Assembly (NCBI RefSeq): GCF_020097835.1
Contig: NZ_CP083667.1
Coordinates: 186,001 to 250,000 of the forward strand
Source of the DNA: Haloprofundus halobius
GTDB taxonomy: Archaea > Halobacteriota > Halobacteria > Halobacteriales > Haloferacaceae
Length of the DNA: 64,000 nt
Reading direction: 5' to 3'
A program made the translations under genes and the position numbers. This document shows positions 1 through 64,000 of the stretch, piece after piece (position 1 is the stretch's first letter; every line of letters starts with the position of its first letter). The notes beneath the pieces were generated by a model that did no database searches, was not told the DNA's origin, and was given only the letters and a program-made list of their open reading frames with translations.

Positions 1-710
1 ACTACTTCTTCGCCGTCCACGTCGGCCTCGACCACCCCACGGGAGAAGTCGTCGCCGGCATCGAGCGCCCGCTGGCGATGTGTCACGTCGACGTCGATAT
101 AGAGGGAACCTCCGCACACGCCGGGAAAGCGCCGCAGGACGGCGACAACGCCATCCAGGCGCTCGGCACCGCCATCCAGAACGTCTACGGCATCCCGCGG
201 CACGCCGACGGGATGACCCGCGTCAACGTCGGCCGCGTCGAGGGCGGCACGGCGAGCAACGTCATCGCCGAGGACGTCGGGGCCGTCGCCGAGGCCCGCG
301 GCGAGACGACGGAACTCATGGAGTACGCGAAGCAAGCGCTCACGCAGACGTTCGAGACGGCCGCCGAGATGCACGGCTGCGAGGCCGACGTCACCATCGT
401 GAGCGAGAGTCCCCGCGCCGACAGCGACCCCGAACTCGTCGACGTCGTCGCCGGCGTCGCCCGCGGCGTCGACGGCGTCGACACCGTCGTCCCCACCGCC
501 GACTTCGGCGCGAGCGAGGACGCGACGTTCCTCATGCAGCGCGTCCAGTGGGAGGGGGGCCTCGCGTCCTACCTCATCGTCGGCACCGACCATCCGACGA
601 GCCACCACACGCCGACCTTCGACGTCGACGAGCGTAGCCTCGACACCGGCGTCGAACTGCTCACGGAGGCGATCCTCGCCGTCTCGGACGACGGGGTGGA
701 CGAACCGTGA
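1..710 (+). CDS. M20 family amidohydrolase (AbgA/aminoacylase-like), C-terminal part
   Basis: The gene enters from the left edge; the reading frame is open from base 3 and the true start lies outside. M20 amidohydrolases are cytoplasmic di-metal enzymes that cleave N-acyl amino acids or related amides. Visible are the end of the catalytic domain, the lid/dimerisation domain (it opens with HVDVDIEGTSAHAG and contains GGTASNVIAE), then the returning catalytic strands with the metal-site segments GASEDATFLM and HHTPTFDVDE. The stop overlaps the GTG of the threonine ammonia-lyase gene by 4 bases, so the two are probably co-translated. Family assignment is firm; the substrate (N-acyl amino acid, aminobenzoyl-glutamate or N-acetyl-diaminobutyrate) cannot be read from this fragment. 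Confidence 0.9.
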   Translation, partial: YFFAVHVGLDHPTGEVVAGIERPLAMCHVDVDIEGTSAHAGKAPQDGDNAIQALGTAIQNVYGIPRHADGMTRVNVGRVEGGTASNVIAEDVGAVAEARGETTELMEYAKQALTQTFETAAEMHGCEADVTIVSESPRADSDPELVDVVAGVARGVDGVDTVVPTADFGASEDATFLMQRVQWEGGLASYLIVGTDHPTSHHTPTFDVDERSLDTGVELLTEAILAVSDDGVDEP

Positions 711-1984
711 GTCCGTCGTCGGACGTCTCGGACGAGATACCGACGGCCGACGAAGTCGTCACCGTCGAGGACGTGGAGGCCGCCCGCGAGCGCCTCGCGG
801 ACGTCGTCCACCGGACGCCTCTCGACGGGTCGACGACATTCGCCGAGCGCAGCGGGGCCGCCGCCGTGGGTCTCAAACTCGAGAACGTTCAGCGGACGGG
901 GTCGTTCAAGATTCGCGGCGCGTACAACGCGATGGCTCAGCTCTCGGCGGAGGCGCGCGAACGCGGCGTCGTCGCCGCTAGTGCCGGCAACCACGCACAG
1001 GGTGTCGCGCTCGCCGGGGGGTTGCTCGATATCGACGCCACCATCGTCGTTCCGGAGGTGACACCGGCGGCGAAAATCGACGCGACGCGCGGCTACGGGG
1101 CCGAGGTCGTCGTCGAGGGCGGCGACTACGAACGCTCCTACGAGCACGCGCTGGAACTCGCAGACGAGGAGGAACTGGCGTTCGTCCACCCGTTCGACGA
1201 CGAGCACGTCATCGCCGGCCAGGGAACCGTCGGCCTCGAACTGTTCGAACAGGACCCCGACGTGGACACGGTGCTCGTCTCCATCGGCGGGGGCGGCCTC
1301 ATCTCGGGCATCGCGACGGCTGCGAAAGCCCACGACCCGAGTATCCGCGTCGTCGGCGTCCAACCCGAGGGGGCGGCCCACGCCAAACCCTCGCTCGTAG
1401 GCGACGAGATTCACGTGCTCTCGAACGTCGATACCGTCGCCGAGGGTATCGCCGACGCCCGGCTGCTGGAGAAGACGTTCGCCGTCGTTCGCGAGCGCGT
1501 CGACGACGTTGTCTCGGTGAGCGACGCCGACATCGCCGTCGCGACGGCGTTACTCGCCGAGCGGGCGAAGACCGTCGCCGAAGCGGCGGGCGCAGCCCCG
1601 GTCGCAGCGTTGCTCTCGGGAGCCGTCGACGTCGAGGGTGAACGCGTCGCGGCCGTCGTCTCCGGCGGTAACGCCAACCTCACGGACCACGCCGAACTCT
1701 GTCGAGTGGGTCTCGAACGAATCGGGCGCTACGCCGAGGCCCGCCTCGAACTCGCCCGGTGGCCGACGGTTCTCGGCGATGTGACCGATGTCGTCGAGGA
1801 ACGGGGTGCGGAACTCGACACGCTCGAACGCGCCCGACGGACGGCGGCCGACGACCTCAACCGGACGCCGGTCCGCGTCGGCGTCGAGGGGAGCGGTCCC
1901 GACCACCTCCGCGACGCGCTGGCCGCGCTCGATGCGCTGGACGGCGTGAGCGTCGTGAGAAACAGCCTCGACACGGAGACGTAG
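707..1984 (+). CDS. ilvA: threonine ammonia-lyase (threonine dehydratase), ACT-type
   Basis: PLP enzyme that deaminates L-threonine (or serine) to 2-oxobutyrate (or pyruvate) plus ammonia. The PLP lysine is K68 in the SFKIRGAYNA motif, and the glycine-rich phosphate loop SIGGGGLISG lies near residue 190. The catalytic fold ends around residue 320 and is followed by an ACT-like regulatory tail of about 80 residues ending in VSVVRNSL. At 425 residues it matches haloarchaeal IlvA/TdcB proteins and is longer than the roughly 330-residue EutB-type dehydratases that lack the tail. The start is GTG, overlapping the amidohydrolase stop by 4 bases. Coupling to an amidohydrolase, and nearby aminotransferases and RidA, favour a catabolic rather than an isoleucine-biosynthetic role; this is inference. 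Confidence 0.88.
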   Translation: MSPSSDVSDEIPTADEVVTVEDVEAARERLADVVHRTPLDGSTTFAERSGAAAVGLKLENVQRTGSFKIRGAYNAMAQLSAEARERGVVAASAGNHAQGVALAGGLLDIDATIVVPEVTPAAKIDATRGYGAEVVVEGGDYERSYEHALELADEEELAFVHPFDDEHVIAGQGTVGLELFEQDPDVDTVLVSIGGGGLISGIATAAKAHDPSIRVVGVQPEGAAHAKPSLVGDEIHVLSNVDTVAEGIADARLLEKTFAVVRERVDDVVSVSDADIAVATALLAERAKTVAEAAGAAPVAALLSGAVDVEGERVAAVVSGGNANLTDHAELCRVGLERIGRYAEARLELARWPTVLGDVTDVVEERGAELDTLERARRTAADDLNRTPVRVGVEGSGPDHLRDALAALDALDGVSVVRNSLDTET

Positions 1985-2068
1985 AGCGGGAGCGAAAATC
2001 GTTGACGACTCATCGGAGGCGGGCGTTTTCGCGCGATTCGAGGGCTCTGGAAACGTCCCGTCGCCGAT

Positions 2069-3427
2069 TCAGGCCAGCGCCTTCGAGGCCACGTCGTCCA
2101 TCGCCTCGGTGAAGATGTCGATACCCATCTCGATCTCCCGCTCTGTCGAGTCCAGCGGCGGGAGCAGGCGAATCGTCTTCTTTCCGCAGCCGAGGGTGAG
2201 CAGGCCCCGTTTCAGGGCGGCCTGAACGACCGCGTTTCGGCGCTCCGTGGTGTCGAACTCGACGGCGAGCATCAGCCCTTTGCCGCGCACGTCGTCGACG
2301 TGGTCGGGCGCGCCGTCGCGGAGCAGTTCCTTGGCCTGTCGGCCGCGCTCGGTAGCGTTGTCGAGGAGGTCGTACTCCTCGATGGCCTCCAGCGTGAACG
2401 CGCCCTGCATGGAGCCGAGGAGGTCGCCGCCGCCGAACGTCGACCCGAGGCGGTTCTTCTCCTCCGGGAAGATCTCCTTCTTCGAGATGGTCGCGCCGAC
2501 GCGCAGCGCCTTCGCGCTCGCGATGACGTCCGGTTCGATGGGGTAGTGGTCCGACGCCCACATCTTCCCGGTTCTGCCGACGCCGGACTGTATCTCGTCG
2601 ACGACGAGCGGGATGTCGTACGTCTCGCAGACGTCACCCACCTCGGCCATGAACGCCTCGTTCGGGAAGCGGTAGCCGCCGACGCCCTGAATCGGCTCGA
2701 GGACGGCGAAGGCGACCTCGTCGGGGTCGACGTGGCCGCCCTCGGGTTCGAGCGAGTCGCGCAACTGCGAGCCGTTCTCGCGGGCGAAACCGCAGTCACA
2801 GTCGCCCGCGCTCGCGTCCGCGCAGTCGCAGAAGGGGACCGTCTTCACGCCCGCGATTTCGGGGTAGTGGCGGGTGTACACCGGCTTCGAGAACGTCAGC
2901 GACAGCGTGCCGAGGGTTCGGCCGTGGAAGCTTCCGTCGAACGCGTAGGCGTACTTCGCCGTGGGGTTGTGGTCGTGGGAAATCTTCGCCGCGTTCTCGA
3001 CGGCTTCCGCGCCGGAGTTCGAGAGGAACACCGTGTCCATCCCGTACTGACTCGACACGTCGACGAGTTTCTCCATCAGGTGGCTCGCGCCGGGGAACTC
3101 GGCGGTCTCGGGGTCCGGCCCCGCGCCGAAGTACATATCCTGCCCCGCGATTTTCATCGGCTCGACGAGGTCGAACTCGCGGAGCTTCGCGAGGATCTTC
3201 TCGTTGTTGTAGCCGAGCGGGGCCGCGCCGATGTGACACGTGAAGTCGAGGAGGACGTTGCCGTCGACGTCGGTGACGAACGGGCCGTCGGCGTCGGCGG
3301 TCACGTCCCAGACGAACTCGTGGGAGTACTCGCTCGGTGCGGCGTGTTCGGTGTGGAACTCGATCCAGTCGCGCGCGTTGGGTCCGGGAAGCGCAGCTGT
3401 ATCGGGCTCCGCGGTATCCCTATCCAT
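2069..3427 (-). CDS. class III (PLP) aminotransferase, GABA/ornithine type
   Basis: A 452-residue fold-type I aminotransferase of the 4-aminobutyrate/acetylornithine/diaminobutyrate group, transferring a terminal amino group to 2-oxoglutarate. Motifs are SNSGAEAVENAAK (PLP phosphate), the VVDEIQSGVGRTG loop with the PLP-pairing Asp, and SAKAL with the Schiff-base lysine near residue 290. Between residues about 200 and 220 sits a Cys-rich insert with CxC-x7-CxC spacing; archaeal homologues have Cys at a similar place. The start at 3427 is supported by a TATA-like box at 3451-3459. It is convergent with ilvA and lies upstream of the BCCT gene in the opposite-strand group. The true substrate is unknown. 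Confidence 0.87.
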   Translation of the reverse strand: MDRDTAEPDTAALPGPNARDWIEFHTEHAAPSEYSHEFVWDVTADADGPFVTDVDGNVLLDFTCHIGAAPLGYNNEKILAKLREFDLVEPMKIAGQDMYFGAGPDPETAEFPGASHLMEKLVDVSSQYGMDTVFLSNSGAEAVENAAKISHDHNPTAKYAYAFDGSFHGRTLGTLSLTFSKPVYTRHYPEIAGVKTVPFCDCADASAGDCDCGFARENGSQLRDSLEPEGGHVDPDEVAFAVLEPIQGVGGYRFPNEAFMAEVGDVCETYDIPLVVDEIQSGVGRTGKMWASDHYPIEPDVIASAKALRVGATISKKEIFPEEKNRLGSTFGGGDLLGSMQGAFTLEAIEEYDLLDNATERGRQAKELLRDGAPDHVDDVRGKGLMLAVEFDTTERRNAVVQAALKRGLLTLGCGKKTIRLLPPLDSTEREIEMGIDIFTEAMDDVASKALA

Positions 3428-3450
3428 ACACAGAGAACGTGTACGGCGTA

Positions 3451-3459
3451 CATTAAAAC
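3451..3459 (-). promoter_or_regulatory. TATA-like box of the first aminotransferase gene
   Basis: GTTTTAATG read on the minus strand, centred about 28 nt before the ATG at 3427. This is the spacing expected for a leaderless haloarchaeal transcript. Confidence 0.5.
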
Positions 3460-3579
3460 TTGTTATCGTTCGGAGGGTTCGTCGAGGCGGTGGCCGTCGC
3501 TTCTTCCGCGAAAAACGGTCCGACGAGGCCGTGTGGTGGGCGTCGTCCGGCCGTCCACGCCCGCCGGTCTGCTACCGGG

Positions 3580-5208
3580 TCAGTCGTCGTCCTGTCCGGC
3601 GACCTTCCCCGGCGCGACGGTCCCGTCCTTCTTGGGCGAACCCAGGAAGCGAGTCCGGTCCTGCAGGAGCACGCCGCCGGTCTCCTGCTGGAAGGTTCTG
3701 ATGAGTCCGAGCATGGCGGCCAGACAGACGACCGCGAACGGCGCGCCCGTGATGATGGCCGCCGACTGCAGCGCGTTGACGCCGCCGACCACCATCAGGA
3801 TGGAAGCGACGAGTCCCTGCAGCACCGCCCAGAAGACGCGGTTGATGGAGGAGGGGTGCTCCTTCCCGCCGGTCGTCATCATCGACACCGCCAGCGTCGA
3901 GGAGTCCGCCGACGTGACGAAGAACGTCGTCACGAGGACGAGGAACACGAACAGCAGGAGCGGCCCGAGGACGGGAAGTTGCCCGAAGAGGACGTATCCG
4001 GAGACCGCTTCGCTGTACTCGCTGATGGGGCCGAGGACGTTCGCCGTTCCAGAGTTCTGCATGATGACTGCCGACCCGCCGACGATGGCGAACCACGGGA
4101 TCGTCGCCATCGACGTCGCGCCGATACCGGCGAAGGCCACCTCACGGACGCTGCGCCCGCGCGAGATGCGGGCGATGAACAGCCCCGCGAACGGCGACCA
4201 CGCCAGCGGCCACAGCCAGTAGAAGACGGTCCAGCTGTTCACCCACTTGTCGGGAGCCGTCTCCGCCGGCTGCGTGTAGAGACTCATCTGGAAGAACTCG
4301 CCGATGAATCCGCCGGTCGCCTGTGTCGCGAGTTCGAGGATGCGGAACGTCGGGCCGAGGATCAACGTGGCGACCATCAGGAGCAGGAACACCGTCATGT
4401 TGAAGTTCGAGAGCCGACGGATCCCGCGGTCGACCCCGAGCACCAGCGAGACGGTGAAGATGACCGTCATCCCCGTGATGACGAGGACGGTCCCGATGTC
4501 ACCAAGTTGAATCCCCCACTGGAAGTCCAGTCCGGTGATGAACTGGCTACCGATGAATCCGAGTGACGTCGCGACACCGCCGAGCGTCGCGAACACCGCG
4601 AGGATGTCGATGATTTTCCCGACGATCCCGTCGACGTTGTCTGCGCCGAGGATCGGCGTCAGTACTGCCGAGACGCGCAGCGGCGCGTCGTAGTTGTAGA
4701 CGTAGTAGCCGATGGCCAGCCCCATGACCGTGAAGCAGGACCACTGGGTGAGACTCCAGTGGAAGATGGAGTACTGTATCGCGATCGGCATCGCCGCCGC
4801 CGATTCGGCCGGAGCGTTATACAGCGGGGGCACCGACGAGTAGTGGAACAGCGCCTCAGCCGGTCCCCAGAAGACGATACCCGCCGCCAACCCGGCGGAG
4901 TACATCATCGCGAAGTACGAGAAGTAACTGTACTCGGGGTCCTCGTTGCCTAACTGGAGTTTCCCCCAGGGGCCGAAGATGACGAACCCGAGAAAGAGGA
5001 CGAACCCCAGCATCACGAGGAGGAAGAACCAGTTGAAGTTCGAGAGCAACCAGTACTGGATCCCCTGTATGAACTCGTACGCCTGATCGGGCCTCGTCGC
5101 GAACGCGGCGACGAAGAGGAGTGTGATCCCCGCGCCGAACGCGAAAATGACCGGCTCTATCTCGTCGAAAAACTGACTAACCGCCCCCTGGTCGTCCGAA
5201 GTGCCCAT
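3580..5208 (-). CDS. BCCT family transporter (betaine/choline/carnitine-type)
   Basis: A 542-residue integral membrane protein with about 12 hydrophobic segments. BCCT carriers import quaternary-ammonium solutes or ectoines with Na+ or H+. The family signature around TM8 is present in slightly altered form, FYWLWPLAWSPFAGLFIAR followed by ISRGRSVREV. The usual Trp-rich WAWW stretch reads WLWP, so the aromatic cage may differ and the substrate should not be assumed to be betaine. It follows the aminotransferase gene on the same strand after a gap of about 150 nt, among catabolic enzymes, which suggests it feeds substrate to them. The 500-nt upstream region is free of genes. Confidence 0.92.
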   Translation of the reverse strand: MGTSDDQGAVSQFFDEIEPVIFAFGAGITLLFVAAFATRPDQAYEFIQGIQYWLLSNFNWFFLLVMLGFVLFLGFVIFGPWGKLQLGNEDPEYSYFSYFAMMYSAGLAAGIVFWGPAEALFHYSSVPPLYNAPAESAAAMPIAIQYSIFHWSLTQWSCFTVMGLAIGYYVYNYDAPLRVSAVLTPILGADNVDGIVGKIIDILAVFATLGGVATSLGFIGSQFITGLDFQWGIQLGDIGTVLVITGMTVIFTVSLVLGVDRGIRRLSNFNMTVFLLLMVATLILGPTFRILELATQATGGFIGEFFQMSLYTQPAETAPDKWVNSWTVFYWLWPLAWSPFAGLFIARISRGRSVREVAFAGIGATSMATIPWFAIVGGSAVIMQNSGTANVLGPISEYSEAVSGYVLFGQLPVLGPLLLFVFLVLVTTFFVTSADSSTLAVSMMTTGGKEHPSSINRVFWAVLQGLVASILMVVGGVNALQSAAIITGAPFAVVCLAAMLGLIRTFQQETGGVLLQDRTRFLGSPKKDGTVAPGKVAGQDDD

Positions 5209-5708
5209 CCGTCACCACCCTCCCTCTGGAATGCCGACGGCTCGACCGACCACCGTAGTCGCCCCGAACCGCTCCGTGGTTCGATGATTCACGTGCTGTT
5301 CGCCGTCTCGTTCGCCGCGTGGATTGCAGTCGATGTACATTGGCCTGTCCCCTGTCAACGCTCGCTATGCTATACGGTGCCGCACGTCACGGCTATCAAC
5401 CATGAGACAGTTAAACATTACGGTTATTGAAACCGATGGATACGATATCCGTTTACTTTCTTCTAATCGTAACGAAGGTTCACCCGGGTAGAACGCTGTC
5501 TCCGGGGGCTGTGCGGCACCATCTTTCGTTCACCATCGGATTCGAGGGCCGAGCGTCGAGTGACGAGAGACAGCGACGGAGCGCAACTCCGACGAGTGCG
5601 ATATACAGATTCTGAGCGGGGAATTCCGCGGACAAACTCGCACGACCGGCCTGTTTCCAGCCGTTTCCAGTCGTAAGCCTTACTGCCGTCAGTACACACA
5701 AACTGTGT
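5209..5708. other. 500-nt divergent intergenic region
   Basis: It lies between the BCCT gene (leftward) and the conserved gene at 5709 (rightward). The middle (about 5390-5470) is locally AT-rich and probably holds promoter elements. I see no coding pattern, repeat or RNA gene. A 48-codon ATG frame near 5287 has no family features and is not called. Confidence 0.5.
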
Positions 5709-6413
5709 ATGGGAAACTCACCCGACGCCGACGACGCGGACGGCTCTGACGCGGACGCCGCCGAGATGGACGCCCCCGGCGCAGAGGCACGCAACGGCCT
5801 CGCTTACTCGGCGGACCGCGGACGCGGTATCCTCACCCCCAGCGACCGCGAGTACCTCCTCGGTCGGAAGACCGACTACACCGAACACTCGAAGAAGCAG
5901 AAGCGCAACCGCATCCGCCGCCGCCTCCGCAACGCCATCCTCGACTTCACCATCCTCTTCGAGCATCTCGAAGACCGCGACCGAGAGACCGTGTTCAACC
6001 CCGACGACGACGCCCGCGACGCGTACACGCAGGGTATCACCGACCTGCTCGCGTTCCTCCACCTCGGAACGATGGGCTACTACACGCCGTTCAAGGACAT
6101 GCTCGCACAGGGCGTCAACAAAGCCGAACAGGAGCTCGCCGGGTCGGACTACCGGATGGTGACAGTCGACTTCAGCGTCGAACCGGTCGGCCGAATCGAC
6201 GTCGACGAAGTCGTCGACAAACTGGAGTACGGCGAGTTCGCCGACCTCACCGACGAGGAACTGCGCGCGTTCACCCGCCTGCTCGCCGACTCCGAGGAGT
6301 TCTCCGCGGCCGATGTCCGCTCGGAGATGAAAGCGCAGATGTCCGCGTTCATCGAGCAGGTCGACACCGCGGCGGAACGACGCGACCGGCGTCTCGAAGA
6401 ACTGAACGACTGA
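5709..6413 (+). CDS. conserved haloarchaeal protein of unknown function
   Basis: A 234-residue soluble protein that I cannot assign to a function. The first 40 residues are Asp/Ala-rich and probably disordered. The core begins at RGILTPSDREYLLGR and continues with a basic helix (KQKRNRIRRRLRNAI) and a mostly helical body containing LLAFLHLGTMGYY. The C-terminal third is a charged helix-rich tail that could be coiled coil. No signal peptide or membrane segment is seen. A CTTACT-like element about 27 nt before the ATG is compatible with a leaderless start. The well-behaved codon usage and conserved-looking core support a real gene. The basic helix might bind nucleic acid, but that is speculation. 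Confidence 0.8.
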   Translation: MGNSPDADDADGSDADAAEMDAPGAEARNGLAYSADRGRGILTPSDREYLLGRKTDYTEHSKKQKRNRIRRRLRNAILDFTILFEHLEDRDRETVFNPDDDARDAYTQGITDLLAFLHLGTMGYYTPFKDMLAQGVNKAEQELAGSDYRMVTVDFSVEPVGRIDVDEVVDKLEYGEFADLTDEELRAFTRLLADSEEFSAADVRSEMKAQMSAFIEQVDTAAERRDRRLEELND

Positions 6414-6437
6414 AACGCGGCGCGGACGACCGAGTCT

Positions 6438-6824
6438 CTATCCGAGGTACGCGACGGCGTCCATCTCGACGCGGACGTCCCCCGGGAGCCGCGAGACCTC
6501 GACGCAGACGCGGGCCGGCGGGTCACCTGAAAACTTCGCGCCGTAGGACTCGTTGACGCGGTCGTAGTCGTCGAGGTCCGTGAGGTAGACGGTCACCTTG
6601 ACGACGTCGTCGAGTCCGTCGCCGCCCGCTTCGTCGACGACGGCGGCGACGTTCTCCAGTACGCGCTCGGTCTGCGCCTGCACGTCGCCGTCGACGTCCT
6701 CGCCCGTCTCCGGGTCGACGGGGCCGTAGCCGGAGACGTACAGCGTGTCTCCGGCGACGACGCCCTGCGAGTAGGGGTTGTCGTTGCGCGGTGCATCGTC
6801 CGTGACGATTCGTTCTGTGGGCAT
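6438..6824 (-). CDS. RidA family reactive-intermediate deaminase
   Basis: A 128-residue YjgF/YER057c/UK114-type protein, full length for the family. RidA trimers hydrolyse reactive enamines and imines released by PLP dehydratases such as threonine ammonia-lyase. Motifs are NPYSQGVVAGDTLYVSG near the N terminus and, near the C terminus, the Arg-containing strand RVCVEVSRLP whose Arg binds the substrate carboxylate, followed by VRVEMDAVAYL. It is downstream of, and co-oriented with, the second aminotransferase gene (73-nt gap). Its presence beside IlvA and two aminotransferases fits a detoxification role in the same catabolic set. Confidence 0.93.
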   Translation of the reverse strand: MPTERIVTDDAPRNDNPYSQGVVAGDTLYVSGYGPVDPETGEDVDGDVQAQTERVLENVAAVVDEAGGDGLDDVVKVTVYLTDLDDYDRVNESYGAKFSGDPPARVCVEVSRLPGDVRVEMDAVAYLG

Positions 6825-6896
6825 CTTCCGTGGGTTCTCGGGTCGGATGTGGTCGAATATCGGTTCCGGTCGAAATCGGTCGTGGCTGGGATCGAC

Positions 6897-8276
6897 TCAG
6901 ACGCGCTGTTTCTCGGACGTGACGGTCTCGATGGCGTCGACGATGACGTCGAGCGCCGTCTCGGCCAACTCCTCGGTGAGCACGAGCGGCGGCAGGAGTC
7001 GAAGCACGTTGCCGTGGCGTCCGGCCTTCCAGACGAGCACGCCGTGCTCGAAGCAGTAGTCCTGGATGGCGTCGGCGGCGTCGTCGTCGGGACGTCCCTG
7101 CTCGTCGACGAGCGCCGCGCCGATGAACAGCCCTTTGCCGCGAACCTCGCCGACGCGGGGGTTACTCTCGCCGACCGCTTCGAGGCGCGTCCGGATGGAG
7201 TCGCCGAGGTCGCGGGCGTGCGCCAGCAGGTCGTGCTCCTGGATGTACTCGATGGCGCGAGTCCCTGCACGCATCGCCACGACGTGGCCGCGGTACGTGC
7301 CGGCGTGATCGCCCGACCCCCACGTGTCGAGGTCCTCGTGGTACATCGTCGCCGACAGCGGGAAGCCCGTGCCGCCGAGTGCTTTCGCGGAGGTCATCAC
7401 GTCGGGTGTCACGTCGTACCACTCGCTGGCCCACCACTGGCCGGAGCGACCGAGGCCGCTCTGAATCTCGTCGAACACGAGGGGAACGTCGTTGTCGTCG
7501 GCGATGTCCCGGAGACCTTTCAGGAACCCTTTCGGCGGGGCGACGACGCCACCCTCGCCCTGAATGGGTTCGACGAAGATGCCCGCCGGGTTCGCGAGGC
7601 CGCCGTAGGGGTCCTCGAAGATGGCCTGTACCTCTTCGAGCGCGTGGTCGACCGACTCCTGTGGGCTCTTTTCCTGCTCGAAGGGGTTCGGATACGGCGC
7701 GTGTGTGACGTCGGCGAGAAGCGGCGTGTAGTTGCCTTTGAACTTCTTGTTTCCGGTGAGACTCATCGCGCCGCTGGTCGCGCCGTGGTACGCGCCGCGG
7801 AACGCGACGAGGCCAGTCCCCTCCGTGTTGTACTTCGCGAGTTTGATCGAGGCCTCGATGGCGTCGCTGCCGGTCGGACCGCCGAAGACGACTTTACTGT
7901 TGCCGCTCAGGCTTCCGGGCGCGATCTCGTCGAGTTTCTCGATGAGTTCGAGACGCGCTTCGGTAGGGAAGTCGACGGTGTGGACGAGTTTGTCCGCCTG
8001 TTCGTGGACCGCTTCGAGAACGTAGGGGTTCGCGTGGCCGACGTTCAACACGCCGATGCCCGCGAACATGTCGATGAACGTGTTACCGTCGACGTCGCGG
8101 ACGGTTGCACCTCTCCCCTCCTCGAAGGCGATGGGAATGTCCTCGGGATACGCCACCGCGCTGCTGTCGATCTCGCGCTGTTTCTCCAGGAGCGCTCGGG
8201 AGTTCGGTCCCGGAACGGAGTCGACGTTCGGTGCGTCGTCGTAATGCAATTCCGCTATGGGTGGCCCTGCGGTCAT
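6897..8276 (-). CDS. class III (PLP) aminotransferase, diaminobutyrate/GABA-like
   Basis: About 459 residues from the ATG at 8276; an in-frame ATG at 8288 would add four residues. I prefer 8276 because a TATA-like box at 8299-8306 is centred 27 nt upstream. Key segments are [16 protein letters not shown] (PLP phosphate), [15 protein letters not shown] (PLP-pairing Asp) and SAKALGG (Schiff-base lysine). It is not a recent copy of the aminotransferase at 2069-3427: it lacks that protein's Cys-rich insert and its N terminus is different. It transfers an amino group from a terminal-amino compound to 2-oxoglutarate; homologues are often annotated diaminobutyrate or 4-aminobutyrate aminotransferase. 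It probably shares a transcript with ridA. Confidence 0.87.
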
Positions 8277-8298
8277 GGTCGACACCATGAGGAACAGT

Positions 8299-8306
8299 CA
8301 TAAAAA
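8299..8306 (-). promoter_or_regulatory. TATA-like box of the second aminotransferase gene
   Basis: TTTTTATG on the minus strand, centred about 27 nt before the ATG at 8276. The divergent aldehyde oxidoreductase gene starts at 8384, so both promoters lie in about 107 nt. Confidence 0.5.
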
Positions 8307-8383
8307 TTTTGTCCACGATTCCCATTGAAGATGTACACAGTATTCGTAACCACTTTGTCCGTGCGCGGCCGACCAACACGGTA

Positions 8384-10045
8384 ATGTTACACACGATTGG
8401 ACCGCTTCTCACAGTCGACGTCGGAGCCAAAGAGAGCCGAACCGAAGCGATCGACGAGATCCTCGAATCCTACATCGGCGGCCGGGGCGTCGCGACGAAA
8501 CTCGCACACGACCGGATTCCGTTCGACGCCGACCCGTTCGGCGCAGAGAACCGCCTGTTCTTCACGACGGGGCCGATGCAGGCGTCGAACATGAGCTTCA
8601 CCGGGCGGATGAACTGCACCGGCGTCTCGCCGCTCACCGACGGGTTGGTCTCGTCGAACGCCGGCGGGTTCATGTCGCGGAACTTCGCCGACGCGGGGTA
8701 CGCCGCGGTCGAACTCGTCGGCGCGAGCGACGACCTGCTCGCCGTCCACGTCACCGACGACGGCGTCGAGTTCGAGGCGGTGCCGGAGCTCGAAGGCGCG
8801 ACCGTCTCCGAAGTCGGCGCGTACATGGACGGCGAACACGGTCTCGGCGTCGAGAACCTCGCCGTCGCCGGTCCCGCGGGCGAGAACCGCGTCCGCTTCG
8901 CCTCCATCATGACGAGCGAGGAGCGCGCGTTCGGTCGCGGTGGTCTGGGGGCGGTGATGGGGTCGAAGAACGTGAAGGCGATTAGCTTCGAGGGCGACTC
9001 CGCGCCCGACATCGAGGTCCCGTCGGGCCAGATGGAGATTCACCGCGAGGCGGCGACCGACGACCACATCATGAAGCGGCAGGGGACGGTCGCGGTGATG
9101 GACCTCGCAAACGAAATCGGCGGACTCCCGTCGTACTACTTCTCCGAGCAACAGTTCGAGGGCGTCGAGGGAATCAACGGCGACGCCGTCGAGTCGAAGA
9201 AGTACAAGAAGGGTACCTGTTCGGCCTGCGCGTTCGCGTGCAAGCTGCCGACGAAGGACGAGGAGCGCGGCGTCGAGACGGAGGGGCCGGAGTTCGAGGT
9301 GGCGATGGCGTTCGGGTCGAACTCCGGCGTCGACGACATCGTCGACGTGATGAAGTCGAACAAACTGTGCGACGAGTACGGATTGGACGCCATCTCCACG
9401 GGGAACACCGTCGCCGCCTACCTCGCCAGCGAGGACGAGTTCGGCAACAGAGAGCTCATCTGGGATCTCGTCGAGAAGATCGCCCATCGGAAGGGCGTCG
9501 GCGACGACCTCGCGGAGGGAATCGGTCGGGTCCACGACGACCTCGGCGTCGAGAACTGGACCGTGAAGGGGCTGGACTTCGCCGCCCACGAGGGGCGCGT
9601 CCTCCACGGGCAGGGGCTGTCGTACGCGGTCGCAAACCGCGGTGCCGACCACATGTACGCCGTCTTCTACTCGCAGGAGTATCCGCTCGTCCCCGAGGAC
9701 GAGGCGATGGATCCGACCGGACTCGACGGCAAGCCGCAGCGACTCATCGAGAAGGAGAACCAGATGGCGCTCAACGACAGCGGCGTCGTCTGCAAGTTCT
9801 CCCGCGACTACATGACGCCCGAGCGCTACGAGATGCTGTTCGGGACGGAGTACGAGACACTTCTCGACGTCGGAAGTCGAGTCGTCACGCTCGAACGCCA
9901 CTTCAACAACCGGCGCGGCTTCGACCGCTCGGACGACGCGCTCCCGTACGACCTCCCCGACTTCGAGACGGCGCTCGACGAGTACTACGACCGCCGGGGC
10001 TGGACCGACGAGGGCGTCGTGCCCGAGGACGCGATACCGGTCTGA
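8384..10045 (+). CDS. aldehyde:ferredoxin oxidoreductase family protein (tungsten)
   Basis: A 553-residue AOR-family enzyme from the ATG at 8384 (MLHTIGPLLTVDVG); an upstream in-frame TTG would add 25 residues that do not look like an AOR N terminus. AORs oxidise aldehydes to carboxylates with a tungsto-bispterin cofactor and one 4Fe-4S cluster, passing electrons to ferredoxin. The cluster ligands are visible as C279, C282 and C286 (CSACAFAC) plus C470 (VVCKF). The N-terminal pterin-binding region includes GRGVATKLAHD and TGRMNCTGVSPLT. It is divergent from the aminotransferase gene and convergent with an IclR regulator. It could oxidise a semialdehyde produced by the neighbouring transaminases in place of an NAD-dependent dehydrogenase; that link is inference. 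Confidence 0.92.
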   Translation: MLHTIGPLLTVDVGAKESRTEAIDEILESYIGGRGVATKLAHDRIPFDADPFGAENRLFFTTGPMQASNMSFTGRMNCTGVSPLTDGLVSSNAGGFMSRNFADAGYAAVELVGASDDLLAVHVTDDGVEFEAVPELEGATVSEVGAYMDGEHGLGVENLAVAGPAGENRVRFASIMTSEERAFGRGGLGAVMGSKNVKAISFEGDSAPDIEVPSGQMEIHREAATDDHIMKRQGTVAVMDLANEIGGLPSYYFSEQQFEGVEGINGDAVESKKYKKGTCSACAFACKLPTKDEERGVETEGPEFEVAMAFGSNSGVDDIVDVMKSNKLCDEYGLDAISTGNTVAAYLASEDEFGNRELIWDLVEKIAHRKGVGDDLAEGIGRVHDDLGVENWTVKGLDFAAHEGRVLHGQGLSYAVANRGADHMYAVFYSQEYPLVPEDEAMDPTGLDGKPQRLIEKENQMALNDSGVVCKFSRDYMTPERYEMLFGTEYETLLDVGSRVVTLERHFNNRRGFDRSDDALPYDLPDFETALDEYYDRRGWTDEGVVPEDAIPV

Positions 10046-10117
10046 GCCCGATACCGGTTGAGCCGTCGCCGACTCGAACAATACTCGGTCGATACTCGAA
10101 CGGTACTCGGTCGGCGA

Positions 10118-10918
10118 TTAGCGAGCACCGCTCCCGCCGGGAGACGGCGCGCCGTACATCTCGGCCACTTCCCGCTCGAACGTCCCGGCCGCCTTCGTCA
10201 ACAGTTCGACCTGCGCCGCCTTCGTCTCGTTGTCGATGGCGTAGGACGGACCGGAGAGGTTCAACGAACCGTACACTTCTCCCCGGGGCGATTTCACCGC
10301 TTTACCGACTACCCAAAGCCCCTCGATGGCCTCTCCGTCGCTCTCGGCGTAGCCCCGTTTGCGGACCCGCTGCAGTTCGGTGAACAGTTCCTCCTCCGTC
10401 GATATCGAGCGCTCCGTCGCCGCCGGAAGCCCCCACCGGTCGACGATTTCTCGGACGCGCTCTCGGGGATACTCGGCGACGATCGCCTTCCCCGAGGCCG
10501 TCGTGTGAACGTGGAAGGGGCTTCCGTCGACGAGAAACTGCGGGAAGTTCGTGAAATCGAGGTCGCCGTACAGCGAGACGATTCGACCGTTCTCTTCGAC
10601 GGCGAAATCCGCCTCCAGCGCCGACTCCTGCGACAGATGCTCGATGGTCTCCTCTGCGATGCGTCGATACTCCTTGCGGGTTCTGACGTAGTCGCCGAGG
10701 TGGCAGAACTTCGCGCCGAGATGGTACCGGTTGTCCTCGTTGACGACGTAGCCGTACTCCGCGAGCGTGTTGAGGTGGCTGTGAACCGTACTCTTCGCGA
10801 GGTCCGACGCCTCCGCGAGCTCGACCAGACTCGCTCCTTCGAGTTCGAGGATGTGCTCGACTAACTGAAGCGACAGCGCAGTCGTCTTGAGCACCCGCCC
10901 GGCGTCCCGTTCTGTCAT
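10118..10918 (-). CDS. IclR family transcriptional regulator
   Basis: A 266-residue protein with an N-terminal winged HTH (residues about 12-75, with LVELAEASDLAKSTVHSHLN as the recognition region) and a C-terminal IclR effector domain (about 90-255). Effector-domain landmarks are ASGKAIVAEYPRE and the late segment GSLNLSGPSYAID. IclR proteins respond to small catabolic metabolites and usually sit beside the operon they control. This one borders the aminotransferase/AOR/RidA/BCCT group and is the most likely local regulator of it. Its own upstream region opens into a 1.2-kb gene desert. Confidence 0.93.
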   Translation of the reverse strand: MTERDAGRVLKTTALSLQLVEHILELEGASLVELAEASDLAKSTVHSHLNTLAEYGYVVNEDNRYHLGAKFCHLGDYVRTRKEYRRIAEETIEHLSQESALEADFAVEENGRIVSLYGDLDFTNFPQFLVDGSPFHVHTTASGKAIVAEYPRERVREIVDRWGLPAATERSISTEEELFTELQRVRKRGYAESDGEAIEGLWVVGKAVKSPRGEVYGSLNLSGPSYAIDNETKAAQVELLTKAAGTFEREVAEMYGAPSPGGSGAR

Positions 10919-11181
10919 AGCTAGCGGTCAGGCGGTATCCCTAAAACAGTTTCCGACGGCTCACGTCGCCGTCGGACCAGTCGGGCGAAGTGGGCGCGTG
11001 TCGTGGTTCCGTCGCGACGGACTCGCCGAACACCGAGTCCGGAACCGCGCAGATGTACTCTCGGACTCGAACGCTCGCACCCGCGTCGTACGCTCTCGAC
11101 TCGGGAAGGAACCGCCGAGCGTCGGAGCGGAGTCGATGTACGTCTCGGTCGATCTCGGTCGATCGTCCACCCGGCCCATTT

Positions 11182-11224
11182 TGTTCCCGAGAGGCGAATA
11201 TTTATATATAACCCCGAACCGTAA
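11182..11224 (+). repeat. TATA-containing promoter-like element, copy 1
   Basis: The core GAGAGGCGAATATTTATATA is followed by CCCCGAACCGTAA. It matches copy 2 at 11357-11400 almost throughout, with three substitutions in the 5' half and small indels in the 3' half. A TTTATATA box preceded by a purine-rich BRE-like stretch looks like an archaeal promoter, yet no gene follows. Confidence 0.6.
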
Positions 11225-11356
11225 CGAGACGGGAAGTGACGCGTTGCACCCGCACGATGAACTGTAGGCTTGCACAAAAATACTCCGAGTGACGAGAGTA
11301 GTTCCGCGAGGAACCGCCGAATCCCGGAGGGCCTCGCATGGATACTGGAAGTAGTC

Positions 11357-11400
11357 TGTTCTCGAGAGGCGGATATTTTTATAGTCCCGCGAACCGGTAA
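11357..11400 (+). repeat. TATA-containing promoter-like element, copy 2
   Basis: The core GAGAGGCGGATATTTTTATA is followed by CCCGCGAACCGGTAA. It lies 175 bp downstream of copy 1 in the same orientation. A possible transcript from about 11405 would begin just before the 11412-11435 hairpin. Confidence 0.6.
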
Positions 11401-11411
11401 TCCCCCGTTGC

Positions 11412-11435
11412 CGTTACAAATTTAGTTATGTAACG
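11412..11435. repeat. inverted repeat / possible hairpin
   Basis: CGTTACA and TGTAACG pair perfectly (7 bp) around a 10-nt AT-rich loop, immediately after promoter-like copy 2. It could be an RNA hairpin or a dimeric operator. Confidence 0.4.
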
Positions 11436-11643
11436 CCCGCGTCCCGTCCGCTCCTCTTCGTCCGATTGCGCGCGGATTTCGAGGACGTTTTCTCCGTTGA
11501 CGCTCTCTCTGGGTGCGAAAATCGAACAAACCGGTAACGTGACTCCCGTGCCGTCCGCATTGATAAATGTTCACACGACGCGAACGCGGAGGACGAAATC
11601 CGTGTCGGAGTCGGTCACTCCACATCGACCGCCTCGAATAGTG

Positions 11644-11663
11644 TTCATTAGCTGTGTTCAGTA
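11644..11663 (+). repeat. 20-nt motif shared with 46711-46730 (opposite orientation)
   Basis: TTCATTAGCTGTGTTCAGTA matches the reverse complement of 46711-46730 at 18 of 20 positions. Each copy contains a short internal repeat (TTCA-TAG and TTCAGTA). Both copies lie in gene-free, AT-richer intergenic DNA, so they may be ends of lost insertion elements. No transposase is present. Confidence 0.45.
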
Positions 11664-12124
11664 GTTACAACAACTATATTCATTCTCTTACGTCGACCCC
11701 GATAACACCCTGGTGCCGATGGGCTCGTCGTCGAACGAACCATATAGAATTGCATATCTATTCCACTACTATACATACCTGGTCTCGACGTGAACGCCGG
11801 TCACTACTGGAAGATCTCTTCGAAACGTCTCTCTTGGAGCAACCGTTTCCGACGATGCGGTCGGGTCGGAGTTCCCTTCGGCGGCTGTCGGATTCGCCCA
11901 TTATCTATCGAATGACTGTGTGTCTACCACCGACTCGGGATCGGAGGCGTCGGCGACGAAGACTACTCGATACCGGTTGGCGTTCAGTTACTTCTCACCG
12001 ACGAAGTAACCGACACTCGGTGGACGAAGTCGTCGTGAACGAATTCGTCGTCGGCTCGTGGTCATGTGTTGCACAATATAAGAACTTCTATCCGGCTCCG
12101 AGACGGGTGAGCCTCTCGCTGACA

Positions 12125-13114
12125 TCAGTCGATAGTCCGGGGGCCGCCGACCGCCTCGTCGGTGTGGTCTCGCTCACCGACTCCGGGTTCACCGTCCGGT
12201 CCCGTCGAAACGCGACCCGTCGACGTTCGCGAACGGTCGCGACCTCTACCGGCGAACTCGGACTCCCGGTCATCATCGTTGTGCTCGTCGATTTCGGCCT
12301 GTTCCGCGTCGTTCGACGCGGTGAACGCTTCGTCGCTAGCCGTTTCCATCGCCGGAGACGACTGGTTCTCACGTACCGCTTGTACCTCGTCCGACGGCGA
12401 GTTCGGAATCGTCACCGCCGTATCGGCCCCGAGTCGACGCGCGTCGTCAGAACCCAACTGCGTCCGAATCACGTCGGCGAACTCGGTCGCGTCGTACACG
12501 TCGTCGATGCTGATGGTCAACCCGCCCGTTGACCCTGCGCGAACGCGGACCTTTCCGCGCCCGGACATCGACTCCCACATGGATTGCCGTTCCTCGACGG
12601 ACCGAACCTTCTCGATCGGTATCTCGCTTCGGACGAGCGAGAGGAACCGATACTCCTCCATCACGCGCTGATTCGTGACGATGTACGTCGTGAGTGTGTT
12701 CCGCCAGTAGCGGTGAATCCCCGTCGAGAAGAGGTACAGTCCGACGGCGAGCGCCAGCGTCGGATAGACGAGCGGCCGTTCGGTGAAGTACAGAAGCGTC
12801 ATTCCGGCGGCCAGAAACGGAATCGACGCGAACGCCTGTGCGAGCGCGTTCCGCTGGGCCGGGTCTCTGTCGTCGACGACTGATTCGTCCGCACGCATCG
12901 CCGGCGCGGGCGGTGCGCCGATGAACTGCACGTAGAGGCCGAGCGCCGTGACGAAGAGACCGAAAGTAGCGAGCAGGACGCCGGTTATCGGCGGAGCAGC
13001 CGATTGCCCAGCGACGAGCGGATAGGCGGCCTGAAACTCGTAGATGTAACCGCCGACGGCGACGAACGGGGCACCGAGTAGCGCGCTCCAGACCGCTGGT
13101 AATCCTCGTGACAT
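12125..13114 (-). CDS. membrane protein with bacterial-type PH domain (bPH_2/DUF304-like)
   Basis: About 329 residues from the ATG at 13114 (MSRGLPAVWSALLG), chosen because the upstream gene stops at 13117, giving a 2-nt gap; the longer frame has no sensible N terminus. Two pairs of hydrophobic segments (residues about 8-30, 45-66, 90-110 and 115-135) are followed by a bPH domain starting at TYIVTNQRVMEEYRFLSL and ending near residue 235. The last 95 residues are an acidic, low-complexity tail. bPH domains of this type sit on the cytoplasmic face of the membrane; the role is unknown. The tight pairing with a surface protein gene suggests the two products work as one membrane unit. Confidence 0.85.
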   Translation of the reverse strand: MSRGLPAVWSALLGAPFVAVGGYIYEFQAAYPLVAGQSAAPPITGVLLATFGLFVTALGLYVQFIGAPPAPAMRADESVVDDRDPAQRNALAQAFASIPFLAAGMTLLYFTERPLVYPTLALAVGLYLFSTGIHRYWRNTLTTYIVTNQRVMEEYRFLSLVRSEIPIEKVRSVEERQSMWESMSGRGKVRVRAGSTGGLTISIDDVYDATEFADVIRTQLGSDDARRLGADTAVTIPNSPSDEVQAVRENQSSPAMETASDEAFTASNDAEQAEIDEHNDDDRESEFAGRGRDRSRTSTGRVSTGPDGEPGVGERDHTDEAVGGPRTID

Positions 13115-13116
13115 CG

Positions 13117-14598
13117 TTATCGGCTCTTGAGCATCTCGTAGGCGATTCCCAACACGGAGGTAGCGATACCGACGAGCGTGAGCGTCGTCTCGTCCATCGA
13201 CGCGCCGCCGCAGTAGCTGAAGAAACCGCGCTCGCACTCACTACTCGACGCCGACGGTGACGACTGTGACGAGGGCGGCGAACCGTTCTCCGGCGACGAG
13301 GTGAACGTCGCCGGTGGCGGCGTCTCCGTCGGCGTCTCGACGGCTGCGTGAACGGTCACCGGACGCGTCGACACCGACTCATCACCGGCCCAGATACCGT
13401 GCTCGGTGCTGCGAGACGACAGCGGAACGGCGGCGCGCTCGATGTCAGCGTAGCTCGCCTCGAACCGGACTGTCCGTTCCTCGCCCATGGGGACGCGGAC
13501 CCACTGGGTGGCGACGATCGCGTCGTCGAGGCGGTACGAGAGCTGGCCTTCGAACTGACTGGACCCCACGTTTCGGACGGTCATGTTCACTTGGACCGTC
13601 TCGCCCGGTCGGACGTCGTTCGGCGTCTGGAACCGTTCGACGGCCAGCATCGAGGCGTCGGCGCTCGGTCCTTCCACGACTCGAACTTCGCCTCCGCGTC
13701 GCGATTCGCCGGTGACTACGGTGTGGTTGTGCGTCGTCGCGTCGTCGATCGACCCGACCGTCGATTCGACGTCCGCCATCGATATCTCGAAGGCGACCTG
13801 TCGCTGCTTGCCCGCGTCGACCGTCACGGTCTTTGCTGCGACCTCGTTTCCGTCGAACTCGTACGCTACGGTCCTCGTAATCGTCGTGTTACCGGGGTTT
13901 TCGACCGTCGCGAGGACGACGTAGGGGTCGTCCTTCGAGATCTCCGTGGGTGCGTCGAACGTCTGCGCCGTGAAGTCGATATCGGGAGTCACTCGGATAC
14001 GGGCGGCGGCTCCTCCGCCCGTCTCGTTTCGGACGCCGTGAACGTACGGTCCCGGGGCGGCCGACCCGTGCCGGTCCTCGATTTCCGAGAGTGAGGACCG
14101 GAACGTGACTCGCGTCGATTCGCCCGCGTCGAGCGCGACGCGTTCCGTGTCGACGACGCTCCCGCCGAAGGTGTAGTTGACCAGTTTCGTTCCGTTCGTC
14201 CCCGCTGTGTTCGTCACCGTCGCGTCGACGCGAAACTCGTCACCGCGGCGGACGACGCTCGGAGCCGAGAGATTTGATAGCTCGAACGTCGCTTCGTCGG
14301 TCGTGTGGGAATCAGGGGTCGAACTGGGGACCGGTGTCGCCGTCGGCGTGTCGGTCTCCTGCGGAGGTTCCGAATCGTTGGGCGACTCGTCGGTCGACGT
14401 CGTTTCGTTCGAAGATGTCGTGGTGTTTTGACCGGTCGACGTTTCCGTCGCGGTAGTCTCTTCCGTCTGAACAGCGGTGAACCGCTCGTTACGCTCCTCG
14501 ACGACCGCCGCGGCGACGGGCGACCCGGTTGCGGTGAGGAGGGCGAGAACGAGCGCGACCGTTACTGTGAGAGAAGGCCAGTCGCGCGTGAATTTCAT
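13117..14598 (-). CDS. exported surface protein with three CARDB-like Ig repeats
   Basis: About 493 residues from the ATG at 14598 (MKFTRDWPS), supported by an AT-rich promoter at 14618-14630; an in-frame ATG ten codons earlier is less likely. It has a signal peptide ending near SPVAAA, a Thr/Ser/Glu-rich linker (residues about 40-100) suited to O-glycosylation, and three CARDB-like beta-sandwich repeats (about 105-165, 205-265 and 305-365). A Pro/Ser-rich stalk, a Cys pair near ECERGFFSYC and one C-terminal membrane helix followed by a short Lys/Arg tail come last. It is probably anchored outside the cell. It is the first gene of a two-gene unit with the PH-domain protein. Confidence 0.85.
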   Translation of the reverse strand: MKFTRDWPSLTVTVALVLALLTATGSPVAAAVVEERNERFTAVQTEETTATETSTGQNTTTSSNETTSTDESPNDSEPPQETDTPTATPVPSSTPDSHTTDEATFELSNLSAPSVVRRGDEFRVDATVTNTAGTNGTKLVNYTFGGSVVDTERVALDAGESTRVTFRSSLSEIEDRHGSAAPGPYVHGVRNETGGGAAARIRVTPDIDFTAQTFDAPTEISKDDPYVVLATVENPGNTTITRTVAYEFDGNEVAAKTVTVDAGKQRQVAFEISMADVESTVGSIDDATTHNHTVVTGESRRGGEVRVVEGPSADASMLAVERFQTPNDVRPGETVQVNMTVRNVGSSQFEGQLSYRLDDAIVATQWVRVPMGEERTVRFEASYADIERAAVPLSSRSTEHGIWAGDESVSTRPVTVHAAVETPTETPPPATFTSSPENGSPPSSQSSPSASSSECERGFFSYCGGASMDETTLTLVGIATSVLGIAYEMLKSR

Positions 14599-14617
14599 TA
14601 CGGTCGTCCCTCTGAAT

Positions 14618-14630
14618 ACATAATACAAAT
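14618..14630 (-). promoter_or_regulatory. AT-rich promoter of the surface protein gene
   Basis: ATACATAATACAA on the plus strand, centred about 26 nt before the ATG at 14598 (minus strand). This favours the shorter start. Confidence 0.45.
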
Positions 14631-14696
14631 AGTTTGTTTTCTCTCTATGACGATTTGAGAATAAGTTAGTAGAAAAGAAATTACTTTATAAAAGAA

Positions 14697-14714
14697 ACTC
14701 AAAATTATTTGAGT
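14697..14714. promoter_or_regulatory. palindrome, possible operator
   Basis: ACTCAAAATTATTTGAGT has 7-bp perfect arms around ATTA. It lies about 100 nt upstream of the surface protein gene and 190 nt upstream of the PadR gene, so it could be a binding site for that regulator. Confidence 0.4.
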
Positions 14715-14870
14715 GTCGCGGCTGTGGGGTGCACTCTGCGCCATTGTGGGCTATGTACTCGGTTCGTCGGGTAGTGGGTGTCCATCGTCCACCGTGGTCG
14801 ACATCCCGCAGATAGCTATCCGTGTTCGTCCGTCTCTCGGCCGGACATACAACTATCTATGACATTGCGA

Positions 14871-14880
14871 ACCATTATAT
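14871..14880 (+). promoter_or_regulatory. TATA-like box of the PadR gene
   Basis: ACCATTATAT, with its TATA part centred 27 nt before the ATG at 14904. It fixes the start there and predicts a leaderless mRNA. Confidence 0.55.
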
Positions 14881-14903
14881 CCGGAATCGTTGGGAATCGG
14901 CAT

Positions 14904-15185
14904 ATGAACGATTTGAGCGGATTCCAGCGGGACCTCCTGTACGTGATATCGGGCTTCGGCCAGCCGTCGGGTCAGGAGGTGAAAAACGAACTCGAACAGT
15001 ACGTCGACGGCGAGATCAACCACGGACAGCTCTACCCGAACCTCGACACGCTCGTCAACAAGGGCTACGTCGAGAAAGGGCCGATAGACCGACGGACGAA
15101 CTACTACGCGATTACCGACGAGGGCGTCGAAGCGATCAGAGAACGGCGGTCGTGGGAGCGGCAGTACATCTCCCCGACGCCCTGA
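14904..15185 (+). CDS. PadR family transcriptional regulator
   Basis: A 93-residue winged-helix protein. It starts MNDLSGFQRDLLYVISG, has the helix GQEVKNELEQY, the recognition region GQLYPNLDTLVNKGYVEKG and a wing DRRTNYYAITDEG. That is the compact PadR-like fold common in haloarchaea, without a long C-terminal dimerisation domain. The start at 14904 is fixed by the TATA-like element. It is divergent from the surface protein/PH-domain pair, with a palindrome in the shared upstream region, so control of that pair is plausible but unproven. Confidence 0.9.
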   Translation: MNDLSGFQRDLLYVISGFGQPSGQEVKNELEQYVDGEINHGQLYPNLDTLVNKGYVEKGPIDRRTNYYAITDEGVEAIRERRSWERQYISPTP

Positions 15186-15548
15186 CCGGTCTCTAGTTGA
15201 GCGAGTTGTTGGTGGCCGGTTTTTGTGAACCTCGATCGAGAGAGACGCACGTCTGACGTGGGCGCGTCGACGGAGAGCAACTCGGAGCGAGCGGTCGATA
15301 CTGTACGCTCTCCACCCCACTTGAGTCGCCGCGTGCGGGGTTCTGCACTCGACTCGCGCTGAACTCGATTTTACCGACCACGCCCCGCGGCGCGCGCGAC
15401 GACATCCATCCTCGAACTCTATCGTCCCGCACTGCTGTACCGTAGCTGACGACACTCGCTGGTCGGACAGTCCCACGCGAAGCTGACCCGCCGACCGTCA
15501 GGTACGGACGACTACGGCTTTATCGCCTCATCTCGCGTCGAGAGACGT
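15186..15548. other. 363-nt intergenic region
   Basis: It follows the PadR gene. I see no gene, repeat or strong structure; the last 40 nt hold a TTTATC element centred about 28 nt before the ATG at 15549. Confidence 0.5.
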
Positions 15549-16205
15549 ATGAGCGAAAGTCGAACAGACGACACGAGCGGGACGCTCGTCGTGGGGACGT
15601 TTCTCACTCTCGACGGCGTGATGCAGGCACCGGGCGGTCCCGACGAGGACCGTGACAGCGGATTCGAACACGGCGGATGGACGGTCAACTACTGGGACGA
15701 GCGGATGGGCGAGCGCATGGACGACCAGTTCGCCGGAGCCGACGCGCTCCTCCTCGGCCGGAAGACGTACGAAATCTTCGCCGCACACTGGCCTCACGTC
15801 GATGCGAAAGGCGACCCCGTGGCGACGAAACTGAACGAGATGCCGAAGTACGTCGCTTCTCGGACGCTCGATTCGGTGGAGTGGAACAACTCGACGCTCC
15901 TCTCGGGTGACGTCGCGGAAGCCGTCGAGGACCTCAGGAACGAGCGCGGGGACGTAATCATGGTACAGGGAAGTCAGAACCTGATTCAGACGCTGCTCGC
16001 ACACGACCTCGTCGACGAGTTCTGGCTCTGGATTTTTCCCGTGGTCCTCGGAGTGGGAAAGCGGCTGTTCGGGGACGGGACGGTTCCTGCGGCCCTCGAA
16101 CTGACCGACGCCGAGACGTCGAGTACGGGGGTCCAGATGCTCCGATTCGAGCGGGCGGGAGGGGTAGAGTACGGTTCGTTTGCGTTGGACAACGTGGCGG
16201 AGTAA
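15549..16205 (+). CDS. dihydrofolate reductase family protein (RibD C-terminal-like)
   Basis: A 218-residue NAD(P)H-dependent reductase fold of the YyaP/YwjB type. The substrate strand VVGTFLTLDGVMQAPGG is followed by GADALLLGRKTYEIF (cofactor side), the VIMVQGSQNLIQTLL segment and the closing strand WIFPVVLGVGKRLFG. These proteins share the DHFR/RibD fold but mostly lack an assigned substrate. It stands alone with its own TATA-like element. It is not expected to be the cell's main DHFR, because sequence and motif spacing match the orphan RibD-like group. Confidence 0.9.
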   Translation: MSESRTDDTSGTLVVGTFLTLDGVMQAPGGPDEDRDSGFEHGGWTVNYWDERMGERMDDQFAGADALLLGRKTYEIFAAHWPHVDAKGDPVATKLNEMPKYVASRTLDSVEWNNSTLLSGDVAEAVEDLRNERGDVIMVQGSQNLIQTLLAHDLVDEFWLWIFPVVLGVGKRLFGDGTVPAALELTDAETSSTGVQMLRFERAGGVEYGSFALDNVAE

Positions 16206-16373
16206 CCCGATCTGCCATCGAGTTACCGCCCCGAACTATCGATGCCCGGTTCCCGAAATCGTCCTGGTCCGAACCGGTCGGTTCGCTCCTAACGGTCGTG
16301 TTGCGGTGATCTGACCTCGTTTCTGCCCCGATGTCTCGTGTCGACGACGCACCGCATCGAAGCCTCCGACGGC

Positions 16374-17231
16374 TCACCATTCGGCGTAGGTGAGATACTC
16401 GACACCCTCGTACTCCAAGAGCCACGTTCCATAGAAATCCTCCATCTCTACTCCCTCGTGGGCTCGGATACGGTCGATCACCGACCGGAACGAGTCGTCG
16501 TCTTCGTAGTACCCCCCGTCGATCGCTTCCTCGACGACCGCACGTTCGGCGTCGGAAAGATCCGTGAGTGTGAACAGGTACTGCGTTCGAACCTGATTGG
16601 CGAACGTCTCGACGTCGGGAGCGACCTCCGTCACCTCGTATCGGTACTCGGCCTCCGGCGCCGTTCGGGAGTTGACTGCAACTCGATACCGCTCTTCGCC
16701 GTCGACGATGATGTCGTACTGCCGCTCCGGGACAAACACCGATTCGTCCCCTACCTCCTCGGCGGTACCGTAGTCGACGCCGACATCGTATCCGTCCTCA
16801 CCAGTCGGAGGGTCCTCGGAGAAGACGATATCGAGACGTTGTCGATCCGTTTCCGGAAGGTCGTCGTATTCGATTTCGCCGACTTCCGACGTCGAATCGT
16901 CCGGATCGAAATCGATGAGAACCTCGAAGACCTCCGTCTCGCTGCTCTCGAGCCGAGTCTCCGAAACGTCGTAGAAGGTATCCTCGACCCGGACGGTGCC
17001 GGTGCGGTCGAACAGTTCGTACCGCCCGGTCCGCGTCGCCGATCCGTTCTCACGGGCCGACGTGACGAGCGTGTACTCTTCGGAATCGGACTCGGGGGTC
17101 ATCGAAACCTCGTCGGTGATGTCGTCCGCTGTCGCGTCGTCCATGTCGAGGACGACAGCGGGATGGACACAGCCGGCGACGGAGACGGAGAGGAGGGCTG
17201 CCCCGCTTGCGAGGAACTGACGGCGTCGCAT
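16374..17231 (-). CDS. putative Tat lipoprotein of unknown function
   Basis: About 285 residues from the ATG at 17231 (MRRRQFLASG), supported by an AT element at 17253-17262; the longer frame adds six residues. The N terminus carries a twin-arginine-like RRRQFLASG signal and a lipobox VAGC at about residues 18-21, so the protein should be lipid-anchored outside the membrane. The mature part is very acidic with several beta-strand-like segments and no enzyme motif I recognise. It is transcribed alone. The function is unknown. Confidence 0.8.
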   Translation of the reverse strand: MRRRQFLASGAALLSVSVAGCVHPAVVLDMDDATADDITDEVSMTPESDSEEYTLVTSARENGSATRTGRYELFDRTGTVRVEDTFYDVSETRLESSETEVFEVLIDFDPDDSTSEVGEIEYDDLPETDRQRLDIVFSEDPPTGEDGYDVGVDYGTAEEVGDESVFVPERQYDIIVDGEERYRVAVNSRTAPEAEYRYEVTEVAPDVETFANQVRTQYLFTLTDLSDAERAVVEEAIDGGYYEDDDSFRSVIDRIRAHEGVEMEDFYGTWLLEYEGVEYLTYAEW

Positions 17232-17454
17232 GACGTTTGTGATAGACAACTAGCATGAATACTTTCTGATTCACCTCGTGAATCGTCGCCGCAGGTGAAC
17301 GTCGCTGCGCTGTTTCTCTCGTCGCGCTCATCGACGCTACGAAATCGACGGAATTCGGGACTCGTACCGAACGACGATGCGGACTGGTTGCTGACAAAAG
17401 TTCACAAACCCGATACTCTTCTTGGGTGCCAGCGAATATTTCCTTACCGAATAG

Positions 17455-19668
<2,214 letters not shown>

Positions 19669-19782
19669 ACTGAGCTTCGAGAAGCGGCTGAACGGGGGCC
19701 GTACGCAAACTCCTCCCCGTGGTGTCTCGGGGCGCTCCCCCGCAAAACCTCCTGTATTCGACATCGTGGTCGAACCTCTCCC

Positions 19783-19832
19783 TCACCCGAATCTCGGCGA
19801 CCGGCCGTCCAGAAACGCGTCGACGCCCTCCG
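19783..19832 (+). repeat. 50-bp direct repeat, left copy
   Basis: It matches 29869-29918 at 49 of 50 positions in the same orientation, 10,086 bp apart. It encodes (minus strand) the last residues and stop of an enoyl-CoA hydratase. The two copies bracket the glucosidase/TrmB/ABC transporter module. Confidence 0.85.
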
Positions 19833-19890
19833 GACGCTCATCGAGGCGGTCGGCGCGCACCGCAGCGTCGTCGAGTATCTCCCCGACACC
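19783..19890 (-). pseudogene. 3' remnant of an enoyl-CoA hydratase gene
   Basis: Read on the minus strand, the last 36 codons give DDAAVRADRLDERPEGVDAF, then LDGRSPRFG and a stop. This is a typical crotonase C terminus ending in EGVDAFLDGRSPRF like the intact gene at 29869-30636. The part before EGVDAF differs from the intact gene, so the remnant derives from a diverged copy or another family member. Nothing of the catalytic domain is left upstream, where the GH13 gene intervenes. It is a relic, not a functional gene. Confidence 0.7.
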
Positions 19891-19965
19891 GGAACGACCA
19901 GAAGTTCAAGTCGTCCATCTGACGTGAGTCCTCGGCGAGGACTCGAGCGTTCGTGGTGACGGTGC

Positions 19966-21657
19966 CTATTCTCGATACACGACCGCTTCATACGGTCGAA
20001 ACGTCTCGCCGTATGGGTCGGTCGGTGCGTCATCGTAGTTCGCGAGGAGCGTCCTCGTGACGGCTCGTTCCGTCGTCGGTGACTCGAACCGCGCGACTTC
20101 CGCTGACCAGTTGAGTACGACGAGCATCGCCTCGTCGTCGAGCGTCCGCGTGAACGCGTACAACTGGTCGTCGTCCGGAAGAAGTGGCTCGTACTCGCCG
20201 TAGACGAGGACATCGTGTTCGTTCCGGAGTTCGACGAGACGCCGGTAGAACTCCCATATCGAGTTCGCATCGGCACGTGCTGCCTCGACGTTCACGCGCT
20301 CGTAGTCGTCGTTGACGCCGAGCCACGGCTCTCCGGTCGTAAAGCCCGCCTCCGATCCATCGCTCCACTGCATCGGGGTTCGCGAGTGATCCCGGCTCCA
20401 GTAGTTGACGAGTTCACGAACGTCCTCGAAGGAGTCGACGGTCCCGGCTGAGAGCAGTTCCTCGACGGTGCCAACCGTCATCGGGTCGTCGATCTCGTCG
20501 AACGTTTCGAACTCGGCGTTAGTCATCCCGATCTCTTCGCCCTGATAGATGAACGGCGTGCCGCGCATCGTCAGACAGAACGTCGCGAGAAGCTTCGCTG
20601 ACGCCGTCCTGTACCGTTCGTCGCCGAACCGCGAGAGCGGACGCGGATAGTCGTGGTTCCCGAGGAACAGTGGATCCCAGCCGACGCCGTCGAGCGCCTC
20701 CTGTCGGCTGTCGATGATCTCTTTGAACTCGGTCAGTCGCCAGTCGGTGGAGGCATTCACGTCCCAGCGGCCGTCGGGTCCTTCGTCGACACTCAGATGG
20801 TCGAACTGGAATATCATGTCCAGTCCGACGCCGTCTTCACCGAGGTAGTCGAGTGCTTCGCCGACCGACGTGCCCCCCATCTCGGCGACGGTCACCGCAT
20901 CGTAGTTCGCGAACGCCTCGTCGTGCAGTTCACGGAGGTACTCTTCGATTCTCGGACCGTGCGTGAAATGGGTCGCTCCGACGACGGCCGCTTCCGGGTC
21001 GCCGTCGGGGTACCCCTCGGTCTTTGAGAGGTGGTTTATCGCGTCGAGTCGGAAGCCGTCGATACCCTTTTCGAGCCACCAGATAACCATCGACGTTATC
21101 TCGTCGCGAACCGTCGGGTTACGCCAGTTCAGATCCGGCTGGTTCTCGTCGAAGAGGTGGAGATACCACGCCTCGCGCTCGTCGTCGTAGGACCACGCCG
21201 AACCGCCGAAGAAGGACTCCCAGTTGTTCGGGGGTTCGTCGGGTGTGCCGTCCCGCCAGTGGTAGTACTCCTCGAACCCCTGCTCGCGGCGACGCGACCG
21301 CTGGAACCAGTCGTGCTGGTCCGAGGTGTGGTTGACGACGAGGTCCATGATGAGCCGAATTCCCTGTTCATGAAGCGTCGAGCGCAACCGATCCCAGTCG
21401 TCCATCGTTCCAAACTCGTCCATGATGGAGCGGTAATCGGCGATATCGTAGCCGTTGTCCGCGTTCGGTGACTCGTACACCGGAGAGAGCCACACGACGT
21501 CGACGCCGAGTGCGTCCAGATACGCTACCTTCTCTTCGATTCCGGGAATGTCGCCGACGCCGTCGCCGTCGCTGTCGTTGAAACTTCGCGGATAGATCTG
21601 GTAGAACACCGCTTCCTTCCACCACTCCCTGCTCTCGCCGGCGACCGTTTCAGGCAT
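19966..21657 (-). CDS. GH13 alpha-glucosidase (oligo-glucosidase type)
   Basis: A 563-residue cytoplasmic GH13 enzyme hydrolysing alpha-glucosidic bonds of short oligosaccharides. Conserved regions are DLVVNHTSDQHD (I), GFRLDAINHL with nucleophile D205 (II), VAEMGG with acid/base E259 (III) and GNHDYPR with D336 (IV). FYQIYPRSFNDSDGDGVGD near the N terminus is typical of oligo-1,6-glucosidase/maltase proteins. The residue after the nucleophile is Ala rather than the Val associated with 1,6-specific enzymes, so specificity is open. No signal peptide is seen. The start could be 21669 instead (four residues longer). It lies downstream of trmB on the same strand; the nearest good TATA element (21841-21850) would imply a leader of about 150 nt. 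Confidence 0.93.
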   Translation of the reverse strand: MPETVAGESREWWKEAVFYQIYPRSFNDSDGDGVGDIPGIEEKVAYLDALGVDVVWLSPVYESPNADNGYDIADYRSIMDEFGTMDDWDRLRSTLHEQGIRLIMDLVVNHTSDQHDWFQRSRRREQGFEEYYHWRDGTPDEPPNNWESFFGGSAWSYDDEREAWYLHLFDENQPDLNWRNPTVRDEITSMVIWWLEKGIDGFRLDAINHLSKTEGYPDGDPEAAVVGATHFTHGPRIEEYLRELHDEAFANYDAVTVAEMGGTSVGEALDYLGEDGVGLDMIFQFDHLSVDEGPDGRWDVNASTDWRLTEFKEIIDSRQEALDGVGWDPLFLGNHDYPRPLSRFGDERYRTASAKLLATFCLTMRGTPFIYQGEEIGMTNAEFETFDEIDDPMTVGTVEELLSAGTVDSFEDVRELVNYWSRDHSRTPMQWSDGSEAGFTTGEPWLGVNDDYERVNVEAARADANSIWEFYRRLVELRNEHDVLVYGEYEPLLPDDDQLYAFTRTLDDEAMLVVLNWSAEVARFESPTTERAVTRTLLANYDDAPTDPYGETFRPYEAVVYRE

Positions 21658-21862
21658 CGCCGCCCCCACTACAGACCCCGTCTCCCGTCCGTCGGCGGCG
21701 TTCGAGAACGACCGGCCCTCCCCGGTGACGGAACTCGGTATCGGTCGGCCTCGGCGCGGAGCTGTCGAATCTTCCTCTCGGCGTCGTATTGCTTTCCATC
21801 GAAGAGAGTACCTGTAGACTGTATCTCGGACCGGGGAGTGACTTAAAGCTATCCCGAAACAC

Positions 21863-21878
21863 GAAGAACTAGTTCTTC
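21863..21878. promoter_or_regulatory. perfect 16-bp palindrome, possible operator
   Basis: GAAGAACTAGTTCTTC is a perfect palindrome between trmB and the glucosidase gene. It sits about 20 nt upstream of a TTTAAG TATA-like element (minus strand), where an archaeal activator would bind. It could also act as a terminator stem for trmB. Confidence 0.45.
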
Positions 21879-21945
21879 TATAATCTCAACCGTATCAACG
21901 ACGAACTCTGACCGGAGCGGTTGCACGATCGTGAATAGCGAGGTG

Positions 21946-23001
21946 TCACGCTTCGTAGAGCGTCACGGTGGCACCGATCTGGTCTTCGATGAACGACCCT
22001 CGTCCGCCGACACTCACCTCTCCGTCTCCGGTCTCCAGGCGGAAGTTCGTCTCGAGCGTGAACTCGTTGGTGACCGGTTCGAGCAGTCCCTGTCGGATCT
22101 GGCTGACGGAACCGGACAGGTGTCCCCCCGACTCCGTTTCGATGTCGGCGCGGAGTTCGACGCCGTTTCGCATGTGTAACGTGGCCTGAAACACCGCGTG
22201 GCGGAAGCAAGAGAAGCGGGTCGGGAGCGGGTCGGGTTCGGCGACGTACAGGGTTTTCGAGGCGGGCCAGTACGTACCGAGGTGAAGACCTTGGACGGTA
22301 CCGGTGAGATTCGACTGCTCGACCTCGACGGCGGTTCCGTCGGCGTGCGTCCCGGCTAACATACCGGAGTCACCGACCATCGCGAACCGGTTGTCGGCGG
22401 TGTAGAGAAACGGGAGTTCCTCGTTCCAGTGACGAACGATACTCGCGACGCCGTCGAACCGGTCGGCGTCGGCGTCGGACGCATCGAGTCCGCCCAGCGA
22501 CAGAAGGACGAACACGCCGCGGTCGACCGCGTCGCGCAGCGACGGTTCGAGTTCGTCGAGAACGTACTCGGGAACCAGCACGATGAGTTCCTCCTCCGCC
22601 CGAGAGATGGCGTTCTTGAAGCGTTTGATCGCGGTCTCTCTTGATTTGACGATCTGGATCTCGGGTGACTGCGGCTCCGTCTCGTTGAACTGTCGCTCGA
22701 GCGCAGGCGTAATCGCCTCGAGTCGTTCGGAGAGCGCACCGATGGCCTCTCTCGGGGAAATCGCACGAATCGTCGTCGGCGACGCGTGGTCTTTCACCCG
22801 TACGAACCCCCGGCTCTCGAGCCGTTCGGCGATGTTGTACACCGCTCGTTGCGTGATGTCGGTGTCCTGTGAAACTGTCCTCGTCGTGACCTCTCCACGC
22901 GCCAGAATCGCGAGGTAGGCGTCCACTTCCTTCTCCGACAGTCCGAAGAGTTTCAACTCTCGCCGCAGTTCGGTATCCCCGTTCCGATCAGATTTCGCCA
23001 T
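21946..23001 (-). CDS. TrmB family sugar-responsive transcriptional regulator
   Basis: A 351-residue protein. The N-terminal TrmB winged HTH (residues about 10-90) includes LFGLSEKEVDAYLAILARGE and ITQRAVYNIAERLESRGFV. A helical linker follows, then the C-terminal sugar-binding domain (about 115-350) starting at EIQIVKSRETAIKRFKNAI. TrmB proteins in archaea repress or activate sugar uptake and glycolysis or gluconeogenesis genes depending on bound sugar. It lies between the glucosidase gene (same strand) and the divergent ABC transporter operon, so it most likely controls both. The start is supported by a TATA-like box at 23027-23036. Confidence 0.93.
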   Translation of the reverse strand: MAKSDRNGDTELRRELKLFGLSEKEVDAYLAILARGEVTTRTVSQDTDITQRAVYNIAERLESRGFVRVKDHASPTTIRAISPREAIGALSERLEAITPALERQFNETEPQSPEIQIVKSRETAIKRFKNAISRAEEELIVLVPEYVLDELEPSLRDAVDRGVFVLLSLGGLDASDADADRFDGVASIVRHWNEELPFLYTADNRFAMVGDSGMLAGTHADGTAVEVEQSNLTGTVQGLHLGTYWPASKTLYVAEPDPLPTRFSCFRHAVFQATLHMRNGVELRADIETESGGHLSGSVSQIRQGLLEPVTNEFTLETNFRLETGDGEVSVGGRGSFIEDQIGATVTLYEA

Positions 23002-23026
23002 CGATGTCCTCCGATACTACTCCACG

Positions 23027-23036
23027 TTTCATAAAT
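23027..23036 (-). promoter_or_regulatory. TATA-like box of the trmB gene
   Basis: CATTTATGAA on the minus strand, centred about 30 nt before the ATG at 23001. The 23002-23220 region also carries the divergent transporter promoter, so one regulator could act on both. Confidence 0.5.
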
Positions 23037-23182
23037 GCTTCACCAACCTCATCATACAATCGTCCAATTTTTCTGGCAAATGTGGTTGAATTAGCATATA
23101 CCAACGCCGTCATTCGCGTTCCTCCTTTCAATTCCCAACGAGCACAATCGATATAAATTCTAGTAGTAGTACTTCAACCAGA

Positions 23183-23190
23183 ATATTTAT
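23183..23190 (+). promoter_or_regulatory. TATA-like box of the ABC transporter operon
   Basis: ATATTTAT, about 34 nt before the ATG at 23221. It predicts a leader of only a few nucleotides. A TAGTAGTAGTACT stretch just upstream (23160-23172) may be part of an operator. Confidence 0.5.
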
Positions 23191-23220
23191 GAGGGTGAAT
23201 TGTAATCATTGAACAACACT

Positions 23221-25101
23221 ATGAGAGAGAACTACAAGCGAAGTAAGCAGCAATCGAACGGACGACGCCTCGGCCGACGACAGCTCTTGTACGGACTCGG
23301 CGCGGCGGGAACAGCTACGCTGTTGGCGGGTTGTGGTGGGCAGAGTCCGAGCAACTCCGAGGAAAGTGGCGGGGGCGGTAACGAAAGCGAAAACGAGAGC
23401 GCCGGCGGCGGCAACGAAGCCGGAAGCAACATCGACGCCACCGACGAGGAACTGAAGACCATCCAGGAGCTCGCACACGTCACCAATCAGGAGCTCCCGC
23501 TGCTCCCGGTGATGGAGAAGCTAGCCCAATCGTTCCAGACCACCGACGATTGGAACGTTCCCGAACCGGACTCCGACGAGCAGATGCACTACTGGCCGAC
23601 CGAGTGGCTCGTTCGCTGGGGCGAGTGGACCGCCGACGGCGACGACGACACGCTCACCCTCGCGCAATGGATAAATCCCCAAGACGCCCAGTACAACGAC
23701 TGGAACCCAGAGGGCGGTGCGGAGGTCGATCGAATGGTGTACGACCGGTTCATGAGCTACAACATCGTGGAGGCCGAGTACGACGGCTACGCCATCTCCG
23801 ACTGGGAGTTCGACGGCGACTCCATCTCGCTCACTCTCCGCGACGGATTGGTCTGGCACGACGGCGACGAGGCGACCGGGCAGGACGTCGCGAACCAGAT
23901 CAAACTGGATATGTACACCGGCGGGAGCCTCTCGGACTACGTCGACGACGTCGCCGAGAGCGTGAGTGTCGACGGCAACTCGGTGACGCTACAGTTCAAC
24001 GAGACACTCAACGAGCAGATCATCCTGTCGCTGCTCCAGCCGAAGTACCTGGCGGCGAAGGACAGCATCTTCGGCGAGTACGTGGAACTGTACGACAACG
24101 CGGAGAACGAGGACGAGGAAGCCGCAGCCTACGAGGAGCTCTCCTCGATGACGCTCGAAGAACCGGTCGGAACCGGTCCGTTCTCCTTCGAGGACGCCGA
24201 TTCGCGCCGGGCACTCGCGACGAAGTTCGAAGACCATCCGGACGCCGACCAGGTCGAAGTAGAGAACGTCGAGTATCTGTTCATGCCGGAGAACCAGAAC
24301 CGTTGGACGTCGCTACAGGAGGGCGAGATGGATGGCGACGCGACGCTTTTCATGCCGCAGAATCAGGTCGACCAGCTTCCGGATCACGTACAGATATCGT
24401 TGCTTCCGCGCCACTGGGGAATGGGCCTCATCTTCCAACACGACGACGACCACATGGGGAAGCGCGAGGTTCGACAGGCTATCGCCCACGCGGTCGACCG
24501 CGACGCAGTCGCCCAGTACTCGAGCGCCAACACCGACTCGAAGCTCGGCGTTTCGTACCCCTGTGGGCTGACGGGCGACTTCAGCGGGAAAGTCGAAGAC
24601 GAGTGGCTCGACGGGGTCACCGACCAGTTCAACCAGTACGCCTACGACACCGACAGAGCGGCGGAGCTGCTCGAGGAAGCGGGGTACTCGGAGGACGGCG
24701 ATGGGTGGGTCGACGAGAACGGCAACAGCTTGGAAGTACCGATAAAGGTACCGTCGGGCTTCTCTGACTGGGTCTCGGCAGCCGAGACGATCGTCAGCAA
24801 CCTCAACGACTTCGGAGTCGCGAGCGAGATGATCACGCGGGAGAACGGCGCGTACTTCGGCACCGACCTCCCCGACGGCGACTTCGTCGTCGCCTGCGAA
24901 GGGTGGGCCAGTTACGACCACGTCTACCCGTATTTCCACTTCGACCACATCTACACCGGGGGTTCGACAAGCCTCCAGTCGGTCGCGAACTTCCCCGAGG
25001 AGTACGAAGTTTCGCCGCTTCACGACGATATTCGCGAGGGTGGGACCGTCGACCCGACGGAGCTCATCGACTCGCTGGCGGTTCTCGAAACCGACGAGTA
25101 G
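23221..25101 (+). CDS. ABC transporter substrate-binding lipoprotein, family 5 (Dpp/Opp type)
   Basis: About 626 residues from the ATG at 23221. The Tat-type signal has RR at residues 19-20 (GRRQLLYGLG) and a lipobox LAGC ending at C38, so the protein should be folded before export and lipid-anchored. A Gly/Ser/Asn/Glu-rich linker (about 40-70) leads into an SBP_bac_5 domain to the end, with SWHDGDE-like core text LVWHDGDEATGQDV near residue 215. Family 5 proteins bind peptides, nickel or, in several archaea and Thermotogales, oligosaccharides. Linkage to TrmB and a GH13 glucosidase suggests a sugar ligand here. It is first in a six-gene operon. Confidence 0.92.
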   Translation: MRENYKRSKQQSNGRRLGRRQLLYGLGAAGTATLLAGCGGQSPSNSEESGGGGNESENESAGGGNEAGSNIDATDEELKTIQELAHVTNQELPLLPVMEKLAQSFQTTDDWNVPEPDSDEQMHYWPTEWLVRWGEWTADGDDDTLTLAQWINPQDAQYNDWNPEGGAEVDRMVYDRFMSYNIVEAEYDGYAISDWEFDGDSISLTLRDGLVWHDGDEATGQDVANQIKLDMYTGGSLSDYVDDVAESVSVDGNSVTLQFNETLNEQIILSLLQPKYLAAKDSIFGEYVELYDNAENEDEEAAAYEELSSMTLEEPVGTGPFSFEDADSRRALATKFEDHPDADQVEVENVEYLFMPENQNRWTSLQEGEMDGDATLFMPQNQVDQLPDHVQISLLPRHWGMGLIFQHDDDHMGKREVRQAIAHAVDRDAVAQYSSANTDSKLGVSYPCGLTGDFSGKVEDEWLDGVTDQFNQYAYDTDRAAELLEEAGYSEDGDGWVDENGNSLEVPIKVPSGFSDWVSAAETIVSNLNDFGVASEMITRENGAYFGTDLPDGDFVVACEGWASYDHVYPYFHFDHIYTGGSTSLQSVANFPEEYEVSPLHDDIREGGTVDPTELIDSLAVLETDE

Positions 25102-25141
25102 GCGACGACGTTGGAGACCACTTTCGGACACACGATACTCA

Positions 25142-26152
25142 ATGCACTACATACTCAGACGACTCGTCCAGGCAGCGATTACGGTGCTGTCGACGATCAC
25201 GCTGTCGTTCGTCCTGATCAGGATGATGCCCGGCAGTCCCGTCGACCGGCTTCGGGCGCAACTGCTCGAACGGAACTCGGGACTCTCCTCGGCCCAGATC
25301 CAGTACCGTATCGAACAGCAAACGAACATCGTACCGGACGAACCGCTGTACGTCCAGTACTTCGATTACATGACGAGCATCCTCACCGGCGACTTCGGCC
25401 GGTCGATCGTCAAATCGAATCAACCGGTCGCCGACATCCTCGCCAACGCCATCCCGTGGACGATATTCCTCATGTCGTCGGCGCTGTTTCTGGGGTTCGT
25501 CGTCGGCATCAGCCTCGGAGCGTTCATGGCGTATCGCGAGGGGAGTCTGTTCGACATCTCCTCGACGAGCGTATCGCTCACGCTCAACTCGACGCCGGAC
25601 TACATCGTCGGCTTGCTGCTGTTGACGTTCGTCGCCTACCAGCTCGGACTCTTTCCGACCGGCGGACGATACGCCTCCGGAGTCGATCCGGGGCTGTCGT
25701 TGGAGTTCTTCGCGAGCGTCCTCTACCACGGGGCGCTCCCAATTCTCTCGATGGCGATCGTCGCGTTCGGCGGGTGGGCGCTCGACATGCGCGGAAACAG
25801 CATCCGCATTCTCGGCGAGGACTACTTACACGTCGCTCGTCTCCGCGGACTCCCGGAGCGACGCATCGCGCTGCGCTACGTCGCGAGAAACGCCATTCTT
25901 CCGATGTACACTGGTCTGATGATCGCGATGGGTGCGATGCTCAACGGGTCGGTCATCCTCGAGAGCATCTACGCGTATCCCGGTCTCGGCTTCCGTATCA
26001 TCGAGGCGGTGAACAACCGCGACTACCCCGTTCTGATGGGCTGTTTCATCGTCATCACGTGTGCTATCGTGATCGGCATTCTGATCGCCGATCTCACCTA
26101 CAGCAGAATCGACCCGCGGGCGAAGGGAGGTGACTCTCGTGAAGCGTACTGA
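25142..26152 (+). CDS. ABC transporter permease, DppB/OppB type
   Basis: A 336-residue membrane protein starting MHYILRRLVQAAITVLSTI, the classical DppB N terminus. It has about six membrane helices and a large extracytoplasmic loop after TM1 (residues about 30-95). The cytoplasmic coupling (EAA) loop reads DYLHVARLRGLPERRI. The first ATG after the binding-protein stop was taken; the gap is 40 nt. Together with the DppC-like partner it forms the membrane channel of the importer. The next gene overlaps its end. Confidence 0.95.
   Translation: MHYILRRLVQAAITVLSTITLSFVLIRMMPGSPVDRLRAQLLERNSGLSSAQIQYRIEQQTNIVPDEPLYVQYFDYMTSILTGDFGRSIVKSNQPVADILANAIPWTIFLMSSALFLGFVVGISLGAFMAYREGSLFDISSTSVSLTLNSTPDYIVGLLLLTFVAYQLGLFPTGGRYASGVDPGLSLEFFASVLYHGALPILSMAIVAFGGWALDMRGNSIRILGEDYLHVARLRGLPERRIALRYVARNAILPMYTGLMIAMGAMLNGSVILESIYAYPGLGFRIIEAVNNRDYPVLMGCFIVITCAIVIGILIADLTYSRIDPRAKGGDSREAY
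26126..26133 (+). promoter_or_regulatory. ribosome binding site that decides the DppC start
   Basis: GGAGGTGA, fully complementary to the usual 3' end of archaeal 16S rRNA, ends 5 nt before GTG at 26139. It makes that GTG the likely start rather than the GTG at 26130 that lies inside the site. Confidence 0.6.
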
Positions 26153-27209
26153 CGAGCCACGGACGACCGCTGACGAGCGCCAGACAGACGGCGGGTCCGA
26201 CTTCGAGACGGTTGCCGACGTGCGACTATCGTCCTCCGAGCGATACAGACAGACGGCCGACGAACTTCTCATGACGCCAGCGCGGATCGTCTGGAGCGAC
26301 TGGCGAGCACGGATCGCCGTCTGTGTTCTCGGCTTCTATCTGTTTCTCGGTGTGTTCGGGCCGCTGATCGTGTCGGAACCCAGCCTGGGGGAGGGGCCGG
26401 TGTTGCTCGGCGCGTTCTACTCGCTCGAATTCCCGCTAGGGACGACCTCCCGCGGCGAGGACATCCTCGCGCAGGTCATCTACGCGACAAGACCCATGCT
26501 GCAGATGGTCGCCGCGGGCGCCGTGTTCACGGTCATCGTCGCGACGATCGTCGGAACGACCGCGGGCTACAAAGGCGGCGTCGTCGACAGCGTGTTGATG
26601 ACGCTGACCGACGTCATGCTGACGATTCCGGGCCTCCCGCTCGTCATCGTCCTCGTCACCGTCCTCGAGATCGGGGCGAACCCGTACCTCATCGGGGTGT
26701 TGTTGTCGGTCAACGCGTGGGCAGGACTCGCCAGAGCGCTCCGGTCGCAGGTGCTGACGCTGAGAGACGCCGAGTACGTCGAAGCGTCGAGAATCATGGG
26801 CGTACCGACGCGCGAGATTCTCTCCGTCGACATCATTCCGAACCTCATGCCATACATCACGATGAACTTCGTCAAGCAGGGTCGTGCAGTAATCTTCGGG
26901 TCGGTCGGACTGTACTTCCTCGGTATCTTACCGCAGAACTCCGACACACAGAACTGGGGACTCATGATAGACACCGCCGTGTCGGACGCGGGAGCTGTGA
27001 ACTCTGCGGCGGCGGTTCACTGGCTGCTCGCCCCCATCTTCGCAGTTATCACGTTCGCGATGGGGCTGACGCTGTTCGCGCAGTCCGCCGACCGCCTCTT
27101 CAACCCGCGGGTTCGCGCTCGCCACGCGAAGACGACGAGCGACGACGACGAACCGCCGGAGCGAAACGAGGGAGACGGAACCGCTCCCGCAGGGGTGATG
27201 CAGGGATGA
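26139..27209 (+). CDS. ABC transporter permease, DppC/OppC type
   Basis: About 356 residues from the GTG at 26139 (MKRTDEPRTTADE). It has an N-terminal cytoplasmic stretch of about 50 residues, TM1 (CVLGFYLFLGVFGPLIV), a periplasmic-side segment with LGTTSRGEDIL (typical DppC) and then the six-helix permease domain. The coupling loop is DAEYVEASRIMGVPTREI. The tail is cytoplasmic and charged. It overlaps the DppB gene by 14 bases and the first ATPase gene by 4 bases, so translation is coupled. Confidence 0.95.
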   Translation: MKRTDEPRTTADERQTDGGSDFETVADVRLSSSERYRQTADELLMTPARIVWSDWRARIAVCVLGFYLFLGVFGPLIVSEPSLGEGPVLLGAFYSLEFPLGTTSRGEDILAQVIYATRPMLQMVAAGAVFTVIVATIVGTTAGYKGGVVDSVLMTLTDVMLTIPGLPLVIVLVTVLEIGANPYLIGVLLSVNAWAGLARALRSQVLTLRDAEYVEASRIMGVPTREILSVDIIPNLMPYITMNFVKQGRAVIFGSVGLYFLGILPQNSDTQNWGLMIDTAVSDAGAVNSAAAVHWLLAPIFAVITFAMGLTLFAQSADRLFNPRVRARHAKTTSDDDEPPERNEGDGTAPAGVMQG

Positions 27210-28243
27210 CGGCGTCGAACGGAGGCGACCCTATCCTCGAAGTTCGCGATGCGAGCGTCCAGTTCGAGATGGACCGCGGTACGTCGACGGTACTCAACGC
27301 CGTCGACATCGACGTTGGACGGCGAGAGATTCTCGGTGTCGTCGGCGAATCCGGGTCGGGCAAGTCGATGCTCGCGAACGTGATGCTGGACGCCGTCGAG
27401 GACTCGGGACGGACTACCGGCCAGGTGTGGTATCACCCGAAAGACGGCGAGTCGGTCGACGTGCTCGACCTCTCGTCGTCGGAACTTCAGCGACTCCGCT
27501 GGGAGGAAATCTCGATGGTGTTTCAGGGGGCGCTGAGCTCGTTCAATCCGACGATGGCGATCCGTGGGCATTTCGAGGAGACGCTCGAAGCCCACGGGTA
27601 CGACATGACGGCGGGTATGCGGCGCGCCCGGGAACTGCTCTCGGATCTGTATCTCGACCCCGACCGCGTGCTCGACTCGTACCCCCACGAACTCTCCGGC
27701 GGGATGTCTCAGCGCGCGCTCATCGCGCTGAGTCTCGTCCTCGAACCGAACGTGTTGGTGATGGACGAACCGACCGCGGCGCTGGACCTCTTGATGCAGC
27801 GGTCGATACTGAGTCTGCTCTCCGATCTCAAGGAGAAGTACGAACTTACTGTCGTGTTCATCACGCACGACCTCCCGCTCGTCGCGGGCCTGGCCGACAG
27901 ACTCGCGGTGATATACGCCTTCGAGCTACTCGAAGTCGGCCCCGTCGAGGAACTCGTCCGAACGTCGGCACATCCCTACACCGAGGCGTTGCTACAGGCG
28001 GTTCCGAACCTCAACGCGTCTCTGGAGACGATGCGGCCGATATCCGGCTCTGCACCGGACCCGGTGAACATCCCGAGTGGATGTACGTACGCGCCGCGCT
28101 GTCCGCTAGCAGACGAACAGTGTCGGGCCCAAGAACCGCCATTTCACGACGTGACCGAGAACCACGAGTCGGCCTGTTTCCACTGGGAGGCAGTCGTCGA
28201 GGGGAGCGACTCCGATGCCGTCACGTCGGGGGGTGACCGATGA
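27206..28243 (+). CDS. ABC transporter ATP-binding protein, DppD/OppD type
   Basis: A 345-residue ATPase. Walker A is GESGSGKS, the Q-loop region has MVFQGALSSFNP, the signature is LSGGMSQR, Walker B is LVMDEPTAALD and the switch His is in FITHDL. The C-terminal oligopeptide/dipeptide extension after residue about 270 contains the Cys-rich CTYAPRCPLADEQC segment found in the family. It pairs with the following ATPase to energise import. Start and stop both overlap neighbours by ATGA. Confidence 0.97.
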   Translation: MTASNGGDPILEVRDASVQFEMDRGTSTVLNAVDIDVGRREILGVVGESGSGKSMLANVMLDAVEDSGRTTGQVWYHPKDGESVDVLDLSSSELQRLRWEEISMVFQGALSSFNPTMAIRGHFEETLEAHGYDMTAGMRRARELLSDLYLDPDRVLDSYPHELSGGMSQRALIALSLVLEPNVLVMDEPTAALDLLMQRSILSLLSDLKEKYELTVVFITHDLPLVAGLADRLAVIYAFELLEVGPVEELVRTSAHPYTEALLQAVPNLNASLETMRPISGSAPDPVNIPSGCTYAPRCPLADEQCRAQEPPFHDVTENHESACFHWEAVVEGSDSDAVTSGGDR

Positions 28244-29403
28244 GCGACGACCCCGTCGTCTCGTTGCAGAACGTCGAAGTTCACTTCGAAAAGGAGCAGG
28301 GACTCATCGAGAGTTTCCGGTCTGACCCTGACGTCGTTCGGGCGGTCGACGACGTCTCGCTTGACATCGGGTCCAACGACGTCGTCGCGCTCGTTGGCGA
28401 GTCGGGATGCGGAAAGACGACGCTCGGCAAGACCGCCATCGGCGTCCAGCGCCCGACCGGCGGGAGCGTCAGATACCGCGGGCAGGACGTTTGGGACGCC
28501 AAAAGCGGAGGTGGCGAAATTCCGTTCGCCGAGATCCGTCGGTCGCTGCAGATCATCCACCAGGACCCGGGAGCCGCGATAAACCCCAATCGAACGGTGA
28601 TGAAGAGTCTCACCGCGCCGTTGAAGCGGTGGCAGCCCGAGATGGCGGCCGAAGACAGGCGCGCTCGCGTCCTCCGGATGCTCGAGCGCGTCGGGATGCG
28701 CCCGGCGGACGACTACGCGTACCGATACCCGCACCAACTGAGCGGCGGTGAGCAACAGCGCGTCGCACTCGTGCGTGCGCTGCTGATGAACCCGGACCTG
28801 ATTCTGGCCGACGAGGCGGTGTCGGCGCTCGACGTCTCGCTGCGCGTCGAGACGATGGACCTCCTCTTGGAACTGCAGGACCAGTTCGACACGTCGTTCC
28901 TGTTCATCTCGCACAACCTCTCGAATGCGAGATATCTGGCCGAGAAATCCGGCGGGCGAATCGGCATTATGTATCTCGGTCAGCTGGTCGAGATCGGCCC
29001 CGCCGACGAAGTGCTCGGAAACCCGAAACACCCCTACACGAAGGTGCTCCGCTGGGCGACGGCGGACGTCGACCCCGACGAGGCGATGGACGAAGCGCCG
29101 CCGATTCGAACCATCGACATCCCCGATCCGGTCGACCCGCCGTCGGGCTGTCGGTTCCACACGCGCTGTCCGGTCGGCCGGGAGGTGTGTACCCGACAGA
29201 GCCCGACACTCGAAGACAGCGGCGACGGAATCGAACGAGACTCCGACGGAACCGACGTCGACCGGGGTCACTGCGCGGCGTGTTTCCGGTCGGATCCCGA
29301 CCACGAGTACTGGGAGAGCGAACCGCTCGACGGGACCGACGAAGCGATGCTTGACCGAGCGAACCGGTCGACCAATTTCGCGACCGAATCAGATTCCGAG
29401 TGA
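28240..29403 (+). CDS. ABC transporter ATP-binding protein, DppF/OppF type
   Basis: A 387-residue ATPase. Walker A is GESGCGKTT, the signature is LSGGEQQR, Walker B is LILADEAVSALD and the switch His is in FISHNL. The C-terminal family extension with CRFHTRCPVGREVC ends in an acidic, non-conserved tail of about 60 residues. It overlaps the previous ATPase by ATGA and completes a full importer (binding protein, two permeases, two ATPases). Nine bases after its stop a small coupled ORF begins. Confidence 0.97.
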   Translation: MSDDPVVSLQNVEVHFEKEQGLIESFRSDPDVVRAVDDVSLDIGSNDVVALVGESGCGKTTLGKTAIGVQRPTGGSVRYRGQDVWDAKSGGGEIPFAEIRRSLQIIHQDPGAAINPNRTVMKSLTAPLKRWQPEMAAEDRRARVLRMLERVGMRPADDYAYRYPHQLSGGEQQRVALVRALLMNPDLILADEAVSALDVSLRVETMDLLLELQDQFDTSFLFISHNLSNARYLAEKSGGRIGIMYLGQLVEIGPADEVLGNPKHPYTKVLRWATADVDPDEAMDEAPPIRTIDIPDPVDPPSGCRFHTRCPVGREVCTRQSPTLEDSGDGIERDSDGTDVDRGHCAACFRSDPDHEYWESEPLDGTDEAMLDRANRSTNFATESDSE

Positions 29404-29412
29404 GACCAGAGG

Positions 29413-29571
29413 ATGAGTAGCACCGCAGTACCGGACCGGAACGCCTGGGTCCGACGGCGACTCGGTCGGCATCGTCAATCGTCGAGCGGGATGTTCACGA
29501 CCGTTCGGGCACAGCTCGGCATAGTCAGGGCTCGACTCTACCGGTCGGTGATCGGAGGCGAGTCGCCATGA
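29413..29571 (+). CDS. small basic protein (52 aa), coupled to the transporter operon
   Basis: The ATG lies 9 nt after the DppF-like stop, preceded by AGAGG as a possible ribosome binding site; the stop overlaps the next ATG (ATGA). The peptide is unusually basic for a haloarchaeon, with WVRRRLGRHR near residues 12-21 and VRARLYRSVIGG near the end, and one amphipathic or weakly hydrophobic middle. No family is recognised. It could be an accessory subunit of the transporter or a decayed gene; the precise junctions at both ends favour a real gene. Confidence 0.5.
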   Translation: MSSTAVPDRNAWVRRRLGRHRQSSSGMFTTVRAQLGIVRARLYRSVIGGESP

Positions 29572-29780
29572 GCTCGTTCTTCGGCTTCCTGTTCACGATG
29601 AACACCATCCTGCTGGTGTTGCTCGCGATCACCTTCCCCTTCACCGCTCCGGGATCTTCCGCGCGGGCGATCTCGTACCTGAGCTTCGCGATAATACTCG
29701 CGTCGCTCACGGGACTGACACTCTTTTCGGCCTGGAGGGGACGGCGCTCCAGCGATACCGACGATTCGGGGACGACGTAA
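29568..29780 (+). CDS. small two-helix membrane protein (70 aa)
   Basis: It starts at the overlapping ATGA. Two hydrophobic helices (residues about 3-26 and 34-54) are joined by a short loop (TAPGSSARAI), followed by a charged tail WRGRRSSDTDDSG. No family is known to me. It is the last gene of the transporter operon, translationally coupled to the 52-residue ORF. Small membrane proteins at the end of importer operons can be regulatory subunits, but nothing here proves that. Confidence 0.65.
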   Translation: MSSFFGFLFTMNTILLVLLAITFPFTAPGSSARAISYLSFAIILASLTGLTLFSAWRGRRSSDTDDSGTT

Positions 29781-29868
29781 TCCGGTCCGAGTCGCTTTCA
29801 CCGGCGCGGCCACGGGCCGTGGAACGTCCACCAAGTCGCAGGCTCCGCTTCTGTCTCCAACCACGTAC

Positions 29869-29918
29869 TCACTCGAATCTCGGCGACCGGCCGTCCAGAA
29901 ACGCGTCGACGCCCTCCG
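29869..29918 (+). repeat. 50-bp direct repeat, right copy
   Basis: It is the 3' end of the intact enoyl-CoA hydratase gene, matching 19783-19832 with one mismatch (position 5). It marks the right border of the 10-kb transport module. Confidence 0.85.
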
Positions 29919-30636
29919 CGTGCGACTCGGTCGCGTACGCCTGCACCTGGAGGTTCGCCTCGCGGTCGAGGCCGTCGCGGAACGGTCGACCGAGGTTCTC
30001 GTGGAGGCCGTGCTTTATCAGCGCGAGCGTCTCCGTCGGCTTCGACGCGAGCGTGTCGAGCAACTCGGCGACGGCGTCGTCGAGTTCTGCGGACCCGACG
30101 ACGTCGTTGACGAGTTCCATCTCCAGCGCCTCGTCGGCGTCGAACATCCGCCCCGTCATCGCCAACTCCTTCGCCCGTCTGAGACCGACCAACCGCGGCA
30201 AGAGGACGGTCCCACCGCTGTCGGGAACGAGGCCGACGTTGACGAACACCTCGCCGAATCTGGCTCGCTCGGCGGCGACGACGAAGTCACAGGCAGCGGC
30301 GACGTTCGTCCCCGCGCCGACCGCGTCGCCGTTGACCTTCGCGACGACGGGAAACGGGGCCGTGAGAATCGCCTCGACGACGGCGTTGAGCGTCTCCTGG
30401 ACTCGTTCGTACGCCTCCGCGGGCGTCTCGTCGCGGTCGCGCATCGCTTCGAGGTCGCCACCGGCGCTGAACGCCTTGCCCTCGCCGGTGAGGACGGCCG
30501 CCCGCGCGTCGTCGTCCGCCGCCGCTTCGAGCGCCTCGACCAGTTCCCGCGCCGTCGACTCGGTGAACGCGTTTCGCACCTCGGGACGGTCGAACGTGAG
30601 CGTCCACACCCGGTCGTCGACTTCGGTCCGTACCAT
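29869..30636 (-). CDS. enoyl-CoA hydratase/isomerase family protein (PaaG-like)
   Basis: A 255-residue crotonase-fold protein acting on CoA thioesters in the cytoplasm. The oxyanion-hole segments are GEGKAFSAGGDLEAM (residues about 50-65) and a later Gly-rich helix start. The active-site stretch NVGLVPDSGGTVLLPRLVG has Asp where classical hydratases have Glu, as in PaaG (ring-epoxide isomerase) and some enoyl isomerases, and the first catalytic Glu is not obvious. Hydration activity should therefore not be assumed. A TATA-like element at 30658-30667 supports the start. It is divergent from the thiolase/HMGCS-like pair, a CoA-ester neighbourhood. Confidence 0.9.
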   Translation of the reverse strand: MVRTEVDDRVWTLTFDRPEVRNAFTESTARELVEALEAAADDDARAAVLTGEGKAFSAGGDLEAMRDRDETPAEAYERVQETLNAVVEAILTAPFPVVAKVNGDAVGAGTNVAAACDFVVAAERARFGEVFVNVGLVPDSGGTVLLPRLVGLRRAKELAMTGRMFDADEALEMELVNDVVGSAELDDAVAELLDTLASKPTETLALIKHGLHENLGRPFRDGLDREANLQVQAYATESHAEGVDAFLDGRSPRFE

Positions 30637-30657
30637 GTGAACCCCTCCGAGCGGTCG

Positions 30658-30667
30658 GTGTTAAACG
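30658..30667 (-). promoter_or_regulatory. TATA-like box of the enoyl-CoA hydratase gene
   Basis: CGTTTAACAC on the minus strand, centred about 27 nt before the ATG at 30636. Confidence 0.45.
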
Positions 30668-30755
30668 TGGCTCCCGTCTCGTCGGAAGCCCGCCGAGACA
30701 CACGACGGCGTGCACCTCCTATGGTTTTTTCTCGCTCTCGGTCCCTTCTCGGGGT

Positions 30756-31931
30756 ATGACAGACGCGTACGTCGTCGGAGCCGGACAGTCGCCGTTCGGG
30801 TCGTTTCCCGACGAGAGCTACCGGTCGCTGTTCGCGACGGCGTTCGACCGTGCGACGGCGAGCGTCGACGCGGAACTCGACTCCGGGCGAATCGACGAGG
30901 CGTTCGTCGGCACCCTCGGCGTCGGCGGCCGACAACTCGGGCTGAGCGGACCGGCGGTCACAGAACACGTCGGACTCCACGGCGTCCCGACGACGCGTGT
31001 CGAGAACGCCTGCGCCGCCAGCGGCTACGCGTTCCGCAGCGCCGTCGCGGCGGTCCGCGCCGGACTGGCCGACGTCGCGTTGGCGGGCGGCTACGAGGTG
31101 ATGACCGACACGAGCTCGGACCACACGAAGTGGTGGCTCGGCGTCAGCGGCGAAACGGAGTGGGAGCGCCTCTCGGGAACGACGTTTTCCGGCGTGTACG
31201 CGCAGCTGGCGAGCGCGCACATGACCGAGTACGGGACGACGACCGAAGACCTCTCGCGTGTCGCCGTGAAGAACCACAAAAACGGCGCCCGGAACCCGAA
31301 CGCACACCTCGGCTTCGAGTGCTCGCTCGACGACGCGATGTCGGCACCGACGGTGGCGGACCCGCTGAACCTGTATCACTGCTGTCCGACGACCGACGGG
31401 GCGAGCGCCGTCATCGTCGCGAGCGAGGAGGTGGCCTTCGAACTCAGCGACGACCCGGTTCGAGTCGCCGGCATGGGCGCGTCGAGCGGCCACGTGGGGC
31501 TGTTCCAGCGCGACACGCTCACGAGTATCCCCGCGAGTCGTCGCGCCGCCGACGCCGCCTACGGGGAGGCGGGAATCGGACCGAACGACGTCGACGTCGC
31601 GGAGGTCCACGACTGCTTCGCCATCGCCGAACTCGTCGCGTACGAGGACCTCGGCTTCTGCGACCCCGGGAAGAGCGGCACACTGCTCCGCGAGGGCGTC
31701 ACCGACCCCGACGGTCGACTCCCGGTCAACACCTCCGGCGGACTGAAGTCGAAGGGTCACCCCATCGGCGCGACGGGCACCGGTCAGATCGTCGAACTGT
31801 TCGAGCAACTGCGTGGCGAGGCGCACACGCAGGTCGACGAGCCGCGATACGGCCTCGCGCACAACGTCGGCGGCAGCGGCGGCGGCGCGACGGTCCACCT
31901 GTTCGAGCGGACGAACGGGGGGGAGCGATGA
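30756..31931 (+). CDS. archaeal-type thiolase (acetyl-CoA acetyltransferase family)
   Basis: A 391-residue thiolase. The nucleophilic Cys is C86 in RVENACAASGYAF, the second-domain motif is EVHDCFAIAEL and the base His is H335 in GGLKSKGHPIGATG. Archaeal thiolases of this type condense or cleave acyl-CoA and work in a complex with a DUF35 protein and HMG-CoA synthase. Its stop overlaps the ATG of exactly such a partner, here an HMGCS-like/DUF35 fusion. A TTTTTT-type promoter element lies about 28 nt upstream. The direction (acetoacetyl-CoA synthesis or side-chain degradation) is not clear; the PaaG-like neighbour hints at catabolism. Confidence 0.92.
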   Translation: MTDAYVVGAGQSPFGSFPDESYRSLFATAFDRATASVDAELDSGRIDEAFVGTLGVGGRQLGLSGPAVTEHVGLHGVPTTRVENACAASGYAFRSAVAAVRAGLADVALAGGYEVMTDTSSDHTKWWLGVSGETEWERLSGTTFSGVYAQLASAHMTEYGTTTEDLSRVAVKNHKNGARNPNAHLGFECSLDDAMSAPTVADPLNLYHCCPTTDGASAVIVASEEVAFELSDDPVRVAGMGASSGHVGLFQRDTLTSIPASRRAADAAYGEAGIGPNDVDVAEVHDCFAIAELVAYEDLGFCDPGKSGTLLREGVTDPDGRLPVNTSGGLKSKGHPIGATGTGQIVELFEQLRGEAHTQVDEPRYGLAHNVGGSGGGATVHLFERTNGGER

Positions 31932-33364
31932 ACGCCATCGACGCCGTCGGCGTCGCGCTCCCCCGACTTCGAATTTCGACCGGCGAAATCGCCGACGCGT
32001 GGGGACGCTACTCCGGCGCTGGAATAGCGCAGAAGACCGTCGCCGCGGCGGACGAGGACGCGCTGACGCTCGGTATCGAAGCAGCCGAGTCGGCGTTCGC
32101 TCGCGGCTCAGTCGACCCGAACGGCGTCTCGACTCTCTGCTTCGCAACGACGACGCCGCCGCTCGACACCGAGGAAGTCGTCCCGCGACTCGTTCGCGCG
32201 CTCGGACTCCCGTCGTCGACGATGACGCGGACCTTCACCCAGAGCACGCTCGCGGGGACTGAGGCGCTCGACTCGGGTCTCGACGCCGACGGTCCCGCGC
32301 TCGTCGTCGCCGCCGACCTCCCGCGCGGCGACCCGGCGAGCGTCGACCACCCGTTCGGGGCGGGGGCGGCGGCGTTTCTGCTCGCAGAGACGGGGTCCGT
32401 CGAACGTCTCGGTTCGGCGAATCACGTCGACGAGTTCGCGGGTATCAGCTACCGCGAACGCGGTAGTGACGAACTGACTGGCCTCGACATCACCAGCTAC
32501 GAGCGAAACGCGATTCGCGAGAGTGTGACGAGCGCCGTCGAGCGTCTCGATACGGACGCCGGCGTCGACGAGTTCGAACTCTCCGCCATCGACGGCGCGG
32601 CGGTGTTCCAGCCCGACGCTCGGATGCCCTCGCGTGCGGTAACCGACCTCCCGATACCTCGCGACGCGCTCGCTCGCGGAACGGTCGTCGACCGAATCGG
32701 CGACGCGGGCGCGGCGGGCGTCCCGCTCGGTCTGGCCGCCGCGCTCGACGCCGCGGGCGACGACGACCGAACGCTCGCCGTCTTCGCCGGCAGCGGTGGC
32801 GGGGCGACGGCGATACTGTTCGAGGGCCACGTCGACAGCGACTTCGACGCCGAACTCGACGCTGGGTCCTCGGTCACGTATCCGGAGTACCTCCGCGAGC
32901 GTGGCTACCTCGGCACCGTCGACGTTGCCGGCGGCGGCGCGCACGTCAGCCTCCCGACGTGGCAGCAATCGCTCGACCAGCGCTACAGACTCGCGGCCGG
33001 ACGCTGCCCCGAGTGCGGCGCGCTCACGTTCCCGCCGGAAGGGGCGTGCCGAAGTTGCCACCGCGGCGTCGCGTTCGAGCGGGTCGAACTCTCTCGAACG
33101 GGCGTCGTCCGCGCGGTCACGTCCATCGGCCACGGCGGCGCGCCGCCGGAGTTCGCCGAGCAGCAGCGACGCGACGGCGCCTACGACGTCGCCATCGTCG
33201 AACTCGAACACGAGGGCGAGTCGGCGATGCTCCCGGCGCAACTGACGGACTCGGAGACGGGGACGGTCGAGGTCGGCGACGAGGTTCGCGCAGTCGTCCG
33301 GAAACTCTACGAGCAGGAGGGCGTTCCGCGGTACGGGGCGAAGTTCGCACCCGTCGAACGGTGA
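31928..33364 (+). CDS. HMG-CoA synthase-like protein fused to DUF35 zinc-ribbon/OB domain
   Basis: A 478-residue two-domain protein. Residues about 1-340 are an HMG-CoA-synthase/ketoacyl-synthase-like fold (starts NAIDAVGVALPRLRISTGEI, ends with FAGSGGGATAILFEGHV). Residues about 350-478 are a DUF35 module with a zinc ribbon (C360, C363, C374, C377) followed by an OB-fold. In archaeal HMG-CoA synthase the nucleophilic Cys precedes Lys-Ala-Gly-Thr; here that site reads STLAGT (S106, T107), so the Cys appears absent. The fusion may be a scaffold or substrate-channelling subunit for the thiolase, with which it overlaps by ATGA, rather than a true HMG-CoA synthase. Confidence 0.85.
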   Translation: MNAIDAVGVALPRLRISTGEIADAWGRYSGAGIAQKTVAAADEDALTLGIEAAESAFARGSVDPNGVSTLCFATTTPPLDTEEVVPRLVRALGLPSSTMTRTFTQSTLAGTEALDSGLDADGPALVVAADLPRGDPASVDHPFGAGAAAFLLAETGSVERLGSANHVDEFAGISYRERGSDELTGLDITSYERNAIRESVTSAVERLDTDAGVDEFELSAIDGAAVFQPDARMPSRAVTDLPIPRDALARGTVVDRIGDAGAAGVPLGLAAALDAAGDDDRTLAVFAGSGGGATAILFEGHVDSDFDAELDAGSSVTYPEYLRERGYLGTVDVAGGGAHVSLPTWQQSLDQRYRLAAGRCPECGALTFPPEGACRSCHRGVAFERVELSRTGVVRAVTSIGHGGAPPEFAEQQRRDGAYDVAIVELEHEGESAMLPAQLTDSETGTVEVGDEVRAVVRKLYEQEGVPRYGAKFAPVER

Positions 33365-33473
33365 GATCGCACAGATATCCGATTTCCGAGAAACGTACGT
33401 GCGCTCCGACGTGCGAGAGACGTCCGTCACCGAGAACCGACCCCCGGAAGGAGACGCAGGCGCTCGGACTGGG

Positions 33474-34436
33474 CTACCTCGCGGTCGTGTACATCAGCGG
33501 GACCCCGTCGATCCGGTCGACGCGTCCCGTCGACACCAACGCCGAGAGGTGCGCGGCCGCCTCGCCGGCACCCATCTTCACGTGGATACCGCGCATCTCG
33601 CCGAACAGTCGCGTGGCAACCTGCCACGGGGTGAGCGGACCGTCCGCTTCGAGACAGTCGCGCACCCGCCTCGTTCGCGTTTCGTGGTGAGAGAGAATCT
33701 CGTCGATGCGCGAGGTGAGCGACAGTTCCGAGCCGTGGCCCGGCTGCGCCATCTCCGGGAACTCCGACGCCACCGCGCGCGCTCGAAGCCGAAACAACGT
33801 CTCCCGATACGTCCCCAGCGGGTCGTCGACGCGGGTGTCGCTGCCGCCGACGTTGGGCGTGTACGTCGGCAACACCGCGTCGCCGACGAACAGAGCACCG
33901 TCGCTGCTCCCGTCACCGACCACGGCGAACGCGGCGTGCCCGAGCGTATGTCCCGGCGTGTGAACCACCTCGACGTCCGCAACGGTGTCGCCGTCGACGA
34001 GCGTCTCGACCGGATACGCGTCGGGCATCGGTGAAGGTTCGTCACCCTCGACTACTGCCTCGACGGTCTCCTCCGGAACACCCCACGTCGCCAGCCTCCG
34101 GGCGTCCCGTTGGACGCGCTCTCGCCGGGCGGTCGCGTAGTCGGTGACGAACGCTGCGTCGTCTTCGTGCATGTAGAGGGTCGCGCCGCTCGCCTCGCAG
34201 AGTCGGGGTGCGAGTCCCGCGTGGTCGACGTGCCAATGCGAGACCAGCACCGACGAGACGTCGGCGAGTTCGAGGCCGGCGTCCGAGAGGCCGGCGACGA
34301 GACGTTCCCACGCACCGTCGACCGAGGATCCCGGGTCGACGACGACGCCGCGGTCGGAGAGTAGATACGCGCTGTTCGTCCCCTCGGGACTGCCCTCGCT
34401 CACTTCGATTCGGTGGACTCGGTGGATTCGACTCAC
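33474..34436 (-). CDS. MBL-fold metallo-hydrolase
   Basis: A 320-residue metallo-beta-lactamase-fold protein. The metal motif HWHVDHAG is preceded by NSAYLLSDRGVVVDPGS, and later ligands are in HTPGHTLGH and VGDAVLP. Residues about 230-320 form a C-terminal helical extension (EILSHHETRTRRVRDCLE, then PLTPWQVATRLFG) typical of the MBL-plus-winged-helix hydrolases related to LACTB2. The substrate is unknown; relatives act on thioesters or RNA. It is transcribed alone, convergent with the thiolase operon and divergent from an MFS carrier. Confidence 0.92.
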   Translation of the reverse strand: MSRIHRVHRIEVSEGSPEGTNSAYLLSDRGVVVDPGSSVDGAWERLVAGLSDAGLELADVSSVLVSHWHVDHAGLAPRLCEASGATLYMHEDDAAFVTDYATARRERVQRDARRLATWGVPEETVEAVVEGDEPSPMPDAYPVETLVDGDTVADVEVVHTPGHTLGHAAFAVVGDGSSDGALFVGDAVLPTYTPNVGGSDTRVDDPLGTYRETLFRLRARAVASEFPEMAQPGHGSELSLTSRIDEILSHHETRTRRVRDCLEADGPLTPWQVATRLFGEMRGIHVKMGAGEAAAHLSALVSTGRVDRIDGVPLMYTTAR

Positions 34437-34571
34437 TCACCGAACGGCTACGTGCCGCCCGATGAAACCAGTACCGCCCGATGAAACCGGCACCGCCCGC
34501 GGGCCATCTTCGACCGTTCGGATTCTTCCGGTTTGCGCAGAGCTAACTGTCGGTACCGTAACTACCCCCAC

Positions 34572-35903
34572 GTGTCGTTCAGTTCGCTCCGGACGCTTCC
34601 GCGTGAGGCCTTCGTCGTCCTGAGTCTCGTGAGCGGGTCGCATCTGGTGAACCACATGTATCTCGTCCTCTTCCCGCCAATTCTCGGCGTGTTGGCGACG
34701 GAGTTCGACGTGACGCTCGCGACGCTCGGCTTCGCGATGGGCGCGCAGGCGTTCGTCAACACGGCGTTTCAACTTCCGTTCGGCTACCTCTCCGACACCT
34801 ACGACCGGACGCTCACGCTCGGCCTCTGTCTCGTGCTCGGCGGCGTCGGGACGCTAGTTCTCGCCGCGGCACCGACGTTCGAGTGGTTGCTCGTCGGGCA
34901 GGTACTCGTCGGCGTCGGGGTCGCCGGCCACCATCCGTCGCACTACCCGCTTCTCTCGGACGCGACGACCGAGACGAACCGCGGACGAGTGTTCAGCGTC
35001 CACGGCTTCGCCGGCAACGTCGGGTTCGCCGCGCCGCCGGTCGTCATCGTCGCGATAATGTCGGTCGCCGGTCTCACCTGGCGGCACGCCTTCGGAGCCA
35101 TCGGGGCGCTCGGGCTGGCGTACGCCGTCCTCGCGGTGTTCGTTTCGCTGCGGTACGTTCCGCGCTCGGTTCGCAGACCGAACCGCGTCGACGACGCGGC
35201 GGGAGCGGCAGCCTCGCCCGGGTCGACCGACACGACAGGGCCGACGCCCTCGCGGCGGGGGCGCGTCCGCGCCCAGGTCGCGACGTTGCTCGACTCGCCG
35301 AAGATCCTGGCGCTCGGACTGCTGGCGCTCGTCGCGTCGACGGCGATGTGGGGTATCACGTCGTTCATCGTCACGCTCCTCGAACAGGGGTACGGCGTCG
35401 AGTCGTCGACGGCGAGTCTCACGCTCTCGGTGATGTTCGGCGTCGGAGCGGTGTTCATGCTCGTCGGCGGTGACCTCACGGACCGGTTCGCGCCCGCACC
35501 GCTCATCGCCGTCAGCTACGCGCTCGTGACCCTGTTCGTCCTCCTGCTCGCATCGTTCGTCTTGCCTCCCCTCGCCGCGGTCTTCGCCGCCGTCGTCGGC
35601 GGGAGCGTGGGGAGTCTGAGCACCCCCGCCCGCGACAAACTGGCCGATATCCTCTCGGCCCGCGCCGACCTCGGGCGGAACTTCGCCATCGTCACCGTCG
35701 GAGTCATGGTCGGCAACACCGTCGCGCCGCCGCTTTTCGGCGTGCTCATCGAGACCTCCGGCTTCCGGGTCGGGTTCGCCTCCATCGCCGTCGTCGCGCT
35801 CGGCGTCGTCGGTCTCATCGTCGCCATCGTCGCGAAGTGGGGCGACGGCTTCAGTATCGGCGAGTCGTCGCCGTCGACTGACGCTGTGGATGTCTCCCGG
35901 TAG
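34572..35903 (+). CDS. MFS transporter
   Basis: About 443 residues from the GTG at 34572 (MSFSSLRTLPREAF). The upstream in-frame TTG would add 13 basic residues and is less likely. Twelve hydrophobic helices are visible; the inter-helix motif GYLSDTYDRT after TM2 is the MFS loop motif (G-x3-D-x3-R/K type). A hydrophilic central loop (about residues 205-240) contains DDAAGAAASPGSTD. GHHPSHYPLLSD in TM5 is typical of the fosmidomycin-resistance-like group. The substrate is unknown. Confidence 0.9.
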   Translation: MSFSSLRTLPREAFVVLSLVSGSHLVNHMYLVLFPPILGVLATEFDVTLATLGFAMGAQAFVNTAFQLPFGYLSDTYDRTLTLGLCLVLGGVGTLVLAAAPTFEWLLVGQVLVGVGVAGHHPSHYPLLSDATTETNRGRVFSVHGFAGNVGFAAPPVVIVAIMSVAGLTWRHAFGAIGALGLAYAVLAVFVSLRYVPRSVRRPNRVDDAAGAAASPGSTDTTGPTPSRRGRVRAQVATLLDSPKILALGLLALVASTAMWGITSFIVTLLEQGYGVESSTASLTLSVMFGVGAVFMLVGGDLTDRFAPAPLIAVSYALVTLFVLLLASFVLPPLAAVFAAVVGGSVGSLSTPARDKLADILSARADLGRNFAIVTVGVMVGNTVAPPLFGVLIETSGFRVGFASIAVVALGVVGLIVAIVAKWGDGFSIGESSPSTDAVDVSR

Positions 35904-36085
35904 ACGCACCGACAGAAATCCGGGGAACGACCGTCTCCGCGCATCTCTCCGACGGCGAGTGATGGTTGTGACTGTCTCTCTGGTCGTGCGTCTGTCTCTC
36001 AGACGGCGAGTTCCATGTTTGTGCGACTTACTCGTGTCGTGATGTACAACTGAACGTTGATTGTGCCGACGGTCGTACGTTCCGT

Positions 36086-37315
36086 ATGAGTTCTACCGAC
36101 CCGCAGGGTCTCCAAGCGTTTCCGGACGAACTCTCCGGCCGCGAGTCCTGGCTCGAACCGTTCGACTGGTACCGCGAGATGCGAGACGACGCGCCCGTCC
36201 GCTACGACGCCTCCCGTGGGTCGTGGGACGCGTTTCGGTACGACGACGTGAAGCGAATCCTCGACGACGACGGGACGTTTTCGGTCGACCCCGAGCGGGC
36301 GACCGACTACGTCGAACCCGAGAACGAGGGCGAGGGGCTGATTCTCCAGACGATGCTGTTCAGGGACCCGCCACGGCACGACGAACTCCGGAGCGTCGTC
36401 GAGGAGCCGTTTCGGCCGAGAGCTATTCGCCAGCTCGAACCGCGTATCCGAGAGTTGACGACCGAGGTTTTAGGCGACGCGCTCGATGCCCGCGGTGAGA
36501 TGGACGTCGTCGAAGACCTCGCCTATCCGCTGCCGGTACTGGTCATCGCCGAACTCCTTGGTGTGCCGGCCGAGATGCGCGACCAGTTCAAGACGTGGTC
36601 CGATACACTCGTCGAGGCGGCCAGCGACGACGTCGACACGCAGGCGTACCTCGAAGACCAGCGGCAGGTCCAGATGGAGATGGCGTGGTACTTCCTCGAC
36701 CTCATCGAGGACCGCCGCGAGAACCCGCGCGACGACCTCGTCTCTCGGATCGTCACGGCGGAACTGGACGACGGGTCGCGTCTCTCTCGCGAGGAGGCAC
36801 TCGGAACGTGCATCCTCCTCCTCGTCGCCGGCAACATCACGACGACGAACCTCATCGCGAACGCCGTCCGCTGTTTCGACGGAGCCGACCACTTCGACAC
36901 CGTACGCGACGACGACCGGGCGCTCGCGGCGGCTCTCGAAGAGGTGCTTCGATACCGCTCTCCCGTCCAGGCGATGACGCGCATCGCCACGGAAGAGGTG
37001 ACGCTCCACGACGCGACCATCGAAGGAGGCGACCGCGTCGTCGTCTGGCTCGGCTCCGGCAACCGGGACGAGCGGCAGTTCGACGACGCGGAGACGTTCG
37101 TTCCGAACCGCACACCGAACCAGCATCTCGGGTTCGGCCACGGCACGCACTACTGTCTCGGGGCGCCGCTGGCACGGCTCGAAACGAAAGTCGTCCTCTC
37201 GGAACTGCTCGACCGAGTCACCGACCTCCGCGTGGCCGACGCCGAGCTATCACCCACGCGCAGTTCGTTCATCTACGGTGTGGAGTCGCTTCCGGTGGCA
37301 TTCGAGACCGAGTAG
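36086..37315 (+). CDS. cytochrome P450
   Basis: A 409-residue soluble P450. The haem ligand is C357 in FGHGTHYCLGAPLAR, the ExxR motif is EEVLRY, and the PERF-like region contains PNRTPNQH. The I-helix oxygen-activating motif, usually A-G-x-D/E-T-T, reads AGNITT (A248 to T253): the acidic residue is Ile251. Loss of this acid impairs normal O2 protonation in model P450s, so this enzyme may use substrate assistance, peroxide or another reaction. No redox partner is adjacent, although a ferredoxin fusion lies 1.5 kb away. It is transcribed alone. Confidence 0.95.
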   Translation: MSSTDPQGLQAFPDELSGRESWLEPFDWYREMRDDAPVRYDASRGSWDAFRYDDVKRILDDDGTFSVDPERATDYVEPENEGEGLILQTMLFRDPPRHDELRSVVEEPFRPRAIRQLEPRIRELTTEVLGDALDARGEMDVVEDLAYPLPVLVIAELLGVPAEMRDQFKTWSDTLVEAASDDVDTQAYLEDQRQVQMEMAWYFLDLIEDRRENPRDDLVSRIVTAELDDGSRLSREEALGTCILLLVAGNITTTNLIANAVRCFDGADHFDTVRDDDRALAAALEEVLRYRSPVQAMTRIATEEVTLHDATIEGGDRVVVWLGSGNRDERQFDDAETFVPNRTPNQHLGFGHGTHYCLGAPLARLETKVVLSELLDRVTDLRVADAELSPTRSSFIYGVESLPVAFETE

Positions 37316-37351
37316 CGCCTCGGGGCCGACGCATCACCGTCCGGCACCGAC

Positions 37352-38038
37352 TCACTCCAGACGGAGTGAGAACCCCCACGTCGCCCGCTGTTCGGACTCC
37401 ATCGACTCCGAGAGCACGCTGTACTGCGCCTCGAAGCGGAACTCGCCGACCGCGAGGCAGCCGTCGCCGTCGGCCGCGCCGTAGAGGTCGACCAGCCGTT
37501 CGGTCGACTCGCCAGCTTCGAGTTCGATCACTCGGTACTCTTGGGTGATCGCGATCGGTTCGTTGAGCCGCCAACAGCCCGGCTCGGCGTCGTACTCGCC
37601 GTCGGCCGGAAGGAGCGTCAGGTGACCGTCGTCGTCCGAGACGTACTCGAAGAACACCTCCCGACCCTCGCCGATTCGAACCGTTCGGTCGCTCTCGTTC
37701 GTCACCGTCACGCGCAGTTGCGGCGGATGCTCGTCGGTCGCGACGGACTCGGTCGCTTCGACGCTCGGTGCGACCGGCAACTCCGGGGCTTCGTCGACAG
37801 CGCAGATCGTGATACCCGGCCCGCCGGTGCCCTCGGGTTGCGTTCCGCCCGCGGCGTCGGAGTCGTTCCCGCTCGGCAGTCCGGAGTCGTTTTCGCTGTC
37901 TCCGGGAGTGTCGTCGCCGGCGCTCGACTCACCCGAACCGCCGCTTCCGAGCATCTTCGCATCGGAGGTACAGCCGGCGAGCGCCGCAATCGTGAGCGCG
38001 CCGCCCGCCTTCAGCACCGTCCGTCTGGTCGGGGACAT
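37352..38038 (-). CDS. putative Tat lipoprotein with Ig-like domain
   Basis: About 228 residues from the ATG at 38038 (MSPTRRTVLKAGGAL). The Tat signal RRTVLKAG and lipobox LAGC near residue 23 indicate an exported lipid-anchored protein. A Gly/Ser/Asp-rich linker of about 55 residues follows, then a beta-sandwich-like domain with RVTVTNESDRTVRIGEG and a Cys-containing GCWRL segment. The function is unknown. It is convergent with the P450 gene and followed upstream by the TRAM gene on the same strand. Confidence 0.8.
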   Translation of the reverse strand: MSPTRRTVLKAGGALTIAALAGCTSDAKMLGSGGSGESSAGDDTPGDSENDSGLPSGNDSDAAGGTQPEGTGGPGITICAVDEAPELPVAPSVEATESVATDEHPPQLRVTVTNESDRTVRIGEGREVFFEYVSDDDGHLTLLPADGEYDAEPGCWRLNEPIAITQEYRVIELEAGESTERLVDLYGAADGDGCLAVGEFRFEAQYSVLSESMESEQRATWGFSLRLE

Positions 38039-38096
38039 ACAGACGAATCGCTCGGTGAGGGGATAACCCCGCCGTAAGCACAAAGATCGGTTTGCG

Positions 38097-38549
38097 TTAC
38101 TGGTAGTACGCTTCCCGCTCGACGACGCGCGCGAACCCCACGTTCTCGGTCACCTTCTCGATTTCGACGGTCACCCGCTCGTTCACCTCCGTGTCGGGGA
38201 CGATGACGACGTAGCCCCGTTCGACACGGGCGATGCCGTCGCCTTGCTCGCCCAGGCTCTCGATGTCGACGGTCCGGCGCTCGCCGACGTCGACCGGCGG
38301 GCTCTCCGCGCCTCTCGTGTCTCTCGCGGGCGTCGAGTCCGCAGTCCGGTTCGGGGCCGATTCACGCTCTCGGTCCGCCGCGTCGCGGTCGACGTCCCTC
38401 TCCCGAGAGAGGACCGCCAGACGGTACGTCTCTCCGACCTCCACGGTGCCCAGATCGACCTCCCGCTCGGGAACCTCGACGACGTACGAACCGTCGCGCT
38501 CTTCGACCGTCGCGGTACATAAACTCAACAAATCTCCAGATACGTCCAT
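38097..38549 (-). CDS. TRAM domain protein
   Basis: A 150-residue protein. Residues about 85-150 form a TRAM domain, a small OB-like RNA-binding module, with the hallmark DIESLGEQGDGIARVERGYV and a final VGFARVVE. The N-terminal half contains a short strand-rich segment (ATVEERDGSYVVEVPE) and an Arg/Asp-rich linker. Stand-alone TRAM proteins are abundant in halophilic and methanogenic archaea; in methanogens some act as cold-responsive RNA chaperones. Whether this one does is not known. Confidence 0.92.
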   Translation of the reverse strand: MDVSGDLLSLCTATVEERDGSYVVEVPEREVDLGTVEVGETYRLAVLSRERDVDRDAADRERESAPNRTADSTPARDTRGAESPPVDVGERRTVDIESLGEQGDGIARVERGYVVIVPDTEVNERVTVEIEKVTENVGFARVVEREAYYQ

Positions 38550-38736
38550 TGGTCTAGCTGCCTCCCCTACAGACGTGCACCATCATTGTTAAGATACTGG
38601 TTGGACTGTCGATAACGTCACGGCTCGGGTGGAACTCCTTCATCTCTTCCGCCGACCGTGCCGGTTCGGGCGTCGTCGGGCCTCCGCTCGGCGACCCTCG
38701 CTCCCGTCGATGCGGCACTTCGTTCGCGAGCGAGGG

Positions 38737-38745
38737 CCTTTATAC
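38737..38745 (+). promoter_or_regulatory. TATA-like box of the DnaJ-ferredoxin gene
   Basis: CCTTTATAC centred 27 nt before the GTG at 38768. It confirms this start and a leaderless mRNA. Confidence 0.55.
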
Positions 38746-38767
38746 TCGCCGCTACTTACCCGTAGAC

Positions 38768-39499
38768 GTGGCATCCCCGTTCGATGTTTTAGGAGTCGAC
38801 TCGGATGCGGACGACGCTGAAATCGAGCGCGCGTATCGGCGGCGCGTGAAGGAAGCGCATCCGGACCACGGTGGCTCCGCGAGTGAGTTTCAGCTGGTGT
38901 ACACGGCGTACCGACAGCTCGCGGCGGGAAACGCCGACGCGGAACTCGAAGTTGTGCCGGAGACAGACGAGGAGAGTCGGAAGACGTCGCCGGCGTCGGA
39001 GACGAACGCTGGCCCCTCGGAGACGGATACTGGCCCATCGGAGTCGGACCCGGAGCACTCCGAACCCGAAGAGACGGGGTCGCAGGTGGAGTTTCTCAAC
39101 TACGAGACGCTCACCGACCACGGCTGGCGGATAGACGACGAGAACCTCTTCGAGAAGGCCTCCGAGGCGGACCTCGACCCGACCGACTACGGACGGTTTC
39201 TGGTCAAACCCCGCGAGAACCTGCTCGAAGCGGCCGAGAACCGCGGGTTCGCGTGGCCCTACTCCTGTCGGGGCGGCGCGTGCGCCAACTGTGCGGTCGC
39301 CGTCGTCGACGGAGCCGTCGAGATGCCGTCGAACCACATCCTCCCCTCCTCGATGACCGACAGCGGCATCCAACTGTCCTGTATCAGCGCACCCGTCACC
39401 GACGAGATGAAAGTCGTCTACAACGTGAAGAACCTGCCCGGCCTCGACGAACTCCGGTTGCCCTCCGACCCGTTCGACAACGCGCAGTTGAACGACTGA
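38768..39499 (+). CDS. J-domain / [2Fe-2S] ferredoxin fusion protein
   Basis: A 243-residue two-domain protein with a GTG start. Residues 3-50 form a J domain with the HPD motif at 31-33 (EAHPDHGG), which normally stimulates Hsp70/DnaK. An acidic Ser/Glu/Pro linker (about 65-105) leads into a plant-type ferredoxin domain. Cluster ligands are C167, C172 and C175 (CRGGACANC) and C205 (QLSC), inside the usual haloarchaeal surroundings (FAWPYSCRGG and MPSNHILPSSMTD). The fusion suggests recruitment of DnaK to an iron-sulfur or redox client; similar fusions are annotated in haloarchaea but I know of no established function. Confidence 0.93.
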   Translation: MASPFDVLGVDSDADDAEIERAYRRRVKEAHPDHGGSASEFQLVYTAYRQLAAGNADAELEVVPETDEESRKTSPASETNAGPSETDTGPSESDPEHSEPEETGSQVEFLNYETLTDHGWRIDDENLFEKASEADLDPTDYGRFLVKPRENLLEAAENRGFAWPYSCRGGACANCAVAVVDGAVEMPSNHILPSSMTDSGIQLSCISAPVTDEMKVVYNVKNLPGLDELRLPSDPFDNAQLND

Positions 39500-39517
39500 A
39501 TGGGTGATTGTAGCGCA

Positions 39518-40759
39518 TCAACGCGTCGAAGCCGACGACGCTCGGCCCCAGTCTTCGGTCACTACCGTGGCGTCCGGAATATGAGCGAGACGAACCGTAC
39601 GGTCATCGCTCTCGACGACGACCGTCTCAGTTCCGAAGAAGCGATCGACTCGGCCACGTTCGACGTCGGTGTCAGGTCTTTCCTCGCCTCGAATCCGCCA
39701 CGACGGTTCGTCCAGTAGTCGGTCGTAGCCGACGATATCGACGTACTTGCTGTCGGTGGTGCTGCCGCCGATTCGGTACTCCATCGACAGGTATCGAATC
39801 GCGTGGTCGACGACGCCCACCGCGACCATGAGACAGAGCAGAAGGCCAGCCATTGCCCCGGTGACGAGACCCACTTCGGTCGCACCGAAAGCGAGAAAGA
39901 AAGCAGTGGCAGCCGAAAACAGCGCAAAAAACGCCAGACCCGGGAGAGCGTGAAGGCCACGTACGCCGCCGCTGGCAAGAACTGCCCGCCGGGTCGGACG
40001 GACGACTTCGAACGGTTCCGCGAACGACTCGTCGACCGACGGCTTCTCCGGCGGGTCGTACGCCCATCCGAGGTCGAGCGACTGGCTCTCGTCGAACGCA
40101 CGCAGTCGGTCACGGTAGACGCCGACGAGGTCGAGAAGGAACTTCGTCCCGGCGATTCCGACCAGCAACACGACTGTCGACTCGCTGGCTGTCACCAGTC
40201 CTGCACCGAGTACCATCGCCAGACCGGTGACCGCGAGCGGCCAGAACGCGCTCTGGACGACCATCTGTGCGTTCACGTCCTCGTACTCTCGGTCGAGAAC
40301 GTACTCGCCAGTCGAGAAGAGGTGACTCGAGAGGAGGCCGACAATCCCGACCGTGAGCGTCGGCGCCTCCGCCCGAGCAAGTCCGCCCGTCGCGCTCTCG
40401 TTGACCCCGAGAAGGACGAAGCCGCCGATAAAGAGCCACAGGAGGCCGAGGACCGGTACCGCGATCAAGACGACGAGGCTCTGTAGCTGAATCTCGAGAT
40501 CCGTTTTCGGCAGCGACAATCCGCCGTACTTGTCGTGGAACGCGCCGTAGATGAGTTGCTGCTCGGGAAACTCCGCGGGACGCTGCGCGAAGAGCGCGCG
40601 GATGGACGCGAAGAGTATCAGTACGCCGAGTTCGATCCAGTAGAGCAGTACCAGCACTGCGAACGACCACTCCCAGAACACGATACCGACGAGCGGGACG
40701 AGATTCGCCACAACTGCAGCCAAAAGCGCTGACCGTCTCGACCGTGGAGGGCGCATCAT
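39518..40759 (-). CDS. multi-pass membrane protein (DUF6498-like)
   Basis: A 413-residue membrane protein. Hydrophobic helices lie at residues about 10-28, 32-52, 95-118, 135-155, 175-200 and 205-225, with a further pair after residue 285 (LPGLAFFALFSAATAFFLAF). The loop near residue 230 is acidic. The C-terminal 80 residues are soluble and strand-rich, containing YRIGGSTTDSKYVDIVGYD. From memory the pattern fits the haloarchaeal DUF6498 family; this should be checked. The function is unknown. It is convergent with the ferredoxin gene. Confidence 0.82.
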   Translation of the reverse strand: MMRPPRSRRSALLAAVVANLVPLVGIVFWEWSFAVLVLLYWIELGVLILFASIRALFAQRPAEFPEQQLIYGAFHDKYGGLSLPKTDLEIQLQSLVVLIAVPVLGLLWLFIGGFVLLGVNESATGGLARAEAPTLTVGIVGLLSSHLFSTGEYVLDREYEDVNAQMVVQSAFWPLAVTGLAMVLGAGLVTASESTVVLLVGIAGTKFLLDLVGVYRDRLRAFDESQSLDLGWAYDPPEKPSVDESFAEPFEVVRPTRRAVLASGGVRGLHALPGLAFFALFSAATAFFLAFGATEVGLVTGAMAGLLLCLMVAVGVVDHAIRYLSMEYRIGGSTTDSKYVDIVGYDRLLDEPSWRIRGEERPDTDVERGRVDRFFGTETVVVESDDRTVRLAHIPDATVVTEDWGRASSASTR

Positions 40760-41025
40760 CGTATCGTGTCAGTCGGAACTGGTGGACGTTTCGGTTCGTC
40801 GGTGAGATATCCGAAAGCGTCGTGTTGCGATTACTCGGCGGTTGGCAACGACGTCCCACGACGCCGGGATACTGCGGTCGCCGGTCAGCCACGTCACCTG
40901 GTGCAGCGACTCGGGCGGGTGGACCAGTAGTTCTACTGTAGAGTCGGATCCGACTCCGACGTTCCGTCCATTACTGCGACGGACGAACCAACTGTATTTT
41001 TCGCACATGACCGAGAGCACGAAGT

Positions 41026-41769
41026 ATGGTCGACCGACTCGACGAAGTCGACAAACGCATCATCTACCATCTCGTCCGCGACGCGCGAAACACGACCGCA
41101 CCGATGGTGGCCGACGAGGTGCACGTCTCCGCCGGAACGATCAACAACCGCATCAAGCAGTTGGAAGCGGACGGCGTCATCCGTGGATACCACGCGCACA
41201 TCGACTACGGACACGCGGAAGGACGGCTGACGAATCTCCTCGTGGGGACCGCGAGCATCGACGAGAGGGAGCGCCTGACGAAACAGATCGCCGAAGTCCC
41301 GGGCGTCGTCAACGTCCGACAGCTGATGTGCGGAACCGGCAATATCCACGTCACGACGGTCGGCGAAGACGCGCAGGAACTCTCCCGCGTGACGCGGGAC
41401 ATCTCCGAGATGGGTCTCGAAGTCGAGGACGAACACCTCCTCCAACACGAGGAGTACCGTCCGTACCACGCCTTCGGACCGGCCGGCCGGCGTGAACGCC
41501 AGTCCATCGCCGACTTCATGTCGCTCTCCGGCGGTGCGGAGGTCGTCGAAGTGAGCGTCGCCCCCGGTGCCGAGATAGACGGCCTCTCGCTGCGAGAGGC
41601 GAACGAACGCGGACTCGTCGCCTCGGACGTGCTCGTCGTCTCCGTCGAGCGCGACGAATCGATACTCACGCCCAGAGGCGACACCGAGATTCGAGCCGAC
41701 GACCTCGTCACGCTCTTCGCGCGCGGTGGTGTCTCGGACGGGACCGTCGCCGCGTTCAGCGAGGAGTAG
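41026..41769 (+). CDS. Lrp/AsnC-type regulator with RCK_C (TrkA-C) domain
   Basis: A 247-residue protein. The AsnC winged HTH (residues about 4-60) has VDKRIIYHLVRDARNTTAPM and VSAGTINNRIKQLEADGVI. An RAM-like segment follows (about 65-140, GVVNVRQLMCGTGNIHV), then a TrkA-C/RCK_C ligand-binding domain (about 165-240, with EIDGLSLREANERGL). This haloarchaeal combination couples transcription control to a small ligand and typically sits beside stress-protein and ion-transport genes. A TATA-like TGTATTTTTC lies about 30 nt upstream. The adjacent intact and broken universal stress protein genes are the likely local targets. Confidence 0.93.
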   Translation: MVDRLDEVDKRIIYHLVRDARNTTAPMVADEVHVSAGTINNRIKQLEADGVIRGYHAHIDYGHAEGRLTNLLVGTASIDERERLTKQIAEVPGVVNVRQLMCGTGNIHVTTVGEDAQELSRVTRDISEMGLEVEDEHLLQHEEYRPYHAFGPAGRRERQSIADFMSLSGGAEVVEVSVAPGAEIDGLSLREANERGLVASDVLVVSVERDESILTPRGDTEIRADDLVTLFARGGVSDGTVAAFSEE

Positions 41770-41837
41770 GGCCGTCGAAGGGCGTCCGTGGGGTTCGTCG
41801 TCGTTCCCGGCCCGTTCCGCCTCTCGTTCCCCGCCTC

Positions 41838-42146
41838 TCACTCACGCTGTCGAGGGAGCGCCACTACCGGGCGGTCCGACCTCGTGGTGAGCTGTCGTTC
41901 GACGTCGCCCGTGAGGAGACGCGCCAGCAGTCGGCTGTCGCGCGGGGCGAACACGATACGTCGCGTCGACATCCCTCGTGACCTCGACGATTGCTTCCGC
42001 GACGTCCGTTCCGAACGTGACTCGGTCTCTACGTCGATATCCTCGGTTTCGAGCGCCGGTACGGTCGACTCGAACACCGGGAGTCCGTCGGCCGCCGTCT
42101 CCGGAACTGCGTCCCGCTGGGCGCCTCCCGCCCGGGGATTGTCCAA
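41838..42146 (-). pseudogene. frameshifted universal stress protein (UspA) relic
   Basis: On the minus strand one frame gives STVPALETEDIDVETE and later RLLTGDVERQLTTRSDRP, which are characteristic UspA C-terminal segments. The stretch that should join them is meaningless in that frame but reads FGTDVAEAIVEVTRDVDA in the next frame (41963-42015), exactly what a UspA would have there. Two compensating indels about 53 nt apart explain this. The N-terminal half of a UspA is not recognisable upstream. It may be a decayed gene, or a gene with a local frameshift pair in the sequence. Confidence 0.7.
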
Positions 42147-42193
42147 ACCGGAATTTACGCCTACGATATTTCGCTATGGCTCGTCGCATAGGG

Positions 42194-42203
42194 TGTTTTA
42201 TGC
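42194..42203 (+). promoter_or_regulatory. TATA-like box of the universal stress protein gene
   Basis: TGTTTTATGC centred about 27 nt before the ATG at 42226. It decides the start within a reading frame that stays open for another 438 nt upstream. Confidence 0.55.
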
Positions 42204-42225
42204 CTGTGCAAAAACATCAGTCGGT

Positions 42226-43062
42226 ATGGCACCTGGCTCGCCGGACGGACACGACCGACCCCCCGTCGCAGATGGCGGCGGCCGTCGTCCCGGTGTTCTC
42301 TGTCTTCTCGGGAACGACGACCGGTCGAAGGACATCCAGTTTCGGGTGGCCGCAGCGGTCGCCGACGGCGGTCGCGTCGTCGTCGTCTCCGGGGACGACA
42401 GCGAGCAGTTCGTACGACGGGCGCGGGCGGAGTCGGCCCTGACGGACGTCGAAGTCGAGTCGGTCGATGGACCCTCGTCCGCGTCCAGAGGATGGATTAC
42501 GTCGACGGTAGACGAACGCGAGCTCTCGACTATCGTCGACGGACGTGACGGTCACTCCGGCTTCACCGACTCCCGTAGTCTCGGCGTCGACTCCGACTGC
42601 ACGCTCGTCACGGTGGGGACCGCAGAAGGAGTCGACTCCGTCTCGTCGTTGCTCGTCCCGGTCGCGATGGGGCCGCATCTGGATGCGGTCGTCGACGTGT
42701 CGAAGACGCTCGCGGAGGCGACCGACTCGTGGCTCGACCTCTTCCACGTCGTCGAAGACGCCGACGCTCAGTCGGCGAACGTCGAGGCGCTGTTGTCACA
42801 CTGCGCCGAGCGACTCGGTTCGTTCGACCAGTACGACGAGTGGGTCTTCGAGGCACCCGACCCCGCCGCGGCCATCGCCGACCAGTCGCAGTACTACGAC
42901 GTCACTGTTCTCGGAGCCACGCAGACGGGCGAACTCCGGCGATACGTCTTCGGGTCGACGGCTGACGAGGTTCGCGAGATGGCACCAAACGTCGTACTCA
43001 CTGTCGACGCGAGCGACGTGGCGATGTCGCGCGTGGAGCGGTGGTTCGGGGAGGGAACGTAG
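42226..43062 (+). CDS. universal stress protein-like protein
   Basis: About 278 residues from the ATG at 42226 (MAPGSPDGHDRPP), chosen because of the TATA-like element. The C-terminal half (residues about 140-270) is a UspA domain beginning LLVPVAMGPHLDAVVDV and closing with the ATP-loop-like GATQTGELRRYVFGST and NVVLTVD. The N-terminal half has a weaker, probably degenerate Usp-like half (VLCLLGNDDRSKD to RVVVVSGDD). Usp proteins bind nucleotides and are induced by stress. It lies beside an Lrp/RCK_C regulator and a broken Usp gene. Confidence 0.85.
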   Translation: MAPGSPDGHDRPPVADGGGRRPGVLCLLGNDDRSKDIQFRVAAAVADGGRVVVVSGDDSEQFVRRARAESALTDVEVESVDGPSSASRGWITSTVDERELSTIVDGRDGHSGFTDSRSLGVDSDCTLVTVGTAEGVDSVSSLLVPVAMGPHLDAVVDVSKTLAEATDSWLDLFHVVEDADAQSANVEALLSHCAERLGSFDQYDEWVFEAPDPAAAIADQSQYYDVTVLGATQTGELRRYVFGSTADEVREMAPNVVLTVDASDVAMSRVERWFGEGT

Positions 43063-43130
43063 TCCGGGAAGGGAACGCAGTTTCGCGTTCGGAAAGGGGG
43101 GCGGAGTCCGCGAGCGCCGGACTCCCGAAC

Positions 43131-44051
43131 TCAGTTGGTCGTCCCCGAGCCCTCGCGCTCGGCGGCGATCTCGCGAGCCGCGTCGAGGACGAGATCGTCG
43201 TCGAGATGTTCGAGGAGACGCCGCTGTCCTCGACGGGTTCGACGGTCGATTTCGTCGTCGGAGAGGTACGCCTCGAACCGGCGGTCGATCTGTCGCTCCC
43301 GGAGGTCGACGAGCGTCGATTCGTCGACCTCGCAGTCGTCCGGGAGCCGTCCGTCGAACCACTCCCGCCACCGGTCGCGGTCGGTCCACTCGCCCGAGAG
43401 GTCGGTCTCGCTGCGGACCCAATCCCAGTGGTCGGCGAGCGCGTCGGGGTAGCCGCACTCACGCCGCACGTCCGAGAGAAGGGTCCGTGCGACTCGCGCG
43501 CCGTGTCCCGCGGAGAGAATGGCCTGGGCCTCGGCATCGGTCGGCGCGGCGACGTACAGTCCGTCGACGGGTGTCGACCCGTCGTCGTCCGGATAGTCGC
43601 GGTCGAATCGCTCGCGTACCTCGTCGCCGTGTTCGTCCGTCTCGAACATCTCCCCCGCGTCGTCGAGCGGACGGAGATACGTCGCGTCGTATCTCGCGGC
43701 GGCCACGACGCGCGTCGCCGTGACGTGGCGACCCGTCTGCGTTTCGAGTACGAACGCGTCGCCGTCAGTTCGCTCGACGGTTTCGACCATCTCGGCGAGT
43801 CGGTCGCATCCCGCCTCCTCGACGTGGTCGTGGATGAGACCGTAGAACGTCTCGACGTCGATTCCGGCGGGAAACCCGAGGAAGTTCTCCAGATACGCAC
43901 AGCGTCGGAGCGACGAGTTCCCGCGGTCGAAGACGACGGTGTCGAGTCCGTACCGCGCGGTGAACACACCCACCGAACAGCCCGCGGGTCCGCCTCCGAC
44001 GACGGCGACGTCGTACTCGACCGCCCTGTCACCGCCGCTGTCGACGCTCAC
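43131..44051 (-). CDS. FAD/NAD(P)-dependent oxidoreductase, thioredoxin-reductase-like
   Basis: A 306-residue flavoprotein. The N-terminal dinucleotide motif is VAVVGGGPAGCSVGVFTARYG and the fold resembles thioredoxin reductase (ENFLGFPAGIDVETFY). The CxxC disulphide centre of true thioredoxin reductase is missing, and so is a clear second GxGxxG; after VDGLYVAAPTDAEAQ the protein has its own helical C-terminal extension of about 100 residues. The start is GTG at 44051. A DtxR-like palindrome lies 91-108 nt upstream, so iron or manganese control is likely. Possible roles include siderophore or flavin-linked reduction; unproven. Confidence 0.82.
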   Translation of the reverse strand: MSVDSGGDRAVEYDVAVVGGGPAGCSVGVFTARYGLDTVVFDRGNSSLRRCAYLENFLGFPAGIDVETFYGLIHDHVEEAGCDRLAEMVETVERTDGDAFVLETQTGRHVTATRVVAAARYDATYLRPLDDAGEMFETDEHGDEVRERFDRDYPDDDGSTPVDGLYVAAPTDAEAQAILSAGHGARVARTLLSDVRRECGYPDALADHWDWVRSETDLSGEWTDRDRWREWFDGRLPDDCEVDESTLVDLRERQIDRRFEAYLSDDEIDRRTRRGQRRLLEHLDDDLVLDAAREIAAEREGSGTTN

Positions 44052-44141
44052 GCTCGACTCACCACACCGACCCCGTCATCGAATCGTGGGACTGCTTGCT
44101 GCGTCGCGGTCATCTCTTCGGCCTCGATTCCGCAGCCGAAC

Positions 44142-44159
44142 ATTTAGGTTTACCTAAAT
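44142..44159. promoter_or_regulatory. DtxR/SirR-type metal-regulator palindrome
   Basis: ATTTAGGTTTACCTAAAT has perfect 8-bp arms around TT. The TTAGGT/ACCTAA arms resemble DtxR-family (iron/manganese) operators. It lies between the GNAT stop and the flavoprotein start, and its CCTAAAT half could overlap the TATA box read toward the flavoprotein gene. Confidence 0.65.
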
Positions 44160-44188
44160 CGGCTGCGTCGAGGCGGTCACGACGACCG

Positions 44189-44749
44189 TCACAGGTCGTC
44201 GACGGCCACCGCCATCCGACGGCGACGCGTCTCGAAACCCAGCTTCTCGTAGAACCCCATCGCGCGGTCGTTGTCGGCGTCGACGTCGAGCGCCAGTTCC
44301 GCGCAGTCGGACTCCGCCGCTAGTTCGACCGTCCGGTCGACCAACTCGCGGGCGAGCCCAGTTCCGCGGTGCGACTCGCGGACGTAGATATCGCCGACGA
44401 GTACCCGATCGGGGTGGTCGAAGACGCTCGGCGCGCGCTCGATCTCGGCAGTGACGAACCCGACGAGTTCGGCGTCGATGCCTTCGATATCGGTCTCGAC
44501 GCTGGCGTCCGTTTCGGTCTCAGCGTCGGTGTCCCGGGCCGAGTTCCTGTCGACGGCGACCCACACCCGGTAGCTCTCCGCTTCGAGTCGGTCGAGTCGA
44601 AACGCGGTCTCCTCGGCGACGAGGTCGACATCGTCCGCCAGTTCGTGCGCATCGACCGCCGCTTCGAGGTCGCGATGGTACGGCAGCCACAGTTCTTCGG
44701 TCCATCGGCGGACTGCGGCCTCGTCCGCCCGGAGGCGACGAATCTCCAT
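44189..44749 (-). CDS. GNAT family N-acetyltransferase
   Basis: About 186 residues from the ATG at 44749 (MEIRRLRADEAAVRR), the usual GNAT opening; an in-frame start eight residues earlier (44773) is less natural. The acetyl-CoA loop is RESHRGTGLARELVDRTVEL and the final motif is DNDRAMGFYEKLGFETR. An Asp/Glu/Thr-rich insertion (residues about 75-95) separates strands 2 and 3. The substrate is unknown. It is upstream of, and co-oriented with, the flavoprotein gene but separated from it by the DtxR-like palindrome. Confidence 0.92.
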   Translation of the reverse strand: MEIRRLRADEAAVRRWTEELWLPYHRDLEAAVDAHELADDVDLVAEETAFRLDRLEAESYRVWVAVDRNSARDTDAETETDASVETDIEGIDAELVGFVTAEIERAPSVFDHPDRVLVGDIYVRESHRGTGLARELVDRTVELAAESDCAELALDVDADNDRAMGFYEKLGFETRRRRMAVAVDDL

Positions 44750-45091
44750 GCGTAGTCGCCTCAAAGCGGCCACTAAACTGTTTCTTAGCGGCCGCTTTCG
44801 GGGTTCGAGACGGGATCAGACGGGAGCGTTCTGTAGCCGTACACGTGTTGGTGAGACTCGACTGTGGAAGCCCTCGAACGCTAGTCGGCACGCGCACGGC
44901 GCGGTTGTCGGCCGCCGCGTCGAGAGGTGGTGAAAGGAGGAACGAGCGAGCGCGGGTCCGACTCTCCTGATGGGTGTCCTGCGGAAGTGGTCCAATCGCC
45001 TGCGATAGGTCGACCAGTTGTCGCCGGAGACGGACCGGCCTCGAATTAGTTCTCAGCGACAGAACGAGTTCGCCGGATCGGACCTGTCGAG
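44750..45091. other. 342-nt divergent intergenic region with inverted repeat
   Basis: It lies between the GNAT gene (leftward) and the beta-helix gene (rightward). It holds a 9-bp inverted repeat (44763-44771 and 44790-44798) around an AT-rich promoter-like centre for the GNAT gene. The remainder shows nothing recognisable. Confidence 0.5.
44763..44798. promoter_or_regulatory. 9-bp inverted repeat flanking a putative promoter
   Basis: AAAGCGGCC and GGCCGCTTT pair perfectly across an 18-nt AT-richer spacer containing AAACAGTTTAG (minus strand). It starts 14 nt before the GNAT ATG, so it would lie around the transcription start and could be an operator or a leader hairpin. Confidence 0.4.
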
Positions 45092-46468
45092 GTGTCGCGT
45101 GTCAGCGACTCACGCCGAACAGCTAACTCGGTGCGACCGACAGAGGAGGCCGTGGACATCGAATCGTGGAACGTCGTCGACGTCGGCGAGTATGGGTCGG
45201 TCGGCGAAGCGGTGACGCGCACCCCCGAGCGGGACCCCGTGATCTACCGACTGCCCGCCGGCGAGCACCGCCTCGAGGAGGAACTCCACTTCGGCGAGCG
45301 GGCGGGGGTCGCTCTCGTCGGTACCCCGGACGCGACACTCCGCGTCACCGACCCGGAGATGAGTCGAGCCGTCACGTTCTCGGGGACGAAGCGTGCGGTG
45401 GTCGAGAACGTCGAGTTCGACTTCTCCGACCCGGGGGTCGGTCCCCGCGCCATCGGCGCGGCGGTTCCGGAACGGTTGGTCGTCGAGAACGTCCGCGTCC
45501 GCGGGCGAATCGACCGCCTGGAGCGACCTCCGGCGTCGCTGATGTGGTTCAACCTCACGACGCCTGCGGGAACCGGCGTCGTGCGGAACCTCCGGATGCC
45601 CGACGGCTGCAGCCACGAGCGGGAAACGAAGCAACAGCACAACCACCGCATCGGCGTGAGCGTCGAAGCCGAACACGAGGGCACGCTTCGGCTCCGGGAC
45701 TGCGACGTTCGCGGCTTCGTCGACAACGGCGTCTACGCGAAGAGTTCGGGGCCCGGACGGACCATCGTCGAGGGCGGCTACTTCGAGAACAACGGGAACG
45801 CGAACGTCCGCCTGGGTGCCGGCGAGCGCGGCCACGACGTCGTACGGGACGCGACCATCGTTCTCGACGGCGGCGGCGTCGACCACACCGGCTGCGGCAT
45901 CTGGGCGCAGGACGGGCGACCGGTCGTCGAGGGCTGTACGATTTCGGCGACGAACTGGGAGAACGACCTCCTACGCGTCGGCCGAGGGGCGGTCGTGCGC
46001 GACACGACCATCGAGTCGGACGCGTCGTCGCGTGCGCTGAAGATCGCCGGGGAGCGTGCGCACGACGTGCTCGTGGACGGCCTGCTCGTGACGGATTCGG
46101 GCTCCGGCGAGGGGAGGCAGTACTCGGTGGAGGTGGGCGGCGGCGGCGAGACGGTCACCTTCCGGAACTGCGCGTTTCGCTTCGACCACGGACCGCACGC
46201 CGACCGCCACGGCGTCCACGTCGGGAGTCCGGGCGTCGTGTTCGACAGCTGCCGCTTCGAGCAGACGGGCGATGCGAACGCGTTGCTCCTCATGGGTGCA
46301 GGACGGTCGGACGTGCGGTTCTCGCGCTTCCGCGGCGGGACGCTCGGCGTGAACGTCGACAGTACCGCCTCGGTGTTCGTGGGCAACCAGTACGACGGCG
46401 TGTCCACGAACGTGGGCGACTTCGGTTTCGACGCCGAGTTCGATACCGTCGGAGAATCCGACGGATGA
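45092..46468 (+). CDS. right-handed parallel beta-helix repeat protein
   Basis: Up to 458 residues. Repeated strand-turn units fill almost the whole protein, for example VVENVEFDFSDPGV, LRLRDCDVRGFVDNGVYAKS, VVRDATIVLDGGGVDHTG and VTFRNCAFRF. This matches pectate-lyase/NosD-like beta-helices that act as polysaccharide lyases, hydrolases or structural scaffolds. I see neither a signal peptide nor a lipobox, so it would stay in the cytoplasm, which is unusual. The start is uncertain: GTG at 45092, 45131 or 45152 all fit, and the last (MDIESWNVVDVGEYGS) gives the most natural N terminus. It is transcribed alone. Confidence 0.82.
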   Translation: MSRVSDSRRTANSVRPTEEAVDIESWNVVDVGEYGSVGEAVTRTPERDPVIYRLPAGEHRLEEELHFGERAGVALVGTPDATLRVTDPEMSRAVTFSGTKRAVVENVEFDFSDPGVGPRAIGAAVPERLVVENVRVRGRIDRLERPPASLMWFNLTTPAGTGVVRNLRMPDGCSHERETKQQHNHRIGVSVEAEHEGTLRLRDCDVRGFVDNGVYAKSSGPGRTIVEGGYFENNGNANVRLGAGERGHDVVRDATIVLDGGGVDHTGCGIWAQDGRPVVEGCTISATNWENDLLRVGRGAVVRDTTIESDASSRALKIAGERAHDVLVDGLLVTDSGSGEGRQYSVEVGGGGETVTFRNCAFRFDHGPHADRHGVHVGSPGVVFDSCRFEQTGDANALLLMGAGRSDVRFSRFRGGTLGVNVDSTASVFVGNQYDGVSTNVGDFGFDAEFDTVGESDG

Positions 46469-46576
46469 CGGTCTCGACCCTACCAGGGGGAGTACGCGAG
46501 GGGGTGTACAGCGGCGCTCGGCGAGCGCGAACGGTCGTACCAGGAGACGAACGACGCACCGTCCACGGCAGCCTAT

Positions 46577-46592
46577 CACTACTTTAGTAGTG
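46577..46592. promoter_or_regulatory. palindrome, possible operator or terminator
   Basis: CACTACTTTAGTAGTG has perfect 7-bp arms with a TT centre, about 110 nt after the beta-helix stop and 270 nt before the molybdoenzyme gene. Confidence 0.4.
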
Positions 46593-46710
46593 TGAAATAG
46601 ACCACGGTCCGAACGCTCGTGTCTGGCGGCCGTAGCGGGACTCGCTGCGATTTCAACCCTGCTGCGATGCAGCGCGGTCGGCGCCCGACGCACCTTCGAT
46701 CCGGTGATTA

Positions 46711-46730
46711 TACTGAACACAACTACTGAA
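46711..46730 (-). repeat. 20-nt motif shared with 11644-11663
   Basis: The minus strand reads TTCAGTAGTTGTGTTCAGTA, matching 11644-11663 at 18 of 20 positions. The copies face each other across 35 kb. Confidence 0.45.
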
Positions 46731-46861
46731 TAAATTCGCTGAACATCGAAGGCAGCGCCACTCAATCGATTCGAGCCGCACGCTGGCGAGTTCTCCCGCG
46801 TACGGAGACGTTCTTCCGTTCGAGTACTGGGAACTAACCGCTTTGCGTGCGTAGCGTTAGC

Positions 46862-48136
46862 ATGGTAACAGAGCGACCGCGACCGACGCGACGGGGAGAG
46901 ATAGCGGAGATTCTACGAACGAAGGCGGGCGGTGTGACCGAGACTCGGGACGAAGCCGACAAGTACACCGTCGTCGGGGCGGCCCGGCGACGGACGTTCG
47001 CGAACTGGCTGACGCCCGTCGCGGAGCACTTCGTCTGCCACAGAAACGACATCCCTGACGTCGACGCCGAGACGTGGACCGTCTCGCTCACCGGTCGAGC
47101 GTCGGGAGCGCTGTCGGTGGCCGATATCGAGAGCGGGTTTCCGACTGTCGCAGTCGCTCACACGATGGAGTGCGCGGGTAACGGTCGCGGCCAGCATCGA
47201 CCGGAGACGGGGAGCGTACAGTGGGGGTTCGAGGCCGCGGCCACCGCGCTCTGGACCGGCGCTCCCGTGAGTTCGATTCTCCGCGCGAGCGGCGTCGACC
47301 CACCCAACGAGAGCGGCGAGAACGACGTCGGCGACGAGAGCGACGAGCGGTGGCTCACCGCCGTCGGGGGGGACCCGTCGGACGACGGAGACGTCTTCGC
47401 TCGGTCGATTCCGCTCGCGAAAGCGTTCGACGACTGCATCCTCGCCTACGAGATGAACGGCGAACCGCTCCCGCAGGAGCACGGCTTTCCGGTTCGGCTG
47501 ATCGTCCCCGGGTGGTACGGCGTGAACAACGTGAAGTGGGTCGACGAACTCAGGGTGATGGACTCGATGGTCGTCGACGGCTCGCTCGACCGGCCGGGCG
47601 AACACGCGTTCTGGCAGCAGGTCGCCTATCGAATCCACCCGCGCGGGGTCGACCCCGAGCCGAACGCGAGCGTCGAGGCGGTCGACACGTGGGAGCAACT
47701 CGAAGGGGCCGTCGACCACCCCTACACGTTCGACGAGAACGTGAAGTCGGTCATCGGCACGCCCGACGGGGAGACGACCGTGACGCCGAAACACGGCGCG
47801 GTCGAAGTGCGAGGCGTCGCCTGGGCCGGCGACGATGCGGTCGACCGCGTCGAGATTTCGACCGACGGGGGGCGGACGTGGAACGACGCGGAGCTGTTCG
47901 GTCCGGCGTACGCGGGCGCGTGGCGGCTGTTCCGGTACGACTGGCGCGCCGAACCGGGACGACACGTACTGCTGTCTCGCGCGACCGACGAACTGGGTCG
48001 ACGACAACCGGCGCGGATTTCCGAACCGGACGAGTGGCGCGACGCCCTCGACGACGACGCGTACCCCTGGAACGAGGGCGGCTACGCCGCGAACGCCTAC
48101 GAACCGAACGCCGTGGAAGTCGACGTCCGCGGCTGA
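46862..48136 (+). CDS. sulfite oxidase family molybdopterin oxidoreductase
   Basis: About 424 residues from the ATG at 46862 (MVTERPRPTRRGEI). The Mo-binding domain (residues about 60-300) has the ligand C104 in HTMECAGNGRGQH, then GFPVRLIVPGWYGVNNVKWV. The C-terminal Mo-co dimerisation domain (about 310-424) has VRGVAWAGDDAVDRVEISTDGG and a Trp-rich middle. An acidic loop (about 150-175, DPPNESGENDVGDE) looks like a halophilic insertion. No Tat or haem domain is present, so it should be a cytoplasmic enzyme that donates electrons to an unknown partner. Sulfite is the standard substrate of the family, but others are known. Confidence 0.9.
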   Translation: MVTERPRPTRRGEIAEILRTKAGGVTETRDEADKYTVVGAARRRTFANWLTPVAEHFVCHRNDIPDVDAETWTVSLTGRASGALSVADIESGFPTVAVAHTMECAGNGRGQHRPETGSVQWGFEAAATALWTGAPVSSILRASGVDPPNESGENDVGDESDERWLTAVGGDPSDDGDVFARSIPLAKAFDDCILAYEMNGEPLPQEHGFPVRLIVPGWYGVNNVKWVDELRVMDSMVVDGSLDRPGEHAFWQQVAYRIHPRGVDPEPNASVEAVDTWEQLEGAVDHPYTFDENVKSVIGTPDGETTVTPKHGAVEVRGVAWAGDDAVDRVEISTDGGRTWNDAELFGPAYAGAWRLFRYDWRAEPGRHVLLSRATDELGRRQPARISEPDEWRDALDDDAYPWNEGGYAANAYEPNAVEVDVRG

Positions 48137-48279
48137 CGGCGGGTCGAACGCGACGACCGCAGCGAGCGATGGGGACGCTCGGAGACGCGCCCACCCGACG
48201 AGACGCCGGTGTGCGTCGAACTACCCGTCTGACTTTCCGTTTCCGGAACGCTTGAGACCTCCTACGGGAAACAACGACC

Positions 48280-49437
48280 GTGTCCCGCGCTCGGCTTTTG
48301 GCCTCTCTCTGTGGACTCGTCTTTCTCGTCAACCTCGCCAGAATCGTCTTCGCGCCGCTGTTGGACGTCTTCATCAACGAGTTTCCCATCGGCGAGGCGA
48401 CCGCCGGACTCATCGTAACGCTCGCGTGGGTCGGCAGCGCGTCGCTCCGGCTCCCGACCGGGTGGGTCCTGACCAAGGTGCCGAGACACCGGGTCGTCGT
48501 CGTCTCGGGGGTCGTCCTCGCGCTCTCGTCCGGATTCGCGGCGACGGCGACGACGGTCACCCATCTGATGGTCGGCGCGTTTCTCATGGGAATCGCCTCG
48601 GGGGTGTACTTCGTCTCGGCGAACCCGCTTTTGAGCGAACTGTACCCGCATCAGATCGGTCGCGTCGTCGGCATCCACGGGGTCGCGACCCAGATCGCGG
48701 CGGTCGTCGCCGCGCCGTTAGTCGCGCTCACCCTCCTCGTCGACTGGCGACTCTCGCTGTGGGCAATCGCCGTCGGCGCGGCAGTGATTACGGCCTATAC
48801 CTGGGTAGCGGCCAAGCGCATCGAGATGCCGAGCGCGGGGGAGAAAGACCGCGACTTCGTCGCCGGTGCGCTCTCGGAGTGGCGCATCATCGTGACGTCG
48901 CTGGCCATCGTGGGGTTGGCGGTGTTCGTCTGGCAGGGGCTGTTCAACTTCTACGAACTGTACATGCAGACGAAGGGACTCACCGACCAGCAGGCGGGCA
49001 CGATGCTCGCTATCGTCTTCGCGGCCGGCGTTCCCGCGTTCTACCTCGGCGGGGACTTCGCGGACCGCCTCCCCCAGATTCCGTACTTACTCGGCGTCGT
49101 CGGTGGCTTCGCCGCGTGCGTGTTCGTCCTGACCACGGTCGAGGGGCTACTCGCGCTGGGCGTCGTCACCTGCGTTCTCGGCTTCGTCGCCCACGCTATC
49201 TTCCCCGCCGTCGACACGTATCTCCTCGATACGCTCCCGGATTCGACGCGGGGGAGCGCGTACGCCGTGTTCAGTTCCCTCTGGATGCTCACGCAGGCGC
49301 TCGGGTCGTCGGCCATGGGACGGCTCGTCGAGGACGGATACACCTACGACACGGTGTTTCAGAGCGCGGCGCTGTTTCTCGGCGCGACGATAGCCGTCCT
49401 CGCGCTCCTCGAACGGGCGGGGCGGTTGCCGAGCTGA
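48280..49437 (+). CDS. MFS transporter
   Basis: A 385-residue membrane protein with a GTG start and 12 hydrophobic helices. TM1 contains LASLCGLVFLVNLARIVFAP, the loop after TM2 has RLPTGWVLTKVPRHR, and a symmetric loop in the second half has YLGGDFADRLPQIPY. The protein is compact with short loops. It follows the molybdoenzyme gene on the same strand after 143 nt, so the two may belong together (for example export or import of an oxidised sulfur compound), but no direct evidence exists. Confidence 0.9.
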   Translation: MSRARLLASLCGLVFLVNLARIVFAPLLDVFINEFPIGEATAGLIVTLAWVGSASLRLPTGWVLTKVPRHRVVVVSGVVLALSSGFAATATTVTHLMVGAFLMGIASGVYFVSANPLLSELYPHQIGRVVGIHGVATQIAAVVAAPLVALTLLVDWRLSLWAIAVGAAVITAYTWVAAKRIEMPSAGEKDRDFVAGALSEWRIIVTSLAIVGLAVFVWQGLFNFYELYMQTKGLTDQQAGTMLAIVFAAGVPAFYLGGDFADRLPQIPYLLGVVGGFAACVFVLTTVEGLLALGVVTCVLGFVAHAIFPAVDTYLLDTLPDSTRGSAYAVFSSLWMLTQALGSSAMGRLVEDGYTYDTVFQSAALFLGATIAVLALLERAGRLPS

Positions 49438-49473
49438 AACCGAGACGGCGTCGACGAGACGGCCGCCGGCGGG

Positions 49474-50016
49474 CTACTCCCGCGGTCGGTTCTCGCTCAG
49501 ACGTAGCGAACCGCCGCAGCTCCCGCACCGATACGACTCGGTGTTCTCGACGAGCTTCGACCGCCGGTATCTCGCCAACGCGGTTCCGCAGGACGCACAC
49601 CGTATCCACCACTTCGGTTCGGCGAACCGCTCGCAGTTGACGTGCGTGTCGAGTTCGGCCGCCAGTTCCTCGAACCGCGCCCCGTGGGAGCCGTCGCCCT
49701 CCTCGTTGAGCAGGTGGACGTGGACGAGTTCGTGACGTATCGTCTCTGCGGTCGCCTCCCACCCGCAGTTCTGGAAGAACTCCCACGTGAGCGAGACGGT
49801 TTCGGGAGTCCCGTCTCGGTGTTTCACCGCACCCGCTCGCCGCTTCGCTCGCTTGCTGACCTCCCAGTCGAGACCGCTGACGTCGACCGTGAGCCCGTAG
49901 TGACGAACGACCTCGCGGGCGTAGAGCTTCGAGACCGCCAAGAACTCTGGAACCGTCGCTTCCGGCCCGACGGCGTAGTACGTCGTGTCGACCTCCTCTT
50001 CCGGTTCGGAACTCAT
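49474..50016 (-). CDS. SprT-like zinc metallopeptidase
   Basis: A 180-residue SprT/Spartan-type protein. The zinc-protease motif H95-E96-L-V-H99 is in TIRHELVHVHLL, and the C-terminal zinc ribbon has CASCGTALARY and YRCGSCGGSL. Eukaryotic Spartan proteases degrade proteins cross-linked to DNA; the archaeal version is usually annotated SprT-like without proven targets. It starts at ATG 50016 and is convergent with the MFS gene. The acidic N terminus is typical halophile adaptation. Confidence 0.92.
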   Translation of the reverse strand: MSSEPEEEVDTTYYAVGPEATVPEFLAVSKLYAREVVRHYGLTVDVSGLDWEVSKRAKRRAGAVKHRDGTPETVSLTWEFFQNCGWEATAETIRHELVHVHLLNEEGDGSHGARFEELAAELDTHVNCERFAEPKWWIRCASCGTALARYRRSKLVENTESYRCGSCGGSLRLSENRPRE

Positions 50017-50345
50017 GTGTACTCGGCCGCCGCCGTGCTTCCGGTCGTGGCTGGTCGAAGGTGTCGGACTCGGGGGAAATAGCTGTTCACCGAGGCAACC
50101 GGTGCCGCCGGCCGCTCCGGAACGAACGCCGGTGGGATGGTGGTCCAGTCGTCTCCCGTGTGTCGACCGAACCGCCTCGGACTGAGACTATCGTGAGATG
50201 AGGTCCCGGCGTCCATAACTCGTCTACCGTGTCATTTCGGCCGAGGGCGGTCGGTCGTCATCCGACGGATCGATGAGGGGTGAGACGAGAGACGTACCGA
50301 TAACAACCGTTTTGGCGGTCGGCGAAATACCAACGAATACAACCG
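50017..50345. other. 329-nt divergent intergenic region before the thiamine operon
   Basis: It lies between sprT (leftward) and thiE (rightward). I looked for the conserved TPP-riboswitch cores (CTGAGA and ACCTGATC-like) and did not see them. The stretch 50310-50345 is AC-rich with a mild AT element. Nothing else is recognised. Confidence 0.5.
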
Positions 50346-50990
50346 ATGAATGTCACGATGGGTACGTACCTCGTCACGCAAGCGGACTGCTCCGGCGGGC
50401 GGTCGACCGAGGCGGTCGTGCGGAGCGCCATCGACGGCGGGGTCGACGTCGTACAACTGCGGGAGAAACACACGACTGCGCGGGAGCGCTATCGGCTCGC
50501 GCGCACGCTTCGAGAGCTGACGGCCGCGGCCGAGACCCCGTTCGTCGTCAACGACCGTGCCGATATCGCCGCGGCGGTCGACGCCGACGGCGTCCACGTC
50601 GGCGACGACGACCTTCCGGTCTCCGTCGTCCGCGAACAGCTTCGAGACGACGCGTTCGTCGGTCGGTCGGTCTCGACGGTCGAGGACGCGCGGCGGGCGG
50701 CCGAGGCGGGGGCCGACTACCTCGGCGTCGGCGCGGTCTTTTCGACGTCCTCGAAGGACGTCTCCGAAGCCGAGTCGAACATCGGCGTCGAGACGGTGGC
50801 GGCGGTAGCGGACGCCGTCGACGTTCCCGTCGTCGCCATCGGCGGAATCACGGCCGAAAATGCGAGAGCGGTCGTCGAGGCGGGCGCAGACGGCGTCGCG
50901 GTCGTCTCCGAAATCGCGGGGGCGTCGGATCCCGAGTCGGCGACGCGTCGGCTCGCCGCGGCCGTCGACGCAGGGAGGCGGGCGCGATGA
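50346..50990 (+). CDS. thiE: thiamine-phosphate synthase
   Basis: A 214-residue TIM-barrel enzyme joining HMP-PP and the thiazole phosphate to form thiamine phosphate. Signature segments are VDVVQLREKHT, FVVNDRADIAAAVDADGVHVG, DYLGVGAVFSTSSK and VVAIGGITAENARAVVEAGADGVAVVS (phosphate binding). In one of these the usual TxTK reads STSSK. Length is normal. It is first in a four-gene unit in which every stop overlaps the next start, so production is coordinated. A slightly later ATG (MGTYLVTQADC) is possible. Confidence 0.96.
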   Translation: MNVTMGTYLVTQADCSGGRSTEAVVRSAIDGGVDVVQLREKHTTARERYRLARTLRELTAAAETPFVVNDRADIAAAVDADGVHVGDDDLPVSVVREQLRDDAFVGRSVSTVEDARRAAEAGADYLGVGAVFSTSSKDVSEAESNIGVETVAAVADAVDVPVVAIGGITAENARAVVEAGADGVAVVSEIAGASDPESATRRLAAAVDAGRRAR

Positions 50991-51823
50991 GCGACGCGTC
51001 CGGCCCCGACGTGGGCCTGTCTCCGGCGCTCTCGACCGTCGAAGCGCGCACTCCGCTCGTCGACGCGCTGACGAACGCCGTGACGGTCAACGACGTGGCG
51101 AACGTGACGCTCCATTGGGGCGGGTTGCCGGTCATGTCCGACGACACCCGGGAGGTCGACGAGATGGTCGCGAACGCCGACGGCTGTCTGTTGAACATGG
51201 GGACCGTCAGCGAACGCGGCGAGACGGCGATGCTGACCGCCGGTCGCGCCGCGAACGAGCGGGGTGTCCCGCTCGTCGTCGACCCGGTCGGCGTCGGCGC
51301 GACGTCGACGCGCTCTGCGGTCGCCGAGCGTCTCGTCACCGAACTCGACGCGACCGTCGTCAACGGCAACCACGCCGAAATTTCGGCGCTCGCGGGGGAA
51401 GACGCCGAGGTCCGTGGCGTCGAATCGGTCGGCGAGTACGCCGATATCGCCGCAACCGCCGTCGCGTGCGCCCGGCGCACCGGAGCCGTCGTCGTCGCCT
51501 CCGGCGAGACCGACGTCGTCGCCGACGCGGAGACGGCGTACGAGGTCGACGTGGGCCACCGGCTGATGGGCACCGTCGTCGGCACCGGCTGTATGCTCGG
51601 CGCGACGCTTGCCGTCTTCGCCGCCGCGCTGGACGACCCGCTCCGAGCGGCGCTCGCAGGAACCGCGGCGTACGGCCTCGCGGGGGAGCGCGCCGCCGCG
51701 GGCGACTACGGCGACTACGAGGGTCCGGCGAGCTACAAAATCGCGTTCTTGGACGCGGTCGCCGGGATGGACGGGAGGGCTGACGTCGACGCGACGGGCC
51801 GGATTCGAGAGGTGACGACGTGA
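50987..51823 (+). CDS. thiM: hydroxyethylthiazole kinase
   Basis: A 278-residue ribokinase-fold enzyme that phosphorylates 4-methyl-5-(2-hydroxyethyl)thiazole for salvage. Visible are NAVTVNDVANVTLHWGGLP near the N terminus (substrate side), LVVDPVGVGAT, VVNGNHAEISALAG and the ATP/anion hole GTGCMLGATLAVFAA near residue 200. It overlaps thiE by ATGA and the mini-SDR ORF by GTGA. With thiE and thiD it constitutes a thiamine-precursor salvage unit. Confidence 0.97.
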   Translation: MSDASGPDVGLSPALSTVEARTPLVDALTNAVTVNDVANVTLHWGGLPVMSDDTREVDEMVANADGCLLNMGTVSERGETAMLTAGRAANERGVPLVVDPVGVGATSTRSAVAERLVTELDATVVNGNHAEISALAGEDAEVRGVESVGEYADIAATAVACARRTGAVVVASGETDVVADAETAYEVDVGHRLMGTVVGTGCMLGATLAVFAAALDDPLRAALAGTAAYGLAGERAAAGDYGDYEGPASYKIAFLDAVAGMDGRADVDATGRIREVTT

Positions 51824-52047
51824 TGGGCGTCGTCGTCACCGGCGGCACCGGCGATATCGGAAGCGCCGTCGTCGAGTCGCTCTCGGAGACCGACGTCGCG
51901 TTCTCCTCTCTGACGGACGGCGAAGCAGTCGTCCCCGAGTACGCGTGCTCGCCGGAGGAGATTGCGGGCGCGGTGCGATATCTCCTCGACAGTTCGTTCG
52001 CCCACGGCGAGATTCTCACCGTCGACGGGGGGATGCAGTTCCGATGA
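51820..52047 (+). CDS. internally deleted short-chain dehydrogenase (mini-SDR, 75 aa)
   Basis: The first 25 residues match an SDR nucleotide-binding start (VVVTGGTGDIGSAVVESL), and residues about 43-75 match the C terminus of SDRs (SPEEIAGAVRYLLDSS, then ILTVDGGMQ). The middle of about 170 residues, including the catalytic Ser-Tyr-Lys, is missing. The frame is intact and both ends overlap the neighbours (GTGA with thiM, ATGA with thiD), so translation through it may be needed for thiD. It probably has no dehydrogenase activity. Start is GTG 51820 or ATG 51823. Confidence 0.7.
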   Translation: MMGVVVTGGTGDIGSAVVESLSETDVAFSSLTDGEAVVPEYACSPEEIAGAVRYLLDSSFAHGEILTVDGGMQFR

Positions 52048-52889
52048 CGTCGTCGGACCCCGTCCCGGAGACACCGACGACGCGACCGTACGCGCTGACC
52101 GTCGCCTCCAGCGACTCCGGCGGCGGCGCGGGCATCCAGGCCGACCTGAAGACGATGACTCGGTTGGGCGTCTACGGCGGGTCCGTCGTCGTCGCGGCGA
52201 CGGCACAACACACCCGCGGCGTCGACGCCACCCACGTGCTCCCCGACGAGATGATCCGCGCGCAGTTCGAGGCGGTGACCACCGATTTCGACGTCGGCGC
52301 CGTCAAACTGGGGATGCTCGCGACGGTGTCGGCTATCGAAACCGTCGACGACTGCCTCCGCGACTACGACGGGCCGGTCGTCCTCGACCCGGTGATGGTC
52401 GCCACCTCGGGCGACCGGCTCCTCGAAGACGACGCCGTCGACGCCTACACCGACCTGTTCGCCCGAGCGACGCTGCTCACGCCCAACGCCGACGAGACCG
52501 CGGCACTGACCGGGGTCTCCCCGACCGACGAACGGTCGAGAGGCGAGGCCGCGACGGCGTTCTTCGAGTGGGGAGCCGACGCCGTCCTGTTCAAGGGTGG
52601 CCACGTCGACACCGACGGCGACACCGTCCGGGACGTGCTCGTCACGCCCGACCGGACGGTGACGTTCGCCAACCCGCGCGTCCGTACCGACCGGACGCAC
52701 GGCTCCGGCTGTACGCTGTCCAGCGTCATCGCGTCCCGACTGGCGCACGGTGACGGGGTGGCCGACGCCGTCGAGCGGGGCATCGCGTTCACGCACGCGG
52801 CCATCTCGCGACCCGCCGACGTGGGTCGGGGGCCGGGAAGCGTCGACCACCTCGTCGACGCGACGCACTGGCGCGAACCACCGCGCTGA
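52044..52889 (+). CDS. thiD: HMP kinase / HMP-phosphate kinase
   Basis: A 281-residue ribokinase-fold enzyme that phosphorylates hydroxymethylpyrimidine twice to HMP-PP for ThiE. Motifs are TVASSDSGGGAGIQADLKTM, VVLDPVMVATSG, LLTPNADETAALTG and the anion hole THGSGCTLSSVIAS. It lacks the C-terminal ThiN extension seen in some archaeal ThiD proteins, so TMP synthesis depends on ThiE. Its start overlaps the mini-SDR stop (ATGA) and it ends the operon. Confidence 0.97.
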   Translation: MTSSDPVPETPTTRPYALTVASSDSGGGAGIQADLKTMTRLGVYGGSVVVAATAQHTRGVDATHVLPDEMIRAQFEAVTTDFDVGAVKLGMLATVSAIETVDDCLRDYDGPVVLDPVMVATSGDRLLEDDAVDAYTDLFARATLLTPNADETAALTGVSPTDERSRGEAATAFFEWGADAVLFKGGHVDTDGDTVRDVLVTPDRTVTFANPRVRTDRTHGSGCTLSSVIASRLAHGDGVADAVERGIAFTHAAISRPADVGRGPGSVDHLVDATHWREPPR

Positions 52890-52961
52890 CCGTGCCGACT
52901 GGCGTGAGCGACGCGCCGTCGGTGGAATCACGACGGGTCGTAGTCGACGGTTCAGCCGAAG

Positions 52962-53192
52962 TTACTCCCGCGAGCGAGTGTCGCTTCCCGTCTCCTCGTC
53001 CGCGTCGACCGGTCGCTCCAACACGAGGTACTTCGTCCCGCCGCCGACGTAGTCGACCGACTCGACGAGTCGCCACCCGTCCGCGGCGTACTCGTTCAAC
53101 TGCGTTCGGGGGTCTTCGGACTCCTTCTTCGTCGGTCCACGCGGAACCCGGAGCGTCTCGTACTCCCACCGTCTGCGGTCTTTCTGGTTCAC
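52962..53192 (-). CDS. DUF4177 domain protein
   Basis: A 76-residue protein. YETLRVPRGPTKKESEDP opens a small alpha/beta domain, followed by LNEYAADGWRLVESVDYVGGGTKYLVLERP, the characteristic GW-x-LV pattern of DUF4177. The function of this family is unknown. It is a single small gene, convergent with thiD. Confidence 0.85.
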   Translation of the reverse strand: MNQKDRRRWEYETLRVPRGPTKKESEDPRTQLNEYAADGWRLVESVDYVGGGTKYLVLERPVDADEETGSDTRSRE

Positions 53193-53320
53193 GGGTACTC
53201 GCTACGGCACACACGGTTCTATAATTAGTCGTCGAGCGACGTTCGGACGGCGTTCGGGAGTCACGGCGTCCGCGACCGATTGTTTCTGTCGGACACGAGT
53301 GAGGTCCTCCCCGAATCCGA

Positions 53321-53719
53321 CTACGGATACGTCGACCCGCCGACGGTCACGTTCTGTCTCGCGACGACGGTCCCGTTCACGGTGTTCACGGCGTAGATCT
53401 GTGTCGTCTGTCCGGTCGGGAGGGGGACCGAGACGTCGGTCTGTCCGGCGTCGACCGTCGTCGTGTAGAACGAACTGCCGCTCTCGGTGATGACGGTCAA
53501 CTTCGTGACGCCCTCCTCCGTGGTCGCCGCCGGCGTCAGCGTCACCGACGCCTGCACCGAGGACGTCCCCCACTGGTCGGTCGTCGAGACGCTCTCGAAG
53601 ACGGACGAATCGCCCGCCTGCGGGGTCACCGTCGGCTGGACGGTGAGACAACCGCTGGTGAGGACGAGCACGACAGCGAGAAGAGCGAGTCTGCGATGCC
53701 AGTGCGCTAAATCAACCAT
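53321..53719 (-). CDS. small putative lipoprotein
   Basis: A 132-residue exported protein. The signal RRLALLAVVLVLTSGC has the lipobox TSGC with the lipidated Cys at about 24. The mature part is a single Thr/Val-rich beta domain (ASVTLTPAATTEEGVTKLTV, then ending VARQNVTVGG). A TATA-like box at 53742-53750 supports the start. The function is unknown. Confidence 0.82.
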   Translation of the reverse strand: MVDLAHWHRRLALLAVVLVLTSGCLTVQPTVTPQAGDSSVFESVSTTDQWGTSSVQASVTLTPAATTEEGVTKLTVITESGSSFYTTTVDAGQTDVSVPLPTGQTTQIYAVNTVNGTVVARQNVTVGGSTYP

Positions 53720-53741
53720 GTGTACGTGTACTCGCGCGAGC

Positions 53742-53750
53742 GTTATTACT
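53742..53750 (-). promoter_or_regulatory. TATA-like box of the small lipoprotein gene
   Basis: AGTAATAAC on the minus strand, centred 27 nt before the ATG at 53719. Confidence 0.5.
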
Positions 53751-53963
53751 CCGCTGGGGCACTCACTGTCGTACAGAGCCGATCGAGCACCCCGAAAGCA
53801 GAGTCGTCAAGTGTCCTGCCCACGTCGGATTACACCAATCAGAGATGAGTAAGATAATCGCGAACGGAACGCCCATCCGCTCTGATAGCTCTCACGCACC
53901 TTCGAACCGGACGGAACGCCGCCGACGAACTCACCGCCCCCTCGGAGAGGGCATCGACTCTCG

Positions 53964-55037
53964 ATGAGCGACGGCTCGTCGGACAGCATCGACACGCAGC
54001 GAGAAGATCCCAACCTCAAGAGTTCGAGCACCGAGGACATCGGCACCGCCAACACGATGCGTCAGCGGAGTGGCGAGACGCGCATCAAGACGTGGTTCTT
54101 CCTCAACGGGAGCCGTCTGGTCGTCGCCGGACTGTTGGCCATGCTGATCTTCGGCGTCTTCGTCTTCGGCGGGACGTTCTTCTACCAGTACTTCCTCACC
54201 GACACCCAGACCGCAGACACCGTCGAGACGGTGTTCTCGACGATGATCAGCGCCATCATCACCGGCGTGACGCTCGTCCTGACGATAACGCAGATCGTCA
54301 TCTCCCAGGAGAACGGGCCGCTCGGCGACCAGCGCGAGCGCATGAGCAACACCATGGACTTTCGCGAGTACACCGAGGAACTGATCGGGTCGCCGACGCC
54401 GGCCGACCCGTCCGCGTTCCTCCGTGCGCTCATCCTCGAGAGCAGAGAGTACGCCGAGAAGCTCCGCGACTCCGTCGCCGACAGCAACTCGGACGACCTC
54501 CGCGGCGAGATCGAGGAGTTCACTAACAGCCTCATCGGGAACGCCGACGCCGCGACGGACAAACTCGAAGGGCGGTCGTTCGGGTCCTACACCGTCGTCT
54601 CGGCGGCGCTCGACTACAACTACGGCTGGAAGATATTTCAGGTCGAACGCATCGCTGACGACCACCGGGACGAACTCCCCGACGAGACGGTCGGCATCCT
54701 CGACGACCTGAAGACGGTGCTCTCGATGTTCGGACCCGCCCGCGAGCACATCAAGACGCTGTACTTCGAGTGGGAACTGATCAGCCTCTCACAGAACATC
54801 CTCTACGTCTCGGTGCCGGCGCTGATCATCGCCGGGTTCATCACGATGTACCTCGGCGGGAACTCGCTGGTGGGCGGAACCCTCGGCGTACCGAACCTCA
54901 TCTGGGTGACCGCCCTCGGGTTCGCCATCACCTGCCTCCCATTCCTGTTGCTCATCTCGTACATCGCGCGAATCGCGACCATCGCGAAACGGACGCTCGC
55001 CATCGGACCGTTCATCCTCCGCGAGTCGCAGCGCTGA
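53964..55037 (+). CDS. four-helix membrane protein of unknown function
   Basis: A 357-residue protein. After a polar N terminus (about 45 residues) come two membrane helices (LVVAGLLAMLIFGVFVFGG, then STMISAIITGVTLVLTITQI), a long soluble helical region (residues about 120-260) and two further membrane helices (SVPALIIAGFITMYLGG and TALGFAITCLPFLLLISYIA). This 2+2 layout with a cytoplasmic central domain recalls haloarchaeal proteins of unknown function. It is followed 137 nt later by the PQQ-propeller pair, possibly co-transcribed. Confidence 0.8.
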   Translation: MSDGSSDSIDTQREDPNLKSSSTEDIGTANTMRQRSGETRIKTWFFLNGSRLVVAGLLAMLIFGVFVFGGTFFYQYFLTDTQTADTVETVFSTMISAIITGVTLVLTITQIVISQENGPLGDQRERMSNTMDFREYTEELIGSPTPADPSAFLRALILESREYAEKLRDSVADSNSDDLRGEIEEFTNSLIGNADAATDKLEGRSFGSYTVVSAALDYNYGWKIFQVERIADDHRDELPDETVGILDDLKTVLSMFGPAREHIKTLYFEWELISLSQNILYVSVPALIIAGFITMYLGGNSLVGGTLGVPNLIWVTALGFAITCLPFLLLISYIARIATIAKRTLAIGPFILRESQR

Positions 55038-55174
55038 GGAGCGGTTCTCCGCCGGCGGCCATTATGTGTAATGCCGGACACGACCGAACGTTATTTGTCG
55101 AATCCGCGAGACCGGACGGTCGTGTCCCTCCCAAACCAACACTCCCCGAACCCCTCCACCGGTGCGTTCGACGA

Positions 55175-56236
55175 ATGACGACGACTTCCACCGACAGCAA
55201 CGCCGTCATCTACGTCGGCGCAGACGACGGCGTCCTCTACGCGGTCGACGCCGCGTCGGGCGGCCGCGAGTGGGCGTTCACGGACGCAACGGAACCGATA
55301 CAGTCCTCCCCCATCGCCGCGGACGGAACCGTCTGCGTCGGCGCCACCGACGGTGTCCTCTACGCGGTCGACGCCGAGTCGGGCGACCGCGAGTGGACGT
55401 TCGAGGAGGCGTCGAGCCGAATCGCGTCGTCGCCGACCGTGGTCGGAGAGACGCTCTACGTCGGGGCGAACGACGGGGTTCTCTACGCGGTCGACGTCGG
55501 TACCGGCGACCGGCGCTGGGCGTTCGAGGACCCGTCCGGCTGGATACGGTCGTCGCCGACGGTCGTCGACGAAACCGTCTACGTCGGCTCGGACGACCGG
55601 ACGCTGTACGCCGTGGATGCCGCCGACGGCGAGGCCGTCTGGACGTTCGACGACCCCCTCGGACCGCTCTCCTCGTCGCCGACGGTCGTCGACGAAACCG
55701 TCTACGTCGGCTCGGACGACCGACGGGTGTACGCCGTCGACGCCGACACCGGCGAGTCGGTCTGGACCTTCGAAGACCCGAGCGGCCCGGTGTTCGCCTC
55801 GCCGGCGGTCGCCGACGGCACCGTCTACGTCGGCGCCTGGGAGGCGCTGTTCGCGGTCGACGCCGAATCCGGCGACCGCGAGTGGGTCGTCGAGTACCCG
55901 GCGAACGGAATCGACGCCTCGCCGACGGTCGTCGACGAAACCGTCTACGTCGGACTGCTCGACGGGACGCTGCGCGCGGTCGACGCCGAGTCGAGCGACG
56001 AGAACTGGTCGTTCGACGGTCCGTCGGGGTGGATCGTCTCCGCACCGACTGTCTACGAGGGCGTCGTCTACGTCGGTGCCGACGACGGCGTGCTCTACGC
56101 GGTCGACGCCGACACCGGCGAACAGCGCTGGGCGTTCGGTGACCCCGACGGGGGCGTCACCAGTTCCCCGACCGTAGTGGCGTCGCCCGGAGACGGGTCG
56201 AGTGCCAGAAGCGGAACGGACGGAGGTGACAGATGA
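55175..56236 (+). CDS. PQQ-type beta-propeller repeat protein, cytoplasmic-looking
   Basis: About 353 residues from the ATG at 55175. It is built almost entirely of blades of about 40 residues with the core VYVGADDGVLYAVDAESGDR then WTFEDP. Eight repeats are visible from residue 10 to the end. No signal peptide or lipobox is seen, in contrast to its partner. Two blades share a 50-bp stretch of identical DNA (55550-55599 and 55673-55722), indicating recent internal duplication or conversion. It overlaps the next gene by ATGA. A binding or scaffold role, as in BamB-like propellers, is possible. Confidence 0.85.
   Translation: MTTTSTDSNAVIYVGADDGVLYAVDAASGGREWAFTDATEPIQSSPIAADGTVCVGATDGVLYAVDAESGDREWTFEEASSRIASSPTVVGETLYVGANDGVLYAVDVGTGDRRWAFEDPSGWIRSSPTVVDETVYVGSDDRTLYAVDAADGEAVWTFDDPLGPLSSSPTVVDETVYVGSDDRRVYAVDADTGESVWTFEDPSGPVFASPAVADGTVYVGAWEALFAVDAESGDREWVVEYPANGIDASPTVVDETVYVGLLDGTLRAVDAESSDENWSFDGPSGWIVSAPTVYEGVVYVGADDGVLYAVDADTGEQRWAFGDPDGGVTSSPTVVASPGDGSSARSGTDGGDR
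55550..55599 (+). repeat. 50-bp identical blade repeat, copy 1
   Basis: It is identical to 55673-55722, 123 bp (41 codons) apart and in frame. A third, partial match of about 35 bp lies at 55918-55953. It encodes the strand pair SSPTVVDETVYVGSDDR. Confidence 0.8.
55673..55722 (+). repeat. 50-bp identical blade repeat, copy 2
   Basis: Identical to 55550-55599; it lies inside the same beta-propeller gene. Confidence 0.8.
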
Positions 56237-57552
56237 ACCGACGCGACCTCCTGGCGACCGGCAGCGCGCTACTGACCGCGGGTGTCGCCGGCTGTAACGC
56301 TCCCAAGAACAGCGACCCCGCCCCCGACGAGACCAAAACCGTCGACGGGGGAGCCGGAACCGCCGACGGCGAGGTCGGAACCGCCGACGAGTGGCCGATG
56401 TTTCTCTACGACAGCGCCCACCAGCGTGACTTCTCAAGCGAGGGGATAGCCGTCGAGGAACCGTCGGTTCGGTGGTCCTCCGAGACCGACGACGCGATCT
56501 GGTCGAGTCCGGTCATCGCCGACGGAACGCTGTACATCGGCAGCTACGACGGCCACCTGTACGCGCTCGACGCCGACACCGGCGAACGGCTGTGGCGGTA
56601 CCGGACGGGCGACCGCATCGACGGCAGCCCGGCGGTCGCGAACGGGACGGTGTTCTTCGGTTCGTTCGACAGAAACGTCTACGCGCTCGACGCCGACACC
56701 GGCGAACAGCGCTGGATGTACGGGTCGAGCGGCATCGTCCGGAGCAGTCCGTCAGTCGCCGACGGCGTCGTCTACATCGGAACCCACTGCCGGACCGAGG
56801 AGTGCAACGCCTACTACGACGTCCGGTGGCCCGAACGGGGCGGCGTGTACGCGCTCGACGCCGACACCGGGGCGCTCCGCTGGCGGTACGAGGCGGGCGA
56901 TGGCGTCATCAGTTCGCCGGCGATCGTCGACGGTACCGTCTACGTCGGCAGCTCCGACACCACGATGGCGGCGCTCGACGCCGACACCGGTGAGACGCGC
57001 TGGCGCCGCGAGACCGGCGGACCGATAATGAGCAGCCCGGTCCGCGTCGACGACCGAGTGGTGTTCGGCAACGTCAGCGGCGAACTGTACTCGCTGGCCG
57101 CCGCCGACGGCTCCGTCCAGTGGTCGTTCGACGCCAACCAACGCGGGGCCAACGGCGTCCAACTGCCGGTCGTCGTCACCGGAACTCCCGTCGTCGTCGA
57201 CGGAACGGCGTACGTCGGCGCGATGGTTCCCGGAGACGACATCCGCGGGAAGCTGTACGCCATCTCGGTGGCCGACGGGACACACGAGTGGTCGGAGTCG
57301 CCGTTCGGGCAGGCCGTCGGGAGCAGCGCCGTCGTCGTCGACGACGTCGTCTACTTCGGGTCGCACCTCCTGGAGTCCTCAGCCGACGCCGAGTCGGGAC
57401 TGTACGCAGTCGATACGGACGGCGCGACTCGGTGGGAGCACGTCGTCAGCGGCGAGGACTACAACGGGTTCGGGAGCAGTCCGGCAGTCGTCGGCACGAC
57501 GCTGTACATCGGTAGCACCGACGGGAACGTCTACGCGTTCGACCTCGGTTAG
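56233..57552 (+). CDS. Tat-exported PQQ-type beta-propeller lipoprotein
   Basis: A 439-residue protein starting MNRRDLLATGSALLTAGVAG, a Tat-type signal with lipobox VAGC at C21. A short Asp/Gly linker leads to eight propeller blades with the core YALDADTGERLWRY and GTVYVGS. There is an insertion with three Cys/His-like residues (HCRTEECNAYYD) in the fourth blade. It overlaps the previous propeller gene by ATGA, so an inside/outside pair of related propellers is co-expressed. The ligand is unknown; PQQ itself is not necessarily bound. Confidence 0.9.
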   Translation: MNRRDLLATGSALLTAGVAGCNAPKNSDPAPDETKTVDGGAGTADGEVGTADEWPMFLYDSAHQRDFSSEGIAVEEPSVRWSSETDDAIWSSPVIADGTLYIGSYDGHLYALDADTGERLWRYRTGDRIDGSPAVANGTVFFGSFDRNVYALDADTGEQRWMYGSSGIVRSSPSVADGVVYIGTHCRTEECNAYYDVRWPERGGVYALDADTGALRWRYEAGDGVISSPAIVDGTVYVGSSDTTMAALDADTGETRWRRETGGPIMSSPVRVDDRVVFGNVSGELYSLAAADGSVQWSFDANQRGANGVQLPVVVTGTPVVVDGTAYVGAMVPGDDIRGKLYAISVADGTHEWSESPFGQAVGSSAVVVDDVVYFGSHLLESSADAESGLYAVDTDGATRWEHVVSGEDYNGFGSSPAVVGTTLYIGSTDGNVYAFDLG

Positions 57553-57676
57553 GGCCGACGCAACCGGAGAACTGCCGAACGGAAGAGCCGGACGGTCGTT
57601 CAACCGCCCAACCGCCCAACCGTCCAACTGTCCGGCCGGTTGGCTCTGACCGACGTTTCCTGTCTCGGACGGGACG

Positions 57677-58036
57677 TTACCGCCCGATGACCGGCGCTTT
57701 CAGGGCAGCCACTTCGGTCATAATCGCCTCCACGTCGTCGTCACCGACTCCGTTCTCCCGGAGGGCCCGTTCGAGGTACGTGGCGACGGCGTCGAAATCG
57801 TCCTCACGAATGTCGAGGTGGGCGTGCGCCTCGCGCATGTCGTCGCCGGTGTACTCGACCGGTCCGTCGGCGACCGAACTGATGAACTGCACCTGGTGGG
57901 CGCGGAGTTCCTCCATCTCCAGTCCCTCGAAAAAGCCGACGAGTTGCTCGTCCGAGAGAACGCGGTCGTAGAAATCGTTGACGACGCGTTTGACCGCCTC
58001 TCTGCCGCCGATTTGCCGGTAGATTGACTCTGACAT
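57677..58036 (-). CDS. group I truncated haemoglobin
   Basis: A 119-residue 2-on-2 globin. IYRQIGGREAVKRVVNDFYD opens helices A/B with the likely B10 Tyr at Y23; the proximal His is H71 in REAHAHLDI. Group I truncated haemoglobins bind O2 and NO and often convert NO to nitrate. A TATA-like element about 60 nt upstream suggests a short leader. It lies directly downstream of the NarO-like regulator gene on the same strand, linking it to oxygen or nitrogen-oxide responses. Confidence 0.93.
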   Translation of the reverse strand: MSESIYRQIGGREAVKRVVNDFYDRVLSDEQLVGFFEGLEMEELRAHQVQFISSVADGPVEYTGDDMREAHAHLDIREDDFDAVATYLERALRENGVGDDDVEAIMTEVAALKAPVIGR

Positions 58037-58138
58037 CGAGCGTCTCGTCTTCGGCGGGAAAGCGGATACGAGTTCTCACTAAGACACTCGGGTCTTTATG
58101 AGGGCCGTGGTGGACGGTAACACGGAGCGCCGAGGATA

Positions 58139-58807
58139 CTACACCGCGAGCAGTTGGTCAAGCAGTTTCTCCTGGGTGACGGCGAGATGTTCGCTGAACG
58201 TCGCCACCGAGATGTCGAGTTCCGCCGCGACCGCCGCGGAGTCCGCCCGCTTCGGGCGGGCGAAGTAGCCCATCTCGTGGGCCGTTCGGAGCACCTCGTA
58301 CTGCCGGTCGGTGAACGCTTCCCGGTCGACAAACAGGAGTCGTTGCTCGTCGTTCGGTGTCGACTGTGTCAGTCGCTGTACGCGGACGGCAGTCGAACAC
58401 GACTGGAGGTCGGCGAGTATCGACCGCAGCGTCTCCACGTCGGGGGCGATGAACGACAGCGAGAGCGCCCCCGCGTCGGCGCGAACCTCGCGAAGGGGAC
58501 AATCGTGGTCGGGGATGTGTCCGCAGGGGCAGTCCCCGCTCTCGGTGACGAACCGGTACACCGACCGCTCGTCGTCGGCGAACACCCGCTCGATTCGGTC
58601 GGGGGTCGACTCGGCGGTCGATTCGTCGGCTATCGACTCCTCGCCGACGGGACGCTCGACCGTCAGTTCACCCACGACGCCGCCGCCCGCGGCGGCCGTC
58701 TGCCGGTCGACGACGATCGACTCCACATCGACCGTCTCACTCATCGCGGCGGCGGGACAGCCGACGACGCCTTCCACCGTCACCTGCGCGTGGATTCCGG
58801 TACCCAT
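58139..58807 (-). CDS. HTH-10 (bat-type) regulator with N-terminal Cys motif, NarO/DmsR-like
   Basis: A 222-residue protein. Cys17, Cys93, Cys95 and Cys103 form the pattern C-xn-CxC-x7-C (CPCGHIPDHDC), the motif described for haloarchaeal NarO-type oxygen-responsive regulators and suited to an iron-sulfur cluster. The C-terminal bacterio-opsin-activator HTH (about residues 165-220) includes LTDRQ-like FTDRQYEVLRTAHEMGYF and SVATFSEHLAVTQEKLL. A TATA-like box at 58831-58838 supports the ATG at 58807. The downstream haemoglobin gene is the probable first target. No nitrate or DMSO reductase genes are in this window. Confidence 0.88.
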   Translation of the reverse strand: MGTGIHAQVTVEGVVGCPAAAMSETVDVESIVVDRQTAAAGGGVVGELTVERPVGEESIADESTAESTPDRIERVFADDERSVYRFVTESGDCPCGHIPDHDCPLREVRADAGALSLSFIAPDVETLRSILADLQSCSTAVRVQRLTQSTPNDEQRLLFVDREAFTDRQYEVLRTAHEMGYFARPKRADSAAVAAELDISVATFSEHLAVTQEKLLDQLLAV

Positions 58808-58830
58808 CAGTCGAGGTAACGGCCGGACGG

Positions 58831-58838
58831 TATAAGTC
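58831..58838 (-). promoter_or_regulatory. TATA-like box of the NarO-like gene
   Basis: GACTTATA on the minus strand, centred about 27 nt before the ATG at 58807. Confidence 0.5.
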
Positions 58839-58874
58839 GGGCGTGGAACGTGAACACCCGATGTCTCCAGTCGG

Positions 58875-59396
58875 TTACTCCTCGAACAGTTCGACGTGTC
58901 GGTCGACCAAATCGCCGTACTCGCCGGACGAGTACGTCGAGAAGATCTCCTCGGCGCTGATTCGCTCGTCGGCCAGCGGCGTGACGCGCGCCGGCACGCC
59001 GCGCACGAACGACTTGGTGGGAACGTCGTACTGCTCCGGAATCACGGCTCCCGCGGCGACGACGCTGCCCGAACCGACCCGGACGCCGGTGTTCACAGTC
59101 GAGTTGAACCCGACGAGCGACCCGTCCTCGACCGTCGCCTCGTTGATGACCGCGCCGTGGCCGACCATCACCCGGTCGCCGACCGCCGAGGCGTGGACGA
59201 CGGCGTTGTCGCCGACGTGCGACTGCCGGCCGATTCTGACCGGTCCGATGTCGCCGCGCAGGACGACGCCGGGCCAGACGCTGGCGTCGGCGTCGACGAC
59301 GACGTCGCCGACGAGCGTGGATTCACGGCTCACGTCGGCGTCGGCGTGAACCTCCGGTTCGACTCCCTCGAAACTGTAGTGGCGTCTGTCGGGCAT
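58875..59396 (-). CDS. gamma-carbonic-anhydrase-like hexapeptide-repeat protein
   Basis: About 173 residues from the ATG at 59396 (MPDRRHYSFEG). A left-handed beta-helix of hexapeptide repeats includes VWPGVVLRGDIGPVRIGRQS, NAVVHASAVG and VGHGAVINEATV; the His residues in these segments match the metal ligands of gamma-class carbonic anhydrases. A C-terminal helix (SAEEIFSTYSSGEYGDLVD) packs on the helix side. Many such proteins have weak or no carbonic-anhydrase activity, so the role is uncertain. The longer start at 59423 is less likely. Confidence 0.9.
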   Translation of the reverse strand: MPDRRHYSFEGVEPEVHADADVSRESTLVGDVVVDADASVWPGVVLRGDIGPVRIGRQSHVGDNAVVHASAVGDRVMVGHGAVINEATVEDGSLVGFNSTVNTGVRVGSGSVVAAGAVIPEQYDVPTKSFVRGVPARVTPLADERISAEEIFSTYSSGEYGDLVDRHVELFEE

Positions 59397-59486
59397 AGGA
59401 GAGAGGACGTAACCGACGAGCAAAGTCGTTCACCCGCCGTCGGTCGGGGCTCGTGGCGGTCGACGTCGCGACCGACTCACCCGACT

Positions 59487-60938
59487 TCACTTCGCCTTGA
59501 GGTTGTGCACCACGTCCAGTCGGTCGACGATTTCGGCCGTCGGTTCGATGGCGTCGGCGATGGCGTCGGCGGATTTGTACGCCATCGGCGCTTCGTCCAG
59601 CACCGACTCGACGACCGATTCGGAGTAGATCTCCGCCATCGCCTCGTCGAACTCGTCGAGCGAGAGCGTCTCGAACGCGGCGGTTCGACTCATCACCCGC
59701 CCTGCACCGTGGGGGGCCGTCGAGTGGTACGCCTCGTTGCCCTTCCCGCGGGCGAGTACCGACCCGTCGGCCATGTTGAACGGGACGACCAGTCGCTGTC
59801 CCTCGCGGGCAGGGGTCGCCCCCTTCCGAATCGTCAGGTCGCGGAAATCGACGAAGTTGTGCGTCGACTGGAAGCGGTCGACGGCGTCGACGTCGAGCGC
59901 GTCGCAGACGGCGTCGCTCATCAGGTCGCGGTTCCAGCGGGCGTACTGCTGGGCGAACAGCATGTCGACGAAGTAGCCGTGGGCCTCGCGGCCTTCGAGC
60001 CAGTCGAGGTCCGACTGCGCTCGGTCCTCGTCGGAGTCCGGCCGGATAGCCGCGAGTCTGTCGAACGCGTGTTCGATATCCTTCCCGTCGAACGCCTCGC
60101 GAACGCGGTCTTTCCGGATGTGCGATTCGCCCTTGCCGCCGGTGACCCACTCGTACAGGTCGGCGTCGCCGACCGTCTCCGGGTCGAACTTCAGGAACCG
60201 CTCGTCGGCCTCGCGAATCGAGTCTCGGATGGCGTCGGCGGCGCGGTAGTCGGACGCTCGGTCCTGCCAGTACTGGGCGACGGCCAGGCCGAGGTACCGA
60301 GAGCCGCTGTGGACGACCAGCCAGTAGTCGCCGGACTCGCGCGCCCGGGCGAACTCGATGAAGTGGTTGCCGCCGCCGAGCGTCCCCGCGCTCTGGATAA
60401 TGTGGGCCATCGACGGGCGGCGACCGGCGAGCACCCGACCGCAGAGCGACTCGAAGTACTCGCCGTCGTAGCCGCCGAACTCGAACTCGATCGGGTCGAC
60501 CGGCCGGCCGAATCGCTCGCGGTAGGCGGCGTCGAACCGCTCGAACCGCTCGTTGGTCCGGTCGAACGGGAACTCGTCGACGAGATGCGGCGCGTCGTCG
60601 TAGTCGTGTACGTCGCGGCCCATCGGGACGGCGTCGCGGACGCGTCGCTCGCGTTCGGCGTCCGAGAGCGGGAGTTCGTCGCCGAGGTTCGTTGCGCACA
60701 TCCCGCAGCCAATATCGACGCCGACGATGTTCGGGACGACGCGCTCGGCCAGCGGCATCGTGAACCCGATGGGCGCGCCCGCACCCCAGTGGGTGTCCGG
60801 CATCACCCGAACGGGTTCGGTGAACGCCGGGTGGTCGACGAGCGTCCGTATCTGCTCCAGACAGCCGTCTTCGACCAGGCTCTCGTCGTCGACCATCACG
60901 TGTGCGGTGGTGTACTCACCGTTCACCTCTATCGGCAT
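59487..60938 (-). CDS. rtcB: RNA-splicing ligase RtcB family
   Basis: About 483 residues from the ATG at 60938 (MPIEVNGEYTTAHVM). RtcB joins 2',3'-cyclic-phosphate and 5'-OH RNA ends in tRNA splicing with GTP and Mn2+. Visible are GVDIGCGMCATNLG (metal Asp/Cys), GGGNHFIEF, the H-x3-H-like VVHSGSRYLG and the guanylylated His in STAPHGAGRVMSR. No intein is present. The protein is long but collinear with archaeal RtcB. It is transcribed alone. In archaea RtcB is the tRNA ligase and is usually essential, though some genomes carry paralogues. Confidence 0.93.
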   Translation of the reverse strand: MPIEVNGEYTTAHVMVDDESLVEDGCLEQIRTLVDHPAFTEPVRVMPDTHWGAGAPIGFTMPLAERVVPNIVGVDIGCGMCATNLGDELPLSDAERERRVRDAVPMGRDVHDYDDAPHLVDEFPFDRTNERFERFDAAYRERFGRPVDPIEFEFGGYDGEYFESLCGRVLAGRRPSMAHIIQSAGTLGGGNHFIEFARARESGDYWLVVHSGSRYLGLAVAQYWQDRASDYRAADAIRDSIREADERFLKFDPETVGDADLYEWVTGGKGESHIRKDRVREAFDGKDIEHAFDRLAAIRPDSDEDRAQSDLDWLEGREAHGYFVDMLFAQQYARWNRDLMSDAVCDALDVDAVDRFQSTHNFVDFRDLTIRKGATPAREGQRLVVPFNMADGSVLARGKGNEAYHSTAPHGAGRVMSRTAAFETLSLDEFDEAMAEIYSESVVESVLDEAPMAYKSADAIADAIEPTAEIVDRLDVVHNLKAK

Positions 60939-61108
60939 GTTCTCTCTCGGGTCGTCACGCTGGGCGGTTATCAACCTGACTTGAGACTGTCACCCAGTAT
61001 CAGACGAACGGGGCGTCGCCACGACCGACTCTGTCGGAGACGAAGTGGTAGCTCTGTAATACAGTACTCTACATACGGATGAGAGGATATCGGAACGATA
61101 GCGTATCA

Positions 61109-61118
61109 CCTATAAACC
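61109..61118 (+). promoter_or_regulatory. TATA-like box of the ribbon-helix-helix gene
   Basis: CCTATAAACC centred about 27 nt before the ATG at 61141. Confidence 0.55.
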
Positions 61119-61140
61119 CGAACGTGCCTACCAACCGCGT

Positions 61141-61383
61141 ATGTCCAGAGTCGAACTGACGTTGCCGGACGACTTGTCCGACCGGATCGACATCCTCGTC
61201 GAACAGGGCGATTTTCTGACGCGACAGAAAGCCATGGAAGAGTTGCTCACGATGGGTATCTCGACGTACGACGACGTCGGCGACGACGACCCGGAGATGA
61301 GCGAAGGGCTGTTCAATCAGACAGTCACCGATCAACAGGACCCCGCGATGCGCGACGAGGGCGGCGACGACTACGCTTTCTGA
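61141..61383 (+). CDS. small ribbon-helix-helix protein
   Basis: An 80-residue protein. The N terminus MSRVELTLPDDLSDRIDILV is a typical RHH/CopG beta strand plus helix, followed by FLTRQKAMEELLTMGI and an acidic tail of about 30 residues. Such proteins are dimeric DNA-binding regulators; the target is unknown. It stands alone with its own promoter, so a housekeeping or global role is as likely as a local one. Confidence 0.82.
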   Translation: MSRVELTLPDDLSDRIDILVEQGDFLTRQKAMEELLTMGISTYDDVGDDDPEMSEGLFNQTVTDQQDPAMRDEGGDDYAF

Positions 61384-61531
61384 CCGCGCCGAAATCCGTC
61401 TTTTTCCGCTCGTTTCGTTCCGTAACGGGGGCTTCGAACCGACGGTGGGCTAGCGATTCCCACTCGTGTTACGTGTTAGCAAAGACTTAGATAGTAGGAG
61501 AACTAACTAGTTACTGTAACTGAACGAAACG

Positions 61532-61855
61532 ATGCCCTCGATTACCAACGACGCCCCGACGGTCGAACTGGAACTGAGCCTCGAAGAGCAGTGGGTGCTC
61601 CACCACGTGCTCACCGACTATATCGACGTGGCCAGCGGTGAAGACGCGGACCTCCCGAAACCGGTCATCGAGATCGCCCTCGTGGAGAAACTCGAAGCGG
61701 GAACGTTCGCGTTCACCGCCTTCGAACTCGAAAAACTCCAGTTCAGATGTCGCTTCCACGCGCGAAACGACGCCGCGCCCGACGCCGACCGGGCGGTCGC
61801 ACGAGCGCTCGCAGACCGGATCGACTGCGCCGGCGAGCAGTTGGTCGTCTGCTGA
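61532..61855 (+). CDS. conserved haloarchaeal small protein of unknown function
   Basis: A 107-residue soluble protein. VELELSLEEQWVLHHVLTDY starts a helical body, with FELEKLQFRCRFHARND in the middle and Cys pairs near the end (DCAGEQLVVC). No family function is recognised. A small inverted repeat, AGTTACTGTAACT (61509-61521), lies just upstream and may be an operator. The gene stands alone. Confidence 0.75.
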   Translation: MPSITNDAPTVELELSLEEQWVLHHVLTDYIDVASGEDADLPKPVIEIALVEKLEAGTFAFTAFELEKLQFRCRFHARNDAAPDADRAVARALADRIDCAGEQLVVC

Positions 61856-61921
61856 GCCACCGACTCTTCCCGGTAATCGAACGCGCCAGTAGCCGATAGC
61901 AGGCGGGTCTCTCGAATCCGA

Positions 61922-62521
61922 CTACTGTTCTGCGACGACGAGTGCGCCTTTCATCCCCAGTCCGCGGTGCGGCGTACAGAAGTACAGGTGCGTCGCCGGT
62001 TCCTCGGCGGTGTACTCGAACGTGGCGTCCCCGCGCGAGTAGAGTTCGCTCTCGAACGCGCCGTCCTCGTCGACGACGTTGTGCGAGCCGCTGGCGGCGG
62101 CCCACTCCCAGACGACGGTCGTTCCCGGTGAGACGCGAACCGCCGCCGGGTCGTACGCGTACGGGCCGCTGTCGGCCTGCGCGCCCACGGTTATGGCTAT
62201 CTCGTCGGTTCCCGTCTCGTCGACGATGCCGTCGTAGTTGAGCGCGTCTGACATCCACTCGTCGACGTCGGTGTCGGTGTCGGTGTCGGCGTCAGCGTCG
62301 GCATCGGCATCGGCATCGGCACCGGTCTCGGCGTCGGGGGAAGCCGTCGATTCTGTCGAGGTATCCGACGAAGCCGATCCCTCCGAGTCGTCCGCTTCGT
62401 CACCTCCACTATCGAGACAGCCAGAGAGCGTCACACCCGTCGTGACCGCCGCGGCGAGAGTGAGAAACCGGCGTCGAGACGATCTGCCGACGAGAGGGGG
62501 CCACTGTGGCTTCTGGACCAT
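61922..62521 (-). CDS. halocyanin-type blue-copper lipoprotein
   Basis: A 199-residue protein. The Tat-type signal RRRFLTLAAA has a lipobox LSGC at about residue 35. An Asp/Ser/Thr/Ala linker (about 40-87) contains an (AD)n/(TD)n run. The plastocyanin-like domain (about 105-199) has copper ligands His (GSHNVV) and Cys-His-Met (FCTPHRGLGM). Halocyanins carry electrons outside the membrane, for example to terminal oxidases. The start is supported by a TATA-like box at 62543-62551. The DNA for the linker is a hexanucleotide-type repeat. Confidence 0.95.
   Translation of the reverse strand: MVQKPQWPPLVGRSSRRRFLTLAAAVTTGVTLSGCLDSGGDEADDSEGSASSDTSTESTASPDAETGADADADADADADTDTDTDVDEWMSDALNYDGIVDETGTDEIAITVGAQADSGPYAYDPAAVRVSPGTTVVWEWAAASGSHNVVDEDGAFESELYSRGDATFEYTAEEPATHLYFCTPHRGLGMKGALVVAEQ
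62261..62335 (+). repeat. hexanucleotide-type tandem repeat in the halocyanin linker
   Basis: Repeated GGTGTC and GGCATC/GGCGTC units (plus strand) encode the Asp-Ala/Asp-Thr run of the lipoprotein linker. Copy number could vary between strains without breaking the frame. Confidence 0.6.
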
Positions 62522-62542
62522 GTCCGACTGTCGTCGAATGGG

Positions 62543-62551
62543 AGTAATAAC
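62543..62551 (-). promoter_or_regulatory. TATA-like box of the halocyanin gene
   Basis: GTTATTACT on the minus strand, centred about 26 nt before the ATG at 62521. Confidence 0.5.
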
Positions 62552-62616
62552 GCTTCCTAACCGGGAGGACCGTCTCCGAGAGAGTGGCCTCCGTGGAGAG
62601 TGTCATCCGAACGGAT

Positions 62617-63084
62617 ATGAGCACCCGCCGACAACAGCCACCGATGGCGTTCATCGATACGATGGTTCGAGTCGTACACGTGCTGTTCGCGGGAGCGTGG
62701 GCCGGCGGCACCCTTCTCTTCGTGGGCGGAGTGCTGCCCGTGGCACGGAAGGGTCTCCTCGACGCGTCGGCGCTCGAAGCGGTGACGAACCGGTTCAACC
62801 ATCTCTCGGTCGCCGCAGTCGTGCTGTTGCTTCTCACGGGTGGGCACCTCGCGGGGACGCTGTACACGTTCGGGACGCTACAGACGACGGGTAGCGGTCA
62901 TCTCGTGCTCTCGATGGTGGCCCTCTGGTTTCTCCTCGCCGGCGTCACACACGTCGCCACGAGTCGGTTGACCGGTGCCCTGGAGACGACGGACGTGACG
63001 TCGGCCGTCGAGGCGTCGTGGGGGCTGTTCGTCGTCGCCGCCGCTCTCGCGGTCGGACTTCTCGTCGTCGCCGGACTGCTCTGA
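62617..63084 (+). CDS. CopD-like four-helix membrane protein
   Basis: About 155 residues from the ATG at 62617 (MSTRRQQPP); the longer frame at 62584 and a shorter ATG at 62644 (MAFIDTMVRVVHVLFAG) are alternatives. Four membrane helices are seen, with conserved-looking His in RVVHVLFAGAWAGG and a further HLVLSMVALWFLL. The arrangement resembles the copper-resistance D/DUF2269-like membrane family that binds haem or copper. It is divergent from the halocyanin gene, which makes a copper link attractive but unproven. Confidence 0.78.
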   Translation: MSTRRQQPPMAFIDTMVRVVHVLFAGAWAGGTLLFVGGVLPVARKGLLDASALEAVTNRFNHLSVAAVVLLLLTGGHLAGTLYTFGTLQTTGSGHLVLSMVALWFLLAGVTHVATSRLTGALETTDVTSAVEASWGLFVVAAALAVGLLVVAGLL

Positions 63085-63187
63085 AACGGGTTCGGCCGTG
63101 GGGCCACTCGGACGAGCGGTCTCGTGGTCGCGCCGACCGGAGACGAGTGCGGGACACCGTTTTCACGGTCGGGGTCGAACGAAGCGC

Positions 63188-64000
63188 GTGAACGAGAACG
63201 GTCACCGGTCGACGCCCACCCGAGACGGTGAGGCGTCGCGGCTCATCGGAGACGAGGGACGGCGCAGACTCGTGATGAATCCGACAAGCGGCGGTGGCGA
63301 CCACAGAGAGCAGTTGTTGGAACTCGCGGACGAGCACGGCTACGAGGTCGTCGAGACCGCCGAAGCGGGGCACGCGACCGAACTGGCGAAAGCGGCCGCG
63401 GCCGACGGCATTCGGCGTCTCGCCGTCGCCGGGGGTGACGGTACGCTCCACGAAGTCGTGGAAGGGCTCGTCGAGGCGGACGCCCTCGACGACGTGACGG
63501 TTGGGATCGTCCCCGTCGGCACCGCGAACATCTTCGCGAGAAACGTCGGCGTCGAAGACGCCGAAACCGGATTCAACCTCCTCGAACACGGTGAGAAGCG
63601 CCGTATCGACCTCGGCATGGCGGGCAACGAACCGTTCGTCGTCTCCGCTGTCGCCGGACTGACCGCCGAAACGAGCACGGCGACGAGCGCGGCGCTCAAA
63701 GAGCGACTCGGTTCGCTGGCGTTTCTCTACACGGGTGTCAAGAAGACGATAGAGTTCGAGAGCCTCCGACTCGAAGTCGAGGCGGTCTCGCAGGGAACGC
63801 AGACGACGTGGAGCGGGGAGGCGCTGTGCGCGCTCGTCGGCAACATCCGCCAGTTCGCCAAGGAGGGCGGACAGTCGAACGCCGAGGACGGTCTGTTCGA
63901 CGTCGTCCTCGTCGAGGAGATGCCGCCGCAGAACGTCGTCGCCGAGGCGGCCGCTCATCGAGTGTTCGGAAAGGGAACCGAGCACGTCGTCCACCGCAAG
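63188..64000 (+). CDS. diacylglycerol kinase family lipid kinase, N-terminal part
   Basis: The gene runs off the right edge; 271 codons are visible from the GTG at 63188. The catalytic domain of the DAGK/YegS/sphingosine kinase group starts RRRLVMNPTSGGGDH, has the ATP motif GGDGT at residues 82-86 and the VGIVPVGTANIFARN segment. The second domain opens with KRRIDLGMAGNEPF and includes ALVGNIRQFAKEGG. The gene has a TATA-like TTTTCA element about 28 nt upstream. It phosphorylates a membrane lipid or isoprenoid diol; which one cannot be read here. Confidence 0.92.
   Translation, partial: MNENGHRSTPTRDGEASRLIGDEGRRRLVMNPTSGGGDHREQLLELADEHGYEVVETAEAGHATELAKAAAADGIRRLAVAGGDGTLHEVVEGLVEADALDDVTVGIVPVGTANIFARNVGVEDAETGFNLLEHGEKRRIDLGMAGNEPFVVSAVAGLTAETSTATSAALKERLGSLAFLYTGVKKTIEFESLRLEVEAVSQGTQTTWSGEALCALVGNIRQFAKEGGQSNAEDGLFDVVLVEEMPPQNVVAEAAAHRVFGKGTEHVVHRK

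Follow-up and report, generated by a model that had tools for sequence, protein, structure and literature searches.

The closest described counterparts of the locus reported here are the variable orc/cdc6-linked replication origins of haloarchaea and the microhomology-mediated end joining of Haloferax volcanii. In the available excerpts of Wu et al. (2012, PMC3528665) and Wu et al. (2014, PMC4441112), orc1 genes with associated repeats vary from species to species and are replaced by other genes in some of them, and the excerpts of the latter paper describe coupled insertion and deletion as a process that destroys origins in haloarchaea. In Haloferax, cut plasmids are repaired by Ku-independent joining at microhomologies of 3-5 bp, with deletions (PMC2700283, in excerpt), and microhomology-mediated joining contributes to translocations and rearrangements (PMC7776575, in excerpt). 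We have analyzed a stretch of 64,000 nucleotides from Haloprofundus halobius, here called the window, in which a sugar cassette adjoins what appears to be the scar of such an orc1 gene. The locus resembles the variable origins in that a species-variable orc1 with repeats has given way to other genes, but it differs from what is excerpted for them in that no transposase or integrase is present in the open reading frames (ORFs) scanned and in that a 50-bp copy of a neighboring gene end is joined at a 14-base stretch. With the Haloferax reaction it shares a junction within a short sequence common to both parents and a loss of DNA, whereas the stretch is 14 bp long instead of 3-5 bp, an additional tract has been copied, and the junction was observed in a natural genome, not in a plasmid assay. 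A copied tract of about 50 bp at the junction is not described for Haloferax joining in the excerpts of PMC2700283, and a limited literature search yielded no comparable scars of orc1 loss, although such scars may still have been reported. The locus is a new, base-resolved example of a process already described, in which insertion is coupled to the loss of an origin.

The window lies on the 422.8-kb contig C2 of a 3.95-Mb genome assembled into five contigs (G000); from the plasmids of its relatives we infer that this contig is a megaplasmid. For comparison within the genus we used four other genomes, G001 to G004, and strain MHR1, five related genomes in all. One of these, G002, has the order cytochrome P450, a stretch with five copies of TTTACTGGAAA, orc1, and enoyl-CoA hydratase/isomerase (ECH). 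The orc1 gene of G002 is intact (415 aa) and convergent with ECH, with 34 bases between the two stop codons, and its product passes the cut-off of the NCBIfam orc1/cdc6 model TIGR02928 (454 vs 181 bits). The position of the five repeats, between P450 and orc1, is that expected for an orc1-linked putative origin, and we take the TTTACTGGAAA copies to resemble origin-recognition boxes. The features of the window are collected in Table 1.

Table 1. Features of the window around the sugar module, in window positions.
Feature	Position	Strand	Basis
katG catalase-peroxidase, new left neighbor	17491..19668	+	Pfam peroxidase; homologues located in relatives
Left copy (E) of ECH 3' end	19783..19832	+	49/50 to 29869-29918
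Shared stretch, ECH copy to orc1 remnant	19818..19831	+	14/14 own ECH, 13/14 G002 orc1
orc1/cdc6 3'-terminal remnant, 105 nt	19818..19922	+	88% to G002:C2:317146-317251; alignment, shuffles
Spacer between orc1 remnant and alpha-glucosidase	19923..19965		GC-rich hairpin by eye
GH13 alpha-glucosidase / oligo-1,6-glucosidase	19966..21669	-	Pfam Alpha-amylase 2.9e-153
TrmB-type sugar-sensing regulator	21946..23001	-	Regulator_TrmB 1.6e-41, TrmB 5e-15
ABC solute-binding protein, family 5 (start codon uncertain)	23209..25101	+	SBP_bac_5 1.2e-40
ABC permease 1 (Opp/Dpp type), frame uncertain	25111..26133	+	BPD_transp_1 4.4e-36 on ORF 25040-26152
ABC permease 2 (Opp/Dpp type)	26130..27209	+	BPD_transp_1; Opp/Nik permease models
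ABC ATPase 1 (start inferred inside ORF 26717-28243)	27209..28243	+	ABC_tran, oligo_HPY; OppD-like
ABC ATPase 2	28240..29403	+	ABC_tran, oligo_HPY; DppF/OppF-like
Small membrane-type protein, taken as last module gene	29568..29780	+	Alignment to small proteins near other cassettes
Right copy (3' end of the resident ECH gene)	29869..29918	+	Repeat search, exact-core match
Intact enoyl-CoA hydratase/isomerase (ECH)	29869..30636	-	Pfam ECH_1 6.9e-60
Thiolase, zinc-ribbon, MBL-fold and MFS genes	30756..35903		Conserved block with ECH, inverted relative to P450
Cytochrome P450, far-side neighbor of orc1 in G002	36086..37315	+	Pfam p450; adjoins ECH in relatives

A first-pass annotation of this DNA had reported a repeat of the ECH 3' end, with one mismatch, that brackets the sugar module exactly. 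The repeat itself is as described: the two copies are in direct orientation and identical in 49 of 50 bases, both start at the ECH stop-codon triplet, and their exact core of 45 bases (19788-19832 and 29874-29918) has no further match in the window at up to 3 mismatches and was absent from all 100 dinucleotide shuffles. The repeat search also returned a weak extension of the direct repeat to 63 nt at 90%. The module is flanked only roughly, not exactly, as 90 nt of orc1 remnant and another 43 nt separate the left copy from the first module gene, and the right copy follows the last module gene at a distance of 88 nt. To the left of the repeat, 19669-19782 shows no similarity to 29781-29868 (281 of 500 shuffles reach the score) or to ECH (220 of 500). 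Compared with the ECH ends of the five other Haloprofundus genomes the left copy matches in 36-41 of 46-48 aligned bases, and since it matches its own ECH in 49 of 50 it must be both young and local. An own-genome search with 19669-19965 (40 of 150 candidates scored) retrieved, besides the query, the ECH end and a single match of 24 bases; with no third copy beyond that match among the candidates scored, we discarded the notion that the ECH end is a dispersed repeat.

The left copy had also been thought to continue as a diverged ECH C terminus. Aligned with the orc1 gene of G002, 19833-19965 obtains a score of 124 that none of 500 dinucleotide shuffles reaches, versus a score of 27 with the ECH gene that is reached by 76 of 500. 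The segment 19833-19922 alone again scores 124 with orc1 (0 of 500), and its score with ECH is reached by 34 of 500 shuffles. The shuffles score 34-35 at most with orc1. The presumed hydratase C terminus is therefore the C terminus of orc1, read on the other strand. The same alignment scores rule out that the left copy is part of a longer ECH paralogue. Note that single-letter shuffles with laxer scoring gave 0 of 300 (+ strand) and 40 of 300 (reverse) for 19833-19965 against ECH, a result on which we do not rely; the faint ECH resemblance of this segment is in GC-rich coding DNA.

The remnant is 88% identical to the intact orc1/cdc6 gene over 105 nt, with substitutions and one missing base that shifts the frame, and it ends with the same TGA stop. 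It occupies the same place as the intact gene of the relative, with the module now between remnant and ECH, and as a 3' end only, one base short, it does not represent an intact functional initiator. A close homologue of the lost gene was not found elsewhere in G000, where the best protein match is 44% identical (18 of 31 candidates scored) and other DNA matches to the orc1 query are the ECH end or partial ones of 65-71%, with short ones at 79% (40 of 252 candidates scored). The passage from ECH copy to orc1 remnant runs through the 14-base stretch CGTCGACGCCCTCC, and as this stretch is common to ECH and orc1, the exchange took place in it or at its edge. On these alignments, what lies on the left is a recent duplicate of the resident ECH end, fused to what remains of orc1.

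This bears directly on the mechanism put forward in the first-pass annotation, in which the module entered through homologous recombination of one ECH end with that of a paralogue. The repeat and the module-free sites in relatives to which it appeals are both real. The left copy, however, is followed by orc1 and not by ECH, so that there is no ECH paralogue at this place, and the rest of the genome offers weak partial ECH-like matches on contig C1 and the 24-base match as partners; we regard this mechanism as highly improbable.

As evidenced by the related genomes, the orc1 gene has left traces of different size at this locus. In G001, G003, G004 and MHR1, P450 directly adjoins ECH without the module, and the gap between the genes as matched or annotated measures some 70-170 bases. 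The gap of G004 contains an exact 19/19-base orc1 tail including the stop codon, in the expected place and orientation (0 of 300 dinucleotide shuffles). Leftovers of the G002 orc1 and repeat region were not detected in the gaps of G001, G003 and MHR1, where 292, 207 and 300 of 300 dinucleotide shuffles reach the score, nor in the window at 35904-36086 (59 of 300), 19669-19782 (271), 19923-19965 (227) and 29781-29868 (43). MHR1 and G001 are 98.3% identical in the ECH block and are thus not independent. Given scars of unequal length in two lineages and a gene that is still intact in G002, orc1 appears to have been at this site before the lineages split, and most likely it was present at the locus in the ancestor and was lost later. 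In a tree of this one block the outgroup attaches to the branch of the window with a support of 0.991 and G002 is nested, and orc1 would therefore have been lost at least twice; if the true root were on the G002 branch, a single loss and subsequent erosion would suffice.

The best matches to the G002 orc1 protein in G000, G001, G003 and G004 are 43-44% identical. Proteins that are 83-84% identical occur in G025, G068 and G031, where no ECH or P450 match was found within 15-16 kb around the orc1 relative. This type of orc1 thus occurs in different surroundings, as the excerpts of PMC3528665 describe for haloarchaeal origins. The stretch from G031 also matches the PadR region of G002 over 214 bases. 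At 22 loci from other genera and families (L011-L032, of which 21 have ECH and L028 thiolase only), no orc1 or P450 was detected at E 1e-15 with flanks of about 1.5 kb, and the same holds for the Halobellus locus L005 within the stretch examined. The contig search returned two ECH loci.

The module that now separates the orc1 remnant from ECH spans 19966-29780, about 9.8 kb, in a gap equivalent to the 34-base convergent gap of G002. It brings together a GH13 glucosidase, TrmB and an Opp-type ABC transporter in a cassette of the alpha-glucoside type, and the families involved make it likely that it serves the uptake of alpha-gluco-oligosaccharides and their intracellular cleavage, with TrmB sensing the sugar. 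The best solved relatives of the GH13 enzyme are oligo-1,6-glucosidases and alpha-glucosidases, and the matches of the regulator to the NCBIfam TrmB models fall under the model cut-offs. For permease 1, the Pfam match is on ORF 25040-26152 and ORF 25111-26133 has no NCBIfam match, so that the former is the likelier gene. The small protein at the end of the module has no NCBIfam match either; in local alignments it scores 119, 76 and 65 with small proteins near cassettes of Halomarina, Halobaculum and Haloarcula, against 18-21 for the neighboring ORF 29413. The cassette itself is ordinary. Similar ones, with a family-5 solute-binding protein, two permeases, one or more ATPases, TrmB and a nearby glycoside hydrolase, are found on plasmids of Natrinema versiforme, Haloarcula sp. 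JP-L23, Halobaculum roseum and Halomarina sp. BND7. The nearby hydrolase is a GH13 alpha-glucosidase in Natrinema and Haloarcula, an amylase-family enzyme together with GH15 in Halobaculum, and GH15 in Halomarina. TrmB lies downstream of the transporter in these four cassettes, whereas in the window it is placed between glucosidase and transporter. A search with the module DNA gave some match in 57 of 60 genomes (five candidates per genome scored); among the matches listed, identity to parts of the module is 65-79%, the longest match, in G040, reaches 70% over query bases 3545-9420, and in other genera ECH and module matches do not lie close together.

The module has a lower G+C content (0.619) than the ECH-MFS block (0.691) or the window as a whole (0.650), which is compatible with a later arrival but is not proof of it. 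The module adjoins ECH in none of the five related genomes, each of which has one ECH end there, and such module-free ends had been anticipated for an insertion. In favor of an integrase-type insertion, with the ECH 3' end as attachment site, is the classic geometry of att sites, in which the 3' end of a gene is found again at the other border; the repeat is present at both borders and starts at the stop codon. As the first-pass annotation had noted, no integrase is visible: no integrase family was found in the module ORFs scanned, a set that takes in only some of the small and overlapping ORFs (not 29413, for example), and neither integrase nor transposase among nine flanking ORFs scanned, which disfavors insertion at an att site. 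The DNA just inside the left border argues strongly against it, being orc1 that belongs to the same locus in G002 and is represented by the 19-base tail in G004, and the left flank differs from the neighbor found in relatives. We give integrase-type insertion very little credence.

Both flanks of the locus have been rearranged. In none of the four sister species G001-G004 does katG adjoin ECH; its homologues lie on other contigs than ECH in G001 and G003, and about 24 kb (G002) and 220 kb (G004) away from it. As katG is located elsewhere in all four, and as the DNA downstream of it is recognizable to 19705 at most (in G002), the left neighbor is new. On the right, P450 is found at the MFS end of the ECH-MFS block (29869-35903), whereas it is on the ECH side in all five related genomes, which indicates an inversion of the block relative to P450.

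The new left neighbor is also a difficulty for a further scenario, in which the cassette, the orc1 end and the ECH end were excised as a circle between two 14-base stretches and re-entered another copy of the genome when one crossover took place within the 50 bases of the ECH end, so that the 50-bp repeats would be true integration repeats. The order found, left copy, orc1 end, module, right copy, ECH, is exactly the one predicted, and other genome copies are at hand in Haloferax, which is polyploid with up to 20 of them (PMC2700283, in excerpt). Two steps at short homology are needed, however, and orc1 or spacer would be expected to the left of the left copy, where katG DNA is found instead and 19669-19782 is devoid of orc1-region similarity (271 of 300 shuffles reach the score). 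Circle integration thus requires a further rearrangement, and we consider it unlikely.

The history that we consider probable combines loss of orc1, an ECH-end/orc1 junction, a new left neighbor, a block inversion and a cassette in the gap, and it is drawn from comparison of sequences. Judging by the scars, the ancestral replicon would have had the order P450, repeats, orc1, a gap of 34 bp, and ECH, as in G002. In the lineage of the window, the body of orc1 and the repeats have been lost, with the last 105 bases of the gene still in place today. A copy of the ECH 3' end, the junction of which is visible in the DNA, is joined to the orc1 stub at the common 14-base stretch; the loss appears to have been repaired at 14 shared bases with a copy of about 50 bases of the neighboring gene end. 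This may have proceeded with a templated insert, through either joining at microhomology or a switch of strands, or by unequal exchange or tandem duplication between two shared stretches with subsequent loss of the left unit. As comparison with the relatives shows, katG DNA has become the new left neighbor and the ECH-MFS block has come to be inverted relative to P450, and the cassette occupies the convergent gap between the stop codons of orc1 and ECH.

Taken alone, the repeat fits a templated patch and a tandem duplication with later loss equally well, and a tandem duplication, or excision of a circle and its re-entry, would leave an identical junction. No strain of the species of the window was found in collections that may omit near relatives, and no intermediate was therefore seen. 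Of the earlier proposal that the module entered by recombination at the gene end, the trace of a rearrangement stands, while the repeat is more likely a record of orc1 loss than of the entry of the module; both events may have been coupled. A more speculative and rather less likely reading is that the ancestor of the genus had a second origin here that is being erased repeatedly, leaving orc1 scars of different size, and that metabolic cassettes can land in the convergent gap thus vacated.

What the locus preserves, at the resolution of single bases, is the fossil of a replication-initiator gene that has been lost; as one version in the sister species is intact and one is nearly erased, the steps of orc1 loss from a replicon with several orc1 genes can be followed in the sequence. 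On the more speculative reading, the chimera of ECH end and orc1 would imply that break repair in archaea can copy a patch of about 50 bases from a neighboring gene at a shared stretch of 14 bases. In the patched junction, error-prone archaeal repair may have left a natural example.

Relative to the P450 gene, the block comprising the enoyl-CoA hydratase (ECH), thiolase, MBL and MFS genes is inverted in the window as compared with all five related genomes. The PadR gene follows the MFS gene in the relatives, but in the window it lies far from it. In G031, a match to the PadR region of the sister species G002 is found approximately 3 kb from an orc1 of the same type, and in G025 a related orc1 is directly followed by an ORF of 2007 codons. 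Within an ORF-poor stretch of the window (about 2.2 kb), a simple ORF scan picked a single ORF of 99 codons; this stretch possibly consists of decayed genes. The 11-mer TTTACTGGAAA, of which no copy is present in the 64-kb window, occurs five times in G002, flanked by P450 on one side and orc1 on the other, and these five repeats resemble a predicted origin.

Coordinates of the features described
Feature	Genome	Position
Inverted block with P450	window	29869-37315
PadR gene	window	14778-15185
ORF-poor stretch	window	10919-13116
PadR region match	G031	L153:4089-4302
2007-codon ORF	G025	L151:8794-14817
Five repeats	G002	L066:11394-12363

Follow-up and report, generated by a model that had tools for sequence, protein, structure and literature searches.

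The window, a stretch of 64,000 nucleotides at positions 186001–250000 of contig C2 in the 3.95-Mb genome of Haloprofundus halobius, contains a thiolase gene followed on the same strand by a gene for a fused protein, in which a 3-hydroxy-3-methylglutaryl-CoA synthase (HMGCS)-like domain is joined to a DUF35 unit, such that all three modules (thiolase, HMGCS-like, and DUF35) are encoded together (Table 1). The ATG of the fusion lies inside the thiolase stop codon, giving a 4-nt overlap; this open reading frame, its boundaries, and the overlap agree exactly with the original prediction of an HMGCS-like domain fused to DUF35 and overlapping a thiolase gene. A frameshift or gene-call artefact was considered and ruled out, as an equal fused length and the same ATGA overlap recur in many genera. 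The nearest named relatives found in our searches are the copies in H. salinisoli and Haloprofundus sp. MHR1, at 81–82% identity to the fused protein.

Table 1. Features of the thiolase/fusion locus, in window coordinates
Feature	Position	Strand	Basis or remark
Enoyl-CoA hydratase/isomerase, PaaG-like	29869..30636	-	TIGR02280, 220.8 bits
Archaeal-type thiolase, 391 aa, presumed catalytic subunit	30756..31931	+	PRK06064; 6esq_A 3e-85
ATGA overlap, thiolase stop/fusion start	31928..31931	+	
Fused HMG-CoA-synthase-like + DUF35 (zinc ribbon/OB fold) protein, predicted non-catalytic thiolase partner	31928..33364	+	478 aa
HMGCS-like (thiolase-fold) domain, ~aa 1–316	31928..32875	+	NF003274, aa 4–298; Foldseek 6et9_I
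Thr75, column of M. thermolithotrophicus HMGCS catalytic Glu82	32150..32152	+	Alignment
Thr107, column of M. thermolithotrophicus HMGCS catalytic Cys114	32246..32248	+	Alignment
Phe227, column of active-site His (HQP motif)	32606..32608	+	Alignment
Zinc ribbon (zf-ChsH2)	32978..33067	+	Pfam; Cys360/363/374/377 invariant in family alignment
OB-fold domain (OB_ChsH2_C)	33083..33301	+	Pfam
MBL-fold hydrolase	33474..34436	-	Family adjoins pair in UbiD-type clusters of other genera

The N-terminal part of the fusion matches the archaeal HMG-CoA synthase family NF003274 (NCBIfam, 2.1e-38), with scores that fall below the cut-offs of three HMGCS families (132 against 244 bits for NF003274, 84 against 353 for TIGR00748, and 14 against 800 for NF041302). 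The DUF35 unit makes up the last 135 residues and comprises a complete zinc ribbon (zf-ChsH2, residues 351–380, 3.9e-8) and OB fold (OB_ChsH2_C, residues 386–458, 4.6e-6). An AlphaFold2 model of the fusion built from 40 homologues (pLDDT 87.7, pTM 0.89) has the HMGCS fold, and its best match in the PDB by Foldseek is the Methanothermococcus thermolithotrophicus HMGCS (6et9_I, TM score of 0.85 on the target), with PhlA as the second-best match and MucABC-type multicomponent acyltransferases next.

Glu82 and Cys114 have been named as catalytic in the Methanothermococcus HMGCS (PMC6392133), and in our alignment the corresponding columns of the fusion hold threonine, while that of the active-site histidine holds phenylalanine (Table 1). 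The missing nucleophile had previously been placed at Ser106-Thr107, and while the absence of a cysteine stands, Ser106 is rejected as the catalytic position, the aligned residue being Thr107, which amounts to a one-residue correction. Across the family, represented by 125 distinct fusions, the residue at the Cys column is Thr (115), Ala (5), Pro (3), or Gln (2), and that at the Glu column is Thr (105), Ser (19), or Ala (1), whereas the His column is variable (Gln in 62, His in 42, Tyr in 9, Phe in 5, and others); none of the 125 has a Cys at the catalytic column or within six columns of it, nor a Glu at the catalytic column. As a positive control, archaeal-type HMGCS from three other genomes of Halobacteria were put through the identical alignment, and these retain the SES-HP, FACKAGT, and FHQP motifs, such that Glu, Cys, and His are all kept, and their genes lie in the order HMGCS-thiolase-DUF35. 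Mean identity is 75% for the partner thiolase and 61% for the DUF35 part, compared to 49% for the HMGCS-like domain, and this greater divergence fits relaxed constraint on a former synthase. That the HMGCS-like domain is non-catalytic, as originally proposed, is thus well supported at the level of sequence, with both Cys and Glu lost in 125 of 125 distinct fusions.

We note separately that Thr107 is at least 90% conserved in the fusion family, and that a TTTPP motif around Thr75 is nearly invariant. Conserved threonines at the Cys and Glu columns could signal retained binding or some other role.

The thiolase itself scores 428.7 bits against the PRK06064/NF004720 cut-off of 420, and Cys86, the HDCF motif at residues 285–288, and His335 are invariant in 138 of 138 partner thiolases, confirming the earlier observation that Cys86 and His335 are kept. 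It is nearer to the acetoacetyl-CoA thiolase 6esq (3e-85) than to PhlC (1e-32), and the closest conventional PaaJ-like thiolase has 49% identity. The pair also matches the families of the benzoylsuccinyl-CoA thiolase BbsAB, in both cases under the curated cut-offs (BbsA, 4.5e-6, 26.7 against 250 bits; BbsB, 3.4e-62, 210.5 against 750 bits).

The pair in the window is the only thiolase/fusion pair of the host genome. An intact, separate HMGCS is encoded at C1:584335–585663 and is of the canonical haloarchaeal type (NF041302, 878 bits against a cut-off of 800); another thiolase, with a stand-alone DUF35 protein, is found at C1:2517352–2518621. The two findings that had been named as refuting the original proposal, a Cys at the aligned catalytic position and the absence of any other HMGCS gene, are thus both contradicted, which speaks in its favor. 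The chromosome-like contig C1 also carries the PaaF, PaaH, PaaK, MaoC, and PaaABCD genes of the host, and this chromosomal paa locus contains no thiolase/fusion pair: the gap between PaaH and PaaK, the place that the pair occupies in other haloarchaea, is only ~0.4 kb. Close to the window pair are a P450 and an MFS transporter, and no complete degradation cluster; besides a P450, no ring-attacking gene is adjacent in loci of the Haloprofundus type. TIGR02280 is the best match of the neighboring crotonase, with a score under the 345-bit cut-off, such that the PaaG-like isomerase proposed at this position is a reasonable label and not a proven one.

Of 292 Halobacteria genomes, 182 have a match to the fusion, spanning 59 of 77 genera; at least 6 of the 182 do not carry the fusion itself, the match being a catalytic HMGCS (G021, G217, and G285) or a split or fragmentary copy (G010, G162, and G234); in G010, the HMGCS-like and DUF35 parts are separate overlapping open reading frames, also without the Cys. 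Of the 80 named loci, 78 have a thiolase immediately upstream in the same orientation, as judged by an automatic criterion, and 62 of 79 named loci in haloarchaea share the 4-nt ATGA overlap. Related fusions (27–29% identity) also stand beside a thiolase-like gene in the sphingomonads Sphingobium and Novosphingobium and in Paraburkholderia. The arrangement is not new to nature, contrary to what had been suggested from the window, and an HMGCS-like subunit lacking Cys and Glu in a thiolase/DUF35 complex has a published precedent in PhlA (PMC6392133); already in 2010, DUF35 was noted to be fused to domains of the thiolase superfamily (PMC2954200). In the literature searched, mostly open-access papers, we found no description of the haloarchaeal fusion or of a haloarchaeal phenylacetate thiolase; archaeal phenylacetate pathways are called incomplete in a recent survey (PMC13186573).

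The gene context of the pair across haloarchaea points to aromatic-acid catabolism. On plasmids of Haloferax, Halorubrum, and Haloarcula, the pair is flanked by paaK/paaI/maoC on one side and paaH/paaF-type genes on the other, and paaABCDE are found close by where the examined stretch extends far enough. In Haladaptatus, Halalkalicoccus, and one Haloarcula, it is clustered with a divergent PaaA/PaaC-type epoxidase (PaaA2/PaaC2) and two UbiD decarboxylases, together with an acyl-CoA dehydrogenase, an aldehyde dehydrogenase, an MBL hydrolase, and, sometimes, a gene of the benzoate-CoA-ligase family. At 139 bits, the PaaA2 of these clusters stays under its cut-off of 280, and no family was matched by PaaC2 or by one of the UbiD proteins at the threshold used. 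In a quick tree, in which some forks remain open, clade A is found mainly in this UbiD/epoxidase context, and the other clade combines phenylacetate clusters with isolated copies; catabolic neighbors (β-oxidation enzymes, paa genes, and CoA ligases) accompany most clade-A and many clade-B loci. The copy in the window groups with Haladaptatus as its sister (support 98) in clade A, outside the phenylacetate clade, which weakens a strictly phenylacetate-only role.

The pair also co-occurs with paa genes at the level of whole genomes, and in the host this takes the form of co-occurrence without adjacency. When tallied by eye from two lists, in which a few of the 182 genomes have a catalytic HMGCS, a split copy, or a fragment in place of the fusion, 151 of the 292 genomes have both the fusion and PaaA/PaaC, 31 the fusion only, 6 PaaA/PaaC only, and 104 neither, corresponding to a Fisher p-value of ~2e-42 that is inflated by shared ancestry and overstates independence. 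In approximately 25 of the 80 loci with names, most of them from Natrialbaceae, no aromatic-pathway probe lies within 6 kb, so that the aromatic role is either not universal or not visible there. Furthermore, many phenylacetate clusters carry a second, conventional thiolase that could be PaaJ, so that the substrate assigned to the fusion pair is tentative. In the case of the window, the argument for an aromatic role draws on orthologues and on the distant paa locus of the host. Many aromatic clusters of clade A have a homologue of the PaaG-like crotonase (54–70% identity) close to the pair, and the window MBL hydrolase is 55% identical to the Haladaptatus salinisoli copy; as homologues of both flanking genes occur in clade-A clusters, the window locus resembles a pared-down form of these. 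The original prediction of a system for CoA-ester degradation or synthesis is thus borne out for the degradation setting and fails for synthesis in the mevalonate sense.

Taking these observations together, our best reading, to which we assign a probability of roughly 60%, is that the locus encodes a two-gene thiolase/HMGCS/DUF35 complex that cleaves 3-oxoacyl-CoA derived from ring degradation, with the fused chain as a pseudo-enzyme; here, the physical complex, the lack of activity, the substrate, and the direction of the reaction are all predicted. Of its parts, a non-catalytic HMGCS-like domain in complex with the thiolase is highly probable, and we only slightly favor the assignment of the pair to the thiolase step of aromatic degradation. 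The thiolase and the fusion would form one complex, as a two-gene version of the three-protein archaeal assembly, with chemistry confined to the thiolase active site (Cys86, His285, and His335), where acyl transfer to Cys86 would be followed by CoA-dependent C–C cleavage. The HMGCS-like pseudo-enzyme and the DUF35 part may scaffold this complex and contribute to the CoA/acyl pocket in the manner of PhlA in PhlACB, the system by analogy with which we propose this mechanism. In the Methanothermococcus complex, CoA is bound at the interface of all three proteins (PMC6392133, PMC12329534), which offers a structural explanation for why the HMGCS-like shell was kept once its active site had been lost. 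The likeliest reaction would be thiolysis of a ring-derived 3-oxoacyl-CoA, for example 3-oxoadipyl-CoA or 3-oxo-5,6-didehydrosuberyl-CoA, as in the PaaJ steps, which comprise thiolysis of the 3-oxoacyl-CoA from ring opening (PMC9493321). The channelling function once suggested for the fusion is doubtful, as a second active site to receive an intermediate is absent, and a pocket-shaping and scaffolding role fits better.

In an unlikely alternative, the pair would form rather than cleave C–C bonds, as a C-acyltransferase of the PhlACB kind or some other enzyme of biosynthetic acyl transfer. The ranking of PhlA and then the MucABC-type acyltransferases just behind HMGCS in the structural search is consistent with such a role, as are the three shared modules, the loss of Cys and Glu in both systems, and the position of the window pair near a P450 and an MFS transporter instead of a complete degradation cluster. 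However, the greater proximity of the thiolase to 6esq than to PhlC argues against this, as do the catabolic neighbors in most clade-A and many clade-B loci. We consider it similarly improbable that the HMGCS-like domain has acquired a new, Cys-independent activity, either decarboxylation, as in ketosynthase-like domains with Gln for Cys, or acyl-CoA handling through Thr75, Thr107, and the partly retained His. While the conservation of Thr107 and of the TTTPP motif, and the His at the His column in 42 of 125 homologues, would suit such an activity, the residues drift at all three columns (Thr/Ala/Pro/Gln, Thr/Ser/Ala, and His to Gln/Tyr/Phe), no Cys lies within six columns, and the domain diverges faster than the thiolase and DUF35 parts.

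Far less probable is a retro-aldol lyase of the Ltp2/Sal type in place of a thiolase, as, although a DUF35 partner is common to Ltp2-ChsH2 and Sal-Shy (PMC12329534), the motifs of these enzymes contain Tyr (Tyr302/Cys304 in Sal and paired Tyr in Ltp2), whereas HDCF and Cys86 are invariant in the 138 thiolases here, on which basis a steroid-type aldolase is rejected. Finally, a working HMG-CoA synthase with a mevalonate role is next to impossible despite the overall similarity to the M. thermolithotrophicus complex, being refuted by the absence of the catalytic Cys, Glu, and His and by the canonical HMGCS elsewhere in the host, which also has the separate thiolase with stand-alone DUF35.

Returning to the preferred reading of a thiolase complex with a pseudo-enzyme chain, we tentatively put forward a broader and less probable extension, namely that haloarchaea possess a catabolic thiolase/HMGCS/DUF35 machine in which a dead HMGCS shell, fused to its scaffold, has been reused as a specificity subunit for ring-opening products (cf. 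the chain-length factor), and that the clade-A clusters (divergent PaaA/PaaC-type epoxidase, UbiD pair, CoA ligase, MBL hydrolase, and the thiolase/fusion pair) may constitute an undescribed aerobic aromatic-acid pathway. The database names "3-hydroxy-3-methylglutaryl CoA synthase" and "ACP synthase" for the fusion family are probably wrong in function, and would lead the annotation of mevalonate and lipid metabolism in haloarchaea astray. The family provides a clear case of a condensing enzyme apparently turned structural partner and fused to its own scaffold, and the pair a testable candidate for the thiolase step in haloarchaeal aromatic catabolism.

Among known systems, the M. thermolithotrophicus thiolase/HMGCS/DUF35 complex (6ET9/6ESQ) has the same three modules, gives the best structural match, and shares the retained catalytic residues of the thiolase; unlike that complex, the HMGCS active site is lost here, the HMGCS-like and DUF35 parts form one chain, the context is catabolic, and a separate canonical HMGCS is present in the genome. 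PhlACB (PpATase, 5M3K/5MG5; CsATase, 9SKH) likewise combines an HMGCS-like subunit without Cys or Glu, a DUF35 subunit, and a thiolase-like subunit that alone is catalytic, as predicted here: PhlA has Gly115 for Cys and Cys83 for Glu, catalysis is by PhlC Cys88 only, and the functional enzyme requires the complete operon (PMC6392133; PMC12955522), PhlA having been suggested to be an inactive length-regulating partner (PMC2954200). It differs in consisting of three separate proteins, whereas the PhlA- and PhlB-like parts are one chain here, and in carrying out a biosynthetic Friedel–Crafts acylation, while the window thiolase resembles acetoacetyl-CoA thiolase more closely than PhlC. The benzoylsuccinyl-CoA thiolase BbsAB (7PXP) also pairs a thiolase with a DUF35 subunit in aromatic catabolism; however, BbsA is a stand-alone DUF35 protein without an HMGCS-like domain, and the pathway is that of anaerobic toluene degradation. 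PaaJ (3-oxoadipyl/3-oxo-5,6-dehydrosuberyl-CoA thiolase) resembles the pair in the proposed reaction and gene context, but is a conventional thiolase with neither a DUF35 nor an HMGCS-like partner, and both kinds are found in many haloarchaeal paa clusters. Finally, the steroid aldolases Ltp2-ChsH2 and Sal-Shy share a thiolase-fold enzyme and a DUF35 partner fused to another domain, but perform retro-aldol chemistry with Tyr-containing motifs, and their DUF35 is fused to hydratase domains.

The only thiolase/fusion pair of the host genome (G000) lies on contig C2 and is absent from the phenylacetate locus on contig C1, whereas in other haloarchaea the pair sits between PaaH and PaaK. We note that in neither H. 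salinisoli nor Haloprofundus sp. MHR1 is the pair flanked by family-5 solute-binding and ABC genes such as those directly preceding the thiolase region. The cytochrome P450 lies close to the pair in Haloprofundus species, and the other genera examined lack it there. The host also carries a thiolase paralogue with Ser in the nucleophile column (TSSSGG, as opposed to NACAAS) and Met replacing Cys in the HDCF motif.

Coordinates of features discussed in this part
Feature	Position	Locus
Phenylacetate locus (PaaF, PaaH, PaaK, MaoC, PaaABCD)	G000:C1:1012998-1027235	L209, L097
Thiolase paralogue	G000:C1:1644146-1645267	L095
Family-5 solute-binding protein, then ABC permeases and ATPases	window 23221-29403	
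Cytochrome P450, CYP119-like (below cut-off)	window 36086-37315	
HMGCS-like and DUF35 as two overlapping ORFs behind thiolase	G010:C2:1429912-1431266	L185
Fused homologue with in-frame TAG	G223:C1:319377-320795	

In another Halobacteria genome, G010, the fusion family is split, and a second HMGCS-like/thiolase/DUF35 set (L197) is found close by; the Cys is missing from both HMGCS-like versions. The single homologue with an in-frame stop is possibly a decayed copy of the fusion.

Plasmids of Haladaptatus, Halalkalicoccus and Haloarcula (L080, L081, L084, L085) carry clusters in which a divergent epoxidase of the PaaA/PaaC type is grouped with two UbiD decarboxylases, an MBL hydrolase, an acyl-CoA dehydrogenase and, in some cases, a benzoate-CoA-ligase-family gene; these clusters possibly represent an undescribed aerobic aromatic-acid pathway.

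The archaeal-type catalytic HMGCS-thiolase-DUF35 operon is kept in a few Halobacteria genomes (G285, G217 and G021; L187, L188 and L189), whereas the host HMGCS is of the haloarchaeal NF041302 type.
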